From positions 2,728,001-2,792,000 of the forward strand of contig NZ_OU745390.1 in the NCBI RefSeq assembly GCF_916618955.1: DNA of 64,000 nt, written 5' to 3'. A program made the position numbers and the translations under genes. The notes under the pieces were generated by a model. That model was not told the origin of the DNA. It worked only from the letters and a program-made list of their open reading frames with translations, and made no database searches. The number at the start of each line of letters is the position of its first letter. Within the stretch, counting starts at the first letter, position 1. This stretch comes from Pseudomonas sp. Marseille-Q3773. GTDB taxonomy: Bacteria; Pseudomonadota; Gammaproteobacteria; Pseudomonadales; Pseudomonadaceae. This document shows positions 1 to 64,000 of the stretch, one piece after another.

Positions 1-1074
1 AACCCAACTTATTACCGGGCGCCGGAACCCGGCAGCGGACGCGATATGGTGCCGATCGAGGCTGGTCGCCGTACAGTGAGCAACTCGATGCGCGAAGCGA
101 CCCTGCGTGCGCTGGGTGTGGACCTGTCACTGCCACTGGAAATCCCCGCAATGCCGCTGGAAAACGCCACCCCCATTCCCGCGAATATCCTGAGTATATG
201 GATTGGCGACCAGGTATTGAGTAGCTCACTACTGGAAAACATCGCCCACAATACGTCACGGCTCGCCGACAGCCGGTATACCTTCAAGCTGTACCTGTCC
301 AGCGCAAATTCCCAGGCCTACGCCGAAAACTTGCGGCTGCTAGGGGAGAAAGCGCCGGGGCTACGCGTGCTGCCACTGGAGCAACAGCCCGCTTTCGAAA
401 CATTCCGTCAGTCACCCTACTACGAGCAGTACCAGGCAGCCTTGACCGGTAACGGCCAGGGCCCCGCGCACTATGCATCCGCAGCCGATGTGCTGCGTTA
501 CCGGTTGCTGCATGCCGAAGGCGGGTTGTACATGGACATCGACGATACCTTGCTGGCACCTGGCGAGTATGCCGAGATGCGCGACGGCAAAGGCCTGGGC
601 AATCCAGGTGAAGCCCTGGACGACGTGGTACTGGCCACGCCGCAGGATGGCATCCTGTTGTTCCCACCGGTGTGCAACGAGAAGATGGCGAACGGAAATA
701 TTTTCAACAACAGCCTGATGGGCAGCCATCCAGGCAACCCGACGCTCGACGCGATCTCCGATGAAATGCTGGCCCGTTTCAGGCAAACGCCCGATTTCTA
801 CGACACCTTGCCAGCTGCCAGCATCGACCCGATTGCTTTCGATACTTATGCCAGGCAGCTTTCAAAAATATCAGGGCCACGCCTGCTGACCGACGTAGTC
901 ACGCGTCGCTTGCCGTACCTGCGTCTGTTGCGGGAGATAGTCAATGCCAACGCCATGAATCAGCGCGGGTTGCGCGCATTCGTCGACCTGCCCCGATACC
1001 GTGCAGCAATGCGAGCGCTGTTGCCACTGGACCGTATCGCCAAGATCGGCGGCAACCAGTCGTGGGTACATTGA
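1..1074 (+). CDS. TcdA/TcdB-type glycosyltransferase toxin-like protein, C-terminal part (5' end outside window)
   Basis: The frame is open from base 1, so the true start lies to the left; the first in-frame ATG is at 46. Residues counted from that ATG carry the donor-sugar fold of large clostridial toxin / OCH1-like glycosyltransferases: PANILSIWIGD (about 47-57), then HYASAADVLRYRLLHAEGG (about 142-160) followed by YMDIDD, the DXD metal/UDP-sugar motif. The protein ends in NQSWVH, resembling the Ser-Trp substrate lid of TcdB. Known relatives in Pseudomonas are C-terminal domains of large secreted toxins or effectors, which would mono-glycosylate host proteins. That role is inferred. It is the only plus-strand gene in the window and converges on the chemotaxis operon. 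It could instead be a housekeeping sugar transferase. Confidence 0.75.
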   Translation, partial: NPTYYRAPEPGSGRDMVPIEAGRRTVSNSMREATLRALGVDLSLPLEIPAMPLENATPIPANILSIWIGDQVLSSSLLENIAHNTSRLADSRYTFKLYLSSANSQAYAENLRLLGEKAPGLRVLPLEQQPAFETFRQSPYYEQYQAALTGNGQGPAHYASAADVLRYRLLHAEGGLYMDIDDTLLAPGEYAEMRDGKGLGNPGEALDDVVLATPQDGILLFPPVCNEKMANGNIFNNSLMGSHPGNPTLDAISDEMLARFRQTPDFYDTLPAASIDPIAFDTYARQLSKISGPRLLTDVVTRRLPYLRLLREIVNANAMNQRGLRAFVDLPRYRAAMRALLPLDRIAKIGGNQSWVH

Positions 1075-1083
1075 GCTGACACA

Positions 1084-1113
1084 CGCCCTCTCAGCTCATT
1101 GGGCAAGAGGGCG
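1084..1113. terminator. Stem-loop between convergent genes
   Basis: CGCCCTCT (1084-1091) pairs perfectly with AGAGGGCG (1106-1113) across a 14-base loop. It lies 10 bases past the toxin-like stop and just past the DUF2802 stop on the other strand. There is no T-tract, so termination is plausible for either direction but not proven. Confidence 0.45.
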
Positions 1114-1129
1114 CGACGTGTGCAGTGAC

Positions 1130-1525
1130 TCAATGCGCCTGGTGCAGCTTTCTCATCAGCTCCGCCTCGGCTTGGGTCAGGCCGCAGCTTTCGGTCAGCT
1201 CGGCCACGCTGGCGCCCATGCTCACCAGCTTGGCGGCCTGGGTGAAGGTGACATTACCGGGGTCGCGCTGCTCCAGCTGCTGGATCCGGTCCGGCAGCGG
1301 GGCAACCGACACGCTCAATGCATGCAGCGCCTCGCCCATGCGCACGGTACCGTTCTGGTAGTCGTCCAGGCGCTTGGCCAGGTCCTTGATGCGTTGGTCA
1401 CGCAACGCATCACCCACGGCCTGCTGCGCGGCGAGCTCGCGCTGGCGCTTGCTGTAGTTGAGGAAAAACCACAGGCTCACAGCCCAGGCCAGCGCCAGGA
1501 AGATGACAGCAACCTCGAGGATCAC
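1130..1525 (-). CDS. DUF2802 family membrane-anchored protein
   Basis: A 131-residue protein starting at GTG 1525, one base after the cheW stop, with GGAG about 10 bases upstream inside cheW. Residues 2-24 form one hydrophobic segment (ILEVAVIFLALAWAVSLWFF), followed by a basic, coiled-coil-prone cytoplasmic part and a C-terminal helix-turn-helix-like stretch (VTFTQAAKLVSMGASVAEL...LTQAEAELM). Proteins of this family (DUF2802) sit at the same place after cheW in other pseudomonads; no function is established. It is the last gene of the che operon. A chemosensory or polar role is suggested only by position. Confidence 0.85.
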   Translation of the reverse strand: MILEVAVIFLALAWAVSLWFFLNYSKRQRELAAQQAVGDALRDQRIKDLAKRLDDYQNGTVRMGEALHALSVSVAPLPDRIQQLEQRDPGNVTFTQAAKLVSMGASVAELTESCGLTQAEAELMRKLHQAH

Positions 1526-1526
1526 C

Positions 1527-2006
1527 TCAGATATTCTCCAGCTCGGACCACTCTTCCTCGGTCATCATCTTGTCCAGTTCCACCAGAATCAGCAGCTCAC
1601 CGTTCTTGTTGCACACGCCCTGGATGAACTTGGCCGACTCCTCGTTGCCCACGTTCGGCGCGGTCTCGATCTCGGACTGGCGCAGGTACACCACCTCGGC
1701 CACGCTGTCGACCAGGATACCGACCACCTGCTTGTCGGCCTCGATGATGACGATGCGGGTGTTGTCGGTGACTTCGGTCGGCATCAGGCCAAAGCGCTGA
1801 CGGGTATCGATCACCGTCACCACGTTGCCACGCAGGTTGATGATGCCCAGCACGTAGCTTGGCGCACCCGGTACCGGGGCGATCTCGGTGTAGCGCAACA
1901 CTTCCTGCACCTGCATCACGTTGATGCCGTAGGACTCATTGTCCAGACGGAAGGTAACCCACTGCAGGATCGGATCTTCGGAACCTTGTGCAGACGACTT
2001 TTTCAT
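1527..2006 (-). CDS. cheW: Chemotaxis coupling protein CheW
   Basis: A 159-residue CheW scaffold that links CheA to chemoreceptors in the polar array. The CheW beta-barrel runs from WVTFRLDNESYGINV (about 16-30) through GIINLRGNVVTVIDTRQRF to the C-terminal FIQGVCNKNGELLILVELD. I chose ATG 2006 (MKKSSAQ), preceded by GAGGGTAGGGGA. A longer start at 2051 would overlap the upstream stop as ATGA but has no ribosome-binding site. It is translationally close to parP upstream and the DUF2802 gene downstream. Confidence 0.95.
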   Translation of the reverse strand: MKKSSAQGSEDPILQWVTFRLDNESYGINVMQVQEVLRYTEIAPVPGAPSYVLGIINLRGNVVTVIDTRQRFGLMPTEVTDNTRIVIIEADKQVVGILVDSVAEVVYLRQSEIETAPNVGNEESAKFIQGVCNKNGELLILVELDKMMTEEEWSELENI

Positions 2007-2047
2007 TCCCCTACCCTCAAAATCCGCCACTGGCGGTGTGTTCGGTG

Positions 2048-2938
2048 TCATTGCTGTTTCGCGTGCAGCTGCTTGACCGCGCCGCTGGCGATCAACTCTG
2101 CCAGTGCGGCAACGTCAAGCAGTGCACACATGTGTTCGATAACCGTGCCGGCCAGCCATGGGCGCTGCCCCCGCTGGCTGCGCCACTTGATCTCGGACGG
2201 GTCCAGGCGCAGCGAGCGGCTGACCTGGTGCACGGCCAGCCCCCATTCGTAGCCCTGCACGGAGATCACGTACTGCAGGCCCTGGCGAAAATCGTCGCGG
2301 TAGCGGTCAGGCATCACCCAACGCGCCGTGTCCAGCACCTTCAGGTTGCCGGCCTGGCAGGTCAGGATGCCCAGGAACCAGTCAGGCTGGCCGAACAAGG
2401 GCGTCAGTTCCTGGCCGGCCAGCGAGTAGATCGAGCCCAGGCACACCAGTGGCACCGCCAGGGTCAGGCCGGCGACGTCGAACAACAGGCATTCGAATGG
2501 CTCGGCAGCCCAGGACGGGCGACCATCGACGCTGGTCGGCGGCACGGGCGGGTTAGGTGCCGGCAGGTGCACATCCACCAGTGGCATCGCCACCACGGGA
2601 TGCTCTTCGACCAGTACCGGGATGCTGGCCTCGGCCATGACCTCGTGCTCGACCACCGACACCACCGGGGGCTCCACCGGTATCACGCTGGGCAACACCA
2701 CTGGCACAGGCTCGGCGAACGGCCGCTGCGCGGGGCTCGCGGCCGTCGCGACCGACACTGGCCTGGCCTGCTGCCGGGCATCGCGCGCCTGTTCTTCACG
2801 CACCGCTGCGGCGAACTCGTCTGCCGCGGCTGGCGCAGCGAGCAGCGCGTCGGCCTCGGTGGCGTCCTGCAGCAGACCGTCAAGGTAGGATTGCAGGGCC
2901 ATCTGTGGCCGGCTGCTGGTTTGCCGGGTCTCGGTCAT
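2048..2938 (-). CDS. CheW-domain protein of the ParP type (chemosensory array localisation)
   Basis: 296 residues starting at ATG 2938, which overlaps the parC stop by one base (TGATG). The N-terminal 150 residues are low-complexity (Ala/Pro/Val-rich linker). The C-terminal 145 residues form a CheW-like domain: FECLLFDVAGLTLAVPLVCLG, WFLGILTCQAGNLKVLDTARWV, WLAGTVIEHMCALLDV. ParP proteins of Vibrio have this layout, bind CheA through the CheW-like part and bind ParC, which keeps chemotaxis arrays at the pole. The adjacency to a ParA-type ATPase supports the same role here. Many databases call it simply CheW. Confidence 0.85.
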   Translation of the reverse strand: MTETRQTSSRPQMALQSYLDGLLQDATEADALLAAPAAADEFAAAVREEQARDARQQARPVSVATAASPAQRPFAEPVPVVLPSVIPVEPPVVSVVEHEVMAEASIPVLVEEHPVVAMPLVDVHLPAPNPPVPPTSVDGRPSWAAEPFECLLFDVAGLTLAVPLVCLGSIYSLAGQELTPLFGQPDWFLGILTCQAGNLKVLDTARWVMPDRYRDDFRQGLQYVISVQGYEWGLAVHQVSRSLRLDPSEIKWRSQRGQRPWLAGTVIEHMCALLDVAALAELIASGAVKQLHAKQQ

Positions 2939-3726
2939 CAGGCCACCTGCGCCGCAGTCTTGTAGGTAAGCAGGTGCTTGAGCAGCGCCCGGTAGGCCAC
3001 CAGGCCGCGACTCTTGCTGTCGAATTGCGAGGGCGTGACACCCTTGCGGCTGGCATCGCGCAGGCGCGTGTCCACCGGGATATAGCCCGGCCACACATGC
3101 TGGCCATAGCTGTCACGCAGTTGCTTGAGCGTACCCAGCGAGGCCTGGGTACGGCGGTCGAACAGGGTCGGAACGATCTGGTACGGCAACGCCTGCTTGC
3201 GCGAACGGTTGACCATGGCCAGGGTGCCGACCATCCGCTCCAGGCCCTTGACTGCGAGAAATTCGGTTTGCACCGGGATCACCAGCTGCTGGCTGGCGGC
3301 CAGGGCATTGACCATCAGCACGCCGAGCAAAGGTGGGCTGTCGATCAGGGCAAAGTCGAAATCCTGCCACAGCTGCGCCAGACTCTTGGCGATCACCAGG
3401 CCCAGGCCGTTCTGCCCCGGCGACTGGCACTCCAGCACTGCCAGAGCGGTGCTCGACGGCAACAGCGAGATGCGTTCGTCACTGGTAGGCAGCAGCAATT
3501 GCCCGGGCAGCCCCTCCGGGACCACGCCCTTGTGCAGGAACAGGTCGTAGCAGCTGTGCTCCAGGGCATCCGGGTTATGCCCGAAATAGCTGGTCATCGA
3601 GCCGTGCGGGTCGAGGTCGACGACAACCACGCGCTTGCCGGCCTCGGCCAGCAGGCCGGCCAGAGCGATGGTAGTGGTGGTCTTGCCGACGCCACCTTTT
3701 TGATTGGCTACTGCCCAGACTCTCAT
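2938..3726 (-). CDS. ParA/Soj-family ATPase of the ParC type
   Basis: 262 residues; ATG 3726 chosen over the TTG one codon upstream. The deviant Walker A motif KGGVGKTT occurs at residues 10-17, the Walker A' VVVVDLDPHGS follows, and DFALIDSPP is the Walker B. This is the ParA/MinD-type dimerising ATPase fold. By position between motD and the ParP-like gene it corresponds to ParC, which forms a polar landmark for chemoreceptor arrays in Vibrio and Pseudomonas. It is not the chromosomal ParA, which would sit beside parB. It is the first gene after a 217-base gap containing a REP pair, but probably still in the che transcription unit. Confidence 0.9.
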   Translation of the reverse strand: MRVWAVANQKGGVGKTTTTIALAGLLAEAGKRVVVVDLDPHGSMTSYFGHNPDALEHSCYDLFLHKGVVPEGLPGQLLLPTSDERISLLPSSTALAVLECQSPGQNGLGLVIAKSLAQLWQDFDFALIDSPPLLGVLMVNALAASQQLVIPVQTEFLAVKGLERMVGTLAMVNRSRKQALPYQIVPTLFDRRTQASLGTLKQLRDSYGQHVWPGYIPVDTRLRDASRKGVTPSQFDSKSRGLVAYRALLKHLLTYKTAAQVA

Positions 3727-3810
3727 CAAGCAAACTCTATCTATTGATTAGGCAGGCACACTGCCCGGGGCAACTGTCTTGCGCAACATCCGAAAGCTCG
3801 CGCGATCAGT

Positions 3811-3894
3811 GTGGGAGCGGGTTTACCCGCGAACACCGGCGCAGCCGGTGCCATGCACCGTGTCACCTTCTTCGCGGGTGAACCCGCTCCCACA
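3811..3894. repeat. REP pair (inverted doublet) between motD and parC
   Basis: GTGGGAGCGGGTTTACCCGCG at 3811-3831 and its inverted copy TTCGCGGGTGAACCCGCTCCCAC at 3871-3893 face each other across a CCGGCGCAGCCGG mini-hairpin. This is the common P. putida REP sequence arranged as a doublet. It occupies most of the 217-base gap; nothing else is visible there. Confidence 0.9.
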
Positions 3895-3943
3895 GAGGAC
3901 CGCGCTACATTCAACTACCTGGCAGCGTCGGGGAATTGACGGA

Positions 3944-4801
3944 TCACTGCCCCGCCACCGTTGCTGGCGTTGCTGGTGCACTTTGTGTGCCAGCCCGGCG
4001 CAGTGCCGCATCCGGCTTGGCATTGGCGCTACCCGAGCCGGTCAGGCTGCGGCGTACTTCGAGGTTGCGGGAAATCACCAGCACCACCCGACGGTTGCGC
4101 GCGCGGCCTTCAGCCGTGTCGTTGCTGGCCACCGGCTGGTACTCGCCGTAGCCCACCGAGGCCATGCGCGCCGGGTCGACGCCTTCCATGGCCAGCAGGC
4201 GCACGATGCTCGCCGCCCGCGCTGACGACAGCTCCCAGTTAGTCGGGTACTGCGCGGTGCGGATCGGCAGATTGTCGGTAAAACCTTCGACGTGCACCGG
4301 GTTGGCGAACGGTTTGAGAATGCCGGCCACCTTCTCGATGATGGCGAACGCCTGGTCGCTGGGCATGGCATCACCACTGCCGAACAGCAACGAGGAATTG
4401 AGCTCGATCTCGATCCACAATTCATTGCCGCGTACGGTCATCTGGTCGCTGCTGATCAGGTCGCCAAAGGCATCGCGCACGTCATCGCTGATGGTCTTCA
4501 GCGGGTCGCTGCTGGTCGCCGCCAGGCCCGCTTCGGTCTGTTCGCTGTCCTTGACCAACGGCTCGGCCGGGCGCACGCTCAGCGGCCGCTCGTCGCCGAT
4601 GGGGATCGGCTTCATGCTGCGCTCGGGGTCGTTGAAGACGCCGAGCAAGGCCTGGGAAATGACCTTGTACTTGCCCTCGTTGATCGAGGAAATCGAGTAC
4701 ATCACCACGAAGAAGGCGAACAGCAAGGTGATGAAGTCGGCGTACGACACCAGCCAGCGTTCGTGGTTTTCGTGTTCCTCGGCATGACGACGGCGACGCA
4801 T
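3944..4801 (-). CDS. motD: Flagellar stator protein MotD (MotB family)
   Basis: 285 residues. The single N-terminal transmembrane helix contains SYADFITLLFAFFVVMYS, with Asp22 as the conserved proton-carrying residue. A plug/linker follows, then an OmpA-like peptidoglycan-binding domain (about 130-255) with VHVEGFTDN and NWELSSARAASIVRLL. MotC-MotD form the second, swarming- and viscosity-adapted stator in pseudomonads. It begins 3 bases after the motC stop, so the pair is co-translated. Confidence 0.96.
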   Translation of the reverse strand: MRRRRHAEEHENHERWLVSYADFITLLFAFFVVMYSISSINEGKYKVISQALLGVFNDPERSMKPIPIGDERPLSVRPAEPLVKDSEQTEAGLAATSSDPLKTISDDVRDAFGDLISSDQMTVRGNELWIEIELNSSLLFGSGDAMPSDQAFAIIEKVAGILKPFANPVHVEGFTDNLPIRTAQYPTNWELSSARAASIVRLLAMEGVDPARMASVGYGEYQPVASNDTAEGRARNRRVVLVISRNLEVRRSLTGSGSANAKPDAALRRAGTQSAPATPATVAGQ

Positions 4802-4804
4802 GGG

Positions 4805-5545
4805 TTACTCCATGAAGCCTTGCAGCTTCAGCTCGATAGAGCGTGGGTTCTCGCCTTCGGCAATTGACAGCAAGCCTTCGAGCAGCATCTCGCGGTAGCG
4901 CGACTGGCGCATGACGGTAGCCTTCAGCTTGCTGGCGACCGGCAGCAACACCAGGTTGGCGCTGGCCACGCCGTAGATGGTGGCGACGAAGGCCACGGCG
5001 ATGCCGTTGCCCAGCTGCGACGGGTCGGCCAGGTTGCCCATCACGTGGATCAGGCCCATCACCGCACCGATGATGCCGATGGTCGGTGCGTAGCCGCCCA
5101 TGCTCTCGAATACCTTGGCGGCCTGGATATCACGGCTTTCCTGGGTCAGGAAATCGACTTCGAGGATGCTGCGGATGGCCTCCGGCTCAGCGCCATCCAC
5201 CAACAGTTGCAGGCCCTTGCGGGCATACGGGTCGGGTTCGGCATCGGCCACCCCTTCCAGCCCCAGAAGGCCTTCCTTGCGTGCCGTCAGGCTCCAGTTG
5301 ACCACGCGGTCGATGCCGCCGGCCAGGTCGACCCGTGGCGGAAACAGGATCCAGCGCAGGATCTGCAAGGCGCGTTTGAACGACGCCAACGGCGACTGCA
5401 GCAAAGCCGCCGCCAGGGTGCCGCCCAGCACGATCAGCGCCGCAGGGCCATTGATCAGCGCGCCGACATGGCCGCCTTCGAGGAAGTTGCCACCGACGAT
5501 GGCAACAAAAGCGAGGATCAGGCCGATCAGGCTCAGCACGTCCAT
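4805..5545 (-). CDS. motC: Flagellar stator protein MotC (MotA family)
   Basis: 246 residues from ATG 5545, whose A is shared with the cheB TGA stop (TGATG); an earlier GTG at 5554 is ignored. Four membrane segments of the MotA/ExbB proton-channel family are visible: LIGLILAFVAIVGGNFL, ALIVLGGTLAAALL, and the pair TIGIIGAVMGLIHVM and GIAVAFVATIYGVASANLVLLPVA. The large cytoplasmic loop carries the charged torque-generating region (residues about 65-150). It pairs with MotD. Confidence 0.96.
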   Translation of the reverse strand: MDVLSLIGLILAFVAIVGGNFLEGGHVGALINGPAALIVLGGTLAAALLQSPLASFKRALQILRWILFPPRVDLAGGIDRVVNWSLTARKEGLLGLEGVADAEPDPYARKGLQLLVDGAEPEAIRSILEVDFLTQESRDIQAAKVFESMGGYAPTIGIIGAVMGLIHVMGNLADPSQLGNGIAVAFVATIYGVASANLVLLPVASKLKATVMRQSRYREMLLEGLLSIAEGENPRSIELKLQGFME

Positions 5546-6657
5546 CAGACGCACGCCTCCACCAGGTGCTTGCCGATTTCGTCCAGGCTGTACACCGCGT
5601 CGGCAAGGTTGGCCTTGACGATGGCCATGGGCATGCCATAGATCACGCAGCTGGCTTCATCCTGGGCCCACACCGTGCTGCCGCCCTGTTTGAGCAGGCG
5701 TGCACCTTCACGGCCATCGGCGCCCATGCCGGTGAGCACCACCGACAGCACCTTGTCGCCATACGACTTGGCCGCCGAGCCGAAGGTGATGTCCACGCAC
5801 GGCTTGTAGTTCAGGCGCTCGTCGCCGGGCAGGATCTTCACTGCGCCACGGCCGTCGATCATCATCTGCTTGCCACCCGGCGCCAGCAGCGCCAGGCCAG
5901 GGCGCAGCAGGTCGCCATCCTCGGCTTCCTTGACGCTGATGCGGCACAGTTTGTCGAGGCGTTCGGCAAAGGCCTTGGTGAATGCCGCAGGCATGTGCTG
6001 GATCAGCACGATCGGTGCCGGGAAGTTGGCGGGCAGCTGGGTCAGCACCCGTTGCAGGGCCACCGGGCCACCGGTGGAAGTGCCGATGGCCACCAGCTTG
6101 TAAGGCTTGCGCTTGGGCGCCGGTGAATGTGCTGTCGCTGCGGCCGGGGCCGTCACCCGGGCAGGCACGGCAGTGCGCGCCGGGGCCGGGCTGGCGAAGT
6201 TGCTGGCAGGCGTCGGCGTGGCTACTGGCGCCGGGCTGGCGTAGCTGCCAAAGCGGCGGTTGCTGCGGGAAATGGTATGCACCTTCTCGCATAGCAGCTG
6301 CTTGACCTTGTCAGGGTTGCGCGAGATGTCCTCGAAGTTTTTCGGCAGGTAGTCCACCGCGCCGGCATCCAACGCATCAAGGGTGACCCGGGCGCCTTCA
6401 TGGGTCAGCGACGAGAACATCAACACCGGCGTCGGGCAGCGCTGCATGATGTGCCGCACCGCCGTGATGCCGTCCATCATGGGCATTTCGTAGTCCATGG
6501 TGATGACATCGGGCTTGAGCGCCAGCGCCTGGTCGATTGCTTCCCTGCCGTTGGTCGCGGTACCCACCACCTGGATCGTTGGATCCGCCGAGAGGATTTC
6601 CGAGACGCGGCGGCGGAAGAAACCGGAATCATCCACCACCAGGACCTTGACTGCCAT
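5545..6657 (-). CDS. cheB: Chemotaxis response regulator / protein-glutamate methylesterase CheB
   Basis: 370 residues; ATG 6657 with an upstream CGGAG. The receiver domain (1-120) has the acidic pair D9-D10, phosphoacceptor D55 in ITMDYEMP and the conserved Lys in YLPKNFED. A proline/alanine-rich linker (about 150-180) leads to the methylesterase domain, with the Ser-His-Asp triad in [15 protein letters not shown] and TGMGADG. It removes methyl groups from chemoreceptors for adaptation. It lies between cheA and motC in one operon. Confidence 0.97.
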
Positions 6658-6703
6658 AAACACTCCGTTAGGCGGCGCAGCCCGCCAGGGTGCGCCACCG
6701 AAA

Positions 6704-8947
6704 TCAAATACGCCGTGCGGCGTAACGCTTGAGCATGCTCGGGACGTCGAGAATCAACGCGATGCGACCGTCGCCGGTGATGGTGGCCCCGGACATGCCC
6801 GGAGTGCCCTGCAGCATCTTGCCCAGCGGCTTGATTACCACTTCTTCCTGGCCAACCAGTTGATCGACGACAAAGCCGATGCGCTGGGTGCCGACCGAGA
6901 GGATCACCACATGGCCTTCGTGCTGCTCTTCGTGCACCTGGCCCTGGACCAGCCAGCGCTTGAGGTAGAACAGCGGCAATGCCTTGTCGCGCACGATCAC
7001 CACTTCCTGGCCGTCGACCACATTGGTGCGCGACAGGTCGAGATGGAAGATCTCGTTGACGTTGACCAGCGGGAAGGCAAACGCCTGGTTGCCCAGCATC
7101 ACCATCAGCGTAGGCATGATCGCCAAGGTCAGCGGCACCTTGATGACGATCTTCGAGCCCTGGCCCTTGGCCGAGAAGATGTTGATCGAGCCGTTGAGCT
7201 GGGAGATCTTGGTCTTCACCACGTCCATGCCGACACCACGGCCAGACACGTCGGAAATCTCCGTCTTGGTCGAGAAGCCCGGGGCGAAGATCAGGTTGTA
7301 GCAATCCGACTCGCTGAGGCGCTCGGCGGCGTCCTTGTCCATCAGACCCTTTTCCACGGCCTTGGCGCGCAGGATGTTGGGGTCCATGCCCTTGCCGTCG
7401 TCAGAGATCGACAACAGGATGTGGTCGCCTTCCTGTTCGGCCGACAGCACCACCCGGCCGGTACGTGGCTTGCCAGCGGCCTCGCGCTCCTCGGGCATTT
7501 CCACACCGTGGTCGACCGCGTTGCGCACCAGGTGCACCAGTGGGTCGGCCAGGGCTTCGACCAGGTTCTTGTCGAGGTCGGTGTCTTCCCCGACCAGCTC
7601 CAGGTTGATTTCTTTCTTCAACTGCCGGGCCAGGTCACGCACCAGGCGCGGGAAGCGGCCGAAGACTTTCTTGATCGGCTGCATGCGGGTTTTCATCACC
7701 GCAGTCTGCAGGTCGGCGGTGACCACGTCGAGGTTCGACACGGCCTTGGACATGGCTTCATCGCCGCTGTTCAGGCCCAGGCGCACCAGGCGGTTACGCA
7801 CCAGCACCAGTTCGCCGACCATGTTCATGATCTCGTCCAGGCGCGCGGTGTCGACCCGCACGGTGGTTTCCGCTTCGCTGGCAGCGTGCTTGTCGGCAGC
7901 CGGGGCCGGCGCGCGTGGCGCTGCGGCAGGCTTGCTGGCAGGTGCCGGCGCAGGCGCAGCAGCTGCAGCAGGTTTGGCCACCGGCTGGCTGTCGGCCTTG
8001 GGCGCTACCGGCGCCTGCACCTTGGCTGCGGCAGGGGCTTCGGCAGCGACCACTTCGCCGCTGAACTTGCCCTTGCCGTGCAACTGGTCCAGCAGCGCCT
8101 CGAACTCGTGCTCGCTGATTTCGTCGCCACCGGCAGCGGGCTCGACAGCGGCAGGCGCCGGTGCCTTGGCCGCAGGCAAGGCATCGGCCTGGAACGTGCC
8201 CTTGCCATGCAACTGGTCGAGCAGCGATTCGAATTCGGCGTCGGTAATTTCGTCGCTGGCCGCTTCCGGCGCACTGGCAACCGCTGGCGCGGCAAGCTCG
8301 GCACTGAACTGGCCTTTGCCGTGCAACTGGTCAAGCAGCGATTCGAACTCGGCATCGGTGATTTCGTCACCTTCAGTGCTGACAGCGCTGACGGTCTCGC
8401 CGTGCAGCTGGTCTTCGGCCGCTGCCTGGGCCTTCACCGCATCGAGCGAATCGAGCAACTGCTCGAACTCGCTGTCGGTGATGTCCGGCTCCCCGGCGGC
8501 AGCCTCGACAACCGGCTCCGGCGCTGCAGCGGCAGGCGCTTGGGCTTCTTGCGCAGCACCCGGCTCGGCCAGACGCGACAAAGCCGCCAGCAGCTCAGGG
8601 GTGGCCGGGGTCACTTCGCTGCGCTCGCGCACCTGGCCAAACATGCTGTTGACCGTATCCAGTGCCTCGAGCACCACGTCCATCAGTTCCGCATCGACCC
8701 GGCGCTCACCCTTGCGCAGGATATCGAAGACGTTCTCGGCGATATGGCAGCACTCCACCAGCTCGTTCAGCTGGAGGAAGCCGGCGCCCCCTTTTACAGT
8801 GTGGAAACCGCGAAAGATCGCATTGAGCAGGTCGGCATCGTCGGGTCGGCTTTCCAGCTCGACCAGTTGCTCGGACAGTTGCTCAAGAATTTCGCCGGCT
8901 TCTACCAGGAAATCCTGGAGGATTTCTTCATCGGCGCCGAAGCTCAT
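6704..8947 (-). CDS. cheA: Chemotaxis histidine kinase CheA
   Basis: 747 residues from ATG 8947. The P1 Hpt domain has the phosphorylated His49 in [10 protein letters not shown]. An unusual linker (about 150-300) follows, carrying four copies of a motif like [17 protein letters not shown], then an Ala/Pro-rich stretch. Next come the dimerisation helices, the ATPase domain ([32 protein letters not shown]) and the C-terminal CheW-like P5 domain ([21 protein letters not shown]). No clear P2 CheY-binding domain is recognisable. CheA phosphorylates CheY and CheB in the polar array. Confidence 0.97.
8061..8488 (-). repeat. Fourfold motif repeat inside the CheA linker
   Basis: Copies at about 8304-8368, 8191-8254 and 8061-8125 encode near-identical [18 protein letters not shown] units (the last is [17 protein letters not shown]). 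A divergent copy at 8437-8488 encodes [11 protein letters not shown]. Spacers are Ala/Pro-rich and of different length, so the motifs rather than the spacers are conserved. Confidence 0.9.
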
Positions 8948-8959
8948 CAAAGGTGCTCC

Positions 8960-9748
8960 TTAAAAACCCAGGCTGGACAGCAGATCATCGACATCGTCCT
9001 GACCGGACACGACGTCTTCACGCTTATCGGCATGAATCTGCGGACCTTCACCCCGAGTCGGATGTTTTTCTCGATCTTTTTCTGCGCGCAGTTGATCGTG
9101 GTCATGCTGGATGCCGGCAAAGCGGTCGACCTGGCTGGCCATCAGCACCAGTTTCAGCAGGTTGCTTTCCACCTCGGTCACCAGCGCGGTGACGCGCTTG
9201 ATCACCTGGCCGGTCAGGTCCTGATAGTCCTGGGCCAGCAGGATGTCGTTGAGGTGGCCGGCGACCTTGCGGTTACCTTCGGCGCTGTGCGTCAGGAAAC
9301 TGTCAACGCGTTTCACCAGGTCACGGAACTCCGGCGCAGCGACCTCACGACGCATGAAGCGTTGCCAGTCGCTGCTCAGGGCCGCGGCCTCGCTGGCCAG
9401 GTCGTTGAGCACAGGGGTGCTTTCCTCGACCAGGTCCATGGTGCGGTTGGCCGCGCCCTCGGTAAGCCTGACCACATAGGACAGGCGCTCGGTGGCGTCG
9501 GTTATCTGCGACACCTCTTCGGCCTGCGGCATGGTCGGGTCGATCTGGAAACTGACGATGGCGCTGTGCAGCTCGCGGGTCAGCTTGCCGACTTCCTGGT
9601 ACAGGCCGCGGTCGCGGGTCTGGTTCAGTTCGTGGATCAGCTGTACCGCCTCGCCGAAACGGCCGTGCTCAAGGCTCGCGACCAATTCCTGGGCATGCTT
9701 CTTCAGGGTCGATTCGAACTCGCCCAAAGACGTTTTTGATGAATCCAT
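8960..9748 (-). CDS. cheZ: CheY-P phosphatase CheZ
   Basis: 262 residues, largely helical. The long hairpin contains the catalytic segment AQDYQDLTGQVIKRV, whose Asp and Gln act on CheY-P. The C-terminus DDVDDLLSSLGF is the CheY-tethering helix, joined by a disordered charged linker (HPTRGEGPQIHADKRED). It ends flagellar reversal signals. It lies between cheY and cheA, 12 bases from cheA. Confidence 0.97.
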   Translation of the reverse strand: MDSSKTSLGEFESTLKKHAQELVASLEHGRFGEAVQLIHELNQTRDRGLYQEVGKLTRELHSAIVSFQIDPTMPQAEEVSQITDATERLSYVVRLTEGAANRTMDLVEESTPVLNDLASEAAALSSDWQRFMRREVAAPEFRDLVKRVDSFLTHSAEGNRKVAGHLNDILLAQDYQDLTGQVIKRVTALVTEVESNLLKLVLMASQVDRFAGIQHDHDQLRAEKDREKHPTRGEGPQIHADKREDVVSGQDDVDDLLSSLGF

Positions 9749-9766
9749 GGCGCCCCCTGACGTGAC

Positions 9767-10141
9767 TCAGCCGTTGACGCGTTCGAAGATCTTCTCGATC
9801 TTTTCTTTGAGAACCTGAGCGGTGAACGGCTTGACCACATAGCCATTGACGCCGGCCTGGGCCGCTTCAATGATCTGGTCGCGCTTGGCCTCGGCGGTCA
9901 CCATCAGTACCGGCATGGCTTTCAACTTGTCGCTGGCGCGGACTTTACGCAGCAGGTCGATGCCGGACATGCCGGGCATGTTCCAGTCGGTTACCAGAAA
10001 GTCGTAATGGCCGTTTTCCAGCATCGGCAGCGCCGTGGTGCCGTCATCGGCTTCTTCGGTGTTGGTGAAGCCCAGATCACGCAACAGGTTCTTGATGATC
10101 CGCCGCATCGTCGAAAAGTCGTCAACGATGAGGATTTTCAT
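9767..10141 (-). CDS. cheY: Chemotaxis response regulator CheY
   Basis: A 124-residue single receiver domain: acidic pair D7-D8, phosphoacceptor D52 in VTDWNMPGM, Thr in MVTAEAK and the Lys in VVKPF. CheY-P binds FliM to change rotation. ATG 10141 is the customary start, but the good ribosome-binding site GGAGG lies 5 bases before an in-frame TTG at 10153, which would add four residues. Confidence 0.97.
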
Positions 10142-10259
10142 GTCTTTGTTCAAGTAGACCTCCAAGCAGTCTCAAACGCGCCCGGCTGCGAGCGCGCATT
10201 CAATCAAATCGGTGCAACATGGAAAACGCACGTGGAAAACGACTGCAACGACACCGGGT

Positions 10260-11000
10260 TCAACGCGCCCGCCATTCCCCCAGGCGGCTGCGCAGGCGCG
10301 CGGCACACTGGCTGTGCAACTGGCTGACCCGCGACTCGCTGACTCCAAGCACCTCACCGATCTCCTTGAGGTTCAGCTCTTCGTCGTAGTACAGCGCCAG
10401 CACCAGGCGCTCACGCTCCGGCAGGTTGGCGATGGCCTCGGTCAGGGCAGCCTGGAAGCGCTCGTCCTCCAGGCCACGCGCAGGCTCGACATGGCCACTG
10501 GCGCCATCTTCATGCAACCCTTCGTGCTCGCCGTCCTGCAACAGGTCGTCAAAGCTGAACAGGCGGCTGCCCAAGGTGTCGTTCAAGATCCCGTAGTAAT
10601 CATCGAGACTCAACTGGAGTTCGGCAGCAACTTCATGATCTTTAGCGTCACGCCCGGTTCTGGCCTCCACGGCACGCATCGCGTCGCTGACCATGCGCGT
10701 GTTGCGGTGCACCGAACGCGGTGCCCAGTCACCCTTGCGCACCTCGTCGAGCATGGCCCCGCGAATACGGATGCCGGCATAGGTCTCGAAGCTGGCGCCC
10801 TTGCTGGCGTCGTACTTGTTGGCCACTTCGAGCAGGCCGATCATGCCAGCCTGGATCAGGTCCTCGACCTGCACGTTGGCCGGCAAACGCGCCAACAGGT
10901 GGTAGGCGATGCGCTTGACCAGCGGGGCGTAGCGTTCGATCAGCTCGTACTGGGCGTCTTTCGATGCTCGGCTGTACATCTTGAAACCACTCGCATTCAT
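10260..11000 (-). CDS. fliA: Flagellar sigma factor sigma-28 FliA
   Basis: 246 residues of the sigma-70 family: region 2 (ERYAPLVKRIAYHLLARLPANVQVEDLIQAGMIGL and SFETYAGIRIRGAMLDEVRK), region 3 and region 4 with the HTH LKEIGEVLGVSESRVSQLHSQ. It drives late flagellar genes such as fliC. ATG 11000 overlaps the fleN stop (ATGA), showing translational coupling. A FliA-type promoter before fliC in this window is its expected target. An anti-sigma flgM gene is not present here. Confidence 0.97.
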   Translation of the reverse strand: MNASGFKMYSRASKDAQYELIERYAPLVKRIAYHLLARLPANVQVEDLIQAGMIGLLEVANKYDASKGASFETYAGIRIRGAMLDEVRKGDWAPRSVHRNTRMVSDAMRAVEARTGRDAKDHEVAAELQLSLDDYYGILNDTLGSRLFSFDDLLQDGEHEGLHEDGASGHVEPARGLEDERFQAALTEAIANLPERERLVLALYYDEELNLKEIGEVLGVSESRVSQLHSQCAARLRSRLGEWRAR

Positions 11001-11830
11001 AACACGGGTCCCGCGCTGGTGGGCTGTACCAGGCGCTCGACAAAGAATTCCAGGTGACCGCGCGGGTTGGCCGGCAGCGGCCAGCTGTCAACCTTCTGCG
11101 CAATCGCCTTGAATGCCAGGGCGCACTTGGAGCGAGGGAAGGCTTCGTAGACGGCGCGCTGCTTCTGCACGGCCTTGCGCACGCATTCGTCATACGGCAC
11201 GGCGCCCACGTACTGCAGGGCGACATCGAGGAAGCGGTCGGTGACCTTGGTCAGCTTGGCGAACAGGTTGCGCCCTTCCTGCGGGCTCTGCGCCATGTTT
11301 GCCAGCACCCGGAAGCGGTTCATGCCGTAGTCGCGGTTGAGCAGCTTGATCAGGGCGTAGGCATCGGTGATGGAAGTGGGTTCGTCGCAGACCACCAGCA
11401 GCACTTCCTGGGCGGCGCGGACGAAGCTGACTACCGAGTCACCGATACCGGCAGCGGTGTCGATTACCAGCACGTCGAGGTTGTCGCCAATTTCGCTGAA
11501 GGCCTGGATCAGCCCGGCATGCTGGGCCGGCGCCAGGTGCACCATGCTCTGCGTGCCCGAGGCCGCCGGCACGATGCGCACACCGCCAGGGCCCTGCAGC
11601 ATCACGTCGCGCAGCTCGCAGCGCCCTTCGATGACATCGGCCAGGGTCCGCTTCGGAGTGAGGCCAAGCAGCACGTCGACGTTGGCCAGGCCCAGGTCGG
11701 CGTCAAGCAGCATGACCCTGCGGCCAAGCTCGGCCAGCGCCAGGGACAGGTTCACTGAAACGTTAGTCTTGCCGACGCCACCTTTGCCACCGGTCACGGC
11801 GATCACCTGTACGGGATGCATGCTACCCAT
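10997..11830 (-). CDS. fleN: Flagellar number regulator FleN (MinD-type ATPase)
   Basis: 277 residues; deviant Walker A GGKGGVGKTNVSVNL at about 14-28, Walker A' VMLLDADLGLANVD, Walker B LDVLVIDTAAG. FleN (FlhG) binds FleQ and restrains its ATPase, limiting the number of polar flagella. It acts with FlhF, whose gene is 93 bases upstream. That gap holds no clear promoter: a GG/GC pair there has the wrong spacing and lies on the other strand. Confidence 0.96.
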   Translation of the reverse strand: MGSMHPVQVIAVTGGKGGVGKTNVSVNLSLALAELGRRVMLLDADLGLANVDVLLGLTPKRTLADVIEGRCELRDVMLQGPGGVRIVPAASGTQSMVHLAPAQHAGLIQAFSEIGDNLDVLVIDTAAGIGDSVVSFVRAAQEVLLVVCDEPTSITDAYALIKLLNRDYGMNRFRVLANMAQSPQEGRNLFAKLTKVTDRFLDVALQYVGAVPYDECVRKAVQKQRAVYEAFPRSKCALAFKAIAQKVDSWPLPANPRGHLEFFVERLVQPTSAGPVL

Positions 11831-11923
11831 GTCTGTTATTTACCTTGTCTCGCTGGGACCCAGGCCACACGTGGGGCAATTCTGCGTACCCCTTGGCATA
11901 GCTACCTTGCACACGCTTCATCA

Positions 11924-13234
11924 TCAACCCGCTCGCCGTGGGTTGTGATAGAGATCAGCGAACATTTCGGCCATGGCCTCTTCGCTGGGCTCGTCCTGCT
12001 GCTGCACATTGACCGCGCGAGTGACCAACTGGTGCCCGCGCGGCAGGTGCAGGTCGTCAGGAATGCGCGGCCCATCGGTCAGGTAGGCCACTGGCAGTTC
12101 ATGACTGATGGCAAGGCTCAAGACGTCACCAAGGCTTGCCGTTTCATCGAGTTTGGTCAGGATGCAGCCGGCCAGCCCACAGCGCTTGTAGCTGTGGTAG
12201 GCGGCGGTCAGCACCTGCTTCTGGCTGGTGGTGGCCAGGACCAGGTAGTTCTTCGCGGCGATGCCGCGCCCGGCCAGGGTTTCCAGTTGCATGCGCAGGG
12301 CCGGGTCGCTGGCCTGCAGGCCGGCGGTATCGATCAGCACCACGCGCTTGCGCAGCAGCGGCTCCAGCGCCGCAGCCAGCGACTGGCCCGGGTCAACGTA
12401 GGTCACCGGCACGTTGAGGATGCGGCCCAGCGTCTTGAGCTGCTCCTGCGCACCGATGCGGAAGCTGTCCATGCTCACCAAGGCCAGGTTCTGCGCGCCG
12501 TACTTGAGCACGTAACGGGCGGCCAGCTTGGCCAGGGTGGTGGTCTTGCCCATGCCGGCCGGGCCGACCATGGCGATCACCCCGCCCTCTTCGATCGGCT
12601 CGATCTCGGGGATTTCGATCATGCGCGCCAGGTGTGCCAGCAGCATGCGCCAGGCTTGGCGTGGCTCATCGATGCCAGCGGTCAGGTCCAGCAGTTCGCG
12701 GGCGATCGGGCCGGACAGGCCGATGCGCTGCAGGCGGCGCCAGACGGTGGCCTGCTGCGGCTTGCTGCCCTGCAGCTGGTTCCAGGCCAACGAGCCGAGC
12801 TGCACTTCCAGCAGCTCGCGCAGGCCGGACAACTCGGAGCGCATGGCATCGACCAGACGCGCATCGACCGGCGCCGCAGCCGGGGCTGCAGCAGCGGGCT
12901 CGGGGGCGTCGACGTGCGGTTCGATCAACGGTTCGGCAGCAGTCAGCGACTGCCCGGCGAACAATTGGCGGTTGTTGTCGCTGCTGTCCGGGCGCGGGTC
13001 GAGTTCGGCGCGGGCAGTGGCGATGCGCGTATGGGTCTTGCGCAGCTCTTCTTCCAGCTCGGCATTCGGCACGCGCGGGGCCAGGGCGGACAGCTTGTAG
13101 TCCAGCGCAGCCGTCAGCTCGACACCCCCGGCGATGCGGCGGTTGCCAATGATGGCGGCGTCAGCGCCCAGCTCATCGCGGACCAGCTTCATGGCCTGAC
13201 GCATATCGGCGGCGAAAAATCGCTTAACTTGCAT
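11924..13234 (-). CDS. flhF: Polar flagellar placement GTPase FlhF
   Basis: 436 residues. The N-terminal B domain (about 1-120) is basic and starts MQVKRFFAADMRQAMKLVRDELG. The SRP-type NG domain (about 210-436) has G1 GPAGMGKTTTLAKLAARY, G3 VLIDTAGL and G4 TKLDE. FlhF marks the old pole for flagellar assembly. It begins 11 bases after flhA, so it belongs to the flhA-flhF-fleN-fliA unit driven by the sigma-54 site at 15430-15447. Confidence 0.97.
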   Translation of the reverse strand: MQVKRFFAADMRQAMKLVRDELGADAAIIGNRRIAGGVELTAALDYKLSALAPRVPNAELEEELRKTHTRIATARAELDPRPDSSDNNRQLFAGQSLTAAEPLIEPHVDAPEPAAAAPAAAPVDARLVDAMRSELSGLRELLEVQLGSLAWNQLQGSKPQQATVWRRLQRIGLSGPIARELLDLTAGIDEPRQAWRMLLAHLARMIEIPEIEPIEEGGVIAMVGPAGMGKTTTLAKLAARYVLKYGAQNLALVSMDSFRIGAQEQLKTLGRILNVPVTYVDPGQSLAAALEPLLRKRVVLIDTAGLQASDPALRMQLETLAGRGIAAKNYLVLATTSQKQVLTAAYHSYKRCGLAGCILTKLDETASLGDVLSLAISHELPVAYLTDGPRIPDDLHLPRGHQLVTRAVNVQQQDEPSEEAMAEMFADLYHNPRRAG

Positions 13235-13245
13235 TATCCACTACC

Positions 13246-15375
13246 TCAGCCGTTAGGGCCCACGGTGGCAACGATGGTGACTTGCTTGTTGTCCGGTATT
13301 TCCTGATACGCCAACACATGCAAATTCGGTACGGCCAGGCGACCGAAACGCGACAGCATGGCGCGGATCGGGCCGGCGACCAGGAGGATGGCCGGCTGGC
13401 CCTGCATTTCCTGGCGCTGCGCCGCTTCGATCAACGAACGCTGCAGCTTCTCGGCCATGCTCGGCTCCAGAAGAACACCGTCTTCCTGACCTTGCCCGGC
13501 CCTTTGCAGACTATTGAGCAAGATCTGTTCCAACCTTGGCTCCAGGGTAATCACTGGCAGCTCCGACTCAACGCCGACAATGCTTTGCACGATGGCGCGA
13601 CACAATCCGACGCGTACTGCCGCCACCAGCGCGGCGGTATCTTGACTCTTGCTGGCGTTGTTCGCGATCGCCTCGGCAATAGTGCGAATATCGCGCACCG
13701 GCACCTGCTCCGACAACAATGCCTGCAGCACCTTGAGCAGGCCCGACAAGGAAATGACACCCGGCACCAGCTCTTCTGCAAGTTTAGGCGATGCCTTGGC
13801 CAGCACTTGCAGCAATTGCTGGACCTCTTCGTGGCCGATCAGTTCGTGGCAGTGCTTCTGCAGGATCTGGTTGAGGTGGGTGGCCACCACGGTACTGGCA
13901 TCGACCACGGTGTAGCCCAGCGACTGTGCCTGGGCACGCTGGCCGACGTCGATCCACACCGCTTCCAGGCCAAACGCCGGGTCGCGCGCGGCAATCCCGT
14001 TGAGGGTGCCGAACACCTGGCCCGGGTTGATGGCCAGTTCGCGGTCCGGGTAGATCTCCGCCTCGGCCAGGATCACCCCCATCAGGGTCAGGCGATAGGC
14101 GCTGGGCTGGAGGTCGAGGTTGTCACGGATGTGCACGGTCGGCATGAGGAAGCCGAGGTCTTGCGAGAGCTTCTTGCGCACCCCCTTGATCCGCGCCAGC
14201 AACTGGCCACCCTGGTTGCGGTCGACCAGCGGGATCAACCGGTAGCCGACCTCCAGGCCGATCATGTCGATGGGCGTGACGTCATCCCAGCCCAGCTCCT
14301 TGGTCTCCAGCGCGCGCTGCGGCGAAGGCAGCAGGTCCTGCTGGCGCTGCGCCTCTCGTTGCGCTTCGAGCTTGGCCTTCTGCTGCTTCTTCCACACCAG
14401 GTAGGCGCCGCCGCCGGCCAGCAGGCCAAGGCTGAGGAAGGCGATATGCGGCATGCCCGGCACCAGGCCCATGACGATCATCAGCGCGCCGGACACTGCC
14501 AGGGCCTTGGGCGAATCGAACATCTGCCGGTTGATCAGCTTGCCCATGTCCTCGGAACCCGAGGCGCGGGTGACCATGATCGCGGCGGCGGTGGACAACA
14601 GCAGCGAAGGCAACTGCGCCACCAAACCGTCACCGATAGTCAGCAAGGCATACACCTTGCCTGCATCGCCGAAGCTCATGCCGTGCTGCAGCATGCCGAT
14701 CAGCATACCGCCGATCAGGTTGATGAACAGGATCAGCAGGCCGGCGATGGCATCACCGCGGACGAACTTGCTGGCACCGTCCATCGAACCGTAGAACTCG
14801 GCTTCCTGCGCCACTTCGGCACGGCGGTGCTTGGCCTGGGCCTGGTCGATCAGGCCGGCGTTGAGGTCGGCGTCGATCGCCATCTGCTTGCCGGGCATGG
14901 CATCCAGGGTGAACCGCGCGCTCACTTCCGAGATTCGCCCGGCGCCCTTGGTCACCACCACGAAGTTGATGATCATGAGGATGGCGAACACCACGGCACC
15001 GACTACGTAGTTACCGCCGATCACCACCTCGCCGAAGGCCTGGATCACCTTGCCGGCAGCGCCGTGGCCTTCCTGGCCATGCAGCATTACCACGCGGGTG
15101 GAGGCCACGTTCAGGGCCAGGCGCAACAGCGTGGCCACCAGCAGGATGGTGGGGAACGCGGCGAAATCGAGCGGGCGCAAGGCGTATACGCACACCAGCA
15201 GCACCACGATCGAAAGGGCGATGTTGAAAGTGAAGAACACGTCGAGCAGGAACGGTGGTATCGGCAACATCATCATTGCCAACATGACCAGCAACAACAG
15301 CGGCACACCCAGGTTGCCCCGACCGAGGCCGGCCAGGTTGTGACGGGCGTTGCTGATTAACTGAGTGCGATCCAC
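13246..15375 (-). CDS. flhA: Flagellar export gate protein FlhA
   Basis: 709 residues from GTG 15375 (VDRTQLIS), with AGAGGA six bases upstream; the frame is open 24 codons further but that part is not coding by comparison with the family. About eight membrane helices lie in residues 17-300, including the FHIPEP-like segment with ALSIVVLLVCVYALRPLDFAAFPTILL and GRISEVSARFTLDAMPGKQMAIDADL. The C-terminal cytoplasmic domain (about 350-709) docks export chaperones. It is part of the flagellar type III export apparatus. Confidence 0.97.
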   Translation of the reverse strand: MDRTQLISNARHNLAGLGRGNLGVPLLLLVMLAMMMLPIPPFLLDVFFTFNIALSIVVLLVCVYALRPLDFAAFPTILLVATLLRLALNVASTRVVMLHGQEGHGAAGKVIQAFGEVVIGGNYVVGAVVFAILMIINFVVVTKGAGRISEVSARFTLDAMPGKQMAIDADLNAGLIDQAQAKHRRAEVAQEAEFYGSMDGASKFVRGDAIAGLLILFINLIGGMLIGMLQHGMSFGDAGKVYALLTIGDGLVAQLPSLLLSTAAAIMVTRASGSEDMGKLINRQMFDSPKALAVSGALMIVMGLVPGMPHIAFLSLGLLAGGGAYLVWKKQQKAKLEAQREAQRQQDLLPSPQRALETKELGWDDVTPIDMIGLEVGYRLIPLVDRNQGGQLLARIKGVRKKLSQDLGFLMPTVHIRDNLDLQPSAYRLTLMGVILAEAEIYPDRELAINPGQVFGTLNGIAARDPAFGLEAVWIDVGQRAQAQSLGYTVVDASTVVATHLNQILQKHCHELIGHEEVQQLLQVLAKASPKLAEELVPGVISLSGLLKVLQALLSEQVPVRDIRTIAEAIANNASKSQDTAALVAAVRVGLCRAIVQSIVGVESELPVITLEPRLEQILLNSLQRAGQGQEDGVLLEPSMAEKLQRSLIEAAQRQEMQGQPAILLVAGPIRAMLSRFGRLAVPNLHVLAYQEIPDNKQVTIVATVGPNG

Positions 15376-15429
15376 CACGAGTCCTCTTGATGCAAAACTT
15401 TGACGCCCCGGGGGCGCCTGGGCGTGGCT

Positions 15430-15448
15430 TTGCAAGAAGCTTTCCAAC
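15430..15448 (-). promoter_or_regulatory. Sigma-54 promoter for flhA
   Basis: On the minus strand TTGGAAAGCTTCTTGCA gives GG (15445-15444), ten bases, then GC (15433-15432). The -12 GC lies 57 bases before the flhA GTG. The site matches the RpoN consensus TTGGCACG-N4-TTGCA at the key positions. Confidence 0.8.
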
Positions 15449-15477
15449 TTTGTCCGGCTTCAGAGATTTAGCGCCTG

Positions 15478-16620
15478 TCAGCTGTCACGCCGCAGGTCCG
15501 GTGGAATCGGCAGATCTTCCTTCAACGGCTCCGGCCGCTTACCCTTGCCAGCCCGGTACTGGCGAATCTGGAACACATAGGCCAGCACCTGCGCCACCGC
15601 CAGGTACAAGCCGGCAGGAATTTCCTGCTCCAGCTCGGTGGAGTAATAGATCGCCCGCGCCAAAGCCGGCGACTCAAGAATCTGAACCTTGTGCTCCACG
15701 CCAATTTCGCGAATCTTCAGGGCAATGAAATCGGTACCCTTGGCCAGCAGCAAGGGCGCCGCCCCGCCCTTCTCCGGGTCATACTGCAAGGCCACCGCAT
15801 AGTGCGTCGGGTTGGTGATGATCACGTCGGCCTGCGGCACCGCTGCCATCATCCGCCGCTGCGAAACTTCCCGCTGCAGCTGGCGGATCCGCTGCTTGAC
15901 CTCGGGCTTGCCTTCGCTGTCCTTGTACTCGTCCTTGACTTCCTGCTTGGTCATCTTCAGCTTGTTGTGCGCCTGCCACAGCTGGTACGGCACGTCCGCC
16001 GCGGCAATCAGCAGCAGCCCGGCCGCCATCCACAACGCGCTCCAGCCCACCACCTGCAGGCTGTGGATGATCGCCTGCTCCAGCGGCTCGTTGGCAATCG
16101 CCAGCAAAGCCCGGCGATCGTTCATCAACACCACCACCGCAATCACCAGGATGACGAAGAACTTGGCCAGCGCCTTGATCAGCTCGGTCAAGGCATTCAT
16201 CGAGAACATCCGCTTGATCCCCGCCAGCGGGTTCATGCGACTGAACTTGGGCTGCAACAGGCTGCCGGAAAACAGGAAGCCGCTCAGGGCAATGGGCGCC
16301 ACGAACGAGATCACGAACAGCAGGATCAGCACCGGCTGCGTCGCCCACAGCGCCATCTTGCCCGAGGCCAGCAGCAGGGCGGTCATGGCCCGCTCGTCGA
16401 CGATGGCGTCGCGGCTCAGGCTGAAGTTCATGCGCATGATCGCCAGCAGCGTTTCCGCCATGTAGCCACCGAATGCCAGCAGGCCACCGGCGCCAGCCAG
16501 GGTCACCGCCACCGTGTTCAGCTCCTTGGAGCGCGCTACTTCGCCTTTCTCGCGGGCATCGCGCTTGCGCTTGTCGGTGGGGTCTTCTGTCTTGTCCTGA
16601 CCGCTCTCGCTTTCCGCCAT
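15478..16620 (-). CDS. flhB: Flagellar export switch protein FlhB
   Basis: 380 residues with four membrane segments (about 38-58, 92-115, 150-167, 190-210) and a cytoplasmic C-terminal domain containing the self-cleaving NPTH site at 270-273. Cleavage switches export from rod/hook to filament substrates together with FliK. It lies 2 bases after fliR, the end of the fliL-to-flhB run. Confidence 0.97.
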   Translation of the reverse strand: MAESESGQDKTEDPTDKRKRDAREKGEVARSKELNTVAVTLAGAGGLLAFGGYMAETLLAIMRMNFSLSRDAIVDERAMTALLLASGKMALWATQPVLILLFVISFVAPIALSGFLFSGSLLQPKFSRMNPLAGIKRMFSMNALTELIKALAKFFVILVIAVVVLMNDRRALLAIANEPLEQAIIHSLQVVGWSALWMAAGLLLIAAADVPYQLWQAHNKLKMTKQEVKDEYKDSEGKPEVKQRIRQLQREVSQRRMMAAVPQADVIITNPTHYAVALQYDPEKGGAAPLLLAKGTDFIALKIREIGVEHKVQILESPALARAIYYSTELEQEIPAGLYLAVAQVLAYVFQIRQYRAGKGKRPEPLKEDLPIPPDLRRDS

Positions 16621-16622
16621 GT

Positions 16623-17399
16623 TCAGCGCGCCCTTGCCAGTTCACGCAGCCATTGCAGCGCTTCGCTGGCCAATGCCTGGTAGTGGGACAGGATATCGGC
16701 CAGGCCAATCCAGAAAATGCCCATGCCAAGCACCAGGGTCAGCGGGAAACCGATGGAGAAGATGTTCAATTGCGGCGCCGCACGGGTCATCACGCCAAAG
16801 GCGATGTTCACCACCAGCAACGCCGCGATCACCGGCAGGATCAGCAGCAGCCCGGCGCCGAACACCCACCCCAGGCGCCCGGCCATTTCCCAGAACTGGT
16901 TGACCGCCAGTGCGCTGCCCACCGGCAAGGTGGTGAAGCTTTCGGTAAGCACTTCGAACACCACCAGGTGGCCGTTCATCAACAGGAACAGCACGCTCAC
17001 CAGCATGGTCATGAACTGGCTGATGACCGCGACGTTGACGCCGTTGGCCGGGTCGACCATCGACGCGAAGGCCATGCCCATCTGCACCGCCACCACCTGG
17101 CCGGCGATCACGAACGCCTGGAACAGCAGCTGCAGGGCGAAGCCGAACAGCGCCCCGACGATGATCTGCTCGGCGCACAACAGCAGTCCACGCAGGCTCA
17201 ACGGGTCGAACTCAGGCAGCGGCGGCAGCGCCGGAACGATCACCACGGTAATCGCCAGCGCGACATACAGGCGCACCCGCGCCGGCAGCATGCGGGTACC
17301 GAGAATGGGCATGGTCATCAGCACCGCAGTCACCCTGAACAACGGCAGGATGAAGGTGGCAACCCAGGTGCCGATCTGCGTGTCGGTCAGCTCCAGCAT
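16623..17399 (-). CDS. fliR: Flagellar export apparatus protein FliR
   Basis: 258 residues, strongly hydrophobic with about six membrane-spanning segments (for example VRLYVALAITVVIVPAL and VFGAGLLLILPVIAALLVVNIAFGVMTRA). FliR forms the core export gate with FliP and FliQ. It is 7 bases after fliQ and 2 bases before flhB. Confidence 0.96.
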   Translation of the reverse strand: MLELTDTQIGTWVATFILPLFRVTAVLMTMPILGTRMLPARVRLYVALAITVVIVPALPPLPEFDPLSLRGLLLCAEQIIVGALFGFALQLLFQAFVIAGQVVAVQMGMAFASMVDPANGVNVAVISQFMTMLVSVLFLLMNGHLVVFEVLTESFTTLPVGSALAVNQFWEMAGRLGWVFGAGLLLILPVIAALLVVNIAFGVMTRAAPQLNIFSIGFPLTLVLGMGIFWIGLADILSHYQALASEALQWLRELARAR

Positions 17400-17406
17400 C
17401 GTCGCC

Positions 17407-17676
17407 TCAACCGATCAGGTGCGGGATGTTGGTATACAGGCCGGTGATGTACTCCATGAACTTCTGCACCAGCCACGGCCCGGCAATGATCAGCGTGACC
17501 AGCATCACCAGCAGGCGCGGCAGAAAGCTCAGGGTCTGTTCGTTGATCTGCGTGGCGGCCTGGAACATCGCCACCACCAGGCCCACCAGCAGGCTCGGCA
17601 CTACCAGCACGGCCACCATCAGAGTGGTCAGCCACAAGGCATCGCGGAACAGGTCGACAGCTACTTCCGGGGACAT
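17407..17676 (-). CDS. fliQ: Flagellar export apparatus protein FliQ
   Basis: 89 residues with two membrane helices (LTTLMVAVLVVPSLLVGLVVAMF and LLVMLVTLIIAGPWLVQKF) joined by the conserved QAATQINEQTLSFLPR loop. This is the usual length and layout for the FliQ gate subunit. It lies between fliP and fliR. Confidence 0.96.
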   Translation of the reverse strand: MSPEVAVDLFRDALWLTTLMVAVLVVPSLLVGLVVAMFQAATQINEQTLSFLPRLLVMLVTLIIAGPWLVQKFMEYITGLYTNIPHLIG

Positions 17677-17697
17677 CGGCGGCTCTCCTTGACGGCG

Positions 17698-18453
17698 TCA
17701 GACGCCGCCGAAACTGCTGGCCAGGGTGCCCATGATCAGCGCCCAGCCATCGACCAGGACGAACAGCATGATCTTGAACGGCAACGAAATGATCAGCGGC
17801 GACAGCATCATCATGCCCATGGCCATCAGCACGCTGGCCACCACCATGTCGATGATCAGGAACGGGATGAAGATCATGAAACCGATCTGGAACGCGGTCT
17901 TCAGCTCAGAAGTGACGAACGCCGGCACCAGGATGGTCAGCGGGACCTGGTCCGGGCCGGCAATGTCGGTGCGCTTGGACAGACGCATGAACAGGTCGAG
18001 GTCGCTTTGCCGGGTTTGCGCCAGCATGAAGTCCTTGAGCGGCCCCTGGGCTTTGTCGATGGCCTGCTGGGCGGTCATCTGTTCCTTCAGGTACGGCTGC
18101 AGCGCGTCCTGGTTCACCCGGTCGAACACCGGCGCCATGATGAACATGGTGAGGAACAGCGCCATGCCGGTGAGCAGCTGGTTCGACGGCGTCTGCTGCA
18201 GGCCAAGGGCCTGGCGCAGGATCGAGAACACGATGATGATGCGGGTGAAGCTGGTCATCAGGATGACGAACGCCGGGATGAAGCTGAGCGCCGTCATGAT
18301 CAGCAGGATCTGCAGGCTGACCGAATACTCCTGCTGCCCGTCCGCGGTATTGGACAGGGTGATGGCCGGGATCGACAGCGGGTCGGCGGCCAGGGCCAGC
18401 GGCGCCGCCAGCAGCAGCGCCAGAATCAACAACAAACGCAGCGCGCCGCTCAT
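17698..18453 (-). CDS. fliP: Flagellar export apparatus protein FliP
   Basis: 251 residues from ATG 18453, which shares its A with the fliO TGA. There is a cleavable signal peptide ([17 protein letters not shown]) and four membrane segments. The FliP family signatures are [26 protein letters not shown] and [25 protein letters not shown]. Five FliP subunits make the gate core. Confidence 0.96.
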
Positions 18454-18899
18454 CACTTCTTGTCCTTAGGGTCCTTGCCCATCAGCTCCATCAGCCGCTG
18501 GGCGAACTCCGGTGTCGCCTGGCGGGCGCTTTCCGGTACTTCCACGGGCTCGGCCAGTACATGCAGGGCCTCGATGCTGCCCGGGGTATGGCCGATCAGG
18601 ATCTGCGCCTTGCCCACCTGCACCAGCAGCAGGCGGTCACGCGGGCCGATTGCCCGGCTGCCGACGATCTCGATCACCTGCCCGCCCTTCACGGCGCTCC
18701 CCTGCATGCGTCGCAGCAGCCAGGCCAGGAAGAAAATCAGGCCGACCACCAGCAGCAGGCCGAAGACCATCTGCGCCAGCTGCCCGCCCAGGCTGCCAGG
18801 CGCAGCCGCAGGCGTTGCCGTCGGCGTGGCCGCTGCCAGGCTGGCCTGGCTGGCTAGCAACGCGGCGAAGGCCAGCATGGCGCGCATCGTGCCCTTCAC
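18453..18899 (-). CDS. fliO: Flagellar protein FliO
   Basis: 148 residues from GTG 18899, immediately after the fliN stop; ATG 18887 (MRAMLAF, preceded by AAGGG) is a real alternative. A signal-like segment ([14 protein letters not shown]) is followed by a Thr/Ala/Pro stretch, one membrane helix ([19 protein letters not shown]) and a small cytoplasmic domain ([24 protein letters not shown]). FliO helps FliP assemble. Confidence 0.93.
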
Positions 18900-19370
18900 T
18901 CAGCGCAGCTTCTTGATACGTTCGCTGGGGCTGATCACGTCGGTCAGGCGGATGCCGAACTTCTCGTTGACCACCACCACTTCGCCATGGGCGATCAGCG
19001 TGCCGTTGACCAGGACATCGAGCGGCTCACCGGCCAGGCGATCCAGCTCGATGACCGAACCCTGGTTGAGCTGCAGCAAGTTGCGGATATTGATCTCGGT
19101 GCTGCCCACTTCCATGGAAATGTTCACCGGGATGTCCAGGATCACGTCCAGGTTCGGGCCTTCCAGGCTGACGTTCTCGCTCGGCTTCGGCGAGCTGGCG
19201 AATTCTTCCATCGGCAAGCGGCCCGGCCCGCCAGCGCTGCTAGCGGTGTCGCCACCCAGCAGTGCATCGATGTCGGCCTGGCCGGCGGCACCGGTCTCCT
19301 CCAGTGCCGCAGCCCATTCATCGGCCAGCGCCTGGTCCTCTGGGGAGGTGATCTCGTTTTCGTTAGCCAT
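18900..19370 (-). CDS. fliN: Flagellar motor switch protein FliN
   Basis: 156 residues from ATG 19370, with GAGGAAATC directly upstream; an earlier start at 19388 is unlikely. The N-terminal half is acidic and contains QADIDALLGGD (about 38-48), similar to the CheY-binding start of FliM. The C-terminal SpoA domain has LDVILDIPVNISMEVGSTEI and GEVVVVNEKFGIRLTDV. It forms the lower C-ring with FliM. Confidence 0.96.
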   Translation of the reverse strand: MANENEITSPEDQALADEWAAALEETGAAGQADIDALLGGDTASSAGGPGRLPMEEFASSPKPSENVSLEGPNLDVILDIPVNISMEVGSTEINIRNLLQLNQGSVIELDRLAGEPLDVLVNGTLIAHGEVVVVNEKFGIRLTDVISPSERIKKLR

Positions 19371-19417
19371 GATTTCCTCGACAGGCATTCAATACGTTAT
19401 GAGCGACCGGCTCGCCG

Positions 19418-20386
19418 TCAGCGGCGTTCGATCGGGTCGATGATCTGCAGCGCCAGGTTGCCCTTGTGCGAACCCAGGCGCGCCTTGAACGAAGGCACGC
19501 CGTTGGCGCGCAACACCAGGTGTTCAGGCAGCTCCACCGGAATCACGTCGCCTGGCTGCATGTGCAGGATGTCGCGCAGCTTCAGCTGGCGCCGGGCGAC
19601 CGTGGCACTCACCGGCACGGCCACGTCCAGCACGTCCTCGCGCAGGGCCTTGATCCAGCGCTCGTCCTGGTCGTCCAGGTCGGACTGGAAGCCGGCATCG
19701 AGCATTTCCCGCACCGGCTCGATCATCGAGTAGGGCATGGTCACGTGCAGGTCGCCGCCACCGCCGTCCAGCTCGATGTGGAAGGTCGATACCACCACCG
19801 CCTCGCTGGGGCCGACGATGTTGGCCATGGCCGGGTTGACCTCCGAGTTCATGTACTCGAAGGTGACCGGCATGATCGCCTGCCAGGCTTCCCGCAGGTC
19901 GACGAAGCACTGGTCCAGCACCATGCGCACCACGCGCAGCTCGGTAGGGGTGAACTCACGGCCTTCGATCTTGGCGTGACGGCCGTCGCCGCCAAAGAAG
20001 TTGTCCACCAGCTTGAACACCAGCTTGGCGTCGAGAATGAACAGCGCGGTGCCGCGCAGTGGCTTGATCTTGACCAGGTTGAGGCTGGTCGGCACGTACA
20101 GCGAATGCACGTATTCGCCAAACTTCATCACCTGCACGCCGCCCACCGCCACGTCGGCGGAGCGACGCAGCAGGTTGAACATGCTGATCCGGGTGTAACG
20201 GGCGAAGCGCTCGTTGATCATTTCCAGGGTCGGCATGCGACCCCGCACGATACGGTCCTGACTGGTCAGGTCATAGCTTTTGATGCTGCCAGGCTCGGTG
20301 GCACTCTCGGTCTGCACCAGACCGTCGTCGACGCCATGCAACAAGGCATCGATTTCATCCTGGGACAGCAGGTCCTGTACGGCCAT
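19418..20386 (-). CDS. fliM: Flagellar motor switch protein FliM
   Basis: 322 residues. The N-terminal LLSQDEIDALLHG is the classic CheY-P docking peptide. The middle CheC-like domain contains GGDGRHAKIEGREFTPTELRVVR, and the C-terminal SpoA domain ends in HKGNLALQIIDPIERR. It transmits CheY-P binding to FliG. It lies between fliL and fliN. Confidence 0.97.
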   Translation of the reverse strand: MAVQDLLSQDEIDALLHGVDDGLVQTESATEPGSIKSYDLTSQDRIVRGRMPTLEMINERFARYTRISMFNLLRRSADVAVGGVQVMKFGEYVHSLYVPTSLNLVKIKPLRGTALFILDAKLVFKLVDNFFGGDGRHAKIEGREFTPTELRVVRMVLDQCFVDLREAWQAIMPVTFEYMNSEVNPAMANIVGPSEAVVVSTFHIELDGGGGDLHVTMPYSMIEPVREMLDAGFQSDLDDQDERWIKALREDVLDVAVPVSATVARRQLKLRDILHMQPGDVIPVELPEHLVLRANGVPSFKARLGSHKGNLALQIIDPIERR

Positions 20387-20395
20387 TGCGGACTC

Positions 20396-20893
20396 CTACT
20401 GCAATACGAAATTGGTGAACAGCAACTGGTCGACGACCGGCTTGCCGACTTCCTTCTGCGCCACTTCCTGGACCACCGCGGTAGCTTTCTGGCGCAGCAT
20501 CTCCTGCCCGACCGGGCTGCCGGCCAGGGTATCGAAGCCCTGCCCGGAGAACATCATCACCAGGTTGTTGCGGATCACCGGCATGTGCACCTTGAGGGCG
20601 TCGAGGTCGGCCTGGCTGCGCGCCTGCATGGTAATGCTCACCTGCATGTAGCGCTGGCGACCATTCTGGTTGAAGTTGACCACGAAGGCCGGGGCCAGCG
20701 GTTCGTAGATTGCCGCAGGCTTGACGTTACCGGCTGTTGCCTCGGCGGCCGGGGCCGGCTCGCTCTTGTGCATGATGAACCAGGTAGCGCCCACCGAAAG
20801 GCCGATCGCCAGCAACAGGCCGACGACCGCCAGCAGGATCAGCTTGAGTTTGCCTTTAGTGGCGGGGTCTTTGACTGCTTCGCTTTTCGCCAT
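20396..20893 (-). CDS. fliL: Flagellar basal body-associated protein FliL
   Basis: 165 residues: a short basic cytoplasmic tail, one membrane helix (LILLAVVGLLLAIGLSVGATWFI) and a periplasmic stomatin-like domain (FVVNFNQNGRQRYMQVSITMQ to LLFTNFVLQ). FliL supports stators under load. It is the first gene of the fliLMNOPQR-flhB unit and has its own sigma-54 site 52 bases upstream. Confidence 0.96.
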   Translation of the reverse strand: MAKSEAVKDPATKGKLKLILLAVVGLLLAIGLSVGATWFIMHKSEPAPAAEATAGNVKPAAIYEPLAPAFVVNFNQNGRQRYMQVSITMQARSQADLDALKVHMPVIRNNLVMMFSGQGFDTLAGSPVGQEMLRQKATAVVQEVAQKEVGKPVVDQLLFTNFVLQ

Positions 20894-20942
20894 GCCAATA
20901 ATCCGTCGTCCATCGGGAGTTCAAGGGAGGATGGCTTGGCTT

Positions 20943-20960
20943 GAGCAAGTGTTATGCCAG
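20943..20960 (-). promoter_or_regulatory. Sigma-54 promoter for the fliL operon
   Basis: The minus strand reads CTGGCATAACACTTGCT: GG at 20958-20957, ten bases, GC at 20946-20945, 52 bases before the fliL ATG. TGGCA and TTGCT match the RpoN consensus. Confidence 0.85.
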
Positions 20961-20980
20961 ATTTGCGATTGAGGGGTTTG

Positions 20981-21210
20981 CGCCTGCGAAATCGAGCGCC
21001 GCCCGCGCGGCGCATCGCGGATAAATCCGCTCCTACATCGGTTGAAACGTCGCCATGCTTGCCAGGCCATGGCTACCAGCCGGTTTGCAAGGCTCAAGCC
21101 ATGCGCCAAGGCTGGCAACCATGGCGTGACAGGTTCAGCACGTTGCAACAAATGTGGGAGCGGATTTATCCGCGATGCGCCGCGCGGGCGGCGCTCGACC
21201 TCACAGGCGC
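20981..21210. repeat. Large inverted REP doublet between fliL and fliK
   Basis: The 345-base gap from 20894 to 21238 holds the fliL promoter and this structure. The left arm (20981-21038, GCGCCGCCCGCGCGGCGCATCG...) and right arm (21151-21210, ...CGATGCGCCGCGCGGGCGGC) are inverted copies of the longer P. putida REP type. Between them lies a second imperfect inverted pair (CGCCATGCTTGCCAGGCC near 21050, GGCTGGCAACCATGGCG near 21110). Confidence 0.85.
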
Positions 21211-21238
21211 CACAACCCCCAAGGCATACACCCCAACA

Positions 21239-22531
21239 TCAGGCGTAATAATCAACCGCACTGTCACCGACAACCAGCTGCTGTTCCACAGCGCGGCTGC
21301 TGTCGGCCAGCTCGGCACCGCCCTGCTCCGCCTGGCGCGCCGCCACCCCGGACAACTGGCTACCCTGGGCCTGCGCCTGCTGCTGATGCTGTTGCTGCCC
21401 GCGTGACTGGTCGGCCACATTGACATCCGGCTGGGCCAGCCCCTGCTGGCTGAACAGTTCGCGCAGGCGGTGCACCTGGCTGTCGAGAGCGTCACGCACG
21501 CCGGCGTGGCCACTGATGAAGGTGATCTGGGTCGCCTGGTCCGTCGCAACATTGACGCGAATGTCCAGGCGACCAAGCTCGGCCGGCTCCAGCTGGATAT
21601 CCGCCGACTTGAGGTTCTGGCTGGACAGGTACATGACCCGGTTGACCAGGCCCTCGGCCCAGGCGTTCTGGTTCATCGGCAGCGGCTGGTGCAGCGGGCT
21701 GGCATTCGCCGGCACGGTATTGGCGGTCTTGGCCGTGGCGGCCTGGGTCAGGTTGGCCAGACGGTTGGCGAAATCGTCGACGCGGGTATCGCTGCTGGCG
21801 CTCTTGGTGTCCTTCAGGCCATCTTCGAGCAAGGCGCCGAAGGCCTTGTCGCCAGGCTCCCCGCTGTCGCCTGCTGCACCACTGGCATTTTCCACCAGGT
21901 TCGCCAAGCTATTGACGGCCGCAGCTCCCTCTTCCGCCTGGGCTTGCGCCGGGTCCAAGGCATGTGCCGAGGTTGCTCCCTTGGCCTGGGCACTGTGCTC
22001 CAGCGCCAGGCGCAAGGTCGGCAGGTTGGCCAGCGGGTCGGCGTCAGGGTCGAAGTTTTCCTCGGCTGCTGGCGCCTCGGGCAGCGCGGCCGGGACCTGC
22101 GCCGTGGCAGCCTGCAGCACCGGTGCCACGGTCTCGGCCTGGGCCTGGATCAGTTGTGCGCCAGGCTGGGCGTCGGTGACCTGGCCAGCGACCAGGCTGG
22201 CATCGCGCATGTCGGTGTCGGCCTGGGTGTCGGCCCGCGTGTCGACCTGGCCGTCGGCTGGCAATGGTTTGCCGTCATCGGCAACAGCGGACGTGTCGGC
22301 AGGATCAGCCTTGCCGCCCTGCGCCGGGTCAGGTTTGTCCTTGGGCCTGGCCTGGGCGACCTTGTCGTTCTGCCAGACTGGCTTGTCCTGCCCCTGCCTG
22401 GCCATCACCTGGTCGAAGCCGGCGCCTTTGTCCGCCGGCGCCTGCAGCGGTTTGTCGACCTGCGCGGAGGCCGACCGCGCGGGGTTGGCAATGACGTTGG
22501 CTTGCAACAACGGGTTGGGTGCGACAGGCAT
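21239..22531 (-). CDS. fliK: Flagellar hook-length control protein FliK
   Basis: 430 residues from ATG 22531, with GGAG eight bases upstream; the open frame continues 25 codons without coding features. The first 270 residues are Ala/Gln/Asp-rich and extended, as expected of the molecular ruler. The C-terminal domain (about 290-400) has LKSADIQLEPAELGRLDIRV and GVRDALDSQVHRLRELFSQQG, which triggers FlhB switching. A Gln-rich tail follows. Confidence 0.93.
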   Translation of the reverse strand: MPVAPNPLLQANVIANPARSASAQVDKPLQAPADKGAGFDQVMARQGQDKPVWQNDKVAQARPKDKPDPAQGGKADPADTSAVADDGKPLPADGQVDTRADTQADTDMRDASLVAGQVTDAQPGAQLIQAQAETVAPVLQAATAQVPAALPEAPAAEENFDPDADPLANLPTLRLALEHSAQAKGATSAHALDPAQAQAEEGAAAVNSLANLVENASGAAGDSGEPGDKAFGALLEDGLKDTKSASSDTRVDDFANRLANLTQAATAKTANTVPANASPLHQPLPMNQNAWAEGLVNRVMYLSSQNLKSADIQLEPAELGRLDIRVNVATDQATQITFISGHAGVRDALDSQVHRLRELFSQQGLAQPDVNVADQSRGQQQHQQQAQAQGSQLSGVAARQAEQGGAELADSSRAVEQQLVVGDSAVDYYA

Positions 22532-22576
22532 CGAGCGGTCTCCGCGCCAGGAACAAAAAAGACATCCGCCCGGACA

Positions 22577-22594
22577 AAGCAAGACTCGCGCCAA
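22577..22594 (-). promoter_or_regulatory. Sigma-54 promoter for fliK
   Basis: Minus strand CTTGGCGCGAGTCTTGCTT: GG at 22592-22591, ten bases, GC at 22580-22579, 48 bases before the fliK ATG and just downstream of the hptB stop. It suggests fliK is transcribed on its own. Confidence 0.8.
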
Positions 22595-22602
22595 GTCGCC
22601 TT

Positions 22603-22950
22603 TCAACCGGTCAAGATACGTTGCTGCTCACCCCGGTAGAAGTGCTGCACCTCGGCGAACTCCTGATCGATGCGGGTGATCAGGTCTTCGATGCCATACA
22701 GCGGGCGTCGCCGTGCGCGCTCCTCCAGTTGCTGGCAAAGGCTGGCCAGGGCCACAGCCCCCATGTTGCTGCTGCTGCCTTTGAAGCTGTGCGCGGCCGA
22801 ACCGAGCTCCTCGGCACTTTTGGCCGCGTGCAACTGGCCCAGGCGCCGTTCGGAATCTTCGAGAAATGTCTGCACCAGTTGCAGGTAGCCATCTTCCATG
22901 ACTTCACGCAGGTCGCTGAGTACCTTTTGGTCAATATGCATGTCAGTCAC
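22603..22950 (-). CDS. hptB: Histidine phosphotransfer protein HptB
   Basis: 115 residues from GTG 22950, with GGGAG seven bases upstream; ATG 22941 is the alternative. A four-helix Hpt domain carries the phosphorylated His in AAHSFKGSSSNMGA. In P. aeruginosa HptB receives phosphate from hybrid kinases (including RetS-type) and passes it to HsbR, tuning swarming, biofilm and flagellar genes. It sits directly beside hsbR and hsbA as in other pseudomonads. Confidence 0.93.
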   Translation of the reverse strand: MTDMHIDQKVLSDLREVMEDGYLQLVQTFLEDSERRLGQLHAAKSAEELGSAAHSFKGSSSNMGAVALASLCQQLEERARRRPLYGIEDLITRIDQEFAEVQHFYRGEQQRILTG

Positions 22951-22999
22951 TTGCTCACTCCCTTGATCAAGCCAGATTATGCCCGAGCCAGCCCATGGC

Positions 23000-24691
23000 T
23001 CACCAGACGAACTCCACCTGTGCGCAACGCCCGCCCTCGCTCCAGCGCGCGCTGCTGGCCAGCCGCCGGACCAGGTTCAGGCCACGTCCGCTCAGCCCCT
23101 GGTCCATTGCTGGCCGCGCCAGCACCTGCTGCACATCGAACCCGGTACCACTGTCGCGGACCTCGATCATAAGACGTCCGCCGTCGCCGTCCGGTTCAAC
23201 CTTGAGGTCGATGCGCACGTAACCGTCGGTCAGCTGCATCAGGCGCCGGGCGCGTTCCTGGTAGTAGGCGGCAAAGCCCTGCACATCGCGCTTGAGCTGC
23301 GAGTCCAGGCCCAGCACACCATGTTCCAGGGCGTTGGAATACAGCTCGCTGAGCACACTGTGCAGGTTGCCGGTACGCGCGCGCAGGCCGTGGATTTCCT
23401 GCAATAACTGCACCAGGTAAGGTACCGGGTTGAAGCGCTCGAGGCTCTCGCCGCGCACTTCGAACTGCAGCGACCAGTGCAGCGGGCTGGAGCGACCACT
23501 GTCCGAGTAGATCACCGGCGCGGGCACCCGCTCCTCGGCACTGGACATACGAATGTCGCACAGGCTGATGTCATCGCGCGGGCGCCCGCCGAAGCGCTCC
23601 AGGGCCTGCATCACTTCATCGAACAACTGCGCCGGGTCACGGTTGTCGGCCAGCACCTTGCGCAGGCGCTGAACACCGAACAGGCGCTCCTGGTCGTCGG
23701 CAGTATCGATCACGCCGTCCGACAGCAGCAGCAAGCGCTCGCCCGGCGCCAGCGGCAGTACCTCGGTACTGTCATCGAAGCGCTCGGCAGCCAGAATGCC
23801 CAGTGGCAGGTGTTGCGAACGCAAGACCGACAGCACCTGCCCCTGCACCGACAGGCGATAGCCATCAGGCATGCCGCCGTTCCACACTTCCACCGAACCG
23901 CGCTGCGCATTGAGGTCGAGCAACAGCGCGCAACAGAACATGTCCACTGGCAGGATGCGCTTGAGCTTGGCGTTCATCTCGCGCAGGATCTGCGCGATAC
24001 CGTAGCCCTTGGCGGTCATGCCATAGAACACTTCAGCCAGCGGCATCGCCCCTACCGCCGCCGGCAGGCCGTGGCCGGTGAAATCACCGAGCAGCACACG
24101 CATGTCGCCGGACGGGGTGAAGGCGGCCAGCATCAGGTCGCCATTGAACAGCGCGTAAGGCGATTGCAGGTAGCGGATATTAGGCGCGGCCAGGCAGCCG
24201 GAGTGGGCCACCTTGTCGAACACCGCCTTGGCCACCCGCTGTTCATTCAACAGATGATCATGGTGCCGGGCGATCTGGTCGCGCTGCTCCAGCACGGTGG
24301 CCTGGAGGCGGCGCAAACGGTCCATGGCGCGGATCTTGGCGCCGAGTATCACTGCGCTGTAGGGTTTGGCCATGAAGTCATCGCCACCGGCCTCCAGGCA
24401 GCGCACCAGGCCCTCTTCCTCGTTCAGCGAGGTCAGGAAAATGATAGGCACCAGCGCCTCGCCGGCCAAGGCCTTGATCTGCCGCGCCGCCTCGAAACCA
24501 TCCATTACCGGCATCAACGCATCCAGCAGCACCAGCTGCGGGCGCTGCTCGATGAACAGCGCAACCGCCTGTTCACCGTTTTCCGCGGTGAATACCTGAT
24601 GGCCCTGACGACGAACGATCTGCGCCAGCAGCAGGCGGTCGGCGGCCCCGTCCTCGGCGACCAGCACGGTCAATGCCTGTTCGGCCGGCAT
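23000..24691 (-). CDS. hsbR: Response regulator with PP2C phosphatase and anti-sigma-kinase domains (HsbR)
   Basis: 563 residues from ATG 24691; a TTG at 24703 overlapping hsbA is possible. The receiver (about 8-125) has phosphoacceptor D57. The SpoIIE/RsbU-type PP2C phosphatase (about 170-380) has GDFTGHGLPAA and LLLLSDGVIDT. A C-terminal HATPase_c domain follows, with ELYSNALEHGV, DSGTGFD and GRGLNLVRRL. Phosphorylation by HptB switches it between phosphatase and kinase action on HsbA. Confidence 0.94.
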   Translation of the reverse strand: MPAEQALTVLVAEDGAADRLLLAQIVRRQGHQVFTAENGEQAVALFIEQRPQLVLLDALMPVMDGFEAARQIKALAGEALVPIIFLTSLNEEEGLVRCLEAGGDDFMAKPYSAVILGAKIRAMDRLRRLQATVLEQRDQIARHHDHLLNEQRVAKAVFDKVAHSGCLAAPNIRYLQSPYALFNGDLMLAAFTPSGDMRVLLGDFTGHGLPAAVGAMPLAEVFYGMTAKGYGIAQILREMNAKLKRILPVDMFCCALLLDLNAQRGSVEVWNGGMPDGYRLSVQGQVLSVLRSQHLPLGILAAERFDDSTEVLPLAPGERLLLLSDGVIDTADDQERLFGVQRLRKVLADNRDPAQLFDEVMQALERFGGRPRDDISLCDIRMSSAEERVPAPVIYSDSGRSSPLHWSLQFEVRGESLERFNPVPYLVQLLQEIHGLRARTGNLHSVLSELYSNALEHGVLGLDSQLKRDVQGFAAYYQERARRLMQLTDGYVRIDLKVEPDGDGGRLMIEVRDSGTGFDVQQVLARPAMDQGLSGRGLNLVRRLASSARWSEGGRCAQVEFVW

Positions 24692-24699
24692 GTCGACGC

Positions 24700-25005
24700 T
24701 CAACTGATATCGAAGAGTTTTTCAAAATTGGAGATGGCGAGGATCTTGCGAACATCGGAGCTGGCATTCACCACACGTATGTCCGAATCGTCACCACCGA
24801 CATGGTCACGCAGCAACAGCAGCATGCCGAGCGCGGAACTGTCGAGGTAGGTGGTTTCCTTGAGGTCGACGACCACCGAATCGGGCCAATTGGGCTGACG
24901 TTCGTAGGCGTCTCGAAATTCCTGGTGCTTGCCGAAATCGAAGCGACCCTTGATCTTGATCGTCAGCTTTTTCCCGTCCTGCGAAAAATCAGTCTCGACT
25001 GCCAT
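24700..25005 (-). CDS. hsbA: STAS-domain anti-sigma factor antagonist HsbA
   Basis: 101-residue single STAS domain. DLKETTYLDSSALGMLLLL carries the Ser56-Ser57 pair where HsbR-type kinases phosphorylate. In P. aeruginosa unphosphorylated HsbA binds FlgM (favouring swimming) and the phosphorylated form binds a diguanylate cyclase, HsbD. Its stop overlaps the upstream end of hsbR. The 107 bases before it and after fliJ show no clear promoter. Confidence 0.94.
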   Translation of the reverse strand: MAVETDFSQDGKKLTIKIKGRFDFGKHQEFRDAYERQPNWPDSVVVDLKETTYLDSSALGMLLLLRDHVGGDDSDIRVVNASSDVRKILAISNFEKLFDIS

Positions 25006-25112
25006 GCTAGCGATTCCTTCGATGATGGCGGATACAGCTCCTTAAAGGTTTAGCAGGCAACGGCGGGGGCTGCAAGCGATGCGGCTTGTGGCTACCGGCT
25101 GCCAGCGGATCG

Positions 25113-25565
25113 TCAAAGCGGGTGCTGCCGTGGCAGGCGCTGGGACAGTTCATCGAGCAGGCGCTGTTCGCGCTTGTCTTCCGCGCGCCGGGCTTCTTCC
25201 TGATAGCGCTGCACCAGCTTGCGCAAGCCCTCCACCCGGGCATAAGCCTGCTGCCAGGCGCCACGCGCGTTGTTCAGGTTGTTCTGGTGCCAGGCCAGGC
25301 TTTGCCGCTGCTGGGTCATGGCCGTTTCCAGTTGCCCGAGGAAACGCTGGTAGTTGACCAGCCAGCTGCCATTGACCCCCTGCCCGCCACGGTTGATCCA
25401 CTGCAGCTGGTAATCCTCACGGAACCGTTCGAGCTCAGCCAGCTTGGCCTGGGCCGTCGCCACCTGTTGCTGAAAATGCCCGAGGCGCTGGGCCGCCTTG
25501 CGCTCGGCCTCCTCGGCCATGTCCACCACCGGCGCCAGGCGCGCGGCACGTCCGGGCTGTGCCAT
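25113..25565 (-). CDS. fliJ: Flagellar export chaperone/stalk protein FliJ
   Basis: 150 residues, entirely helical and coiled-coil (VVDMAEEAERKAAQRLGHFQQQV... and LRKLVQRYQEEARRAEDKREQRLLDELSQR). FliJ is the central stalk of the FliI ATPase ring and links it to FlhA. It is 6 bases after fliI. Confidence 0.93.
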   Translation of the reverse strand: MAQPGRAARLAPVVDMAEEAERKAAQRLGHFQQQVATAQAKLAELERFREDYQLQWINRGGQGVNGSWLVNYQRFLGQLETAMTQQRQSLAWHQNNLNNARGAWQQAYARVEGLRKLVQRYQEEARRAEDKREQRLLDELSQRLPRQHPL

Positions 25566-25571
25566 GGCCTA

Positions 25572-26927
25572 TCAGCTCGCCGGGGGCGTGAAGATCGCCC
25601 CCAGCTGTTCGCGGCTTTGTGCCATGCCCACGTTCTCGTCCAGGCCCTGGCGCAGGAATTCGACCATCTGCGATTGCAGGGCGATAGCCAGGTCGGTTTC
25701 CGGGTCGCCGCCGGCCACGTAGGCCCCGACGCTGATCAGGTCGCGGCTTTGCGAGAGGCGTGACCACAACTGCTTGAGTTTCTGCGCCTGGCGCAGATGG
25801 TCGGCCTCGACCACCTGGGGCATGACCCGGCTGATCGAGGCTTCGATGTCGATGGCCGGGTAATGGCCTTCCTCGGCCAGCCGGCGCGACAGCACGAAGT
25901 GGCCGTCGAGCACACCGCGCGCGGAGTCGGCGATCGGGTCCTGCTGGTCGTCACCTTCGGACAGCACGGTGTAGAACGCAGTGATCGACCCCCCGCCCGG
26001 CTCGCCGTTACCTGCCCGTTCCACCAGCTTGGGCAGCTTGGCGAACACCGACGGCGGGTAACCCCGGGTGGCCGGCGGCTCGCCAATGGCCAGGGCGATT
26101 TCCCGCTGGGCCTGGGCGAAACGGGTCAGCGAGTCCATCAGCAACAGCACGTTCTTGCCCTTGTCGCGGAAGTACTCGGCAATGCGCGTGCAGTACATGG
26201 CGGCGCGCAGACGCATGAGCGGCGCATCGTCGGCCGGCGAAGCGACCACCACCGAGCGCTTGAGGCCTTCTTCACCCAGGATATGCTCGATGAACTCCTT
26301 CACCTCGCGGCCACGCTCGCCGATCAGGCCGACCACGATGATCTCGGCTTCGGTGAAGCGGGTCATCATCCCCAGCAGCACCGATTTACCCACGCCGGTA
26401 CCGGCGAACAGGCCCAGGCGCTGACCACGGCCCACCGTCAGCAACCCGTTGATACTGCGGATACCCACGTCCAGCGGCTTGCTGATCGGGTCGCGGTTGA
26501 GCGGGTTGATCACCGGCCCGTCCATCGGCACCCAGTCCTCGGCCTTCATTCCGCCCTTGCCATCCAGCGGCCGGCCGGCACCGTCGAGTACCCGGCCAAG
26601 CATGCTCATGCCCATCGGCAGACGGCCGCTGTCATCCAGCGGTACCACCCGGGCACCAGGGGCGATGCCGACGATGCTGCCAACCGGCATCAGGAATACC
26701 TTGGAGCCGGCAAAGCCCATGACTTCGGCCTCGACCTGCACCGGGTGGTAGCTGTCGTCGTTGATCACCAGGCAGCGGGTACCGACCGCCGCACGCAGGC
26801 CTTCGGCCTCCAGGGTAAGGCCGACCATGCGCAGCAGGCGGCCTTCGACAACGGGCTGGGCCGGCAGGTCGACAGCCTCGGCATAGCTGCCCAGCCGTTT
26901 GCCGAAGCTGGTGCGCTCAAGCTTCAT
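25572..26927 (-). CDS. fliI: Flagellum-specific ATPase FliI
   Basis: 451 residues from ATG 26927, overlapping the end of fliH by 11 bases; the much longer open frame only mirrors fliH. F1-beta-like ATPase: Walker [18 protein letters not shown], catalytic Glu in [13 protein letters not shown], Walker [27 protein letters not shown]. It energises substrate loading at the export gate. Confidence 0.97.
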
Positions 26928-27681
26928 CGGAGCGGGCCAGGTCGACAGCGATATCGGGTGCCGCCGGATGCAGGGAATGGTCATGCAAGCGGTCGAACAG
27001 TTGCGCCACGGCTTTCTCGATGCGGGTTTCCATGGTTGCATCGATACGGCTGTGAGCGGTCTCGATGCGACAGCCGCCCGGCAGCAGGGCGCTGTCTTCC
27101 AGCAACCGCCAGTTCTCCTCATGGCGTTCGCGCAGCGCCTTGACCAGCTCGAAGTCCTGGGGGTTGAGGTGGATGCGGATGTTGTCCGCGCCCATGGGCA
27201 GCAGTTTGAGCGCCTCGCGCAGTACCTGGGTGATGTGGCTGGAATCGCCGCGCAGTTCGCGACCGATGACCTGGCGCGTCATGTGCGCCACCAGGTGGAT
27301 CACCGATTTCTCGATCTGCGTATCCTGTTCGGCGATCGGCTCCATCAGGTTGGTCATCAGGCGCTCAAGGCTTTCCAGCTTGGCCTTCAGGGCCTCTTCG
27401 GCTTCCTGGCGCACCTTCAGCTGGGTGCTGTGGAAGCCCTCGCGCTCGCCGGTGGCGAAGCCTTCGTTGTAGGCCTCCTGGCGGATGGCCTCGAGTTCTT
27501 CCAGGGTCAGCGGCTGGACTTCCTCCAGCGGCACTTCCTCGACTTCTTCCTCGATGACCTCGGGCTCAGGCTCGGGTTCGGGCTCCGGCTGCGGGTCGAA
27601 ACTGGGCAGCGCCCACACATCCACGCCCTCGAGGTCGTGGGCGCGGATCAGGTCGCTGGGGTGACGTTCTTTGGTGGGCAT
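26917..27681 (-). CDS. fliH: Flagellar export regulator FliH
   Basis: 254 residues. After a short N-terminus there is a strongly acidic Pro-Glu stretch ([12 protein letters not shown], then [11 protein letters not shown]), then a coiled coil (about 75-125) and the FliI-binding C-terminal domain ([38 protein letters not shown]). It is the peripheral stalk holding FliI. It overlaps fliI. Confidence 0.95.
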
Positions 27682-27721
27682 GCTGTCATGTTCTCAAACC
27701 ATGTTCAGCCGACACGGTCCC

Positions 27722-27810
27722 TGTGGGAGCGGGTTTACCCGCGAAAGCGTCGGCAGCGACAACCTCTATCGCCAGGTCTGACGCCTTCGCGGGTAAGCCC
27801 GCTCCCACAA
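27722..27810. repeat. REP pair between fliG and fliH
   Basis: TGTGGGAGCGGGTTTACCCGCG (27722-27743) and TTCGCGGGTAAGCCCGCTCCCACA (27786-27809) form an inverted doublet inside the 160-base gap. It is the same REP family as at 3811-3894 and may stabilise or trim the fliE-fliJ messenger. Confidence 0.9.
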
Positions 27811-27841
27811 GGGGCGGCGTCGGTCTCAGATCGCGAATACC

Positions 27842-28861
27842 TTAGATCATTTCCTCGGCGCCCTTGCCGCCGAGCACGATCTCGCCGGCCTCGGCCATGC
27901 GTCGGGCGATGGTGAGGATTTCCTTCTGCGCCGTTTCCACGTCGCTGACCCGCACTGGCCCCTTGGCTTCCAGGTCGTCGCGCAGCAGCTCGGAAGCACG
28001 CTTGGACATGTTCTTGAATATCTTGTCCTTGACCCGCTCGTCGGCGCCCTTGAGCGACACCACCAGCACGTCCGACGACACTTCGCGCAGCAGCGCCTGG
28101 ATGCCACGGTCGTCGACGTCGGCCAGGTTGTTGAAGACGAACATCAGGTCCTCGATCTGCTCCGACAGGTCGCTGTCGATTTCGCGGATCGCGTCCATCA
28201 GTGCACCTTCGACCGAACTGTCGAGGAAGTTCATGATGTCGGCTGCACGCTTGATGCCACCCAGGGTCGTACGCGCCGCGTTGGAGTTGCCCGAGAACTG
28301 CTTCTCGAGGATCTGGTTCAGCTCCTTCAGCGCCGCCGGTTGCACGGTGTTCAGCGAGGATACGCGCAAGACGATGTCCAGGCGCACCTTGTGGTCGAAG
28401 TTGCTCAGCACTTCGCCAGCCTGGTCGGGGTCGAGGTAGGCCACCACGATGGCCTGGATCTGCGGGTGTTCGTAGCGGATCACGTCGGCCACGGCACGCG
28501 GCTCCATCCACTTGAGGCTGTCCAGGCCGCTGGTGTTGCCACCGAGCAGGATGCGGTCGACCAGGCCGTTGGCCTTGTCCTCGCCGAGGGCCTGGTTGAG
28601 CATCTTGCGAATGTACGCGTCGGAACCGACACCCAGGCTGGTCTGGTCGCCGACGATCTCGACGAACTCGCTCATCACCTGCTCGACCTGGTCGCGGTGC
28701 ACATTGCCCATCTGCGCCATCGCTACACCGACCCGCTGCACTTCCTTGGGCCCCATGTGGCGCAGCACCTGGGCCGCATCGGTCTCGCCCAGCGAGAGCA
28801 GGAGGATCGCCGCTTTGTCGACGCGGCTCAGCTTGGCGGTAACGGCTCGGTTATCACTCAT
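27842..28861 (-). CDS. fliG: Flagellar motor switch protein FliG
   Basis: 339 residues with N, middle and C armadillo-like domains. The middle domain has the EHPQ motif in RYEHPQIQAIVVAYLDPDQAGEVL. The C-terminal torque helix carries charged residues in SLKGADERVKDKIFKNMSKRASELLRDDLE. FliG joins the MS ring to FliM and contacts stators. It overlaps fliF by 8 bases. Confidence 0.97.
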   Translation of the reverse strand: MSDNRAVTAKLSRVDKAAILLLSLGETDAAQVLRHMGPKEVQRVGVAMAQMGNVHRDQVEQVMSEFVEIVGDQTSLGVGSDAYIRKMLNQALGEDKANGLVDRILLGGNTSGLDSLKWMEPRAVADVIRYEHPQIQAIVVAYLDPDQAGEVLSNFDHKVRLDIVLRVSSLNTVQPAALKELNQILEKQFSGNSNAARTTLGGIKRAADIMNFLDSSVEGALMDAIREIDSDLSEQIEDLMFVFNNLADVDDRGIQALLREVSSDVLVVSLKGADERVKDKIFKNMSKRASELLRDDLEAKGPVRVSDVETAQKEILTIARRMAEAGEIVLGGKGAEEMI

Positions 28862-30632
28862 CGGCGTTGATCCACTCTTTCACGACCTGGGCCACACGGC
28901 CCGGGTCTTCGGCCACCAGGCCTTTGATTGCGTTGAGCTGTGCCTCGTAGCCCTCGGTCGGGCTAGGCAGCAGAATGCTTGTCGGGCCACCCAGAGTGAC
29001 GCGGTCGCTGGCCAGTTCGCCATCCAACCCCACCATGCCGCCCAGCTCCATGTCGCTATCCTGGGCAGCCTGCTTGCCGCCCCCGGTAATATTGTTCAGC
29101 ACCGGCCGCAGTACACCGAACACCAGCACCAGGATGAACACCACGCCCAGCACCTGCTTGACGATGTCCCAGAACCACGGCTGCTGGTAGAAGGCGATGT
29201 CGGCGACTTCCTCGCCACGGTCGGCAGCGAACGGCACGTTGATCACCGTCACGCTGTCGCCACGGCTGGCATCGAAACCGACCGCATCCTGCACCAGGCG
29301 GGTGAAGCGCGCCAGGTCCTCGGCACCCCACGGCGCACGGCTGGTGTCGCCAGTGGCCGGGTCGACCTTGACCTGGTCATCCACGACCACGGCCACCGAC
29401 AGACGGGTCATGCGCCCCTGCTGCTGGCGGGTGTGGCTGATGGAACGGTCCAGCTCGAAGTTCTTGGTGCTCTGCTGACGCTTGTCCGACGGGTACGGCG
29501 CCAGCATCGGCTGGCCGGTGGCCGGGTCCATGATCTGCTGGCCATTGGCGTCTACCAGTGGCTGGCCGGGCTGGATAGCCGCCGCCGGCGTGGCAGCGCC
29601 ACCAGTGGTCTGCGGTGCCGAGGCCGGGCCTGGCGGCTGGTTGCTCAGCGCACCAGGCACGCCCTGCGGGCCTTGGCTGCTGGCACGTTGTTCGTCGACC
29701 GACTGCTCGCTGCGCAAGGCCGGCTGGTCGGGGTTGAACTGCTCGGAGGTGGACTCGACCGCGCTGAAGTCAAGGTCGGCAGACACTTCGGCCTTGTAGC
29801 GGTCATTACCCAGCACCGGTTGCAGGATGTTGTGCACGCGCTGGGTGAGCATGCTTTCCACCCGGCGGCTGTAGTCGAACTGCTTGCCGGCCTGGGTCAG
29901 GGCGGTGTCCTGGATCTGCTCGGACAACAGGTTGCCTTTCTGGTCGACCACGGTGACCTGGGACTTGTCCAGTTCCGGCACGCTGGTCGCGACCAGGTTG
30001 ACGATGGCCATCACCTGCCCGGCTTCGAGGGCACGGCCCGGGTATAGCTCGACCAGCACCGAGGCGCTGGGCTTGCGCTCGTCACGGACGAACACCGAGC
30101 TTTTCGGAATCGCCAGGTGCACGCGTGCGCCCTTGACATTGTTCAGGCTGGACACGGTACGTGCCAGTTCGCCTTCCAGGCTGCGACGATAACGGGTGGC
30201 TTCCATGAACTGGCTGGTGCCCAGGCCCTGCTCCTTGTCGAGCAGCTCGAAGCCGACATTGCCATCGCTCGGCGCCACGCCGGCCGCGGCCAGTTTCAGG
30301 CGCGCACGGGAGAGGTCGTCGGCCTTGACCAGCAGAGCGCCGGAATTGGGCTCGACGTTGTAGGGGATGTCGGCAGCAGCCAGGGTATCCATGACCTGCT
30401 TGGTGTCCATGCCCGCCAGGCTGCCATACAGCGGGCGGTAGTCCGGTTGTTGCGACCACAGCACCACGGCAAAGCCGATCGCCACGCTGGCGGCCAGGCC
30501 GACCAACAGGCCGACCTGACGTAGCATGGGCATCTGCGCGATGTTTTCCAGAAACGCCATGCCGAACAGCGGCGGCTTGGCCGCTGGCGGGCCGCTTTTC
30601 ACGGGGGCGTTGTCGACGACTGCTTCAGCCAT
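28854..30632 (-). CDS. fliF: MS-ring protein FliF
   Basis: 592 residues. Two membrane helices (VGLLVGLAASVAIGFAVVLW near 42-61 and VKQVLGVVFILVLVFGVLRPVL near 480-501) flank a large periplasmic part with ring-building motifs (YNVEPNSGALLVKADDLSRARLKLAAAG). There is a Pro/Ala/Gln-rich insertion at about 310-360. The C-terminal cytoplasmic tail binds FliG. Confidence 0.97.
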   Translation of the reverse strand: MAEAVVDNAPVKSGPPAAKPPLFGMAFLENIAQMPMLRQVGLLVGLAASVAIGFAVVLWSQQPDYRPLYGSLAGMDTKQVMDTLAAADIPYNVEPNSGALLVKADDLSRARLKLAAAGVAPSDGNVGFELLDKEQGLGTSQFMEATRYRRSLEGELARTVSSLNNVKGARVHLAIPKSSVFVRDERKPSASVLVELYPGRALEAGQVMAIVNLVATSVPELDKSQVTVVDQKGNLLSEQIQDTALTQAGKQFDYSRRVESMLTQRVHNILQPVLGNDRYKAEVSADLDFSAVESTSEQFNPDQPALRSEQSVDEQRASSQGPQGVPGALSNQPPGPASAPQTTGGAATPAAAIQPGQPLVDANGQQIMDPATGQPMLAPYPSDKRQQSTKNFELDRSISHTRQQQGRMTRLSVAVVVDDQVKVDPATGDTSRAPWGAEDLARFTRLVQDAVGFDASRGDSVTVINVPFAADRGEEVADIAFYQQPWFWDIVKQVLGVVFILVLVFGVLRPVLNNITGGGKQAAQDSDMELGGMVGLDGELASDRVTLGGPTSILLPSPTEGYEAQLNAIKGLVAEDPGRVAQVVKEWINADE

Positions 30633-30647
30633 GGATTATGTCCGTCC

Positions 30648-30980
30648 TCAAACCGGCATCTGCATGATGTCCTGGTACGCCTGGACCAGCTTGTTGCGTA
30701 CCTGGGTCAGGGCCTGCATCGATACGCTGGCCTTTTGCGAAGCGATCATGACGTCAGTCAGGTCGACGCCGCTCTTGCCGATCTCGAAGGCGTTGGCCAG
30801 CTGGGTCGAAGCCTGCTGCGTCTCATGCACCTTGCCGATGGCCTGGCCGAGCATATCGGCAAAGGTACTCTGCCCCGGCGCCAGCTCGGGGGCTGCAGCC
30901 ACCTTGGGCAGCGACATGGCGTCGGCCTGCATGGCCCGCATGTCCAACATCAGACGATTGAATTCAACACCTTGGCTCAT
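30648..30980 (-). CDS. fliE: Hook-basal body complex protein FliE
   Basis: 110 residues, helical; the C-terminal half has [42 protein letters not shown], typical for FliE, which joins the MS ring and the rod. It is the first gene of fliE-F-G-H-I-J, preceded by a sigma-54 promoter. Confidence 0.96.
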
Positions 30981-31039
30981 GACCCTTCTCTCTCCTGCGG
31001 CCGCATTTTTTTGACGTGATGCGGCGGATAGCCTACCTA

Positions 31040-31058
31040 AAGCAACAAAGGTGCCAGC
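31040..31058 (-). promoter_or_regulatory. Sigma-54 promoter for the fliE operon
   Basis: Minus strand CTGGCACCTTTGTTGCTTT: GG at 31055-31054, ten bases, GC at 31043-31042, 62 bases before the fliE ATG. It is a near-consensus -24/-12 element. It lies just past the fleR stop, so FleR is probably the activator of the operon that follows its own gene. Confidence 0.88.
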
Positions 31059-31123
31059 CTGCGATCAGCCCGGTTTTTTACCCGCCCCTGCAGGAGCGGC
31101 CTTGTGCGGTTCTGTGGTTGTTG

Positions 31124-32485
31124 TCAGCCGAACAGGCTGGCTTCGACGTCGAACCCGGCATCGCGCATCTGCGCCAGCTTGTAGCGCAGGGTGCGTGGGC
31201 TTATCCCGAGCCGTTCAGCCGCTTCTTTGCGGCGGCCACGCTCGGCGCGCAGGGTGTCGATGATCATCTGGTACTCGTGGCGGCGCATGTCATCGCCCAA
31301 CCCGCCCGCTTCAACGGCCGCTTCAAGGGGTGACTCGCTGCCAGCTGACAATGGAATGGCGCCCGCCAGACAAAAATCCGCCGCCTCGATCACGCCACCC
31401 TGTTGCAGGATCAACGCGCGCTGCAGGGCGTTGTCCAATTCGCGCACGTTCCCCGGCCAGGCATGCGCCTGCAGGCAGGCGCGGGCCTCGGGCGACAGGC
31501 GCACCGGCGCATGCTTCATCTTGGCCACATGGCGGGCCAGCAGCCGCTCGGCCAGTTGCAGGATGTCGCCCGGGCGTTCGCGCAGCGGGCGCCAGGCCAG
31601 AGGGAACACCGACAGCCGGTAGAACAAGTCTTCGCGGAAGCGCCCGGCCACCACCTCGCCGGCCAGGTCACGGTTGGTGGTAGCCAGCACGCGGATATCC
31701 AGGCTGATCGGTTTGCGCCCGCCAACCCGCTCCACTTCACGCTCCTGCAGCACCCGTAGCAACTTGGCCTGCAGGGCCAGCGGCATTTCCGAAATCTCGT
31801 CGAGCAGCAAGGTACCGCCGTCGGCCTGCTCGAACTTGCCGGCCTGGGCGGCGATGGCGCCGGTGAAGGCACCCTTCTCATGGCCGAACAAGGTGGCCTC
31901 GAGCATGTTGTCGGGGATGGCCGCGCAATTGATTGCCACGAACGGTTGCGCGGCCCGCGGCGACTGCTGGTGGATGTAGCGCGCCAGCACTTCCTTGCCG
32001 GTGCCGGACTCACCCGAGATTAGTACGGTCGAGTCGCTGCGCGCCACGCGTGCGGCCAGCTCCAGCAATTGCCGGCTGGCCGGCTCGCAAGCGACCGGAC
32101 CCTCTGCGTCGGCCACCCCCAGTCGCCCCGCAGCATGGCGCTCGACCAGGCTGAGCAGGGCCTTGGGCTCGAATGGCTTGACCAGATAATCAGCTGCCCC
32201 CTGGCGCATGGCCTCGACCGCGCGCTCCACGGCGGCATGCGCGGTCATCAGCAATACCGGCAACTGCGGCTGCTGGCGGCGCAACTGGGCCAACAGCTGG
32301 TGCCCGTCCATGCCGGGCATGTTGACATCGCTGACCACCAGGCTGAAGGCTTGTTGCTGCACCGCCTCCAGAGCTTCCTCGGCACTGCCTACCGCCTGGT
32401 AGGTGAAACCGCCGATTTCCAGGGTATCGCCCAACGCCTGGCGCAATACCCGGTCGTCCTCCACCAGCAGCACCTTGATTGCCAT
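31124..32485 (-). CDS. fleR: Sigma-54 activator / response regulator FleR
   Basis: 453 residues: receiver (1-120) with phosphoacceptor D53 in VVSDVNMPGMDG, AAA+ sigma-54 interaction domain with Walker [11 protein letters not shown] and the GAFTGA loop, and a Fis-type HTH near the end (RRKEAAERLGISPRTLRYKLAQM). FleR is phosphorylated by FleS and activates the class III basal-body and hook genes. It overlaps fleS by one base. Confidence 0.97.
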   Translation of the reverse strand: MAIKVLLVEDDRVLRQALGDTLEIGGFTYQAVGSAEEALEAVQQQAFSLVVSDVNMPGMDGHQLLAQLRRQQPQLPVLLMTAHAAVERAVEAMRQGAADYLVKPFEPKALLSLVERHAAGRLGVADAEGPVACEPASRQLLELAARVARSDSTVLISGESGTGKEVLARYIHQQSPRAAQPFVAINCAAIPDNMLEATLFGHEKGAFTGAIAAQAGKFEQADGGTLLLDEISEMPLALQAKLLRVLQEREVERVGGRKPISLDIRVLATTNRDLAGEVVAGRFREDLFYRLSVFPLAWRPLRERPGDILQLAERLLARHVAKMKHAPVRLSPEARACLQAHAWPGNVRELDNALQRALILQQGGVIEAADFCLAGAIPLSAGSESPLEAAVEAGGLGDDMRRHEYQMIIDTLRAERGRRKEAAERLGISPRTLRYKLAQMRDAGFDVEASLFG

Positions 32486-33702
32486 TACGCGCCCTCCGCC
32501 AACTGCCCGTCGATCAAGGGCAGCTCCACCCGCACGCAGGTTCCCCGGCCCATCTTCGAGCGCAGGCTGAGCGAGCCCTGATGCGCGCGCACCACGGCCT
32601 TGACCACGGCCAGGCCCAGGCCGGTGCCGGTGGGCCTGGTGGTCAGGAACGGTTCACCCAGGCGCCCGAGCAGGTCTGCCGCGATGCCACTGCCGGCGTC
32701 GCTCACGCACAGGCACAAGGTCCGCTGGCGGCGGAACAGATGCACTTTCAGCCGCGCCGGGCTGTCGCTGGCCTGCAGGGCATTCTCGATCAGGTTGAGC
32801 AAGGCACCGACCAAGGTATCGCGGTTGCACAGCAGCTCACCGAGGTGGCTGTCGCACTGCCAGCGCACGGTGTGCCCCTGTACATGCACCTGGGCTGCCT
32901 GCTGCAGCGCCTGGAACAATGCCTTCGGCGTAATCCTGTCACCCAGCGGCAATTCGCCACGGGCAAATACCAGCATGTCGCGCACCTGGTGCTCCAGCTC
33001 GTGCAGGCGCTCCTTCAGGGTACCGGCAAACCGCTGGCGGGTTTCCAGACTCAGGTTTTGTTCGGGATCGGCCAGGTGGCTGGCGTAGAGCATGGCCGCC
33101 GACAGCGGCGTGCGGATCTGGTGGGCCAGCGAGGCGACCATGCGCCCCAGCGACGACAGCCGTTCATGACGAGCCAGCTGGTCCTGCAAGCGACGGGTTT
33201 CAGTCAGGTCGTTGAGCAGCACCAGTTGGCCGGGCTCGGCATCCAGCGAGCGGGTGGCAATGGACAGGCGGCGGCCATCGCGCAGCGAGACTTCGTGGCC
33301 GTCGTCCTTGCGTGGGGCAAAGCTGCGGGCGATCACCTGGCGCCACAGCTGGCCGATTAGCGGCTCACCGAGCAGTTCGCAGGCTGCCGGGTTGGCTTCA
33401 CGCACCAGGCCCTGGCCATCGATCACGATCACCCCGCCTGGCAGCAGGTCGAGCAGATTCTGCAGGCGGTTGGCCAGGCGCTCCTTTTCGCTCAGCTCGG
33501 CGATGCGCTGGGCACTGACCACCGCCAGTTCACCCTTGAGCTCGCTGACCCGTGCCTCGAGCAGGCTGTAGGACTGGCTCAGCTGGCTGGACACCTGATT
33601 GAACAGGGCAAATGCCTGCTCGACGCCCTGGCGGCTTTCCTGTTCGACCAGGGATTGCCCCTGCGCAAAGGGGGCTCGGGATACGTGGGCGGCCTGGGGC
33701 AT
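32485..33702 (-). CDS. fleS: Sensor histidine kinase FleS
   Basis: 405 residues without membrane segments, so cytoplasmic. A coiled coil (about 25-80) precedes a PAS domain (LQNLLDLLPGGVIVIDGQGLV, about 82-190). The H-box MVASLAHQIRTPLSAAML holds the phosphorylated His. The ATPase domain has N-box LLNLIENALQA, G1 SDAGSGI and G2 GTGLGLAVVKAVV. It phosphorylates FleR. Confidence 0.96.
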   Translation of the reverse strand: MPQAAHVSRAPFAQGQSLVEQESRQGVEQAFALFNQVSSQLSQSYSLLEARVSELKGELAVVSAQRIAELSEKERLANRLQNLLDLLPGGVIVIDGQGLVREANPAACELLGEPLIGQLWRQVIARSFAPRKDDGHEVSLRDGRRLSIATRSLDAEPGQLVLLNDLTETRRLQDQLARHERLSSLGRMVASLAHQIRTPLSAAMLYASHLADPEQNLSLETRQRFAGTLKERLHELEHQVRDMLVFARGELPLGDRITPKALFQALQQAAQVHVQGHTVRWQCDSHLGELLCNRDTLVGALLNLIENALQASDSPARLKVHLFRRQRTLCLCVSDAGSGIAADLLGRLGEPFLTTRPTGTGLGLAVVKAVVRAHQGSLSLRSKMGRGTCVRVELPLIDGQLAEGA

Positions 33703-33754
33703 CGTGCTCTCTCGCGTGGCTGACCGTCATAAAAACGGTATGTTGCCAGCGGTG

Positions 33755-33772
33755 TAGCAATAGCCGTGCCGA
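33755..33772 (-). promoter_or_regulatory. Sigma-54 promoter for fleSR
   Basis: Minus strand TCGGCACGGCTATTGCTA: GG at 33770-33769, ten bases, GC at 33758-33757, 55 bases before the fleS ATG. It matches the RpoN consensus at GGCACG and TTGCT. FleQ is the expected activator. Confidence 0.88.
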
Positions 33773-33788
33773 AGCTGTGGACTTGTGC

Positions 33789-33820
33789 CGCCTGTACCCA
33801 CGAAGGGGCCGGTACAGGCG
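33789..33820 (-). terminator. Stem-loop behind fleQ
   Basis: CGCCTGTACC (33789-33798) pairs perfectly with GGTACAGGCG (33811-33820) around a 12-base loop. It lies 12 bases past the fleQ stop and just upstream of the fleSR promoter. No T-tract follows, so it may stabilise the 3' end rather than terminate alone. Confidence 0.55.
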
Positions 33821-33831
33821 ACCGTCAGGCG

Positions 33832-35307
33832 TCAATCCTCCGCCTGCTCCTCGCCACCCTGGCGGCTCATGCCGTACTTGCGCATTTTCTCGACCAGGGT
33901 AGTGCGACGAATGCGCAACCGCTCGGCCGCACGCGCGACGATACCGTTGGCGTCGTCCAGGGCCTGCTGGATCAGCCCCTGCTCCAGGCTGCCGAGGTAA
34001 TCCTTGAGGTCCAGGCCTTCAGGGGGCAGCATCGCGTGGTTGCTGAAGTTCGGCGTGTGGCCATTGATTGCCACGCGCTCTTCGAGGTCGCTGCGCAGGC
34101 TGTCGACCATCTGCTCGTCTTCGTCATCGACGTAACGGAATTTCTTCGGCAGCTCGGATACGCCGATCACCCCATATGGATGCATGATCGCCATGCGCTC
34201 GACCAGGTTGGCCAGCTCACGCACGTTACCCGGCCAGCCATGCCGGCACAGCGACATGATCGCGGCAGAGTTGAAACGGATGGAACCACGCTTCTCGTGT
34301 TCCATGCGCGAGATCAGCTCGTTCATCAGCAGCGGGATGTCCTCCACCCGCTCACGCAGCGGCGCCATCTCGATGGGGAACACGTTGAGGCGATAGTACA
34401 GGTCTTCGCGGAACGTGCCCTCCTCGATCATGGTCTCGAGGTTCTTGTGGGTCGCGGCGATGATGCGCACATCGATGCTCTGGGTCTTGTTGCTACCCAC
34501 TCGTTCGAATGTACGTTCCTGCAGTACGCGCAACAGCTTGACCTGCATCGGCAACGGCATGTCGCCGATTTCGTCGAGGAACAGGGTACCGCCGTTGGCC
34601 AGCTCGAAACGCCCGGCACGGCTGGTGATGGCCCCGGTGAAGGCGCCCTTCTCGTGGCCGAACAGTTCGCTTTCCAGCAGCTCGGCGGGGATTGCCCCGC
34701 AGTTGACCGGCACGAACGGCGCTTCGCGGCGCTTGGAGTGGTAGTGAAGGTTGCGCGCCACCACTTCCTTGCCGGTGCCGGACTCGCCGAGGATCAGCAC
34801 GCTGGCATCGGTATCGGCCACCTGCTGCATCATCTGCCGCACATGCTGGATGGCACGGCTGGTGCCGACCAGGCTGCGGAACAGGTTCGGTTCGCGCTGG
34901 CGACCACGCTCGCGCGCCTGGTCGTACATCTCGCGGTAGACCTGGGCACGGTGCAGCGAATCCAGCAACTGGCTGTAGCTTGGCGGCATTTCCAGATTGG
35001 AAAGCACCCGACGGCGAAGGTCCTCCGGCAGCTCTGCAGAAGAAATTTCACCTAAAAGCAGAACGGGAAGGAACTCATCCCACCCTGCCACTGTCTTAAC
35101 GAGCCCAAGGAGATTGCCCGGAGCATTTACAGCACCGATGAGCACGCACAGCACTTCACGACTGGAAGACAACGGCTCGACCACTTGCTGCCAGTCATGG
35201 CTGGAGCAAGCGAGGTTTTCTTCACCCAGGAAGTTAAGCACCACCGCGAGATCGCGGCGGCGTGCGCTGTCGTCATCGATCAGCAGAATCTTGGTTTCAC
35301 GCCACAT
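33832..35307 (-). CDS. fleQ: Master flagellar regulator FleQ
   Basis: 491 residues. The N-terminal receiver-like domain keeps the DDD start ([12 protein letters not shown]) but has no aspartate at the phosphorylation position (VLCVLIGAV), as is known for FleQ. The AAA+ domain has Walker [16 protein letters not shown], the GAFTGA loop and [10 protein letters not shown]. The Fis-type HTH is [21 protein letters not shown]. FleQ binds c-di-GMP and FleN and starts the flagellar cascade with sigma-54. Confidence 0.97.
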
Positions 35308-35413
35308 GCAATAGCAACTTCCCTAGTCATATCGGCGCCCAGCAGGGGCGTGTTCGACATCATTCCGACTGAATGGTCAGTGTTCGGACGTCTGAAATTC
35401 GAAAACAGCCACT

Positions 35414-35442
35414 AGTAAAGTCAAAAATCACCAGCCAGTCAA
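35414..35442 (-). promoter_or_regulatory. Candidate sigma-70 promoter for fleQ
   Basis: In the A+T-richer 169-base gap between fliT and fleQ the minus strand reads TTGACT (35442-35437), 17 bases, TTTACT (35419-35414), about 107 bases before the fleQ ATG. fleQ is sigma-70 dependent in P. aeruginosa. No sigma-54 or sigma-28 match was found in this gap. Confidence 0.4.
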
Positions 35443-35476
35443 ATTAATGGCGCATGGCTTTTGGCAACATCTGTGG

Positions 35477-35773
35477 TCACGAGAACAGATGGTATACCTT
35501 CGCGGCGTTTTTCGCCTGACGGATTTTCGTCATTTCATCGACCAGGGTTTGACGCTCGCCACTTGCAACTTCAATTAATTGGCGATAAACGCTCAATAAC
35601 TGCTCGAGACTGGCACTGACATCGGCCTCGTTGCCCTTTGCCTCGGTCAGCATTTCGCTGATGCGCAAACGGCATTCCAGGTCCAACTCCCCTACCGCTT
35701 CCCAGTCACGGTTGGCCAGCGCCGCCAGCAGCAGCTCCCGGGTGTGTTCGATTCGGGCGATAACTTCGCTCAT
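35477..35773 (-). CDS. fliT: FliT-like flagellar chaperone
   Basis: 98 residues, helical (IARIEHTRELLLAALANRDWEAVGELDLECRLRISEML... LLSVYRQLIEVASGERQTLVDEMTKIRQ). The position 12 bases after fliS and the size fit FliT, the export chaperone of the cap protein FliD. Family sequence conservation is low, so the assignment rests mostly on context. Confidence 0.8.
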   Translation of the reverse strand: MSEVIARIEHTRELLLAALANRDWEAVGELDLECRLRISEMLTEAKGNEADVSASLEQLLSVYRQLIEVASGERQTLVDEMTKIRQAKNAAKVYHLFS

Positions 35774-35785
35774 GTCACTCCTTTG

Positions 35786-36181
35786 TCAGGAAGCCGCCGA
35801 CTGATCGCCGATTGCGTCCCAACCTTCCTTCACAGTGATCAGCAGGCGTGCCACTTCATCGATGATAGCGGGGTCACCCTTGGCGTTGGCCTCGATCAAG
35901 CGACGACTCATGTAGGTATACAGGCTGTCCAGGTCGGCCAGGCTGTCGGCGTGGTTTTCCAGGTCCAGGCCTTCGCGCAGCCCGCCGATGATGTCGATGG
36001 CCTTGCCGATGAGGATACCCCGTTGCGCGACGTCGTTGCGCGCAATCGCTCCCTTGGCCTGCGCCATGCGGTCCAGGCCGCCCTGCATGAGCATCTGCAC
36101 CAGACGGTGCGGGCTGGCTTCGGACGTTTGCGCCACACCATTGACTTTCTGGTACTGCCGAAGGGCCAACATCGGGTTCAT
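35786..36181 (-). CDS. fliS: Flagellin export chaperone FliS
   Basis: 131 residues from ATG 36181, with GAGGTAGATCC directly before it; the longer frame is not coding. The FliS fold has MLALRQYQKVNGVAQTSEASPHRLVQMLMQG and KAIDIIGGLREGLD...YMSRRLIEANAKGD. It binds the FliC C-terminus before export. Its own sigma-28 promoter lies upstream. Confidence 0.95.
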   Translation of the reverse strand: MNPMLALRQYQKVNGVAQTSEASPHRLVQMLMQGGLDRMAQAKGAIARNDVAQRGILIGKAIDIIGGLREGLDLENHADSLADLDSLYTYMSRRLIEANAKGDPAIIDEVARLLITVKEGWDAIGDQSAAS

Positions 36182-36222
36182 GGATCTACCTCGTTGCTGC
36201 GAAAAAGGTTGCTTGTACCTGT

Positions 36223-36249
36223 GTATCGCCGCCCCGTCAAAAAACTTTA
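36223..36249 (-). promoter_or_regulatory. Sigma-28 (FliA) promoter for fliS
   Basis: Minus strand TAAAGTTT (36249-36242), 11-base spacer, GGCGATAC (36230-36223). The -35 is a perfect match and the -10 matches 6 of 8 bases of GCCGATAA. It lies 42 bases before the fliS ATG and downstream of the fliD terminator, so fliS-fliT form a separate FliA-dependent unit. Confidence 0.75.
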
Positions 36250-36262
36250 GCCGCCCAATAGA

Positions 36263-36297
36263 AAAGCCCGACACGCCTGCTGACGCCGTCGGGCTTT
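36263..36297 (-). terminator. Intrinsic terminator after fliD
   Basis: AAAGCCCGAC (36263-36272) and GTCGGGCTTT (36288-36297) form a perfect 10-bp stem with a 15-base loop, followed on the minus strand by TTTTC. It is 25 bases past the fliD stop. Confidence 0.9.
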
Positions 36298-36322
36298 CTG
36301 CGTTACCACGCTATCTTTGCGG

Positions 36323-37723
36323 TCAGGAGTTCTTGGCCTGTGCGTTGAGGGCATCGAACACGGACTTGATCTGGTTGGCCTGGGCATTGAGCTTGGCCAC
36401 CGCGGTATCCATCGCGACGAACTTCTTGGTCAGCGACTCGGTCAGCGACTCGGTGCGGCGCTCCAGCGCCAGCTGCTGATCGGCCAGGTTCTTGGCTACC
36501 TTGTCCAGGCTGGCCTTGCGCGTGGCTAGGCTGCCATCGGTGGAGTTGTAAGGGTCAATGGCCTTGTTCATGCGCTCGAAGATGCCATTGGTACCAGTGA
36601 ACAGCTCCTGCACCTCCGCGCCCAGCTTCTTGTCGTTCATGGCCGCGTCGAACTTTACGGAGTTGAACTCCAGGGTACCGTCCTTGGTGGTGTTGATACC
36701 CAGCTGGCTCAGGGTGGTCAGCTGATCGCCGGCACCCACTTCGGAAAGCACCTTGCGGATATCGTTGACCAGCGAACGCGTGGTGGGGTCGTTGGTCAGC
36801 GGCCCCAGCACCAGGTTGTCGTCATCATCTCGCGAAGTGGAGGTCAGCGAGGTGATTGCCTTTTGCAAGGTGTTGTAGGCATCGACGAACGACTGGACAG
36901 ACTTCTTCAGCCCGTCCTTGTCCGCGGAGACGGTGACGTTGGTGCTGGCGCCAGCTGCGGAAACACCGGTGAGCTCCAGCGTCATGCCACTGATGGCGCT
37001 GTCGATGGTGTTCTTCGCACTGGTGACCTTCAGGCCGTCAATGGTCAACTCGGCATCGTGAGCCGGATCGGTGATGTAACCGGCACCCGTGCCGGACATC
37101 TTGACGGTGCCATCGATCTGCAACTCGGGAATACCGCTGAGCGAAATGTCCGAGCCAGCCCCCGTGGTGGTGGAAGTGAGCACCAGCCGCGCGCCACCCT
37201 CGGCATTGACGATGTTGGCCGAGACGCCCTGGACGTTGAGTTCCTTGTTGATCTGGTCGCGCACGCTTTCCAGGGTGGCACCACTGGCGATGTCGATGTT
37301 CCAGTTGTTGCCACCCTGGCTCACGGTCAGCTGGCCAGCACTGATGGCCGAGGTCGAACCGCCGGCGAATTGCTGGCTGGCAACCTTGGAGCTGGTGGCC
37401 ATCTTGTCGACCACGATGGAGTAGCTACCGGCCACCGCCTTGTTGCTGGAGGTCACCTTGATCACCGCCTCGTTGGCCGACTTCGCGGAGTAGGCGTTGA
37501 ACGATGGCGCGTTCGGATCGTTGAGCTTCTTCATGGCGTCCTGGAACGCCGTCAGGGCACTGCGCAGCGAGCCCACACCCGAAATCATTGCGGCGTTGTT
37601 GCTGGTTTGCCGGGTGATCTGCGCCTTTTTCGCCGCAGTGTCAGCACTTACCAGCGCCTGGACCATATCGGTGATGTTCAGCCCGGTACCCTGACCGATA
37701 CTGGAGACAATGCTACTCGCCAT
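36323..37723 (-). CDS. fliD: Flagellar cap protein FliD
   Basis: 466 residues. The N-terminal heptad region (GQGTGLNITDMVQALVSADTAAKKAQIT...) and C-terminal coiled coil (LADQQLALERRTESLTESLTKKFVAMDTAVAKLNAQANQI) match FliD D0/D1; the middle is Ser/Thr-rich variable domain. FliD caps the growing filament and can mediate mucin adhesion. It starts 80 bases after flaG. Confidence 0.96.
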   Translation of the reverse strand: MASSIVSSIGQGTGLNITDMVQALVSADTAAKKAQITRQTSNNAAMISGVGSLRSALTAFQDAMKKLNDPNAPSFNAYSAKSANEAVIKVTSSNKAVAGSYSIVVDKMATSSKVASQQFAGGSTSAISAGQLTVSQGGNNWNIDIASGATLESVRDQINKELNVQGVSANIVNAEGGARLVLTSTTTGAGSDISLSGIPELQIDGTVKMSGTGAGYITDPAHDAELTIDGLKVTSAKNTIDSAISGMTLELTGVSAAGASTNVTVSADKDGLKKSVQSFVDAYNTLQKAITSLTSTSRDDDDNLVLGPLTNDPTTRSLVNDIRKVLSEVGAGDQLTTLSQLGINTTKDGTLEFNSVKFDAAMNDKKLGAEVQELFTGTNGIFERMNKAIDPYNSTDGSLATRKASLDKVAKNLADQQLALERRTESLTESLTKKFVAMDTAVAKLNAQANQIKSVFDALNAQAKNS

Positions 37724-37803
37724 GACCGTTATCCCTCTCTTGAAACGTCAGCCCCGCTCCTGCAAAGACCGACATGGAACGCCCCTGAAGCATTCGTCGC
37801 CAA

Positions 37804-38181
37804 TCAGGCCTTGGCGTCGAACAAAAGACTGTTTACATCGCTCAGGCTGTGAGCAATCCGCAATGCCTCTTCCGAGGGCAGTTGGCGAATCAGCTCTCCA
37901 GTCTCGCTGGCGATGACCTTGACCACGATCTTGCCGGATTCTTCGTCCGTGGAGAATTCCAGGTTACGACGGGTCGAACTGAGAAACTTCTCGATTTCCG
38001 AAACGGCCTGCTTCACCTTTTCGGCATCATGTGCACTTTCCGCAGCGGTGACTGCCTTGGGTTCCAGCGTATCGCTGTTGCCACGCGGCGCTTCGGCCGA
38101 GCGGGTGACCGGTTTGTCGACGGCCGGGTCGGCCGGACGAGCGGTCTGGTAGGACAGGTTAAGCTTGACGCTCATGTCCAT
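37804..38181 (-). CDS. flaG: FlaG family filament-length protein
   Basis: 125 residues: a low-complexity N-terminus followed by the FlaG domain (about 55-125) with LEFSTDEESGKIVVKVIASETGELIRQLPSEEAL. FlaG limits filament length in several bacteria. ATG 38181 is preceded by GAGG. The fliC terminator ends only 19 bases before this ATG, so transcription must enter from fliC or a promoter inside fliC. Confidence 0.93.
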   Translation of the reverse strand: MDMSVKLNLSYQTARPADPAVDKPVTRSAEAPRGNSDTLEPKAVTAAESAHDAEKVKQAVSEIEKFLSSTRRNLEFSTDEESGKIVVKVIASETGELIRQLPSEEALRIAHSLSDVNSLLFDAKA

Positions 38182-38200
38182 GTTTTGCCACCTCGCAATG

Positions 38201-38238
38201 AAAAAGCGGGGGAAGCGCCTGAATGCGCACTCCCCCGC
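38201..38238 (-). terminator. Intrinsic terminator after fliC
   Basis: GCGGGGGA (38206-38213) pairs with TCCCCCGC (38231-38238); on the minus strand the stem is followed by TTTTT (38205-38201). It lies 16 bases past the fliC stop. Confidence 0.9.
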
Positions 38239-38254
38239 CGGTCACCATCAGCGA

Positions 38255-39106
38255 TTACTGAAGCAGCTTCAGTACGGCGGACGGCAGCTGGTTGGCCTGG
38301 GCCAGAACCGAAGTGGAAGCTTGCTGCAGGGTCTGCTGCTTGGTCAGCTGGGCAGTTTCAGCAGCGAAGTCGGTGTCCTGTACACGGCCACGAGCGGCTT
38401 CGGCGTTTTCGTTGATGTTCTGCAGGTTGTTGACGGTGCTGGTCAGACGGTTCTGCGAAGCACCCAGGTCAGCACGGGTGGTGTTGATGGTTTGCAGAGC
38501 GGCGTCGATGGCGTCCAGAGCAGCGTTCATGCTGGCTTCGGCTTCGGCGCTGGTCGAACCGGTGATGGCGATGGAAGCCGAGTCAACGCTCAGGGTCTGG
38601 GCATCGAAACCGCTGTCCAGGCTGATGCTGATCTGGTTGTTGGCACCGGAGTTGGAACCGACCTGGAAGGTCAGGACGCCAGCGGTACCGTCCAGCAGGT
38701 TCTTGCCGTTCAGCTGGGTCGACTTGGCGATACGGCTCAGCTCGTCGGACATTTGTGCGAACTCTTTGTTCAGAGCTTCACGGTCCTTGGTGCTGTTCGA
38801 GTCGTTTCGCGACTGGACTGCCAGTTCACGCATACGTTGCAGGATGTTGGTCTGCTCTTGCATCGCGCCTTCAGCGGTCTGGGCGATGGAGATACCGTCG
38901 TTGGCGTTTTTGATCGCCATGGTCTGACCACGGATCTGCGAGGTCATGCGGGTAGCGATCTGCAGGCCGGCGGCGTCGTCTTTGGCGCTGTTGATTTTCA
39001 GGCCGGAGGACAGACGGGTCATCGAGGTGCTCAGTGCATCGGAAGCACGGTTCAGGTTTTTCTGAACGCCCAGAGAGGTGGTGTTGGTGTTAACGGTCAA
39101 AGCCAT
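38255..39106 (-). CDS. fliC: Flagellin FliC (short type)
   Basis: 283 residues from ATG 39106. The N-terminal D0/D1 (MALTVNTNTTSLGVQKNL...) and C-terminal D1/D0 (ending NQLPSAVLKLLQ) are canonical, with the flg22 region at 30-51 (RLSSGLKINSAKDDAAGLQ). The central part is reduced to about 50 residues; residues 151-186 hold 13 Ser/Thr, likely O-glycosylation targets. P. syringae flagellin is of similar length, while many pseudomonads have 400-700 residues. It is driven by a FliA promoter. Confidence 0.97.
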   Translation of the reverse strand: MALTVNTNTTSLGVQKNLNRASDALSTSMTRLSSGLKINSAKDDAAGLQIATRMTSQIRGQTMAIKNANDGISIAQTAEGAMQEQTNILQRMRELAVQSRNDSNSTKDREALNKEFAQMSDELSRIAKSTQLNGKNLLDGTAGVLTFQVGSNSGANNQISISLDSGFDAQTLSVDSASIAITGSTSAEAEASMNAALDAIDAALQTINTTRADLGASQNRLTSTVNNLQNINENAEAARGRVQDTDFAAETAQLTKQQTLQQASTSVLAQANQLPSAVLKLLQ

Positions 39107-39188
39107 GACGAATTCCTCGTTGGATTGGGTACTACGGCTTCCGGCCTTGGCAAATCGCCGGGTGTGGCACAGAGAACCTTCGTAATAG

Positions 39189-39215
39189 TTATCTTCGTCA
39201 GGGCGGGTTTCTTTA
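39189..39215 (-). promoter_or_regulatory. Sigma-28 (FliA) promoter for fliC
   Basis: Minus strand TAAAGAAA (39215-39208), 11-base spacer, GAAGATAA (39196-39189), 83 bases before the fliC ATG. It matches TAAAGTTT-N11-GCCGATAA at most positions. Confidence 0.8.
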
Positions 39216-39269
39216 GCGGTTTTTCGAAAAAAATTACTGGCAACCTGCCACCCCAATGAAATCAAGGAG

Positions 39270-39293
39270 TTGACGCCAGATTACAGGCGTCAA
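39270..39293. other. Perfect 8-bp inverted repeat upstream of fliC
   Basis: TTGACGCC (39270-39277), 8-base loop, GGCGTCAA (39286-39293), 55 bases upstream of the fliC -35 box. It could be an operator or a second terminator arm behind the ketoacyl synthase gene; no T-tract follows on the minus strand. Confidence 0.5.
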
Positions 39294-39308
39294 AAGGCAG
39301 CCAGGGAG

Positions 39309-39335
39309 GAAAAAAAACGCCGCCTGAAGGCGGCG
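39309..39335 (-). terminator. Intrinsic terminator after the ketoacyl synthase gene
   Basis: CGCCGCC (39318-39324), TGAA loop, GGCGGCG (39329-39335); on the minus strand eight T residues follow (39317-39310). It separates this gene from fliC. Confidence 0.92.
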
Positions 39336-39358
39336 GCGTCTAGATCAGCGCTGTGCGC

Positions 39359-40294
39359 TCAGTCACGTCGCTCGATGATCGCCGAGCCCCAGGACAGGCC
39401 CACACCGAAACCACTCAAGGCCACCCGCTTGTGCCGGGAGCCGAGTACGTGCTTCTCGAGCAGCAGCGGAATGCTCGACGACACGGTATTGCCGGTCTCG
39501 ACCATGTCCTTGACGAATTTCTGCTTGTGCTCGCCCTCGACGAAGCGCGCCGAGACCGCATCGACGATCGCCGCGCTGCCCTGGTGCAGGCAGTACAAGT
39601 CGATGTCGCCCGGCTGCAGGGCACTGGCTTCCAGCAGTTGCTGCAAATGCGCCGGCACTTTCACCAGGGCGAAGTTGTAGACCTGGCGGCCGTTCATGAA
39701 GAACTTGCCATCGGTGGTGCGCAGGTGCTCGGCCCCGGCGCCGTCACTGCCGAACAGCGACTTGCCCAGCTGCCAGGCAGCGCCCTCGCCCATCCAGGTA
39801 GCGGTGGCGGCATCGCCGAACAGCATGGTGGTGTTGCGGTCTTCGGGATCGACGATCTTCGAATAGGGATCGGCGGTGATCAGCAGGCCATTTTTCAGCC
39901 CGGCGGCTTCCATGAAGCCTTTCATCGCATACAGGCCATAGACATAGCCGGAGCAGCCCAGCGAGATGTCGAAGGCAGCCACGGCAGTCGACAGGCCAAG
40001 CTTGTGCTGGACGATCGCCGCAGTGTGCGGCAGGCCTTCGGCATCACCGTTCTGGGTGACCACGATCACCGCATCGATGGCTGCCGGGTCAAGCGATGGA
40101 TTGGCAGCGAACAGGTTCTTCGCGGCCTCGACGCAAAGGTCGGAGGTTTCCTGGGCAGCTTCCTTGCGCGGCAAGAAGGTCGAACCGATCTTGCCAAAGA
40201 TGAAGTCCTGGTCCTTGCCGAATTTCGCGCCCTGCGCGTAGTTGTCCACGCCTTCAGTGGGCACGTAACTGGCGATGCTTTTAATGCCAATCAT
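39359..40294 (-). CDS. Beta-ketoacyl-ACP synthase III-like protein beside fliC
   Basis: 311 residues from ATG 40294; the longer open frame is promoter DNA. Thiolase fold with an intact KAS III triad: Cys in DISLGCSGYVYG, His in LYCLHQGSA, Asn in VETGNTVSSSIP. It condenses an acyl-CoA or acyl-ACP starter. A homologous gene (orf3) lies between fgt2 and fliC in P. syringae, so a role in acyl decoration of the flagellar glycan is likely but unproven. It differs from housekeeping fabH by context and divergence. Confidence 0.88.
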   Translation of the reverse strand: MIGIKSIASYVPTEGVDNYAQGAKFGKDQDFIFGKIGSTFLPRKEAAQETSDLCVEAAKNLFAANPSLDPAAIDAVIVVTQNGDAEGLPHTAAIVQHKLGLSTAVAAFDISLGCSGYVYGLYAMKGFMEAAGLKNGLLITADPYSKIVDPEDRNTTMLFGDAATATWMGEGAAWQLGKSLFGSDGAGAEHLRTTDGKFFMNGRQVYNFALVKVPAHLQQLLEASALQPGDIDLYCLHQGSAAIVDAVSARFVEGEHKQKFVKDMVETGNTVSSSIPLLLEKHVLGSRHKRVALSGFGVGLSWGSAIIERRD

Positions 40295-40421
40295 ATGGCT
40301 TCCCAATTCAGTAACAGCGAAATACCCGCCAGGGCCAAACGGCAAAACGCCAGGCGATACGGGTGGCTCCCGATCCCTGACGGCTTGTCCGGGGGGCGAC
40401 GCGGCGGTTCCCGGTTTCGAC

Positions 40422-40483
40422 AATATACAGTGAAGATGCGCGTTCTGACTCTTAAGTCACGCTCTTTTTGTCGAATCGACAAA
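40422..40483 (-). promoter_or_regulatory. Putative regulated promoter of the ketoacyl synthase gene with two palindromes
   Basis: A -10-like TATATT occurs on the minus strand (40427-40422). Where a -35 would be lies the palindrome TGACT-CTTA-AGTCA (40446-40459). Eight bases further upstream is a perfect odd palindrome TTTGTCGA-A-TCGACAAA (40467-40483). No good -35 hexamer is seen, which fits activator dependence. Confidence 0.45.
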
Positions 40484-40494
40484 GCGGGCAAGTC

Positions 40495-40597
40495 GGGCCG
40501 CCTGGCGGCCCGTCGCGGGTGAGCCCGCTCCCACGGATTCGATCGCGCAATCAGACACTGCGCGATCCCGGGCGGGAGCCGAGGCTGCAAGGCAGCC
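40495..40597. repeat. Cluster of hairpins and a REP element behind the 965-residue glycosyltransferase gene
   Basis: The 309-base gap 40295-40603 contains, besides the promoter region, GGGCCGCC-T-GGCGGCCC (40495-40511), a REP half (CGCGGGTGAGCCCGCTCCCAC, 40515-40535), a perfect 9-bp hairpin GATCGCGCA/TGCGCGATC (40541-40567) and GGCTGC-N3-GCAGCC (40583-40597). They lie downstream of the island operon and probably end or protect its messenger. Confidence 0.7.
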
Positions 40598-40603
40598 CGG
40601 CGA

Positions 40604-43501
40604 TCAAGCGATCAGCGCCTGCCACTCGACCCGGCTGTGCGGGTCCAGGGTGAACAGCGCCGCGCCGCGGCTGTGCCCGGCGTTGTAGAACGGGTCCTGC
40701 GCGTGCGGGGCACACGGCAGTGCATCCACCTGGCCATGGCGCACCACCTGCGCCTGGGGCGTCCACACCACCAACAGCCCGGCCTCGGACACGCTCAGGC
40801 AGGCTGCCACCTGTGCCGCGCGAATGCTCGCCGCCTGTTCATCCAGCCCGCCCAGCGCCCGCAGCACTTCGGCCCGCACCATCAGGCAACCCGACACCGC
40901 CGAGACGTTGTGCTCCACCTGCAAGCGCTGCAGGTAGCCCGGTGCATCCTTGGCCAGGCCCTGGAACGCCGGGCGGATGCCCGCCTCGCCCGCCAGCACC
41001 AGCCCGGCCTCGACCACCTTGCCGTCGCTGCCCAGCAGCTTGCCGCCAACCACCCCGACCTCGGGGCGCTGGGCCTGGTTGAGCAGGCCTTCCAGCCAGT
41101 TGGCATTGAGCACTTCGGCATCACTGTCGAGCATCACCAGGTAGTCGCCCTGCGCCTCACGGCTGGCCAGGTTGAGCATGGCGACCGGCGCCATGGCCTG
41201 CTCGCTGCGGATAACCCGTACCCGGCTGCCGGCAGCCGCCAGGCTGGCCAGCCATTCGCACAGCTGCGGCGACTGGCTGGCGTTGTCGGCGATAACGATC
41301 TCGTGGTTCTGGTAACGCGTGCGCTGCAGCACGCTGACCAGGCACCTCTGCAGTGTTTCAGCATTGTCCTGGCAATGCAGCAGGATCGATACTGCCGGGC
41401 GCTCGGCATGCCGATAGTCGATCTGGTGAGTGCCCGGGTGTACCGAACCCACCGTGGCCGCATAGCCACGCTGAGCCAGACGGCGAGTCAGCACCGCCCG
41501 CTCCTGGTCCTGGCTGTCGAGCGCAGGGGCGTTGCAGATCAACAGCGGCTCGGCAAGGTGCGCCAGGCCGGCCAGGCCTTGCTCGCCGATCATGCGCAGC
41601 AACAGGTCGAACTCCAGCGCCAGCGGGTACTGGCTGTCGAAGCCACCTGCCGCCAGCAGCAGGTCACGGCGCAGCAACCAGTGACGCGCCATCACCCCGG
41701 GCACGCTCTGCAGCAAATCGAGACTGGTGCCAGGACGCAGCACTTCACGCAGACGGCCGTCCGCCTGCACCTGGATTTCATCCATGGCCACCGCGCGAAT
41801 GCCTTCGGCACCCAGCAGTTCAAGGCTGGCCCGGAGCAAGCCGCTGGCGGTGAAGCGATCGCCGGCTTCGGCCAGCACCACCCAGTCGGTATCCAGTTGG
41901 GCGATCGCCTGGTTGATCTGGCGTACGTGGTCGTTGCTGTCGACCTTGACGAAGTGCACGGTCTGCCCGGCATTGGTCACCATCGGCAGGTCGCCGCTGG
42001 TCAGTACCACCACCTTGAACCGGCGGCACGGCCCAGCCATCAGGCTGTCGAAGGTGGCCTGCAGCTGGTCCATCTGCGCGTCCAGGTCGAGCAGCACGAT
42101 ACCAAAGCTTGGACCACCGTCTACTGCCGCCAGGCGCTGCCGGGCCAGACTGACCTGCTCGGCGTCCGGCGTACGCGCTTCGAGCCAGTCCAGCAACTGC
42201 CCGGAGGGCAGCGATGCGAGCAGCGCCTGGCTGTCATAGCTCGGCAATGCCGCGAGCCGGGCCAGCCAGGGCCGTAGCGGAGCGGCCTCGGCTTCGTCAC
42301 CAGCTGCCTCCAGCGAGGCCAGCAGGCGCTCCACCACCACCCGGTTGAACGGGCTCAGGGCCAGCGCCTGCCACAGGCGTGCGCGGACGGTGCGCTCGTT
42401 GTCATTGGCATTGACCTGCATCAGCGCCTGCTGACGCACCAGGATCGCTTCGAGCTCACGCAGCTGGATGCGCCCGCAAGGCATGGCATGGATGAGGAAT
42501 TCCAGCTGAGCCAGCAGATCGAACATCGGCTGGTTGTAGAACGGCATCTCGACGAACTGCTGTTTGCCGAAGATGCGCAACGGCTCGGGGCTCGGCACGT
42601 TCCAGCGCGAGGTGATGATCATGCAGCCATGCAGGGCACGACCGCTGAGCAAGCCCTCGGCCATGGCCTGGAAGCCTTCCAGCACCACCTGTTGCACCCG
42701 TTCGGCACCGAGGCCGCTGAGCGCGGTCGGGATCGAGGCGAGAAACGCGGCGAACTGCTCGCGTTCCTGGCGGCTGCGCTCGTCACGGTTGGCCAGCACG
42801 GTGAGCACGTTGGTGTTGTGGTCCGACCCCCCCAGGTTGGCTTCCCGAACCGCGTACGGAATCGGCAGGATACGCGCCTTGGCGTTGGCCAGCAGGTAGA
42901 AGGTATGGCCGATTTCCTGCCACTCGAAGCTGGTGTTCGCCGGCAGCAGCGCATACCACTGCCGCAGCAGGTCGGTACGGGTGACCGCGTAGAACGGCGG
43001 CAGGAACTGGCCCATGAACTCGACGAGGCGCTGGGCCGGGTCGTCGCTGCAGTAGTCTTCCTGCACGCGCTTGTCACGCCGGTAGAAGTGCACCTCGGTG
43101 CCATGCCCCACGTACATCATGCCGTAGCCATGGCACACGCCGTAATCCGGGTGTTGCTCAAGGAACTGCACCGACTGGGCCATGCCATCGAACAGCAGGA
43201 AGTCGTCGTCTGCGGCAAAGGTCATGAACGGCGTATGCACTTCGTTCACGCCATAGGCGAGCTTGTCCTGCAGCCCTTTGTAGGTGTACTGCGGCAGGTG
43301 GCGGTAGTCCACCTGCGGGTAGTCCGCCTGCAGGGTGGCGTCGGCCTGGCTGGAGGAATCCAGCACCAGGATGCTCGCCGGGAAGTCGCGATAATAGTGC
43401 AAGGCCCGACGCAGGAACGCCGGACGGTTATGGGTGATCAACACCACGGTGAAACGCTCGCGCAGCGAGCGGTCGATGAGCGGGGTATCCTGAGGCTGCA
43501 T
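40604..43501 (-). CDS. Large multi-module glycosyltransferase (Fgt2-like), flagellin glycosylation
   Basis: 965 residues from ATG 43501, with AGGAAGG upstream. Three GT-A-like modules. Module 1 (about 16-260) has FTVVLITHNRPAFL and metal motif DDD at 98-100. Module 2 (about 475-650) is degenerate (VVLAEAGDRF where DXD should be). Module 3 (about 705-930) is GT2-like with MLDSDAEV near 790 but lacks the acidic pair before its last helix (DEQAASIRAAQVAACL). By position next to the KAS III gene and by size it resembles Fgt2 of P. syringae. It is the last gene of the rfbF operon. Confidence 0.85.
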   Translation of the reverse strand: MQPQDTPLIDRSLRERFTVVLITHNRPAFLRRALHYYRDFPASILVLDSSSQADATLQADYPQVDYRHLPQYTYKGLQDKLAYGVNEVHTPFMTFAADDDFLLFDGMAQSVQFLEQHPDYGVCHGYGMMYVGHGTEVHFYRRDKRVQEDYCSDDPAQRLVEFMGQFLPPFYAVTRTDLLRQWYALLPANTSFEWQEIGHTFYLLANAKARILPIPYAVREANLGGSDHNTNVLTVLANRDERSRQEREQFAAFLASIPTALSGLGAERVQQVVLEGFQAMAEGLLSGRALHGCMIITSRWNVPSPEPLRIFGKQQFVEMPFYNQPMFDLLAQLEFLIHAMPCGRIQLRELEAILVRQQALMQVNANDNERTVRARLWQALALSPFNRVVVERLLASLEAAGDEAEAAPLRPWLARLAALPSYDSQALLASLPSGQLLDWLEARTPDAEQVSLARQRLAAVDGGPSFGIVLLDLDAQMDQLQATFDSLMAGPCRRFKVVVLTSGDLPMVTNAGQTVHFVKVDSNDHVRQINQAIAQLDTDWVVLAEAGDRFTASGLLRASLELLGAEGIRAVAMDEIQVQADGRLREVLRPGTSLDLLQSVPGVMARHWLLRRDLLLAAGGFDSQYPLALEFDLLLRMIGEQGLAGLAHLAEPLLICNAPALDSQDQERAVLTRRLAQRGYAATVGSVHPGTHQIDYRHAERPAVSILLHCQDNAETLQRCLVSVLQRTRYQNHEIVIADNASQSPQLCEWLASLAAAGSRVRVIRSEQAMAPVAMLNLASREAQGDYLVMLDSDAEVLNANWLEGLLNQAQRPEVGVVGGKLLGSDGKVVEAGLVLAGEAGIRPAFQGLAKDAPGYLQRLQVEHNVSAVSGCLMVRAEVLRALGGLDEQAASIRAAQVAACLSVSEAGLLVVWTPQAQVVRHGQVDALPCAPHAQDPFYNAGHSRGAALFTLDPHSRVEWQALIA

Positions 43502-43534
43502 GAAGACCTTCCTGCTGGTGACCTGGGGTAACAA

Positions 43535-44299
43535 TCAACGCACGCGGCGCAGGTAGCCGTCCGGCGCTACGGTCAGCAGCAGCTTGTCCTGCACCTGGCG
43601 GTCGATGGCGAAGTCGCTGTTCTCTTTCAGGTACTGCCACACCGCGGTCTTCGGGTTGTCGCCATGGCCCCATGGGCGGTCCGGGAAGAAGTCGGCCGGC
43701 ATGTCCTCGACCACGGTGTCCATCACCACGCAGTAGCTGTCCACCGACACCAGCGGCGCATAGGCGCGCAGCTCTTCGAGCACGTGGTCATGGGTGTGGT
43801 TGGAATCGAGCACCACGATGACCTTCTTGCCTTCGGCCAGCTGGCGCACCTTGGCAACCATCTCCGGGGCGATGCTCGAACCTTCGAACATGGTGATGCG
43901 GTGCGCCATCGGGTGTTCTTCGATGGCCTTGCGGTTGTGCGGGCGGATGTCGACGTCGATGCCCAGCACCTCGCCATGGCCCAGCAGTTGCAGCAGCGAA
44001 GCGTAGTAGATGATCGAACCGCCATGGGCGATGCCGCACTCGATGATCAGGTCTGGCTGGATGCGCCACACCAGTTCCTGCATGGCAATCATGTCCTGGG
44101 GCAGCTGGATGATCGGCCGGCCCATCCACGAGAAATGGTAGCTGTACTTGTGCTTGGCCGATTCGTTGAACAGGTCCCGTGCCAGGCCCTGGAGCTTCTG
44201 GTCCTGGCCCTGGGCGGCGATCTGCTCGTTGCACTCGGCGATGAAGGCCTGGTGGACGTTGTTGTTGTCAGTCATGGAAGCGGTCTCTGCAAAGGTCAT
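43535..44299 (-). CDS. CmcI-family (cephalosporin hydroxylase/rhamnosyl O-methyltransferase type) protein
   Basis: 254 residues from ATG 44299, which overlaps the preceding stop as ATGA; ATG 44275 is an alternative. It is a class I methyltransferase fold of the CmcI type: PDLIIECGIAHGGSIIYYASLL is the SAM loop, GIDVDIRPHNRKAI the acidic strand, VIVVLDSNHTHDHVLEEL the metal-binding region. Relatives O-methylate sugars, so methylation of a sugar or glycan in the flagellar glycosylation pathway is likely. The substrate is unknown. Confidence 0.82.
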   Translation of the reverse strand: MTFAETASMTDNNNVHQAFIAECNEQIAAQGQDQKLQGLARDLFNESAKHKYSYHFSWMGRPIIQLPQDMIAMQELVWRIQPDLIIECGIAHGGSIIYYASLLQLLGHGEVLGIDVDIRPHNRKAIEEHPMAHRITMFEGSSIAPEMVAKVRQLAEGKKVIVVLDSNHTHDHVLEELRAYAPLVSVDSYCVVMDTVVEDMPADFFPDRPWGHGDNPKTAVWQYLKENSDFAIDRQVQDKLLLTVAPDGYLRRVR

Positions 44300-45363
44300 T
44301 GGAACGCGGCATCATCGACCGCGTGGTAGACGAAACGGTTGCCGGTGTCGCGGCGGATCTCGTCCAGGTAGTTGGAATTCATCACGAAGATCTGCGCACC
44401 GTCCGGCAGGCTCGCCAGCGCTTCCTGCGGCGACGACACGCGCAAGCCACTGAGCGGCAGGTGGCGACCCTGCTTGGCCGGGTTGATGTCGACCACGTGG
44501 TCGACCTGCACGCCGGCACGCTGCAGGAACAGCGAATAGATCACGCCCTTGGACGACGCCCCCCAGATCGCCGCACCGCGCCCGGCATGCTCACGCAGCA
44601 ACGCCTGGCCGCGTTCGAGGCTGGCGCTGAAGCCCGCCGGCAACTGCAGGCGCTGGCCATCGAAGGCTGGCACCCGCAGGCTGGCCAGGTCGGCGACGAT
44701 GTACAGGTACTGGCCGTTGAACAGATGGCCGGCGTCCAGCACCGTGCCGAAACACCGACGCAGGTCATCCAGGCGGAAGTAGTTGACGTGCTCGTAGAAC
44801 AGGTCGAACCACGCGCGGTGGTCGAGGATCCAGTCCAGGCATGGCACTTCGATGTAGATAAGCCCCCCCTGGTTGGCATCGGCGATGGCCTCGAGAAACG
44901 CCAGCGGGTCGGCGATATGTTCCAGCACATGACGCAGCACCACGGCATCGGCCGACAACCCCAGCGCACGGGTGAACGGCGCCTTGATCACCTCGGGGTT
45001 GTCGCCTTCGTAGGCCGGGTCGATGCCGGTCACCCGGTGCCCGCGCTGGCGCAGCAACTCGAGGAAGTACCCCTTGCCGCAGCCCACCTCAATCAGGCGC
45101 TGACCGGCAAAGTAGCGGGTGATCAGCCGTTCGACGTCATCCAGGTGACGCTGGAACGCCGGCGACAGCGCCTGCTCGTTCTGGTAATCGCTGTCGTAGC
45201 TCAGCAAGGACGCGTCGAAGGCCTGGTTGTAGACCAGGCCGGTGCGCTCATCCTGGACCAGGCACATGTCACCGCTGGCCGACGCGCATGCGCTGGCGGC
45301 ATCGGCGAAGGTGCGGTTCTGCAGCACGGGCAGGCCGGCTGCGCGGTACAACTCATAGGCCAT
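44296..45363 (-). CDS. SAM-dependent methyltransferase with C-terminal domain of the sugar C-methyltransferase type
   Basis: 355 residues. SAM motif I LIEVGCGKGYFLELL (about 89-103), post-I VTGIDPAYEGDNP, motif II region ADAVVLRHVLEHIADPLAFL. The C-terminal part (about 265-350) GAAIWGASSKGVIYSLFL... VDINPAKQGRHLPLSGLRV matches the C-terminal domain of sugar C-methyltransferases. The N-terminal zinc-binding cysteines typical of that family are not clear. Its start overlaps the end of the epimerase gene by 11 bases. It could be a C-, O- or N-methyltransferase. Confidence 0.8.
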   Translation of the reverse strand: MAYELYRAAGLPVLQNRTFADAASACASASGDMCLVQDERTGLVYNQAFDASLLSYDSDYQNEQALSPAFQRHLDDVERLITRYFAGQRLIEVGCGKGYFLELLRQRGHRVTGIDPAYEGDNPEVIKAPFTRALGLSADAVVLRHVLEHIADPLAFLEAIADANQGGLIYIEVPCLDWILDHRAWFDLFYEHVNYFRLDDLRRCFGTVLDAGHLFNGQYLYIVADLASLRVPAFDGQRLQLPAGFSASLERGQALLREHAGRGAAIWGASSKGVIYSLFLQRAGVQVDHVVDINPAKQGRHLPLSGLRVSSPQEALASLPDGAQIFVMNSNYLDEIRRDTGNRFVYHAVDDAAFQ

Positions 45364-46231
45364 GGGGCGCTCCTTGGGCAGCCAACAGCTGCTCGAGTCG
45401 GTCGGTCACGGCCCAGAACGCCATGGGTTCGTGGCTCGGATAGGGATAATGCCCCAGGTTCAGCAGCAGCTCGGCGCCGCGCTCGCGCAGGCGCTGTTCG
45501 ACCAGGCTGCGCACCGCTACCGGTCGGCCGCTGGCGCAGTTGACCACGCCGGAGAACCCGGTGCAGTGCAACAGCCCGGCCAATTGCCGTGCTGCCTCGG
45601 TGACCGGCTGGAAGTCGCGCAGTTGCTCGCCGGCGGACATGTCGAACACCGCCGCCTTGCTGTCGATGGCGCGGTCGAGTGCAGCCAGCAGGCTATTGGG
45701 GTTCTGGCCTTCACCATGCAGGTAGAACAAGCGCGCCCATTGCAAGGTGAACGGCCGGTGCATCTGCAACGCCTGGAGGAACTGATGCAGGCTGTGCTTG
45801 GCCAGGCCATAGGGGTTGGCCGGGCGCGCCGGGCAGTGTTCGTCCAGTGGGCCGCTCTGCATGCCGTATTCGAAGCAGGTGCCGGTGACCAGCACCTGCG
45901 CCACGCCCGCCTCGACCGCGAGCTTGACGAAGCGATAGTCGGCCATCAGGTTCTGCTCCAGGTGAAACAGCGCCTGGTAATTCGGCAGCCCCGGCCAGGC
46001 CAGGTGGGCCAGGGCATCGATACCGTCGACCCAGCTGGCGACCTGCCCGGCATCCGCCAGCTGCAGATCAGCGGCGACGAACTGCACCTGGTCGAACCAC
46101 GGCATGCGGCGCGCCCGCTCCAGGTCACGCGCCAGGGCGCGTACCCGACAACCGCGGGCCAGCAGCTGCGCCACCAGATGGCGGCCAACGAAACCGGTGG
46201 CCCCGGTCACCAGTACATGCAGCGCGCTCAT
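45353..46231 (-). CDS. NAD-dependent epimerase/dehydratase family protein (probable nucleotide-sugar 4-ketoreductase)
   Basis: 292 residues from ATG 46231, overlapping the upstream stop as ATGA. Rossmann motif VLVTGATGFVGRHL (about 6-19) and the catalytic Tyr-x3-Lys in NPYGLAKHSLHQ. Extended SDR fold as in RmlD/TylD-like 4-ketoreductases and epimerases. Its place between two methyltransferase genes suggests it reduces the 4-keto group after C-methylation. Epimerase activity is equally possible from sequence alone. Confidence 0.85.
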   Translation of the reverse strand: MSALHVLVTGATGFVGRHLVAQLLARGCRVRALARDLERARRMPWFDQVQFVAADLQLADAGQVASWVDGIDALAHLAWPGLPNYQALFHLEQNLMADYRFVKLAVEAGVAQVLVTGTCFEYGMQSGPLDEHCPARPANPYGLAKHSLHQFLQALQMHRPFTLQWARLFYLHGEGQNPNSLLAALDRAIDSKAAVFDMSAGEQLRDFQPVTEAARQLAGLLHCTGFSGVVNCASGRPVAVRSLVEQRLRERGAELLLNLGHYPYPSHEPMAFWAVTDRLEQLLAAQGAPHGL

Positions 46232-47454
46232 AGCACGGTCAACTCGGGCACGGCGATGACGAAGCGACCGCCCCACTCACGGATGCCGGCCTGCTGTTCA
46301 CTGACTTCGCGCAGCAGGTTCCACGGCAGCACCAGCACGTAGTCCGGCTGCTCTTCGGCAAGGCGTTCGGGCGCCACTATCGGGATGCGGCTACCGGGCA
46401 GGAACTTGCCCTGCTTGTGCGGGTTGGCGTCGGCCACCCAGGCCAGCAGGTCGGCCTTGACCCCGGCATAGTTGAGCAAGGTATTGCCCTTGGCGGCGGC
46501 GCCGTAGCCGACCACCCGCTTGCCGGCGGCCTTGGCATCCAGCAGGAAGCGCAGCAGTTGCAGCTTGATGCGCTCGGCGGCCGGCGCCAGGGTGGCGTAG
46601 AAGCCGGGGCTACGCACGCCCACCTCCTCTTCCAGCGCCAGCAGGCGGGCGACGGTCGGTTCCACGGCGCGGCGCTGGCCATCGGCACGCTGCACGAACA
46701 CCCGCAGCGAGCCACCATGGGTCGACAGCTCCTGCACGTCGAACAGCTCCAGGCCGTTGCGCTGGCAGAGGATCTGCACCGCGGTCAGCGACAGGTAGGA
46801 ATAGTGCTCGTGGTACAGCGTGTCGAACTGATGCTGGGCGATCAGCGACAGCAGGTGCGGGAATTCGAAGGTGGCCACGCCGCTCGGCTTGAGCAAGCTG
46901 GCGAAGCCGCCGAGGAAGTCATTGATGTCCGGCACATGGGCAAGCACGTTGTTGGCTGCCATCAGGTCGGCGCCCCAGCCCTCGGCCAGCAGTTGCGCGG
47001 CCACGGTGCGGCCAAAGAACACTTCGCGGATTTCCAGGCCCTTGGCCCGCGCCGCCTCGGCAGTGCTGCGGGTCGGCTCGACGCCCAGGCAGGGAATGCC
47101 GCGCCGGGCCACGTACTGCAGCAGGTAGCCATCGTTGGCGGCAATTTCCACCACGCGGCTGTCGGCATTCAGCCCGAAGCGCTCGGTCATGCTCGCCACA
47201 TAGGCTTCGGCATGGGCCAGCCAGGAGCTGGAATAGGAGCTGAAGTAGGCATAGTCGGCGTCGAACAGCTGCTCGGCGCGGGTGTAGTCCTCGGTCTGCA
47301 CCAGCCAGCATTGCTCGCATACCGCGACTTTCAACGGCACCCACTGCTCCGCCTCGGCCAGTTGCTCGGGGCGCAGGTAGGCATTGGAGGGCGGCGAGGT
47401 ACCCAGATCGATCAACGGCAGGTGCAGGGCACTGCCACAACCACGGCAATTCAT
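46228..47454 (-). CDS. Sugar C-methyltransferase (TylC3/NovU-like)
   Basis: 408 residues. Three parts as in sugar C-3/C-5 methyltransferases: an N-terminal zinc site (CRGCGSALHLPLIDLG and VAVCEQCWLVQTEDY, about 3-55); the SAM domain with RVVEIAANDGYLLQYV and NNVLAHVPDINDFL; and the C-terminal domain GKRVVGYGAAAKGNTLLNYAG...VADANPHKQGKFLPGSRIPI (about 310-400). Known relatives methylate C-3 or C-5 of 4-keto-6-deoxy nucleotide sugars. With RfbF/RfbG next door the substrate is probably CDP-4-keto-6-deoxyglucose or its epimer. It overlaps rfbC and the epimerase gene by 4 bases each. Confidence 0.85.
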   Translation of the reverse strand: MNCRGCGSALHLPLIDLGTSPPSNAYLRPEQLAEAEQWVPLKVAVCEQCWLVQTEDYTRAEQLFDADYAYFSSYSSSWLAHAEAYVASMTERFGLNADSRVVEIAANDGYLLQYVARRGIPCLGVEPTRSTAEAARAKGLEIREVFFGRTVAAQLLAEGWGADLMAANNVLAHVPDINDFLGGFASLLKPSGVATFEFPHLLSLIAQHQFDTLYHEHYSYLSLTAVQILCQRNGLELFDVQELSTHGGSLRVFVQRADGQRRAVEPTVARLLALEEEVGVRSPGFYATLAPAAERIKLQLLRFLLDAKAAGKRVVGYGAAAKGNTLLNYAGVKADLLAWVADANPHKQGKFLPGSRIPIVAPERLAEEQPDYVLVLPWNLLREVSEQQAGIREWGGRFVIAVPELTVL

Positions 47455-48011
47455 ACGGTCACTCCGGTAAAGCGGTCGTCCAGCCAGGGGTGCTGCTCAT
47501 CCCGGGCCGAGAGGTTGATCACGGGCAGCGGCCAGGCAATGGCCAGGCGCGGGTCGAGCACCGACAGCCCGCCTTCGTGCTCCGGGGCGTAGTCGGCGCT
47601 GTGCAGGTACAGCAGCTCGGCGTCGTCGCTCAGGGCCTGGAAGCCGTGGGCGCAGCCAGCCGGCACCAGCAGGCTGCTGCCCTGGCCGGCCTCGAGGTGT
47701 TCGGCATGCCAGCGCAGGAAGGTCGGCGAGCCGGCACGCAGATCGACCACCACATCCCATACCGCGCCCTGCAGGCAGGTGATGTACTTGCGCTCCGGTT
47801 GCGGCCCGGCCTGGTAATGCAGGCCGCGCACGCTGCCGCGCTGGCGGGTCAGCGAGCGGTTGATCTGGCGGATGTGGAACGGCGCGCCGAAGCGCTCCAG
47901 GCTGTCTTCACAGAACAACCGCGAAAAAGCGCCACGGGCGTCTTCGACACGGCGATGTTCGATGCGCGCCAGGCCCGGCAACGGCAAAGGGTGCAGGCGG
48001 TACTGGCTCAC
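47451..48011 (-). CDS. rfbC: dTDP-4-dehydrorhamnose 3,5-epimerase-like protein (acting on the CDP-sugar)
   Basis: 186 residues from GTG 48011, overlapping the rfbG stop as GTGA, with AGGAG five bases upstream. The RmlC cupin: DARGAFSRLF, HIRQINRSLTRQRGSVRGLHYQ (catalytic His in RGLH), VWDVVVDLRAGSPTFLRW, LLVPAGCAHGFQALSD. Classical RmlC acts on a dTDP sugar, but the direct coupling to rfbF-rfbG implies a CDP-4-keto-6-deoxyhexose substrate, as with epimerases of CDP-sugar pathways. Confidence 0.85.
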   Translation of the reverse strand: MSQYRLHPLPLPGLARIEHRRVEDARGAFSRLFCEDSLERFGAPFHIRQINRSLTRQRGSVRGLHYQAGPQPERKYITCLQGAVWDVVVDLRAGSPTFLRWHAEHLEAGQGSSLLVPAGCAHGFQALSDDAELLYLHSADYAPEHEGGLSVLDPRLAIAWPLPVINLSARDEQHPWLDDRFTGVTV

Positions 48012-49090
48012 AGCGACTCCTGGTACAGGCTCAGCTGGGTCAGGCTCACCGCACGCATGTCCATGCCCTTGTGCCAGGCAAGGTGCCAGCCCAGGGTGCG
48101 CTCGAGGCATCCCTCGAGTGCCCAGCGCGGGCGCCAGGCCAGCAGCTGGCGGGCACGTGAGCTGTCCAGGCGCAGCAAACCGGCTTCGTGCATGTCGCTC
48201 TGCTCGAAGCTGACGCCGGGCGCCTGCGGCCAGCGATCGGCCAGCAACTGCACCACCTCGCCGACGCTGCACATGTCATCGTCACCGGGGCCGAAGTTCC
48301 ACGCGCCGGCAAAGCGCTGACCGTGCTGATAAAGGCTCGCCGCCAGCTGCAGGTAGCCGGCCAGCGGCTCCAGCACGTGCTGCCAGGGGCGCACAGCCGC
48401 GGGGAAGCGCAGGGTCACCGGCTCACCGGCGGTCCACGCCTTGAGCACGTCGGGGATCAGCCGCTCGGGCGAGAAGTCGCCACCGCCCAGCACGTTGCCG
48501 GCCCGTGCGGTGGCAAGGCTCAGGCCATGTTCGGCATAGCGCTCGGCCGGGAAGAACGATGCGGCATAGGACTGCGCGAGGATCTCGCAGCAGGCCTTGC
48601 TGCTGCTGTAGGGGTCGTGCCCGCCCAGCGCTTCGTTCTCGCGATAGGGCCAGGGCCATTCCTGGTTGGCGTACACTTTGTCGGTGGTGACCACAACGCA
48701 GGCGCGCACGCCACCGGTCTGGCGCACGGCTTCGAGCAGGTTGAGGGTACCCATGACATTGGTCGAATAGGTGCCCAGCGGATCGCGGTAGCTTTCGCGC
48801 ACCAGCGGTTGCGCCGCCAGGTGCAGGACGATCTCCGGCTGCACTTCGGCGACCAGCTCCAGCAGCACGCCAAGGTCGCGGATGTCGCCGCGACGGTCAT
48901 CGATGCCCTCGCCGACCCGTGCCAGCTCGAACAGGCTCGGCTCGGTCGCAGGGTCGAGGGCGAAGCCGGTGACCTGGGCGCCCAGGCTGTGCAGCCAGAG
49001 CGCCAGCCAGCTGCCCTTGAAACCGGTATGGCCGGTGAGCAGAACGCGTTTGCCAGCCCAGAACGCAGGGCTCAGTCCCACTGCTTCCAT
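48008..49090 (-). CDS. rfbG: CDP-glucose 4,6-dehydratase
   Basis: 360 residues from ATG 49090 with GGGAGGCACC upstream. Extended SDR: VLLTGHTGFKGSWLALWL (NAD site), VVTTDKVYANQEW, catalytic Tyr-x3-Lys in DPYSSSKACCE. It converts CDP-glucose to CDP-4-keto-6-deoxyglucose. It overlaps the 3' end of rfbF by 19 bases. Confidence 0.93.
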   Translation of the reverse strand: MEAVGLSPAFWAGKRVLLTGHTGFKGSWLALWLHSLGAQVTGFALDPATEPSLFELARVGEGIDDRRGDIRDLGVLLELVAEVQPEIVLHLAAQPLVRESYRDPLGTYSTNVMGTLNLLEAVRQTGGVRACVVVTTDKVYANQEWPWPYRENEALGGHDPYSSSKACCEILAQSYAASFFPAERYAEHGLSLATARAGNVLGGGDFSPERLIPDVLKAWTAGEPVTLRFPAAVRPWQHVLEPLAGYLQLAASLYQHGQRFAGAWNFGPGDDDMCSVGEVVQLLADRWPQAPGVSFEQSDMHEAGLLRLDSSRARQLLAWRPRWALEGCLERTLGWHLAWHKGMDMRAVSLTQLSLYQESL

Positions 49091-49845
49091 GGTGCCTCCC
49101 CGCTGTTCCACAACTGTTCCAGGTGGTTCTTGTCCCGCAGGGTATCCATCGGGTGCCAGAAGCCTTCATGGGCGAAGGCGTGCAGTTGCCCCTCATGGGC
49201 CAGGCGCGACAGCGGCTCGGCCTCCCACGAGGTGGCATCGCCGTCGATGTAGGGCAGCACCTCGGGCGACAGCACGAAGAAGCCACCATTGATCCAGCCG
49301 CCATCACCGCGCGGTTTCTCGGTAAAGCCCAGCACCTGGTCGCCATCGCGCTGCAGGGCACCGTAGCGGCCAGGTGGCTGCACCGCCGTGACCGTGGCGA
49401 ACTTGCCGTGGCCGTGGTGGAATTCGACCAGCGCGCCGATGTCGATGTCGGACACGCCATCACCGTAGGTGAAGCAGAACGCCTTCTCGCCTTCCAGGTA
49501 ACGTGCGGCGCGGCGCAGTCGGCCACCAGTCATGGTTTCTTCACCGGTGTCTACCAGGGTCACACGCCATGGCTCGCTGTAGTTCTGATGCACGTCCATG
49601 CGGTTGGCGCGCATGTCGAAGGTGACGTCGGAAGTGTGCAGGAAGTAGTTGGCGAAGAAGTCCTTGATCGCGTAGCCCTTGTAGCCCAGGCAAATCACGA
49701 AGTCGTGGATACCGTGCGCCGAATACTGCTTCATGATGTGCCAAAGAATTGGCTTGCCACCGATCTCGATCATCGGTTTGGGCTTGAGGTGCGACTCTTC
49801 GCTGATACGCGTGCCGAGACCACCCGCCAGAATGACTGCCTTCAT
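49072..49845 (-). CDS. rfbF: Glucose-1-phosphate cytidylyltransferase
   Basis: 257 residues. Nucleotidyltransferase signature AVILAGGLGTRISEESHLKPKPMIEIGGKPILWHI at the N-terminus, the cytidylyltransferase motif FTYGDGVSDIDI and INGGFFVLSPEVLPYI. It makes CDP-glucose from CTP and glucose-1-phosphate. It is the first gene of an eight-gene coupled unit extending to 40604. The 93 bases before it (to the terminator at 49939) show no convincing sigma-54 or sigma-28 site. Confidence 0.94.
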   Translation of the reverse strand: MKAVILAGGLGTRISEESHLKPKPMIEIGGKPILWHIMKQYSAHGIHDFVICLGYKGYAIKDFFANYFLHTSDVTFDMRANRMDVHQNYSEPWRVTLVDTGEETMTGGRLRRAARYLEGEKAFCFTYGDGVSDIDIGALVEFHHGHGKFATVTAVQPPGRYGALQRDGDQVLGFTEKPRGDGGWINGGFFVLSPEVLPYIDGDATSWEAEPLSRLAHEGQLHAFAHEGFWHPMDTLRDKNHLEQLWNSGEAPWKQWD

Positions 49846-49938
49846 CGATTTCCTCTTGTACTTCGCGCCCCTTGCAACCCCAGGGCGAAGGATTTATGGC
49901 GATATCGATGGGGTACTGCAGGAAATGCGCCAATCTGC

Positions 49939-49970
49939 AAAAAAGCAGGGGCCGCTTTGCGACCCCTGCT
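49939..49970 (-). terminator. Intrinsic terminator after the 1190-residue glycosyltransferase gene
   Basis: AGCAGGGG (49944-49951) pairs with CCCCTGCT (49963-49970); on the minus strand the stem runs into TTTTTT. It separates the first glycosyltransferase gene from the rfbF operon. Confidence 0.92.
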
Positions 49971-49985
49971 CCGCTCAGGCAAAAA

Positions 49986-52900
49986 TCAGTCGGCCAGCCA
50001 GCCCCACTCCCAGTGGCGCAGGTTGTCGTCACGCAGCACAAAGTCGCGCATCACCGCCTCGCGCAATTCGTCGCCCATGCGGTAACTGGCCGCCGGGTCG
50101 GCCAGGTGCGAGCGGATCGCCTGCAGCCATTCCTCTGTACTGTTGCTGTACACCCGCGTGCACGGCAGGTAGCCGCGGTAGGCCTCGGTGTCGGTGCAGA
50201 TGGTCGGGTAACCGCAGGCGCCGTACTCCAGCAGCCGCAAGTTGCTCTTGCAGTCGTTGAAGATATGGAATTCCAGCGGCGCCAGGGCCAGGTCGAGGTT
50301 CAGGCTCGCCAGCTTGGCCGGGTAGCGCGCCAGCGGCACGCCCGGGTGGTACTCGTGGATGTAGGGCTTGAGCGCCTCGGGGCACATGCCAAAGAACACC
50401 CACTCCACCTCGTTGGCCAGTTCGCGCACCACCTCGGCGATGATCTCCAGGTCGCCACTGTGGCTGGTACCGCCGCCCCACCCCACCCGCGGCTTGCTCG
50501 AAGTGCCACGGCGGCTGGCCGGCAGGTTGGTCCACAGGTGCGGTGCCAGCATGTTCGGCACCACGCGGATATCGTCATGCATGTCTGCCAGCGCATTGGC
50601 CAACGCCTGGGTGGTGACTACCACCCGGTCGCACAGGCTGATGCCGCGGCGCAGGTGCTGCTCGATGTCGGCTGGCTTGTTGCGCGCATGGGTGTTCTTC
50701 TTCGGCGCGCTGAGCACGTAGTCATCGATCTCGAAGATGCGCCGGGCATTGGAGAAGCGGGCGATGCGTTCGATGTCGCGCACCGAGTCATCGTTATGGC
50801 GCAGCTGCAGGATGATCACGTCCGGGTCCATGCGCGCCAACTGGACCACCGTCGGCGACTCATAGACCACACGCCCGACCACGCGCCCGGCGGCTTCCAG
50901 CTGCTTGAACGGTTGTTCGACGCGGTAATGGCCCACCGCACTGTCGTTGATCGGCAAACCCAGCACCGACGGCAAGGCCCGGGCACACAGCGGGCTCCAG
51001 CTGCCACGCAGGCTCGGCTCGAGGCTGAAGTCACCGTTGGCCAGCCCCAGGTTGGGGTTATAGGCCGGGTCGCGGACGACCTTGCTCAGCCAACGCTCGC
51101 AGAATACCTGCTGCTGTTCCAGCAACGCGTCCTGGCCAGGCCCATCGCTGCCAGTCGTCGCTTCGCGCTTGAGCAGCACGGCATAGGGCGTGCCGACCAC
51201 CAGATAACCGCGCGCCCCCGCACGCAGGCACAGGTCGAGCTCGGCCATGCCCTGGCTCAGCGGTTGCGCACCCAGCCCTCCCAGCTCGGCGAACACTGAC
51301 TTGCGCACCATCAGGCAATCGCCGCCGACAGCGCTCCAGTCCTGTACTACCTGCAAGCGTTGCAGGTAACCGCGCGCCTGCGCATCTTCCCCGGCGAACG
51401 CCGGACCGGCCACGCTGGCAACCCCCAGCACCCGGCCCGCCTCGACCACCCGGCCCTGGGCATCGACCAGCTTGGCGCCGACCACCGCCACTTCCGGGCG
51501 CTGGGCATGCTGGAGCATTTCCGCCAGCCACTGGCCGTCGAGCACCTGCACGCTGGCATCGAGCAACAACAGGTAGTCACCGCCGGCCTGGGCCGCCGCA
51601 GCATCAAGCAGCTGGCTGCGCGAACGGCCGAGCGCCCGGACCACGCGCAGCATGCCTGCACCGAGCTCGCTCATCGCCTGCAGCCAGCCGTCGACGTCGG
51701 CCGCCACGCTCGGCCCGGCCACCAGCAAGACCTCGTAGCGGCCATAGGCGGTGCGCTCGATCAGCCCTTCGATACAGGCCTGCAGGCCCGTCAGGTCGTC
51801 ACCGACAGGAACCAGGATCGATACCTGCGGGGTGTCGGCATGCAGGTAGTCGACCCGATTGAGCAGCGACAGGTCGTCATGCCGGATCCGATGCGCCACG
51901 CCCAGGCGCTGCAGATGCGCGGCCAGCACCGGTTCACTCTGGGCGATCACTTCCGGCAGCGACAGCCAGTTGGCGAAGCTGAACTCCGACTGCACCTGGA
52001 TTTCGGCAATGTGCTCGACCACCTGCAGGCCTCGGCTCTCGACCAGGCGCCAGAGCAGGTCATGCGGGGCCAGCTCGGCAAAGCCGGCATCGAAACCGCC
52101 AAGGTCGAGAATCGCCTCGCGGGCGAAGGCCAGGGTGCGGCCGACATAGGGGTAGCTACGCAACAGGTCGAGGTTGAAGTCCGGCTTGAACACCGGCTCG
52201 CCCGGCTGGTCATCGAGCCAGGCCCCTTCATCGCTGTAGGCGCATGCCAGGTTGGGGAACACCGCGGCACGTTCGGCCAGCAGCAGAATGGCCGACTCGG
52301 CGAGCCGGTCACCGGCACGCAGCAGGTAGATCCAGTCGGCGTCGTGCAACGAGGCCAGCAACTGGTTCAACTGCTCGGGCCAGTCGCTCTGCAGCGCCTG
52401 GTGCACCAGCGGGATCGGGCTGGCGGGTTCGGCATCGGCCAACACCACGCAGGCATGCACCGGGTACAACTGCCCGGCCAGGCTGTCGAGGGTGCGGCCC
52501 AGGGCCTGGGCGTCACCCTGGGTATCCAGCACCACCGGGACGATGCGCGGCTGGCGCGGCCAGGCCGCTATGGCCTGGGGCAGCAGGCCGCGCTGCACGT
52601 CGCTGAAGCGGCGCGCCGCCAACCACTGCTGATAAAGCTCGGCATAGCTTTCGCATTCGCTGCCCACCCGGCCACCCAGGCGGGTCTGCCAGTTGCTGAT
52701 GATGCGGGCCACGCACAGCTCCTGCCATTGCCGTGGCTGTTGCTGTGCCTCGGTCAGTGGCACGTAGCGCACCCAGCCACTGGCGGGCGCCGCTTCGCCA
52801 CTGCGCGCGGCGAGCATCTGCATCATCCAGCGCCACTCCTGCGGTGCGGCCTGGACCAGCGCTTCCTGCTTGCTCAAGCGCTGCGGGTGCAGGCGCTCGA

Positions 52901-53558
52901 TCAGGCCCGGCTCGCTGAGCATGACCAGGTTGCCGCGCCGCATCAGGCAGGCGAACAGCGCCAGGTCCAGCAGCGCGACGAAACTCAGGCCATCGCTGGT
53001 GAGTGCCTGCAACCACTCCAGTGCCTGCTCGCGACGCATCAGCGCTGCCGAGAAATTGCCCAGGAAGTTAACGGGCCGCCCATCGAGCATGGCCAGCATG
53101 TCTTCGCCCTTGAACAGGCTGTCGACATTGGCGAAGCGCGCATTGGCGATGCGCATCGGCAGAATGAAATTGTTCTCGTCACAGAGCACCCGCTGCGACA
53201 ACACCAGGCCGACTTCGTCGTGCTCCAGCAACGCCTTGGCCTGGTGCGTCACGCACTGCGGGAACAGCCGGTCGTCGTCGCACAGCACCTTGACCAGCGC
53301 GCCCCGGGCCAAGCCCACCGCCTGCACCAGGTTGGCGACAAAGCCCAGGCGCCGGCTGTTGCGCACGTAGCGCACGCAAGCGCGCAAGTCGCCCTCGACA
53401 GCGTTGACGATGGCTTCGATTTCCTCGCCTTCGCTGTCATCGCAGACCAGCACCTCCAGGGCTTCATAGGTCTGGCCGAGGGCGCTGTGCAAGGCCATGG
53501 CAAAGAACCGTGGGCTGTAGGCGGGGATGACGATACTGACGAGAGGCTTTTCGTTCAC
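49986..53558 (-). CDS. Very large multi-module glycosyltransferase (Fgt1-like), flagellin glycosylation
   Basis: 1190 residues from GTG 53558, with AAGG eight bases upstream. Module 1 (1-230) is GT2 with PLVSIVIPAYSPRFF and DDD at 94-96. Module 2 (about 350-560) is degenerate (YLLRAGDRL). Module 3 (about 595-820) is GT2-like with LLLLDASVQV, so the DXD is lost, but keeps ELDLCLRAGARGY. The C-terminal part (about 860-1190) is a GT-B/GT4 domain with VGWGGGTSHSGDLE and RLLEYGACGYPTICTD. By size and position beside flgL it resembles Fgt1 of P. syringae, which starts flagellin glycosylation. It is cytoplasmic. Confidence 0.87.
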   Translation of the reverse strand: MNEKPLVSIVIPAYSPRFFAMALHSALGQTYEALEVLVCDDSEGEEIEAIVNAVEGDLRACVRYVRNSRRLGFVANLVQAVGLARGALVKVLCDDDRLFPQCVTHQAKALLEHDEVGLVLSQRVLCDENNFILPMRIANARFANVDSLFKGEDMLAMLDGRPVNFLGNFSAALMRREQALEWLQALTSDGLSFVALLDLALFACLMRRGNLVMLSEPGLIERLHPQRLSKQEALVQAAPQEWRWMMQMLAARSGEAAPASGWVRYVPLTEAQQQPRQWQELCVARIISNWQTRLGGRVGSECESYAELYQQWLAARRFSDVQRGLLPQAIAAWPRQPRIVPVVLDTQGDAQALGRTLDSLAGQLYPVHACVVLADAEPASPIPLVHQALQSDWPEQLNQLLASLHDADWIYLLRAGDRLAESAILLLAERAAVFPNLACAYSDEGAWLDDQPGEPVFKPDFNLDLLRSYPYVGRTLAFAREAILDLGGFDAGFAELAPHDLLWRLVESRGLQVVEHIAEIQVQSEFSFANWLSLPEVIAQSEPVLAAHLQRLGVAHRIRHDDLSLLNRVDYLHADTPQVSILVPVGDDLTGLQACIEGLIERTAYGRYEVLLVAGPSVAADVDGWLQAMSELGAGMLRVVRALGRSRSQLLDAAAAQAGGDYLLLLDASVQVLDGQWLAEMLQHAQRPEVAVVGAKLVDAQGRVVEAGRVLGVASVAGPAFAGEDAQARGYLQRLQVVQDWSAVGGDCLMVRKSVFAELGGLGAQPLSQGMAELDLCLRAGARGYLVVGTPYAVLLKREATTGSDGPGQDALLEQQQVFCERWLSKVVRDPAYNPNLGLANGDFSLEPSLRGSWSPLCARALPSVLGLPINDSAVGHYRVEQPFKQLEAAGRVVGRVVYESPTVVQLARMDPDVIILQLRHNDDSVRDIERIARFSNARRIFEIDDYVLSAPKKNTHARNKPADIEQHLRRGISLCDRVVVTTQALANALADMHDDIRVVPNMLAPHLWTNLPASRRGTSSKPRVGWGGGTSHSGDLEIIAEVVRELANEVEWVFFGMCPEALKPYIHEYHPGVPLARYPAKLASLNLDLALAPLEFHIFNDCKSNLRLLEYGACGYPTICTDTEAYRGYLPCTRVYSNSTEEWLQAIRSHLADPAASYRMGDELREAVMRDFVLRDDNLRHWEWGWLAD

Positions 53559-53572
53559 GTTGGCGACCTTGC

Positions 53573-53609
53573 AAAAAAAAGTGCGCCGCACCTGACGGTG
53601 GCGGCGCAC
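53573..53609 (-). terminator. Strong intrinsic terminator after flgL
   Basis: GTGCGCCGC (53581-53589) and GCGGCGCAC (53601-53609) form a perfect 9-bp stem with an 11-base loop, followed on the minus strand by eight T residues (53580-53573). The next start codon is only 14 bases beyond the T-tract. Confidence 0.95.
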
Positions 53610-53632
53610 GATTGGCTACGCATGCAGCGCTA

Positions 53633-55204
53633 TCAGATGTAGTTGACCAGCGACAGGCCGGCGACCTTGGCATAGGCCTGCAACGAGGCCTGCAGCATGT
53701 TGGTCTGCATGGTCAGGCGAATCATCACTTCGGCGGGATCGCTTTCGCGGATCGAGCTCTGGGTCTTGGTGTTCTCCGCGCCCAGCGCCGAGTTGGTCTC
53801 GGCCTGCACGTCCAGCGCCTGACCACGGCCACCGATCGAGGCGATCGACGAAGTGACCTGGTTGGTGGCGCTGCCGATGTTGCCGATGGCCGAGTCCAGC
53901 GCAGCCTTGAACGTCTGCGCCGCCGCCGGGTCGCCGTCGATCGGAGTGCTCAGCGCAGCGCGCAGCTGGCTGATGGTATCGAGCACATTCTGGGTCTGGT
54001 GGGTATCGACCTTGATGGCAAACGAATCACCGGCACTTGGCGCCCCGGACAGGTCGAACTGCACGCCGAGTACCGTGGCAGTGGTACCGCTCAGGGTGCC
54101 CGTGGAGATCGGCCGGCTGCCGTCGCTGACCGGCGCGGTGTACAGCTCGAAGTCGGTGGCGCTGGTGAACTTGAGCACCGCGCCTTCGGGGAAGGCGGCC
54201 TTGTACGCCGCCTGGTCGACCACCGAGCTACCGGTAATCTGCACCGACGAGGCATTACCCGGGCTGCGGCTGCTACCGATCTGGTCCGCCTTGGAGGTCA
54301 GGCTGAAGCTGTGGCCGGCGATGGCAGCATCCGGGTCGGCTTCATCACCGGCCTTGAAACTGATGTCCAGGCGCAGGTCGACGCCACGGAAGCTGATCTC
54401 GGTGTTGTCGCCTTTCGGGTCGAACTTGCCGCCCTGGGTGGCTTCGAGGGTGACGTCGTTGCCGCTGGCATCGGTGATCTTGAACTGGGTGCTGCTGACG
54501 AACTCGATGCTGTACGGCTCGCCACTGCGGAAGCGGTCGTTGTAGGTAGAGCTGCCGGAAACCTGGCCGTTGGACAGGCTGACCCGGCCATCATCGGTGG
54601 CCGGTGCCGTCAGCCGGGTCTCGCTGCGGCTGGTGTTCAGCGCCTGCTCGAAGGCATCGTAGCCGGTTTCGTTGGCCGCCAGGCTGAGCATGTCGCCCAC
54701 CTGCAACTTCAGCTGCGACTGGTCGCCCTGGTAGGAGTAGGTGCCATCGGCATTGCGCACGTACGGCTGGGTGTCTCCCTTGGAACCGGAGAAGATGTAC
54801 TTGCCGTTCTCGTCCTTGCTGTTCATCAGGGTGAACAGCTGCTGCTCCAGCGAGTCCAGTTCGGCAGCATTGGCCTTGCGGTCGCTGTCGGTGAAGCCGG
54901 CGTTGCCGGAACTCACCGCCAGTTCGTTGACCCGCTGCAGGATGGTGCCGATGGATTTCAGGGTGCTTTCGGCAGTACCCAAGGAATTGCGCACATTGAC
55001 GATGTTGTCGCCGTACTGTTCGAGCAGGTTCTGCTGCTGCTCCAGCTGCAGCAGGCGAGCCGCGCCAACCGGGTCGTCCTTGGCCGAACGCACGCGGATG
55101 CCATCGGACGCTTCCTGCTGGGTCTTCACCGAGTTGGCGAAGTTGCGCTGATAGTTGGCCTGGTTGGTGTTGTAGAACTGCGAAGTGGAGATGCGTACGC
55201 TCAC
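53633..55204 (-). CDS. flgL: Hook-filament junction protein FlgL
   Basis: 523 residues from GTG 55204, with AAGGAG nine bases upstream. Flagellin-like N-terminus (MSVRISTSQFYNTNQANYQRNFANSVKTQQEASDGIRV) and C-terminus (MQTNMLQASLQAYAKVAGLSLVNYI), with a long variable centre. It joins FlgK to the filament. It lies 13 bases after flgK. Confidence 0.96.
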   Translation of the reverse strand: MSVRISTSQFYNTNQANYQRNFANSVKTQQEASDGIRVRSAKDDPVGAARLLQLEQQQNLLEQYGDNIVNVRNSLGTAESTLKSIGTILQRVNELAVSSGNAGFTDSDRKANAAELDSLEQQLFTLMNSKDENGKYIFSGSKGDTQPYVRNADGTYSYQGDQSQLKLQVGDMLSLAANETGYDAFEQALNTSRSETRLTAPATDDGRVSLSNGQVSGSSTYNDRFRSGEPYSIEFVSSTQFKITDASGNDVTLEATQGGKFDPKGDNTEISFRGVDLRLDISFKAGDEADPDAAIAGHSFSLTSKADQIGSSRSPGNASSVQITGSSVVDQAAYKAAFPEGAVLKFTSATDFELYTAPVSDGSRPISTGTLSGTTATVLGVQFDLSGAPSAGDSFAIKVDTHQTQNVLDTISQLRAALSTPIDGDPAAAQTFKAALDSAIGNIGSATNQVTSSIASIGGRGQALDVQAETNSALGAENTKTQSSIRESDPAEVMIRLTMQTNMLQASLQAYAKVAGLSLVNYI

Positions 55205-55217
55205 GATCTACGGCTCC

Positions 55218-57248
55218 TTAAAGACTGTTGATCAGGGTGGCGAAGGTTTCCTGGGCCGCCTTGATGATCTGCGACGACGCGGTGTAGTACTGCTGGAACT
55301 TGATCAGGTTGCCGGTCTCTTCGTCGACCGACACCCCCGACAGGCCGTTGCGGCTGTCCAGCGCAGACGTATGCAAGGCCGAGGTGGCATCGCTGTCCAT
55401 CTGCGCCTGGCCGGCCTTGCCGCCGACGTTGGAAACCAGCTTGGCGTAGGCATCGGTGAAGCTGATGCCCTTGCCGTTGGCGCCGACCTCGACCGTGGAC
55501 CGGGTCTGCAGGTCGAGTACCGACTGGCCATTGCGATTGTCCGCCGAGCCCGCGCCGGTCAGCGCCACGGTGTAGCTGTCACCGTTTTTCGGGGCGCCGG
55601 ACACACTCATCTCGAAGTTGAAGCTGGCGCCCAGCGAATTGCCGTTGCCATCGACCATCGGCACCGACAGCTGCAGCTTGTTCTCCTGGCCCGGCAGAAT
55701 GGTGCCGCTGCCGATCTCGGTGCCCTTGGCGTCGTACATCTTGTAGGCCTGGGGCGAGGTGGTGTCGTCACCGAATACCAGCTTGACCGGGGTGGAGTAC
55801 TTCAGGCCGGCCTGCATCTGCGAACGCTGAGCGGCATCGTAGATGTCCAGCTCGGAGGTCAGCGTCGGCTGGGTGATGACGCCAGTGCCCTTGTTACCCG
55901 CCCCGCTGGTAGCGGTCAGCGGCGCGGCCAGGGCCAGGCGCTTGGGGTCGGTGAGCACGGTGTCGATGCCGGCCGCAGCGTTGCGGGTCGGGGTGATCTT
56001 GAAGCTGTCGCCGGCACTCAGGCCACCACCATTGAGCGACAGGGTGAAGCCGTCGATCACCGGCGGCGGCGTGTCGCCGAGGTCGAAGCTGCCCATGTCG
56101 GTGCCTTCCGGCAACTTGCGTACGCTGTAGCCGGTGGCGCTGGTGAAGGTCACCTGGTAATCGCTGGTGGACAGTTTGCCGGTGTCCTTGATGGTCACGT
56201 CAAGGTTGCCGGAGCCGGCGCTGTTGCCGGCCTTGGCAATACTGCGCTGGCTGACGGCCGCGGCGCTGTTGATGTCGCCGAACAGGGTGGCGCCGAAGTT
56301 ACCGTTCTTGTCGATACCCTGGGCCAGCTGGCTGTTGATCGCATCTGCCACCACCAGCGCCACGCGGCCCAGCTCGTTGAGGGCGGGATCGAGGGTTTCC
56401 TTGCGGTAGCGGATCAGGCCGCCCAGCTCGCCACCGCTGGTGGTACCGGTGATGTCCATCTTGGTCGAGCCGCGGTTGAGGATCAGGCTCATCCGGGTCG
56501 GGTCGGTCGCGCTCGGTTCCACGCCCAGGGTCTGGGTGGTCTTGCCGAGGACCAGGGCCTGGCCATTTTTCAGGTAGACGTCGTAGTTGCCGTCGCGCTC
56601 CACCACATCGGCACCGATCAGTTTGCTCAGCTCGCGCACCGCGCCATCGCGCTGGTCGAGCAGGTCGTTGGGCTGGCCGGAGATGGACGTGACGCGAGAA
56701 ATCTGGTCGTTGAGGTCTGCGATGCTCTTGGTCAGGTTGTTCACCTGATCGGCGAGCGACGCCATGTTGGCGTTGATGTCGCTGTTCTGCTGGTTGAACT
56801 GCGCCGACAGGGTGTTGAAACGCTTGGCCAGCGACTGCGCGCTGGTCAGCAGCAGTTGCCGCGAGGCGTCCTCGGTCGGCTTGGCCGCGGCATCCTGCAG
56901 AGCACCGAAGAAGCTTTGCAGCGCAGCGGTGATGCCGGTATCGCTGCTGGACAGGGCGGTATCCAGCGGCGTGATCTGGTTCAGGTACGTGGAGGCATCG
57001 CTGCTCAATGAAGTGGTGCTGCGCAGCTGGTTTTCCAGAAACGCGTTGTACACCCGGCGCACATCGGCCAGCGTGGTGCCGCTACCGATGAAGACCTGGC
57101 CGACCTGCTGCCCGCCCTTGGTCTTCTGCACGTTCTGCTGGCGTGAGTAGCTTTCGACATCGGCGTTGGCAATGTTGTTACCGAGGGTGTACATCCCCGA
57201 TTGCGCGGCGCCAAGCCCCGACATACCAATGTTGATCAGACTCGCCAT
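55218..57248 (-). CDS. flgK: Hook-filament junction protein FlgK
   Basis: 676 residues. Rod/hook N-terminal motif MSGLGAAQSGMYTLGNNIANADVESYSRQ and C-terminal motif VSVDEETGNLIKFQQYYTASSQIIKAAQETFATLINSL are clear; the central region is Ser/Thr/Gly-rich variable domain. It is 12 bases after flgJ. Confidence 0.96.
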   Translation of the reverse strand: MASLINIGMSGLGAAQSGMYTLGNNIANADVESYSRQQNVQKTKGGQQVGQVFIGSGTTLADVRRVYNAFLENQLRSTTSLSSDASTYLNQITPLDTALSSSDTGITAALQSFFGALQDAAAKPTEDASRQLLLTSAQSLAKRFNTLSAQFNQQNSDINANMASLADQVNNLTKSIADLNDQISRVTSISGQPNDLLDQRDGAVRELSKLIGADVVERDGNYDVYLKNGQALVLGKTTQTLGVEPSATDPTRMSLILNRGSTKMDITGTTSGGELGGLIRYRKETLDPALNELGRVALVVADAINSQLAQGIDKNGNFGATLFGDINSAAAVSQRSIAKAGNSAGSGNLDVTIKDTGKLSTSDYQVTFTSATGYSVRKLPEGTDMGSFDLGDTPPPVIDGFTLSLNGGGLSAGDSFKITPTRNAAAGIDTVLTDPKRLALAAPLTATSGAGNKGTGVITQPTLTSELDIYDAAQRSQMQAGLKYSTPVKLVFGDDTTSPQAYKMYDAKGTEIGSGTILPGQENKLQLSVPMVDGNGNSLGASFNFEMSVSGAPKNGDSYTVALTGAGSADNRNGQSVLDLQTRSTVEVGANGKGISFTDAYAKLVSNVGGKAGQAQMDSDATSALHTSALDSRNGLSGVSVDEETGNLIKFQQYYTASSQIIKAAQETFATLINSL

Positions 57249-57260
57249 GGTTCCATGCCC

Positions 57261-58415
57261 TTAAAGTTTCGTTGCAGTACCGAGCATTGCGTAGTGCTCG
57301 TACGACTTCATCTGTTTTGCGATCTGCGAGATCTTGCTGGCGTAGTTCGGGTCGGTGGCGTACCCGGCCTTCTGCAGTTCGCGCGCGAATTGTTCTGGGT
57401 TATCGGCAGATTTCACCGCATCTTGATAGCGGGCATTGTTCTGCAACAGGCTGACCAGGTCGTGGAAGCTGTCCTGGTACGAGTCGTAGGAACGGAACGC
57501 CGCCGTCTCCTTGACGAACTGGCCATCGCGGAACTCGCTGGTGATCGCCCGCGCCGAGTCGCCTTCCCAGTTGCCGCTGGCCTTGATGCCGAACAGGTTG
57601 TGGCTGCTGCTGCCATCGCTGTTGCGCATGACCGATTTGCCCCAGCCGGTCTCCAGCGCCGCCTGCGCCACCAGGTAGCGCGGGTCGATACCAATGCGCT
57701 TGGCCGCCTGTTCAGCCATCGGCAGCATGGTGGCAATGAATTCGTCGCTGTCGGCGAAGGCCTTTTTCGGTGCCAGCGGAGGTTGCGCCACCGCGCGCCC
57801 GAGGATGCGCAGGCCGTTGTCCGGCACGGCAAAGGTCTCGGCCACCTGCTGGCCGTCACGCGCCGGCACGGCAGCGTTGTTGGTGGTGGCGGCCGACGGC
57901 ACGATGCCGGCCAGCAGGCGATCGGTGAGCCTGCTCGGCAGCGCCAGACGCCGCGAATTGAGCGCAGCCACGTCGTTGCGGCTGGCCGTCGCCTGGGCGG
58001 CATGCACCGGCTCGGCCACCTTGCTGCCCCACAGCGCCGGGGCGCTGCCCTCGATACGCGGGAACGGGCTGGTGTTGGCCGGCGCGCTCTTGTTCTTGGA
58101 GAGCTGGCGCACCAGCACGTCCTGCAGGCCGATACCGCCGCCTTCGCGGGACATGCTCACGGCCAGCTGCTGGTCGTACATGTCACGGTACTGCTTCACC
58201 GTCTCGGTGTTCATCGGGTTGTCGTCGGCCAGCACGTCGCTGGCCTTGCGCGAGGCCTTGAGCATTTCGCTGATGAACAGCGACTCGAATTCCTGGGCCA
58301 CCTTGCGCACGTTGGCATCGCTGTCGCGGTCGCCGTGCTTGAGCGAACTCAGGCGGTTGAGGTCGGTGTAGGCACCACTGTCGGCACTGCCGGAAACCAG
58401 GCTTTTACTGTTCAT
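57261..58415 (-). CDS. flgJ: Flagellar rod-cap protein / muramidase FlgJ
   Basis: 384 residues from ATG 58415, with GAGGA eight bases upstream; a GTG at 58421 is ignored. The N-terminal rod-cap domain (KVAQEFESLFISEMLKASRKASD) is joined by a linker to a glucosaminidase-type peptidoglycan hydrolase (about 225-375) with IDPRYLVAQAALETGWGKSV (catalytic Glu) and HNLFGIKASGNWEG. It opens the cell wall for the rod. Confidence 0.96.
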   Translation of the reverse strand: MNSKSLVSGSADSGAYTDLNRLSSLKHGDRDSDANVRKVAQEFESLFISEMLKASRKASDVLADDNPMNTETVKQYRDMYDQQLAVSMSREGGGIGLQDVLVRQLSKNKSAPANTSPFPRIEGSAPALWGSKVAEPVHAAQATASRNDVAALNSRRLALPSRLTDRLLAGIVPSAATTNNAAVPARDGQQVAETFAVPDNGLRILGRAVAQPPLAPKKAFADSDEFIATMLPMAEQAAKRIGIDPRYLVAQAALETGWGKSVMRNSDGSSSHNLFGIKASGNWEGDSARAITSEFRDGQFVKETAAFRSYDSYQDSFHDLVSLLQNNARYQDAVKSADNPEQFARELQKAGYATDPNYASKISQIAKQMKSYEHYAMLGTATKL

Positions 58416-58426
58416 CCGCACCGTCC

Positions 58427-59542
58427 TCAGATCACGATCAGGTCGGCCTGCAAGGCGCCGGCCTGTTTCAGGGCTTCGAGGATCGCCATCAGGTCGCTGG
58501 GCGCAGCCCCCACCTGGTTGACCGCACGGACGATTTCATCCAGCGTGGTGCCCGGGCCGAACTTGAACATCGGCTTGGCTTCCTGCTCGGCATTCACCCG
58601 CGACCGCGGCACCACGGCGGTCTGGCCATTGGAGAACGGCCCCGGCTGGCTGACGATCGGGTCTTCGGTGATGGTCACGGTCAGGCTGCCATGGGTCACC
58701 GCCGCCGGCGACACCTTGACGTTCTGGCCGATGACGATGGTACCGGTACGCGAGTTGATGATGACCTTGGCCACGGCCTGGCCCGGGTCGATCTCGAGGT
58801 TTTCCAGGATCGACAGGTAATCCACACGCTGGCTCGGGTCCATCGGCGCGGTGACCCGCACCGAACCACCGTCCACCGCCTGGGCCACGCCAGGGCCGAG
58901 CAGGTCGTTGACCTTGTCGACGATGCGCTTGGCGGTGGTGAAGTCGGGGCGGTTGAGGTTCAGGGTCAGGCTGTTGCCCTGGTTGAAGCCGCTCGGCACC
59001 GCCCGTTCGACCGTGGCACCGCCCGGGATGCGCCCGGCCGACGGAACGTTGACGGTGATCTTGGAACCGTCACGGCCTTCGGCATCGAAGCCACCCACCA
59101 CCAGGTTGCCCTGGGCCACGGCATAGACGTTACCGTCGATACCCTTGAGCGGCGTCATCAGCAGGCTGCCGCCGCGCAGGCTCTTGGAGTTACCGATGGA
59201 GGACACGGTAATGTCCACCACCTGGCCCGGCTTGGCGAACGCTGGCAGGTCGGCATGCACCGACACCGCCGCGACGTTCTTCAACTGCACGTTGCCGGAG
59301 CCGGCCGGTACCTTGATGCCGAACTGCGACAGCATGTTGTTGAAAGTCTGCAGGGTGAACGGTGTCTGGGTGGTCTGGTCACCCGTGCCGTTGAGCCCCA
59401 CCACCAGGCCATAACCGATCAACTGGTTGGAACGCACGCCAGAAATGCTGGCGATGTCCTTCAGGCGCTCGGCTTGGGCACCGAACGCGCAGGACAGGAG
59501 CAGGGTCGCGGCAATCAGCTGCCTTACGTTGAACATGTTCAT
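58427..59542 (-). CDS. flgI: Flagellar P-ring protein FlgI
   Basis: 371 residues. Signal peptide ([17 protein letters not shown]) followed by [33 protein letters not shown], the FlgI signature. It forms the peptidoglycan ring around the rod in the periplasm. A second ATG two codons later (59536) is possible. Confidence 0.97.
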
Positions 59543-59548
59543 CCGTAC

Positions 59549-60244
59549 TCAGAAGGGCCAAAGCGGGCTCATGAAGAAGCGATCCAGCCAACCGGGCTGG
59601 CTGGCATCGGCGAACGAGCCGGTGCCCGAATAGGTGATGCGCGCATCGGCCACGCGGGTGGACGGTACGGTGTTGTCGGTAGCGATGTCGTCCGCGCGGA
59701 TCAGGCCGGCGATACGCACCAGCTCCTCGCCGGTGTTCAGGGTCATCCACTTCTCGCCGCGCACGGCGACGATGCCGTTGGGCAGCACCTCGGCCACGGT
59801 CACGGTGATGGAGCCGGTCAGGGTGTTGCCCTGGGTGGCCTTGCTGTCGCCCTTGGTGGTGCGCTCGCCGTTATAGCCGGCTTCCAGCGACAGGTCTCCG
59901 CCGCCAAACGGGTTATTGGTGTTCGGCGTGCTGCCGAACAACGAGGTAAGGCCGATGTTGGCGTTGCTGTTCTTCTGGATCTGCGAGCCTGCGTTCTTGC
60001 TCGCCGAAGTGCGCTCGTTGAGGGTGATGGTGATGATGTCACCCACGCGGAACGCCTTGCGGTCGGTGTACAGGTTCTGCTCGAAACCGGCCTGGTAGAT
60101 CGAACCGTTGTTGGCTGCAGCCGGCAGTGGGGTGCGCGGCAGGACCGGCGCGTAATACGGGTCGTTCGGCTTGGGCGTCGGCGCGACGCAACCTGCCAGC
60201 ACGACCGCCCCCCCCAGGGCGAACACAGACAACAAACGCTTCAT
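59549..60244 (-). CDS. flgH: Flagellar L-ring lipoprotein FlgH
   Basis: 231 residues from ATG 60244. Lipoprotein signal [19 protein letters not shown] with the lipid-bearing Cys19. L-ring motifs [23 protein letters not shown] and [21 protein letters not shown] follow. It forms the outer-membrane ring and is 6 bases before flgI. Confidence 0.97.
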
Positions 60245-60289
60245 GACACTTACCTCACGGTGTAACGGGAGTGGAACCTGCACTAGGGC

Positions 60290-61075
60290 TTAGAGCTGCT
60301 GGGTAACGAACGACAGCATCTGGTCGGCGGTGGAGATGACCTTGGAGTTCATCTCGTAGGCACGCTGGGTGGTGATCATGTTCACCAGTTCTTCCACGGT
60401 GCTGACGTTGGAGTTCTCCAGGGTCTGTTGCAGCGTGGTGCCGAAGCCGTTGAGGCCCGGGGTGCCGACTTGCGGCGCGCCGCTGGCTGCGGTCTCCAGG
60501 AACAGGTTGTCGCCAATTGCCTGCAGGCCGGCCGGGTTGATGAAGTCGGCGGTCTGGATATTGCCGATCACCTGCGCTGCCGGGTTGCCGGCGGTGGTGA
60601 TCGATACGGTGCCGTCCTGGCCGACGGTGAAGGTCTGGGCGTCATTCGGCACCACGATCGCAGGTTCCAGGGCAAAACCCTGGGCGGTGACGATCTGGCC
60701 ATCGGAGTTCAGGTGGAAGGTACCGTCACGGGTGTACGAAACCGTGCCATCGGGCTGCAGCACCTGGAAGAAGCCACGGCCGTTGACCGCCATGTCCAGC
60801 GGGTTTTCCGTGGTCTGCAGGCTGCCGGTCTGGAAGTTCTTCTGCGTGCCGACAATGCGTACACCGGTACCGACCTGCAGGCCGGAAGGCAGTTCGCTGT
60901 CCTGGGTGGACTGCGCACCTGGCTGGCGCTTGATCTGGTACAGCAGGTCCTGGAACTCGGCGCGATCACGCTTGAAGCCGGTGGTCGAGACGTTGGCCAG
61001 GTTGTTGGAGATGACCGTCAGGTTGGTGTCCTGGGCGGACAGGCCGGTTTTAGCGACCCAAAGAGCCGGAAGCAT
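60290..61075 (-). CDS. flgG: Distal rod protein FlgG
   Basis: 261 residues. N-terminal rod motif DTNLTVISNNLANVSTTGFKRDRAEFQDLLYQ, middle FlgG/FlgE core (NPLDMAVNGRGFFQV), and C-terminal SNVSTVEELVNMITTQRAYEMNSKVISTADQML. It is 47 bases after flgF. Confidence 0.97.
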   Translation of the reverse strand: MLPALWVAKTGLSAQDTNLTVISNNLANVSTTGFKRDRAEFQDLLYQIKRQPGAQSTQDSELPSGLQVGTGVRIVGTQKNFQTGSLQTTENPLDMAVNGRGFFQVLQPDGTVSYTRDGTFHLNSDGQIVTAQGFALEPAIVVPNDAQTFTVGQDGTVSITTAGNPAAQVIGNIQTADFINPAGLQAIGDNLFLETAASGAPQVGTPGLNGFGTTLQQTLENSNVSTVEELVNMITTQRAYEMNSKVISTADQMLSFVTQQL

Positions 61076-61122
61076 GTAAGTTCTCCTCGTGCGCCTGTTT
61101 TACGGCACCCGTTCAAATGTGA

Positions 61123-61863
61123 TTAGCCGATTTGCAAAACACGCGCCATGGCTTCGTCGCCTTCCTTGGCCGCGTTCATCATCTTGACGTGCAGTTCGAA
61201 TTGACGGGACAGCGCCAGCACCGAAGTCATTTCTTCCACGGCGTTGACGTTGCTGCCCTCCAGGAAGCCTGACACCACCCGCACATTGACATCGGCGGCG
61301 GCTGGCTGGCCGTCCCGGGTATGGATCAGCCCGTCCAGGCCTTTGGTCAGGCCTTTGCTGTCCGGGTTGACCAGCTTGATACGGTCGACCTCGGCCATTA
61401 CCCGCGGGTCTTCACCCATGGAGCGGATGCTGATGGTGCCGTCGGCGCCGACTTCGACCTTCTGCTCTGGCGGGATGGCGATGGGGCCGCCATTGCCGAT
61501 CACCGGCATGCCGTTGCCGGCACGCAGCACGCCCAGGGCGTCGATGTTCAGGCTGCCGGTACGCACGTAGGCTTCGCTGCCATCGGGCGCCTGCACGGCG
61601 ATGAAACCTTTGCCGGTCACCGTCACGTCCAGGTCGCGCCCGGTTTCGATCATAGGGCCTTCGCTGAAGTCGGTGGCCGGGCGCTCGGTCATGGCAAAGG
61701 CCCGCGCCGGAAAGCTGTCGCCGAACACCGGCATTGAGCGCGCCTGCTCCAGGTCACGCTGAAAACCGTTGGTGGAAATGTTCGCCAGGTTGTTGGCGTG
61801 GGCCTTCTGCGCCAGCGCGTTCTGGCTGGCGCCGGTCATGGCCACGTAAAGCATCTTGTCCAC
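61123..61863 (-). CDS. flgF: Proximal rod protein FlgF
   Basis: 246 residues from GTG 61863 (VDKMLYVAMTG), six bases after GGAGG; an ATG at 61869 directly abuts the GGAGG and is too close. Rod motif QNALAQKAHANNLANISTNGFQRD, core GRDLDVTVTGKGFIAV, C-terminal SNVNAVEEMTSVLALSRQFELHVKMM. It is the first gene of flgF-G-H-I-J-K-L. Confidence 0.96.
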   Translation of the reverse strand: MDKMLYVAMTGASQNALAQKAHANNLANISTNGFQRDLEQARSMPVFGDSFPARAFAMTERPATDFSEGPMIETGRDLDVTVTGKGFIAVQAPDGSEAYVRTGSLNIDALGVLRAGNGMPVIGNGGPIAIPPEQKVEVGADGTISIRSMGEDPRVMAEVDRIKLVNPDSKGLTKGLDGLIHTRDGQPAAADVNVRVVSGFLEGSNVNAVEEMTSVLALSRQFELHVKMMNAAKEGDEAMARVLQIG

Positions 61864-61921
61864 AGTCATCCTCCGCTGCACTGGCGATCGTTTGCCGTTC
61901 GCCGTTGCTGTACAGGCTCTA

Positions 61922-61940
61922 AAGCAAGTTCCGAACCAAC
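61922..61940 (-). promoter_or_regulatory. Sigma-54 promoter for the flgF operon
   Basis: Minus strand TTGGTTCGGAACTTGCTTT: GG at 61937-61936, ten bases, GC at 61925-61924, 61 bases before the flgF GTG. It sits just downstream of a terminator hairpin. Confidence 0.82.
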
Positions 61941-61955
61941 TTTCTGAAATCGTTG

Positions 61956-61979
61956 AAAAGCCCGTGAATACGGGCTTTT
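61956..61979. terminator. Bidirectional-type terminator upstream of flgF
   Basis: AAAAGCCCGT (61956-61965), GAAT loop, ACGGGCTTTT (61970-61979): a perfect 10-bp palindrome ending in T or A runs on both strands. It shields the flgF promoter from upstream reading. Confidence 0.92.
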
Positions 61980-62052
61980 GCGGGGTTTTGCCGAAGCGCG
62001 GACGCCGGTTATCCGGCGCCGGGTTGCCGATAACGGCAATCCGGCAGCAACG

Positions 62053-62077
62053 TCTTCGCGGGTAACCCGCGCGAAGA
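62053..62077. repeat. REP-like hairpin
   Basis: TCTTCGCGGGTAACCCGCGCGAAGA, a near-perfect inverted repeat with a two-base bulge, resembles half of the REP elements elsewhere in the window. It lies directly behind the small secreted protein gene. Confidence 0.6.
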
Positions 62078-62092
62078 GGCCGGCCAGGCCAA

Positions 62093-62278
62093 TCAAGGCT
62101 CGCGGCAAGCACCATTGGTGAAGGGGCCGGCGAATTTCTTCCAGCCCTCCCCCGGCGGCCATTGCGAACAGACCAGGCGCCCATCCACCTGGCTTTCCCA
62201 GCGCCACCACGGCGCGGTGCCGGCCTGGGCCTGGTACAGGCACGCAGCAGCAATCAGTGCGACAAGCAGTTTTTTCAT
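62093..62278 (-). CDS. Small secreted protein of unknown function between flgE and flgF
   Basis: 61 residues from ATG 62278, preceded by AGGGGGCGTC. A clear signal peptide (MKKLLVALIAAACLYQAQA) would release a mature chain of about 42 residues rich in Trp (APWWRW, CSQWPPGEGWKKF) with two cysteines that could pair. No family recognised. It lies after the flgE terminator and before the flgF promoter, so it may have its own weak promoter or depend on read-through. The gene is supported by start context and signal peptide, not by homology. Confidence 0.65.
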   Translation of the reverse strand: MKKLLVALIAAACLYQAQAGTAPWWRWESQVDGRLVCSQWPPGEGWKKFAGPFTNGACREP

Positions 62279-62290
62279 GACGCCCCCTGC

Positions 62291-62327
62291 AAAAACGACG
62301 AACCCCTTCACGACAAAGGGGTTCGTC
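62291..62327 (-). terminator. Strong intrinsic terminator after flgE
   Basis: GACGAACCCCTT (62297-62308) pairs perfectly with AAGGGGTTCGTC (62316-62327), a 12-bp stem with a 7-base loop; on the minus strand GTTTTTG follows. It ends the flgB-to-flgE unit 24 bases past the flgE stop and overlaps the leader of the 61-residue protein gene, ending 12 bases before its ATG. Confidence 0.95.
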
Positions 62328-62350
62328 CTGACACGCTCATCCAGCAACCA

Positions 62351-63706
62351 TCAGGTCATCTGGATGATGGTCTGCATGATGGTGCTTTCGGTGGAGATGG
62401 TCTTGGCGTTTGCCTGGTAATTGCTCTGCGCCTTGATCAGCTCGACCAGTTCCTGGGTCAGGTTGACGTTGGAGGCTTCCAGCGAGTTGGACTCGACGCT
62501 GCCCAGGGTACCGGTCTTCGGCGCATCGATGCCCGGGATGCCAGAGGTGTAGGTCTCGGTCCAGCGGGTACCACCGATCTGCTGCAGGCCCTGCTCGTTG
62601 GCGAAGCTGGCCAGCGCAACCTGGCCGATGGCACGCGACTGCTGGTTGCTGAAGCTGGCGAACAGTACGCCGGTCGAGTCGATGCTCAGGCTCGACAGGA
62701 TGCCGGTGGCATAACCATCCTGGGACTGCGACATGCGCGCGGTCTCGGTGTTGTACGAGGTGGTGCTGTTCATCGACAGGCGCATGCCGTCGGCATTGCC
62801 CGCCGCGCCATTGGCGATCCAGTTACCTGCCGAATCTTCCACCGCTGGCACCCAGCCGGTCATGCTGAACGTGTTGTTGGTCACGGTGAACGACGAGCCC
62901 GCCGGGTGGCCGGTGTTGTCGGCCGTCATGCTCTTGACCGAGCCATCGCTGTTGAAGCTGATGGTGCCGGTCAGCGGTGCAGTGGAGGACGGGTCGAACG
63001 GGTTACGGCCATCAACCAGGGTGTACATGGTCCACTCATTGGTGCCGGTCTTGCGATAGAACTGCTCCATGGTGTGCTCGTTGCCCTGGCTGTCGTACAC
63101 CTTGGTCGGGAAGGACTTGGTGTAGGTCTTCTGGTCAGCAGGGTCGAACGGCAGGTTCGGCACCATCGCACCGGTACCATCGTCGACTTCCAGCGGGATG
63201 TCAGCGGCCGAAGAGTTCAGGTTGATGCCCTGGTCGATCAGGGAGGTGGCCTTGGGCTGCAGCGCCGAGGTATCGATCTGCAGATCGGTCAGCACGCCCT
63301 TCTGGATCTTGCCGGTCGAGTCAGCGGCATAACCCTGCAGGCGCAGGCCATCCGAGGTCACCACGAAATTGTCCTTGCTGGCCTGGAAGGCACCGGCACG
63401 GGTATAGACGCGCGAGCCGTTATCGGACAGCACGAAGAAGCCCTGCCCCTGGATGCCCATGTCCAGCACGTTGCCGGTGTTGTTGACGTCACCCTGGGTG
63501 AACTGCTGGGAAACGGCCGCCAGACGCACACCGTTACCGACCTGGTTCTTGCCCACGCCCAGGCGGTTGGCACCGGCATAGACATCGGCGAACTCGGCGC
63601 GCGACGACTTGAAACCGGTGGTGTTGACGTTGGCGATGTTGTTGCCGGTGACATCCAGCTGCTTGTTTGCTGCGTACAGACCGCTAAGGCCGATATTGAA
63701 AGACAT
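62351..63706 (-). CDS. flgE: Flagellar hook protein FlgE
   Basis: 451 residues. N-terminal motif IGLSGLYAANKQLDVTGNNIANVNTTGFKSSRAEF, core GNVLDMGIQGQGFFVL, hook domain with DSQGNEHTMEQFYRKTG, and C-terminal NVNLTQELVELIKAQSNYQANAKTISTESTIMQTII. It builds the hook under FliK length control. It is 31 bases after flgD. Confidence 0.97.
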   Translation of the reverse strand: MSFNIGLSGLYAANKQLDVTGNNIANVNTTGFKSSRAEFADVYAGANRLGVGKNQVGNGVRLAAVSQQFTQGDVNNTGNVLDMGIQGQGFFVLSDNGSRVYTRAGAFQASKDNFVVTSDGLRLQGYAADSTGKIQKGVLTDLQIDTSALQPKATSLIDQGINLNSSAADIPLEVDDGTGAMVPNLPFDPADQKTYTKSFPTKVYDSQGNEHTMEQFYRKTGTNEWTMYTLVDGRNPFDPSSTAPLTGTISFNSDGSVKSMTADNTGHPAGSSFTVTNNTFSMTGWVPAVEDSAGNWIANGAAGNADGMRLSMNSTTSYNTETARMSQSQDGYATGILSSLSIDSTGVLFASFSNQQSRAIGQVALASFANEQGLQQIGGTRWTETYTSGIPGIDAPKTGTLGSVESNSLEASNVNLTQELVELIKAQSNYQANAKTISTESTIMQTIIQMT

Positions 63707-63737
63707 GAATTCGCTCCTTTTGCCGCACTAATGGGCC

Positions 63738-64000
63738 TTAGATACCGATGGTTTGCACGTCGGAGAGGGACACTTTGCCAACGCCAGCGAGGTTGAGCAC
63801 CATTTCGCCGGCGGAACTGAAGCTGACGCTGGTCACCTTGGCCGGCAACAGCGTGTTCATCTGCACGGCCTTGCCATCCACCGTGGTGCTGGCGGTGAAG
63901 GTGTAGGTGCCCGGGTCGACTTTCGCGCCGCTATTGTTGGTACCGTCCCAGATGAAGTCGGCGTAACCGGCCTTCTGCTCACCCAGTTCGATGGTCTTGA
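63738..64000 (-). CDS. flgD: Flagellar hook-capping protein FlgD, C-terminal part (5' end outside window)
   Basis: Only the last 87 codons are present. The visible protein reads KTIELGEQKAGYADFIWDGT, then GAKVDPGTYTFTAS and ends GKVSLSDVQTIGI. The DWDGT-like turn and the GxYxFxA strand are the FlgD immunoglobulin-like (FlgD_ig) domain. It scaffolds hook assembly; its place just before flgE is standard. Confidence 0.93.
   Translation of the reverse strand, partial: KTIELGEQKAGYADFIWDGTNNSGAKVDPGTYTFTASTTVDGKAVQMNTLLPAKVTSVSFSSAGEMVLNLAGVGKVSLSDVQTIGI

Follow-up and report, generated by a model that had tools for sequence, protein, structure and literature searches.

A probable Pseudomonas flagellin glycosylation island with a sugar cassette predicted to make a 3-C-methyl-branched CDP-6-deoxyhexose

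Introduction

Between flgL and fliC, the window (the whole 64,000-nucleotide stretch of DNA analysed) carries two large glycosyltransferase genes separated by a run of seven sugar-synthesis genes. Which sugar would these enzymes make, and is it destined for the flagellar filament?

Results

All genes of the locus lie on the minus strand in the order flgK-flgL-GT1-rfbF-rfbG-rmlC-like-CMT-SDR-MT2-CmcI-GT2-KAS III-fliC-flaG-fliD; this order, the coordinates and the gene overlaps agree with the initial annotation. The left border is flgL, which encodes the hook-filament junction protein (53633..55204; PF00669 match in a whole-genome search). GT1, an Fgt1-like protein of 1190 aa (49986..53558; PF00535, PF13641, PF13524), consists of two GT2 domains followed by a C-terminal Glyco_trans_1_2 domain according to Pfam; an alternative start of its reading frame is possible at 53609. 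The Fgt2-like GT2 (40604..43534) combines a TIGR04440 domain (136.5 bits, cut-off 70) with a GT2 domain (PF00535). The KAS III-like protein (39359..40423; PF08545, PF08541) has the Cys-His-Asn motifs GCSG, LHQGS and GNTVS; what it would contribute if no amino sugar is made is not apparent. The short flagellin FliC (38255..39265; PF00669, 153.7 bits) measures 283 aa counted from the MALT start. The P. syringae-like frame flgL-GT1-GT2-KAS III-fliC, recognised from the outset, is thus present in the window.

Overlaps join rfbF to rfbG (19 bases; rfbG ATG at 49090, rfbF end at 49072), rfbG to rmlC (GTGA), rmlC to CMT (4 bases), CMT to SDR (ATGA, with the SDR ATG at 46231), SDR to MT2 (11 bases) and MT2 to CmcI (4 bases). 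A weak hairpin (53593-53579) lies immediately 5' of the GT1 GTG, and an intrinsic-terminator-like hairpin (39315..39341, minus strand; 10 pairs, run of 8 T) lies in the gap between KAS III and fliC. Given the overlaps and the hairpins at both ends, 53558-39359 is a plausible single transcript unit. The scan returned 12 terminator-like sites against 9.2 in shuffles, and among them only the KAS III/fliC hairpin stands out by eye. The sigma-28-like pattern GCCGATAA matched three times in the window (0.73 expected) and not once inside the island; the sigma-54-like pattern, at up to two mismatches, gave 110 matches (110.7 expected), and the sigma-70-type promoter pattern none in the region (2.2 expected).

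The cassette begins with the entry to a CDP-6-deoxyhexose pathway: the glucose-1-phosphate cytidylyltransferase RfbF (49072..49845; TIGR02623, 462.7 bits, cut-off 300.25) and the CDP-glucose 4,6-dehydratase RfbG (48008..49090; TIGR02622, 476.9 bits, cut-off 278.45) both exceed their equivalog cut-offs, and rfbG is the only copy to do so in the window genome. The RmlC-like protein (47451..48011, GTG start at 48011; PF00908, E 2.1e-55) belongs to the NDP-hexulose 3,5-epimerase family, and its PDB relatives include NovW and RmlC. CMT (46228..47454), of the sugar 3-C-methyltransferase family, has the TylC3/KijD1/TcaB9-type make-up of Methyltransf_13, methyltransferase and Methyltransf_14 domains (PF08421, PF13489, PF08484) and a YHEH motif, which we take to have a role in sugar 3-C-methyltransferases; the closest proteins of known structure are such enzymes (4rv9, a D-mycarose 3-C-methyltransferase, E 1.7e-74; 5t64; 3ndi). 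SDR (45353..46231; PF01370, GxxGxxG and YGLAK motifs) is a probable 4-ketoreductase, or an epimerase. MT2 (44296..45363) is a SAM methyltransferase whose C-terminal domain resembles that of CMT (PF13489, E 1.2e-25; PF08484, E 8.3e-7). CmcI (43535..44299; PF04989, E 1.2e-94) is placed in the CmcI/rhamnosyl O-methyltransferase family at family level only, as it scores 109.9 bits with the rhamnosyl O-methyltransferase model NF045824 (cut-off 400). The predicted donor is an O-methylated CDP-6-deoxy-3-C-methyl-hexose.

Sugar aminotransferases of the DegT/VioA/RfbH type (PF01041) are represented in the whole window genome by no full-length protein and by eight partial matches of 20-36 bits; all eight nominally exceed the low Pfam cut-off of 19.8 bits, and genuine members score 286 and 372 bits for comparison. 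None of the ten island proteins matches this family. The window genome thus lacks a full-length VioA-type PLP aminotransferase, as used for dTDP-viosamine (mVio), and the RfbH-type 3-dehydrase of CDP-3,6-dideoxyhexoses is missing from the island proteins and, at full length, from the genome; both absences speak against a viosamine or 3-deoxy sugar product. With no more than partial PF01041 matches genome-wide, a viosamine or RfbH-type product was rejected for this strain. The initial annotation had proposed a filament glycan different from the dTDP-viosamine type; the lack of a full-length aminotransferase supports this for the glycan that we infer, and the predicted chemistry is narrower, namely a 3-C-methyl-branched 6-deoxyhexose.

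The annotation had also implied that the arrangement is rare, which did not hold up: it is common in Pseudomonas, and the spread of the cassette through the genus rules out that it is unique to this strain. RfbF exceeds its cut-off in 99 of 199 genus genomes; in 80 of 196 it has flagellin no more than 40 kb away, not always as part of this cassette. We compared the best 80 named of 227 relatives of the CMT locus. rfbF, rfbG, rmlC and CMT are all present at every one of these 80 loci and CmcI at 79, with MT2 matched at 43 and hence optional. G024, among the closest relatives (GT1 82 percent), lacks CMT in its cassette, so the methyl branch is not obligatory for the island. In some Pseudomonas (G013, G060 and G192) an RfbH-type cluster is found at a flagellar locus or close to it, in G192 as the cargo of the island, and the regions inspected include two cargo-free frames, flgL-GT1-GT2-KAS-fliC (G153 and G010).

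The glycosyltransferases follow a different rule. Among 196 Pseudomonas genomes, all 102 with a full-length GT1 have a short flagellin, and 90 of the 94 without it have a long one. On an rpoB tree, GT1 and FliC length switch together in about 15 independent pairs and never in the opposite direction, whereas rfbF, scored by a marker (within 40 kb) that lumps several cassettes and positions, does not track FliC length (p 0.18). The glycosyltransferases and the short flagellin therefore behave as one unit, and the sugar cassettes as exchangeable cargo. That rfbF, a marker from the same neighbourhood, does not track FliC length speaks against plain linkage alone as the cause of the pairing; block transfer is possible. 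We found no report tying flagellin length to glycosylation in the literature searched.

A related cluster occurs outside Pseudomonas in G250, which appears to be Azotobacter vinelandii: its VnfG is identical to PDB 5n6y_C over 113/113 residues and its AnfG to the whole chain of PDB 8boq_C (119 residues). G250 has one CMT match and one RfbG over cut-off, and this RfbG sits in a cluster with RmlC, SDR and CmcI that directly adjoins fliC. CDP-vinelose, a sugar nucleotide of A. vinelandii, was described by the chemistry of the 1960s; vinelose is 6-deoxy-3-C-methyl-2-O-methyl-L-talose. The gene content of the Azotobacter cluster fits CDP-vinelose biosynthesis, and the cluster may explain this orphan sugar nucleotide. 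Because the sole RfbG over cut-off lies in a cassette beside fliC, in what appears to be the organism from which CDP-vinelose came, our proposal is that enzymes of this gene family produce flagellin donors of the CDP-vinelose type. The sugars of the window and of the Azotobacter cluster may not be identical, since the window SDR has no match at 1e-5 in the Azotobacter locus (L092), and hence no detectable orthologue there, and the Azotobacter cluster has extra genes (hexapeptide, PhyH and TylF) and is transcribed against fliC. In the literature searched we found no mention of vinelose; the passage looked up on 3-C-methyl-2-O-methyl sugars was just the title of a cited work about a Mycobacterium glycolipid.

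Discussion

What the sequence shows directly is which enzyme families are present and in what order, that they lie next to flagellin in Pseudomonas and one Azotobacter genome, and that the window genome lacks a full-length sugar aminotransferase. A role of the island in flagellin glycosylation is well supported; its product, linkage and acceptor are what we infer from these observations. We consider it probable that the island is a glycosylation unit made of an acceptor part (the GT1-GT2 pair, KAS III and the short FliC) and a donor cassette whose product is a CDP-vinelose-type sugar. RfbF and RfbG would convert glucose-1-phosphate to CDP-4-keto-6-deoxyglucose, the RmlC-like enzyme would epimerise it toward the L series, CMT would add the methyl branch at C3, SDR would reduce C4, and CmcI, with MT2 where present, would O-methylate the sugar to give the final donor, a CDP-vinelose-type sugar. 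GT1 and GT2 would then transfer the sugar to flagellin, perhaps via an inner rhamnose as with P. syringae Fgt1. The reaction order, the stereochemistry, the O-methylation site, the use of this donor by GT1 and GT2 and the role of FliC as acceptor are all predictions from gene content.

A more specific scheme is tentative, and we would sooner expect some part of it to fail: CDP-vinelose would be the flagellin donor made by the fliC-linked cluster of A. vinelandii, with an orthologous, exchangeable cassette in many Pseudomonas; the GT pair and a flagellin without outer domains would be inherited as a locked unit, and the glycan would replace the missing protein domains. There is a somewhat better chance, though still short of even, that the CDP-3-C-methyl-6-deoxyhexose used as donor is not vinelose itself but has a different C4 configuration, the O-methyl group elsewhere or a third methyl group from MT2; this is a subset of the best explanation rather than a competitor beside it. 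The SDR may have either stereochemistry; this, the presence of MT2 in the window and at 43 of the best 80 of 227 related loci, and the lack of a detectable SDR orthologue in Azotobacter favour such a variant, and the one point in favour of vinelose itself is the A. vinelandii link.

We think it improbable that the cassette serves LPS or an exopolysaccharide and lies beside flagellin incidentally. Outside Pseudomonadaceae, the core cassette is away from flagellar genes in all 19 neighbourhoods, each spanning about 9 kb or reaching a contig end and drawn from 30 non-own genomes with a match, so the cassette is not flagellin-specific in itself; these gammaproteobacterial relatives are what the idea has in its favour. 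Against it, in Pseudomonas GT1 lies upstream of rfbF at 69 of the best 80 named of 227 related loci, and flgL or GT1 at 71, the other nine being cut short by contig ends. Moreover, the Azotobacter cassette and that of G118, a Pseudomonas with a long FliC in which rfbF-rfbG-rmlC-CMT-SDR-CmcI adjoins fliC, have a different GT partner (GT41-like in G118), and chance would hardly place the cassette repeatedly next to unlike flagellin systems. A glycan of the viosamine type whose genes lie at another site, as they do in P. syringae, with the CDP cassette merely decorating it, is very unlikely, as the whole window genome has no full-length VioA-type aminotransferase, although the window retains KAS III and the relevant passages on P. 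syringae describe synthesis of an acyl group for modified viosamine (PMC3927599).

If the favoured reading of a CDP-vinelose-type flagellin donor is correct, both genes and a purpose would be assigned to a sugar nucleotide so far described by early chemical work alone. Many soil and plant-associated Pseudomonas would bear an unusual branched sugar on the filament, with a bearing on plant recognition of flagellin and on phage adsorption. The flgL-fliC locus would then amount to an experiment of nature, with donor cassettes that swap freely and a GT pair and flagellin length that stay together.

How does the island compare with known systems? The CDP-3,6-dideoxyhexose pathways, which lead to abequose, ascarylose and yersiniose, also start with RfbF and RfbG; the window differs in having no RfbH (in the window, or at full length in the genome) and a SAM enzyme that would C-methylate instead. 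With P. syringae the window shares the flgL-GT1-GT2-KAS III-fliC frame and the short flagellin, and its KAS III gene matches the position of orf3, which we take to encode the P. syringae KAS III. In P. syringae, according to the passages concerned, fgt1-fgt2 lies upstream of fliC, Fgt1 transfers rhamnose onto serine and the viosamine genes form an island separate from the frame, as the initial annotation had it (PMC3927599). The window differs in its seven sugar genes within the frame, in a CDP- rather than a dTDP-sugar and in a genome that lacks full-length sugar aminotransferases. The a-type island of P. aeruginosa PAK also has sugar-synthesis genes in the flgL-fliC interval. That island is homologous to the viosamine island and includes OrfA, which is homologous to VioA, along with homologues of ACP, KAS and reductase; the passages on it describe no CDP-glucose route, which is the route found in the window (PMC3927599). 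The route proposed for virenose (6-deoxy-3-C-methyl-gulose), in the passages that set it out, likewise has an NDP-hexose 3-C-methyltransferase acting on a 4-keto-6-deoxy sugar, but with TDP or GDP activation and an LPS destination (PMC3539893). From the Azotobacter cluster, known here like the window from its genes, the island differs in having MT2 and a different SDR. It resembles A. vinelandii CDP-vinelose in its predicted product (CDP-activated, 6-deoxy, 3-C-methyl, O-methylated and of the L series), and a related cluster stands in G250.

Organisation of the island

On the minus strand, reading from flgL, open reading frames and domain matches give the order GT1, rfbF, rfbG, rmlC-like, CMT, SDR, MT2, CmcI, GT2, KAS III and fliC. 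GT1 and GT2 are large Fgt1-like and Fgt2-like glycosyltransferases, CMT is a sugar C-methyltransferase, SDR a probable 4-ketoreductase or epimerase, MT2 a second methyltransferase, and CmcI an O-methyltransferase-family protein. GT1 (53558-49986, minus strand) is the first gene after flgL; the KAS III-like gene (39359-40423, minus strand), in the position of P. syringae orf3, adjoins the short fliC. The gene order, coordinates and overlaps of the initial annotation are correct, the overlaps following from ORF ends and checked starts. RfbF and RfbG both exceed curated equivalog cut-offs in profile searches, and a whole-genome search showed the island RfbG to be the only one in the genome above its cut-off. 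A hairpin scan placed a strong-looking terminator between KAS III and fliC, and a weaker one just before the GTG of GT1.

A sigma-28-like -10 motif, GCCGATAA, lies at 57400-57407 (minus strand), about 150 bases upstream of flgK; this motif has three matches in the window against 0.73 expected. The window's only exact match to the sigma-54-like pattern TGGCAC-N5-TTGC is at 31042-31056 (minus strand).

Predicted sugar donor

CMT matches the structure of D-mycarose 3-C-methyltransferase (4rv9, E = 1.7e-74) over nearly its full length, as it does a sugar 3-C-methyltransferase (5t64) and TcaB9 (3ndi), and it retains the YHEH motif, which we take to be catalytic. The RmlC-like protein matches NovW and 3,5-epimerases; SDR retains GxxGxxG and YxxxK and has MoeE5 as its best solved relative. 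CmcI is a PF04989 protein across 203 of its 254 residues, matches the cephalosporin protein CmcI (2bm8) weakly (E = 2.6e-7), and falls far under the cut-off of the rhamnosyl O-methyltransferase equivalog profile. From these families the donor is predicted to be an O-methylated CDP-6-deoxy-3-C-methyl-hexose, probably of the L series.

A whole-genome PF01041 search found no full-length aminotransferase of the DegT/VioA/RfbH type in the window genome: eight partial matches (best, 36 bits) all lie just above the cut-off of 19.8, compared with 286 and 372 bits for genuine members. A 4-amino or 3-deoxy sugar is therefore not expected by known routes. The KAS III-like gene is retained beside fliC though no acylatable amino sugar is predicted, and is also retained in both of the islands read that lack sugar-synthesis genes.

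Distribution in Pseudomonas

The rarity implied by the initial annotation was not borne out, as CMT had 227 relatives in a scan of named genomes and the arrangement is not confined to the window strain. We kept the best 80 of these 227 and examined all of them; the counts in this paragraph refer to that set. Matches to rfbF, rfbG, rmlC and CMT are present in 80/80 loci and to CmcI in 79. In 69 loci rfbF has GT1 upstream, at a distance of 119 to 6,296 bases (median, 287) that exceeds 1.5 kb in 19 of them, so other genes can intervene. Two loci (L078 and L086) have flgL upstream of rfbF without GT1 there, and in the remaining nine the contig ends 0.36 to 3.65 kb before rfbF. By bit-score thresholds, 43 loci contain the window-like SDR, MT2 and CmcI, 15 contain SDR and CmcI, and 21 contain CmcI with no recognisable SDR or MT2; the contig-cut L078 matches none of the three. 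KAS III and fliC were matched in only five stretches, because no stretch extends more than 10 kb beyond CMT and, in many loci, further genes follow GT2. L086, from Pseudomonas alcaligenes MB-090714, has the cassette between flgL and fliC with no GT1; an insert separates the two matched parts of its fliC.

RfbF exceeds its cut-off in 99 of 199 genus genomes. Among the 196 genomes with a usable flagellin row (G093, G115 and G185 have none), 80 have rfbF within 40 kb of a flagellin gene, a figure that scores rfbF rather than CMT and overstates the window cassette, since other CDP cassettes are included. GT1 is also there in 58 of these 80 genomes, lies elsewhere or on another contig in six, and is not found at full length in 16.

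Frame and cargo

We read 22 stretches, L092 and L093 among them. Two genomes (G153 and G010) have a cargo-free island, flgL-GT1-GT2-KAS-fliC, the same frame as in P. syringae. The window gene set recurs in G149, G180 and both contigs of G103. In G182 this set is joined at L105:2306-9904 by a second group of genes that resembles a nonulosonic-acid module. Between GT2 and KAS it encodes a DegT aminotransferase, a protein of no assigned family, a cytidylyltransferase, a protein with a GNAT domain and NeuB; between KAS and fliC it encodes an MptE-like protein. G157 combines GT1 and GT2 with an epimerase, an ATP-grasp protein, a phosphoesterase and a DegT protein.

The island of G024 (L106), whose GT1 is 82 percent identical to that of the window, reads rfbF-rfbG-rmlC-SDR-MT2-CmcI; CMT is absent from it, the lone CMT match falling on MT2. 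This island is a natural unbranched control. In G013 (L103), G060 (L108) and G192 (L112), an RfbH equivalog (NF011936) follows rfbF-rfbG at or near the flagellar locus, by gene content a different cargo from the window cassette. G025 has rfbF-rfbG beyond fliD, without CMT. The G118 cassette (L102), rfbF-rfbG-rmlC-CMT-SDR-CmcI, lies beside a long fliC, with a GT41-like protein and without GT1.

GT1 and flagellin length

Full-length GT1 was defined as a match of at least 1051 bits (at least 44 percent identity), a cut set at the gap in scores between 1051 and 862. It is present in 103 genomes, 102 of which have a flagellin row. The flagellin frame, measured from stop to stop and so overstating the protein, is at most 390 codons in all 102 (99 at 345 or fewer; the others 346, 381 and 390), and at least 395 codons in 90 of the 94 genomes without GT1. 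Of the four short exceptions, G034 has a GT1 match covering residues 4-724 only, the best match in G080 is at 5.3e-142, and none was found at 1e-90 in G137 and G175. Weaker or partial matches in 28 genomes fall below this cut; flagellin is long in 26 of these genomes, and full-length homologues of 38-41 percent identity in G148, G133, G023, G078 and G116 are among the matches left out. If every match at 1e-90 is counted, genomes with GT1 divide into 104 short and 26 long, and those without into two short and 64 long. For genomes with more than one flagellin we used the copy closest to GT1 or rfbF, or else the best-scoring one; this rule can bias the comparison towards an association.

An rpoB tree was built from 100 genomes in rpoB-table order, skipping G093, G185 and G115 (no flagellin row) and G123 (contig end). 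FliC length changes 21 times on this tree and GT1 20 times. In 15 independent pairs differing in GT1, FliC length differed the same way in 14.8 on average and the opposite way in 0 (p = 6e-5); with the loose definition of GT1, the values were 10.4 and 0.5 of 17 pairs (p = 0.002). For rfbF near fliC, they were 6.2 and 1.7 of 22 pairs (p = 0.18). The tree was built from a single gene, with SH-aLRT values as its only branch support (of 97 inner branches, 55 are starred), and its alignment has 16 rows of odd base make-up and one, G076, with under half of the columns. We interpret GT1 and FliC as one acceptor unit, whose parts either move as a block or are kept together by function, with the sugar cassette as cargo. 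The idea that the glycan substitutes for the missing outer flagellin domains is a guess.

The cassette outside the family

In a class-wide sample of 369 genomes, CMT (E = 1e-110 or better) occurs in 31, the window's own among them. We read the neighbourhoods in 19 of the 30 others; two contigs were too short. None of the 19 contains a homologue of flgK, flgL, fliC, flaG or fliD at 1e-5, which counts against a purely flagellar pathway; CmcI is present in seven. Judged by these neighbourhoods, the cassette is a general branched-sugar cassette that is flagellin-adjacent in this family.

Azotobacter and CDP-vinelose

In the 1960s, CDP-vinelose (6-deoxy-3-C-methyl-2-O-methyl-L-talose) was obtained from Azotobacter vinelandii; the word 'vinelose' found no paper in the literature searched. 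We sought Azotobacter through its alternative nitrogenases. AnfG/VnfG occur in seven of 398 family genomes, two of which (G250 and G214) contain CMT; among the four of the seven with genus code g17, these two have a CDP-glucose dehydratase above cut-off, one each. In G250 (5,366,370 bp), VnfG is identical to PDB 5n6y_C (113 residues) and AnfG to all 119 residues of the 8boq_C chain, entries that we take to be A. vinelandii proteins.

The G250 cluster contains rfbF, rfbG, rmlC, CMT, a hexapeptide protein, SDR, CmcI, PhyH and TylF, with identities to the window of 73 (rfbF), 51 (rfbG), 53 (rmlC), 65 (CMT) and 54 percent (CmcI). The window SDR has no match in this stretch, and MT2 matches only CMT there, weakly. 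The cluster adjoins fliC and a TPR-GT41-GT2 protein, in opposite orientation to both, with flaG on the other side; a GT41-like protein also accompanies the G118 cassette. Each feature of vinelose has a predicted enzyme in the gene set: CDP (RfbF), 6-deoxy (RfbG), L series (RmlC), 3-C-methyl (CMT) and O-methyl (CmcI). If this chemistry is correct, G250 has no evident source of CDP-vinelose other than the cluster, whose position next to fliC would make flagellin a likely acceptor. A bold reading, that genes of this family supply flagellin glycosylation with CDP-vinelose-type donors, is in our view less likely than not.

Comparison with known systems

The initial interpretation, a flagellin glycosylation island whose glycan is unlike the dTDP-viosamine type, is supported by the P. 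syringae-like frames of G153 and G010 and by the lack of a full-length VioA-type protein. We moderately favour a two-part flagellin glycosylation unit, comprising a glycosyltransferase/FliC acceptor part and a CDP-branched-sugar donor cassette. Both this reading and the vinelose one are weakened by a close relative without CMT and by several other CDP cassettes at rfbF-positive loci.

The literature searched, with subscription journals mostly outside it, yielded no report of a flagellin island that includes a cassette for a CDP-linked branched sugar. The following comparisons draw on excerpts of the papers cited. The excerpt of PMC8036289 does not mention rfb or viosamine. The routes proposed for virenose use TDP or GDP and include a 3-C-methyltransferase (PMC3539893), and P. 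putida KT2440 has two RmlC proteins, one in an rml operon and one beside a two-component system (PMC8184846). In P. syringae, the viosamine island is separate and Fgt1 puts rhamnose on serine; the flagellin of strain B728a carries six HexNAc-160-146 glycans (PMC3927599). The b-type flagellin glycan described for PAO1 is of a different kind from the glycan predicted for the window (PMC11833859).
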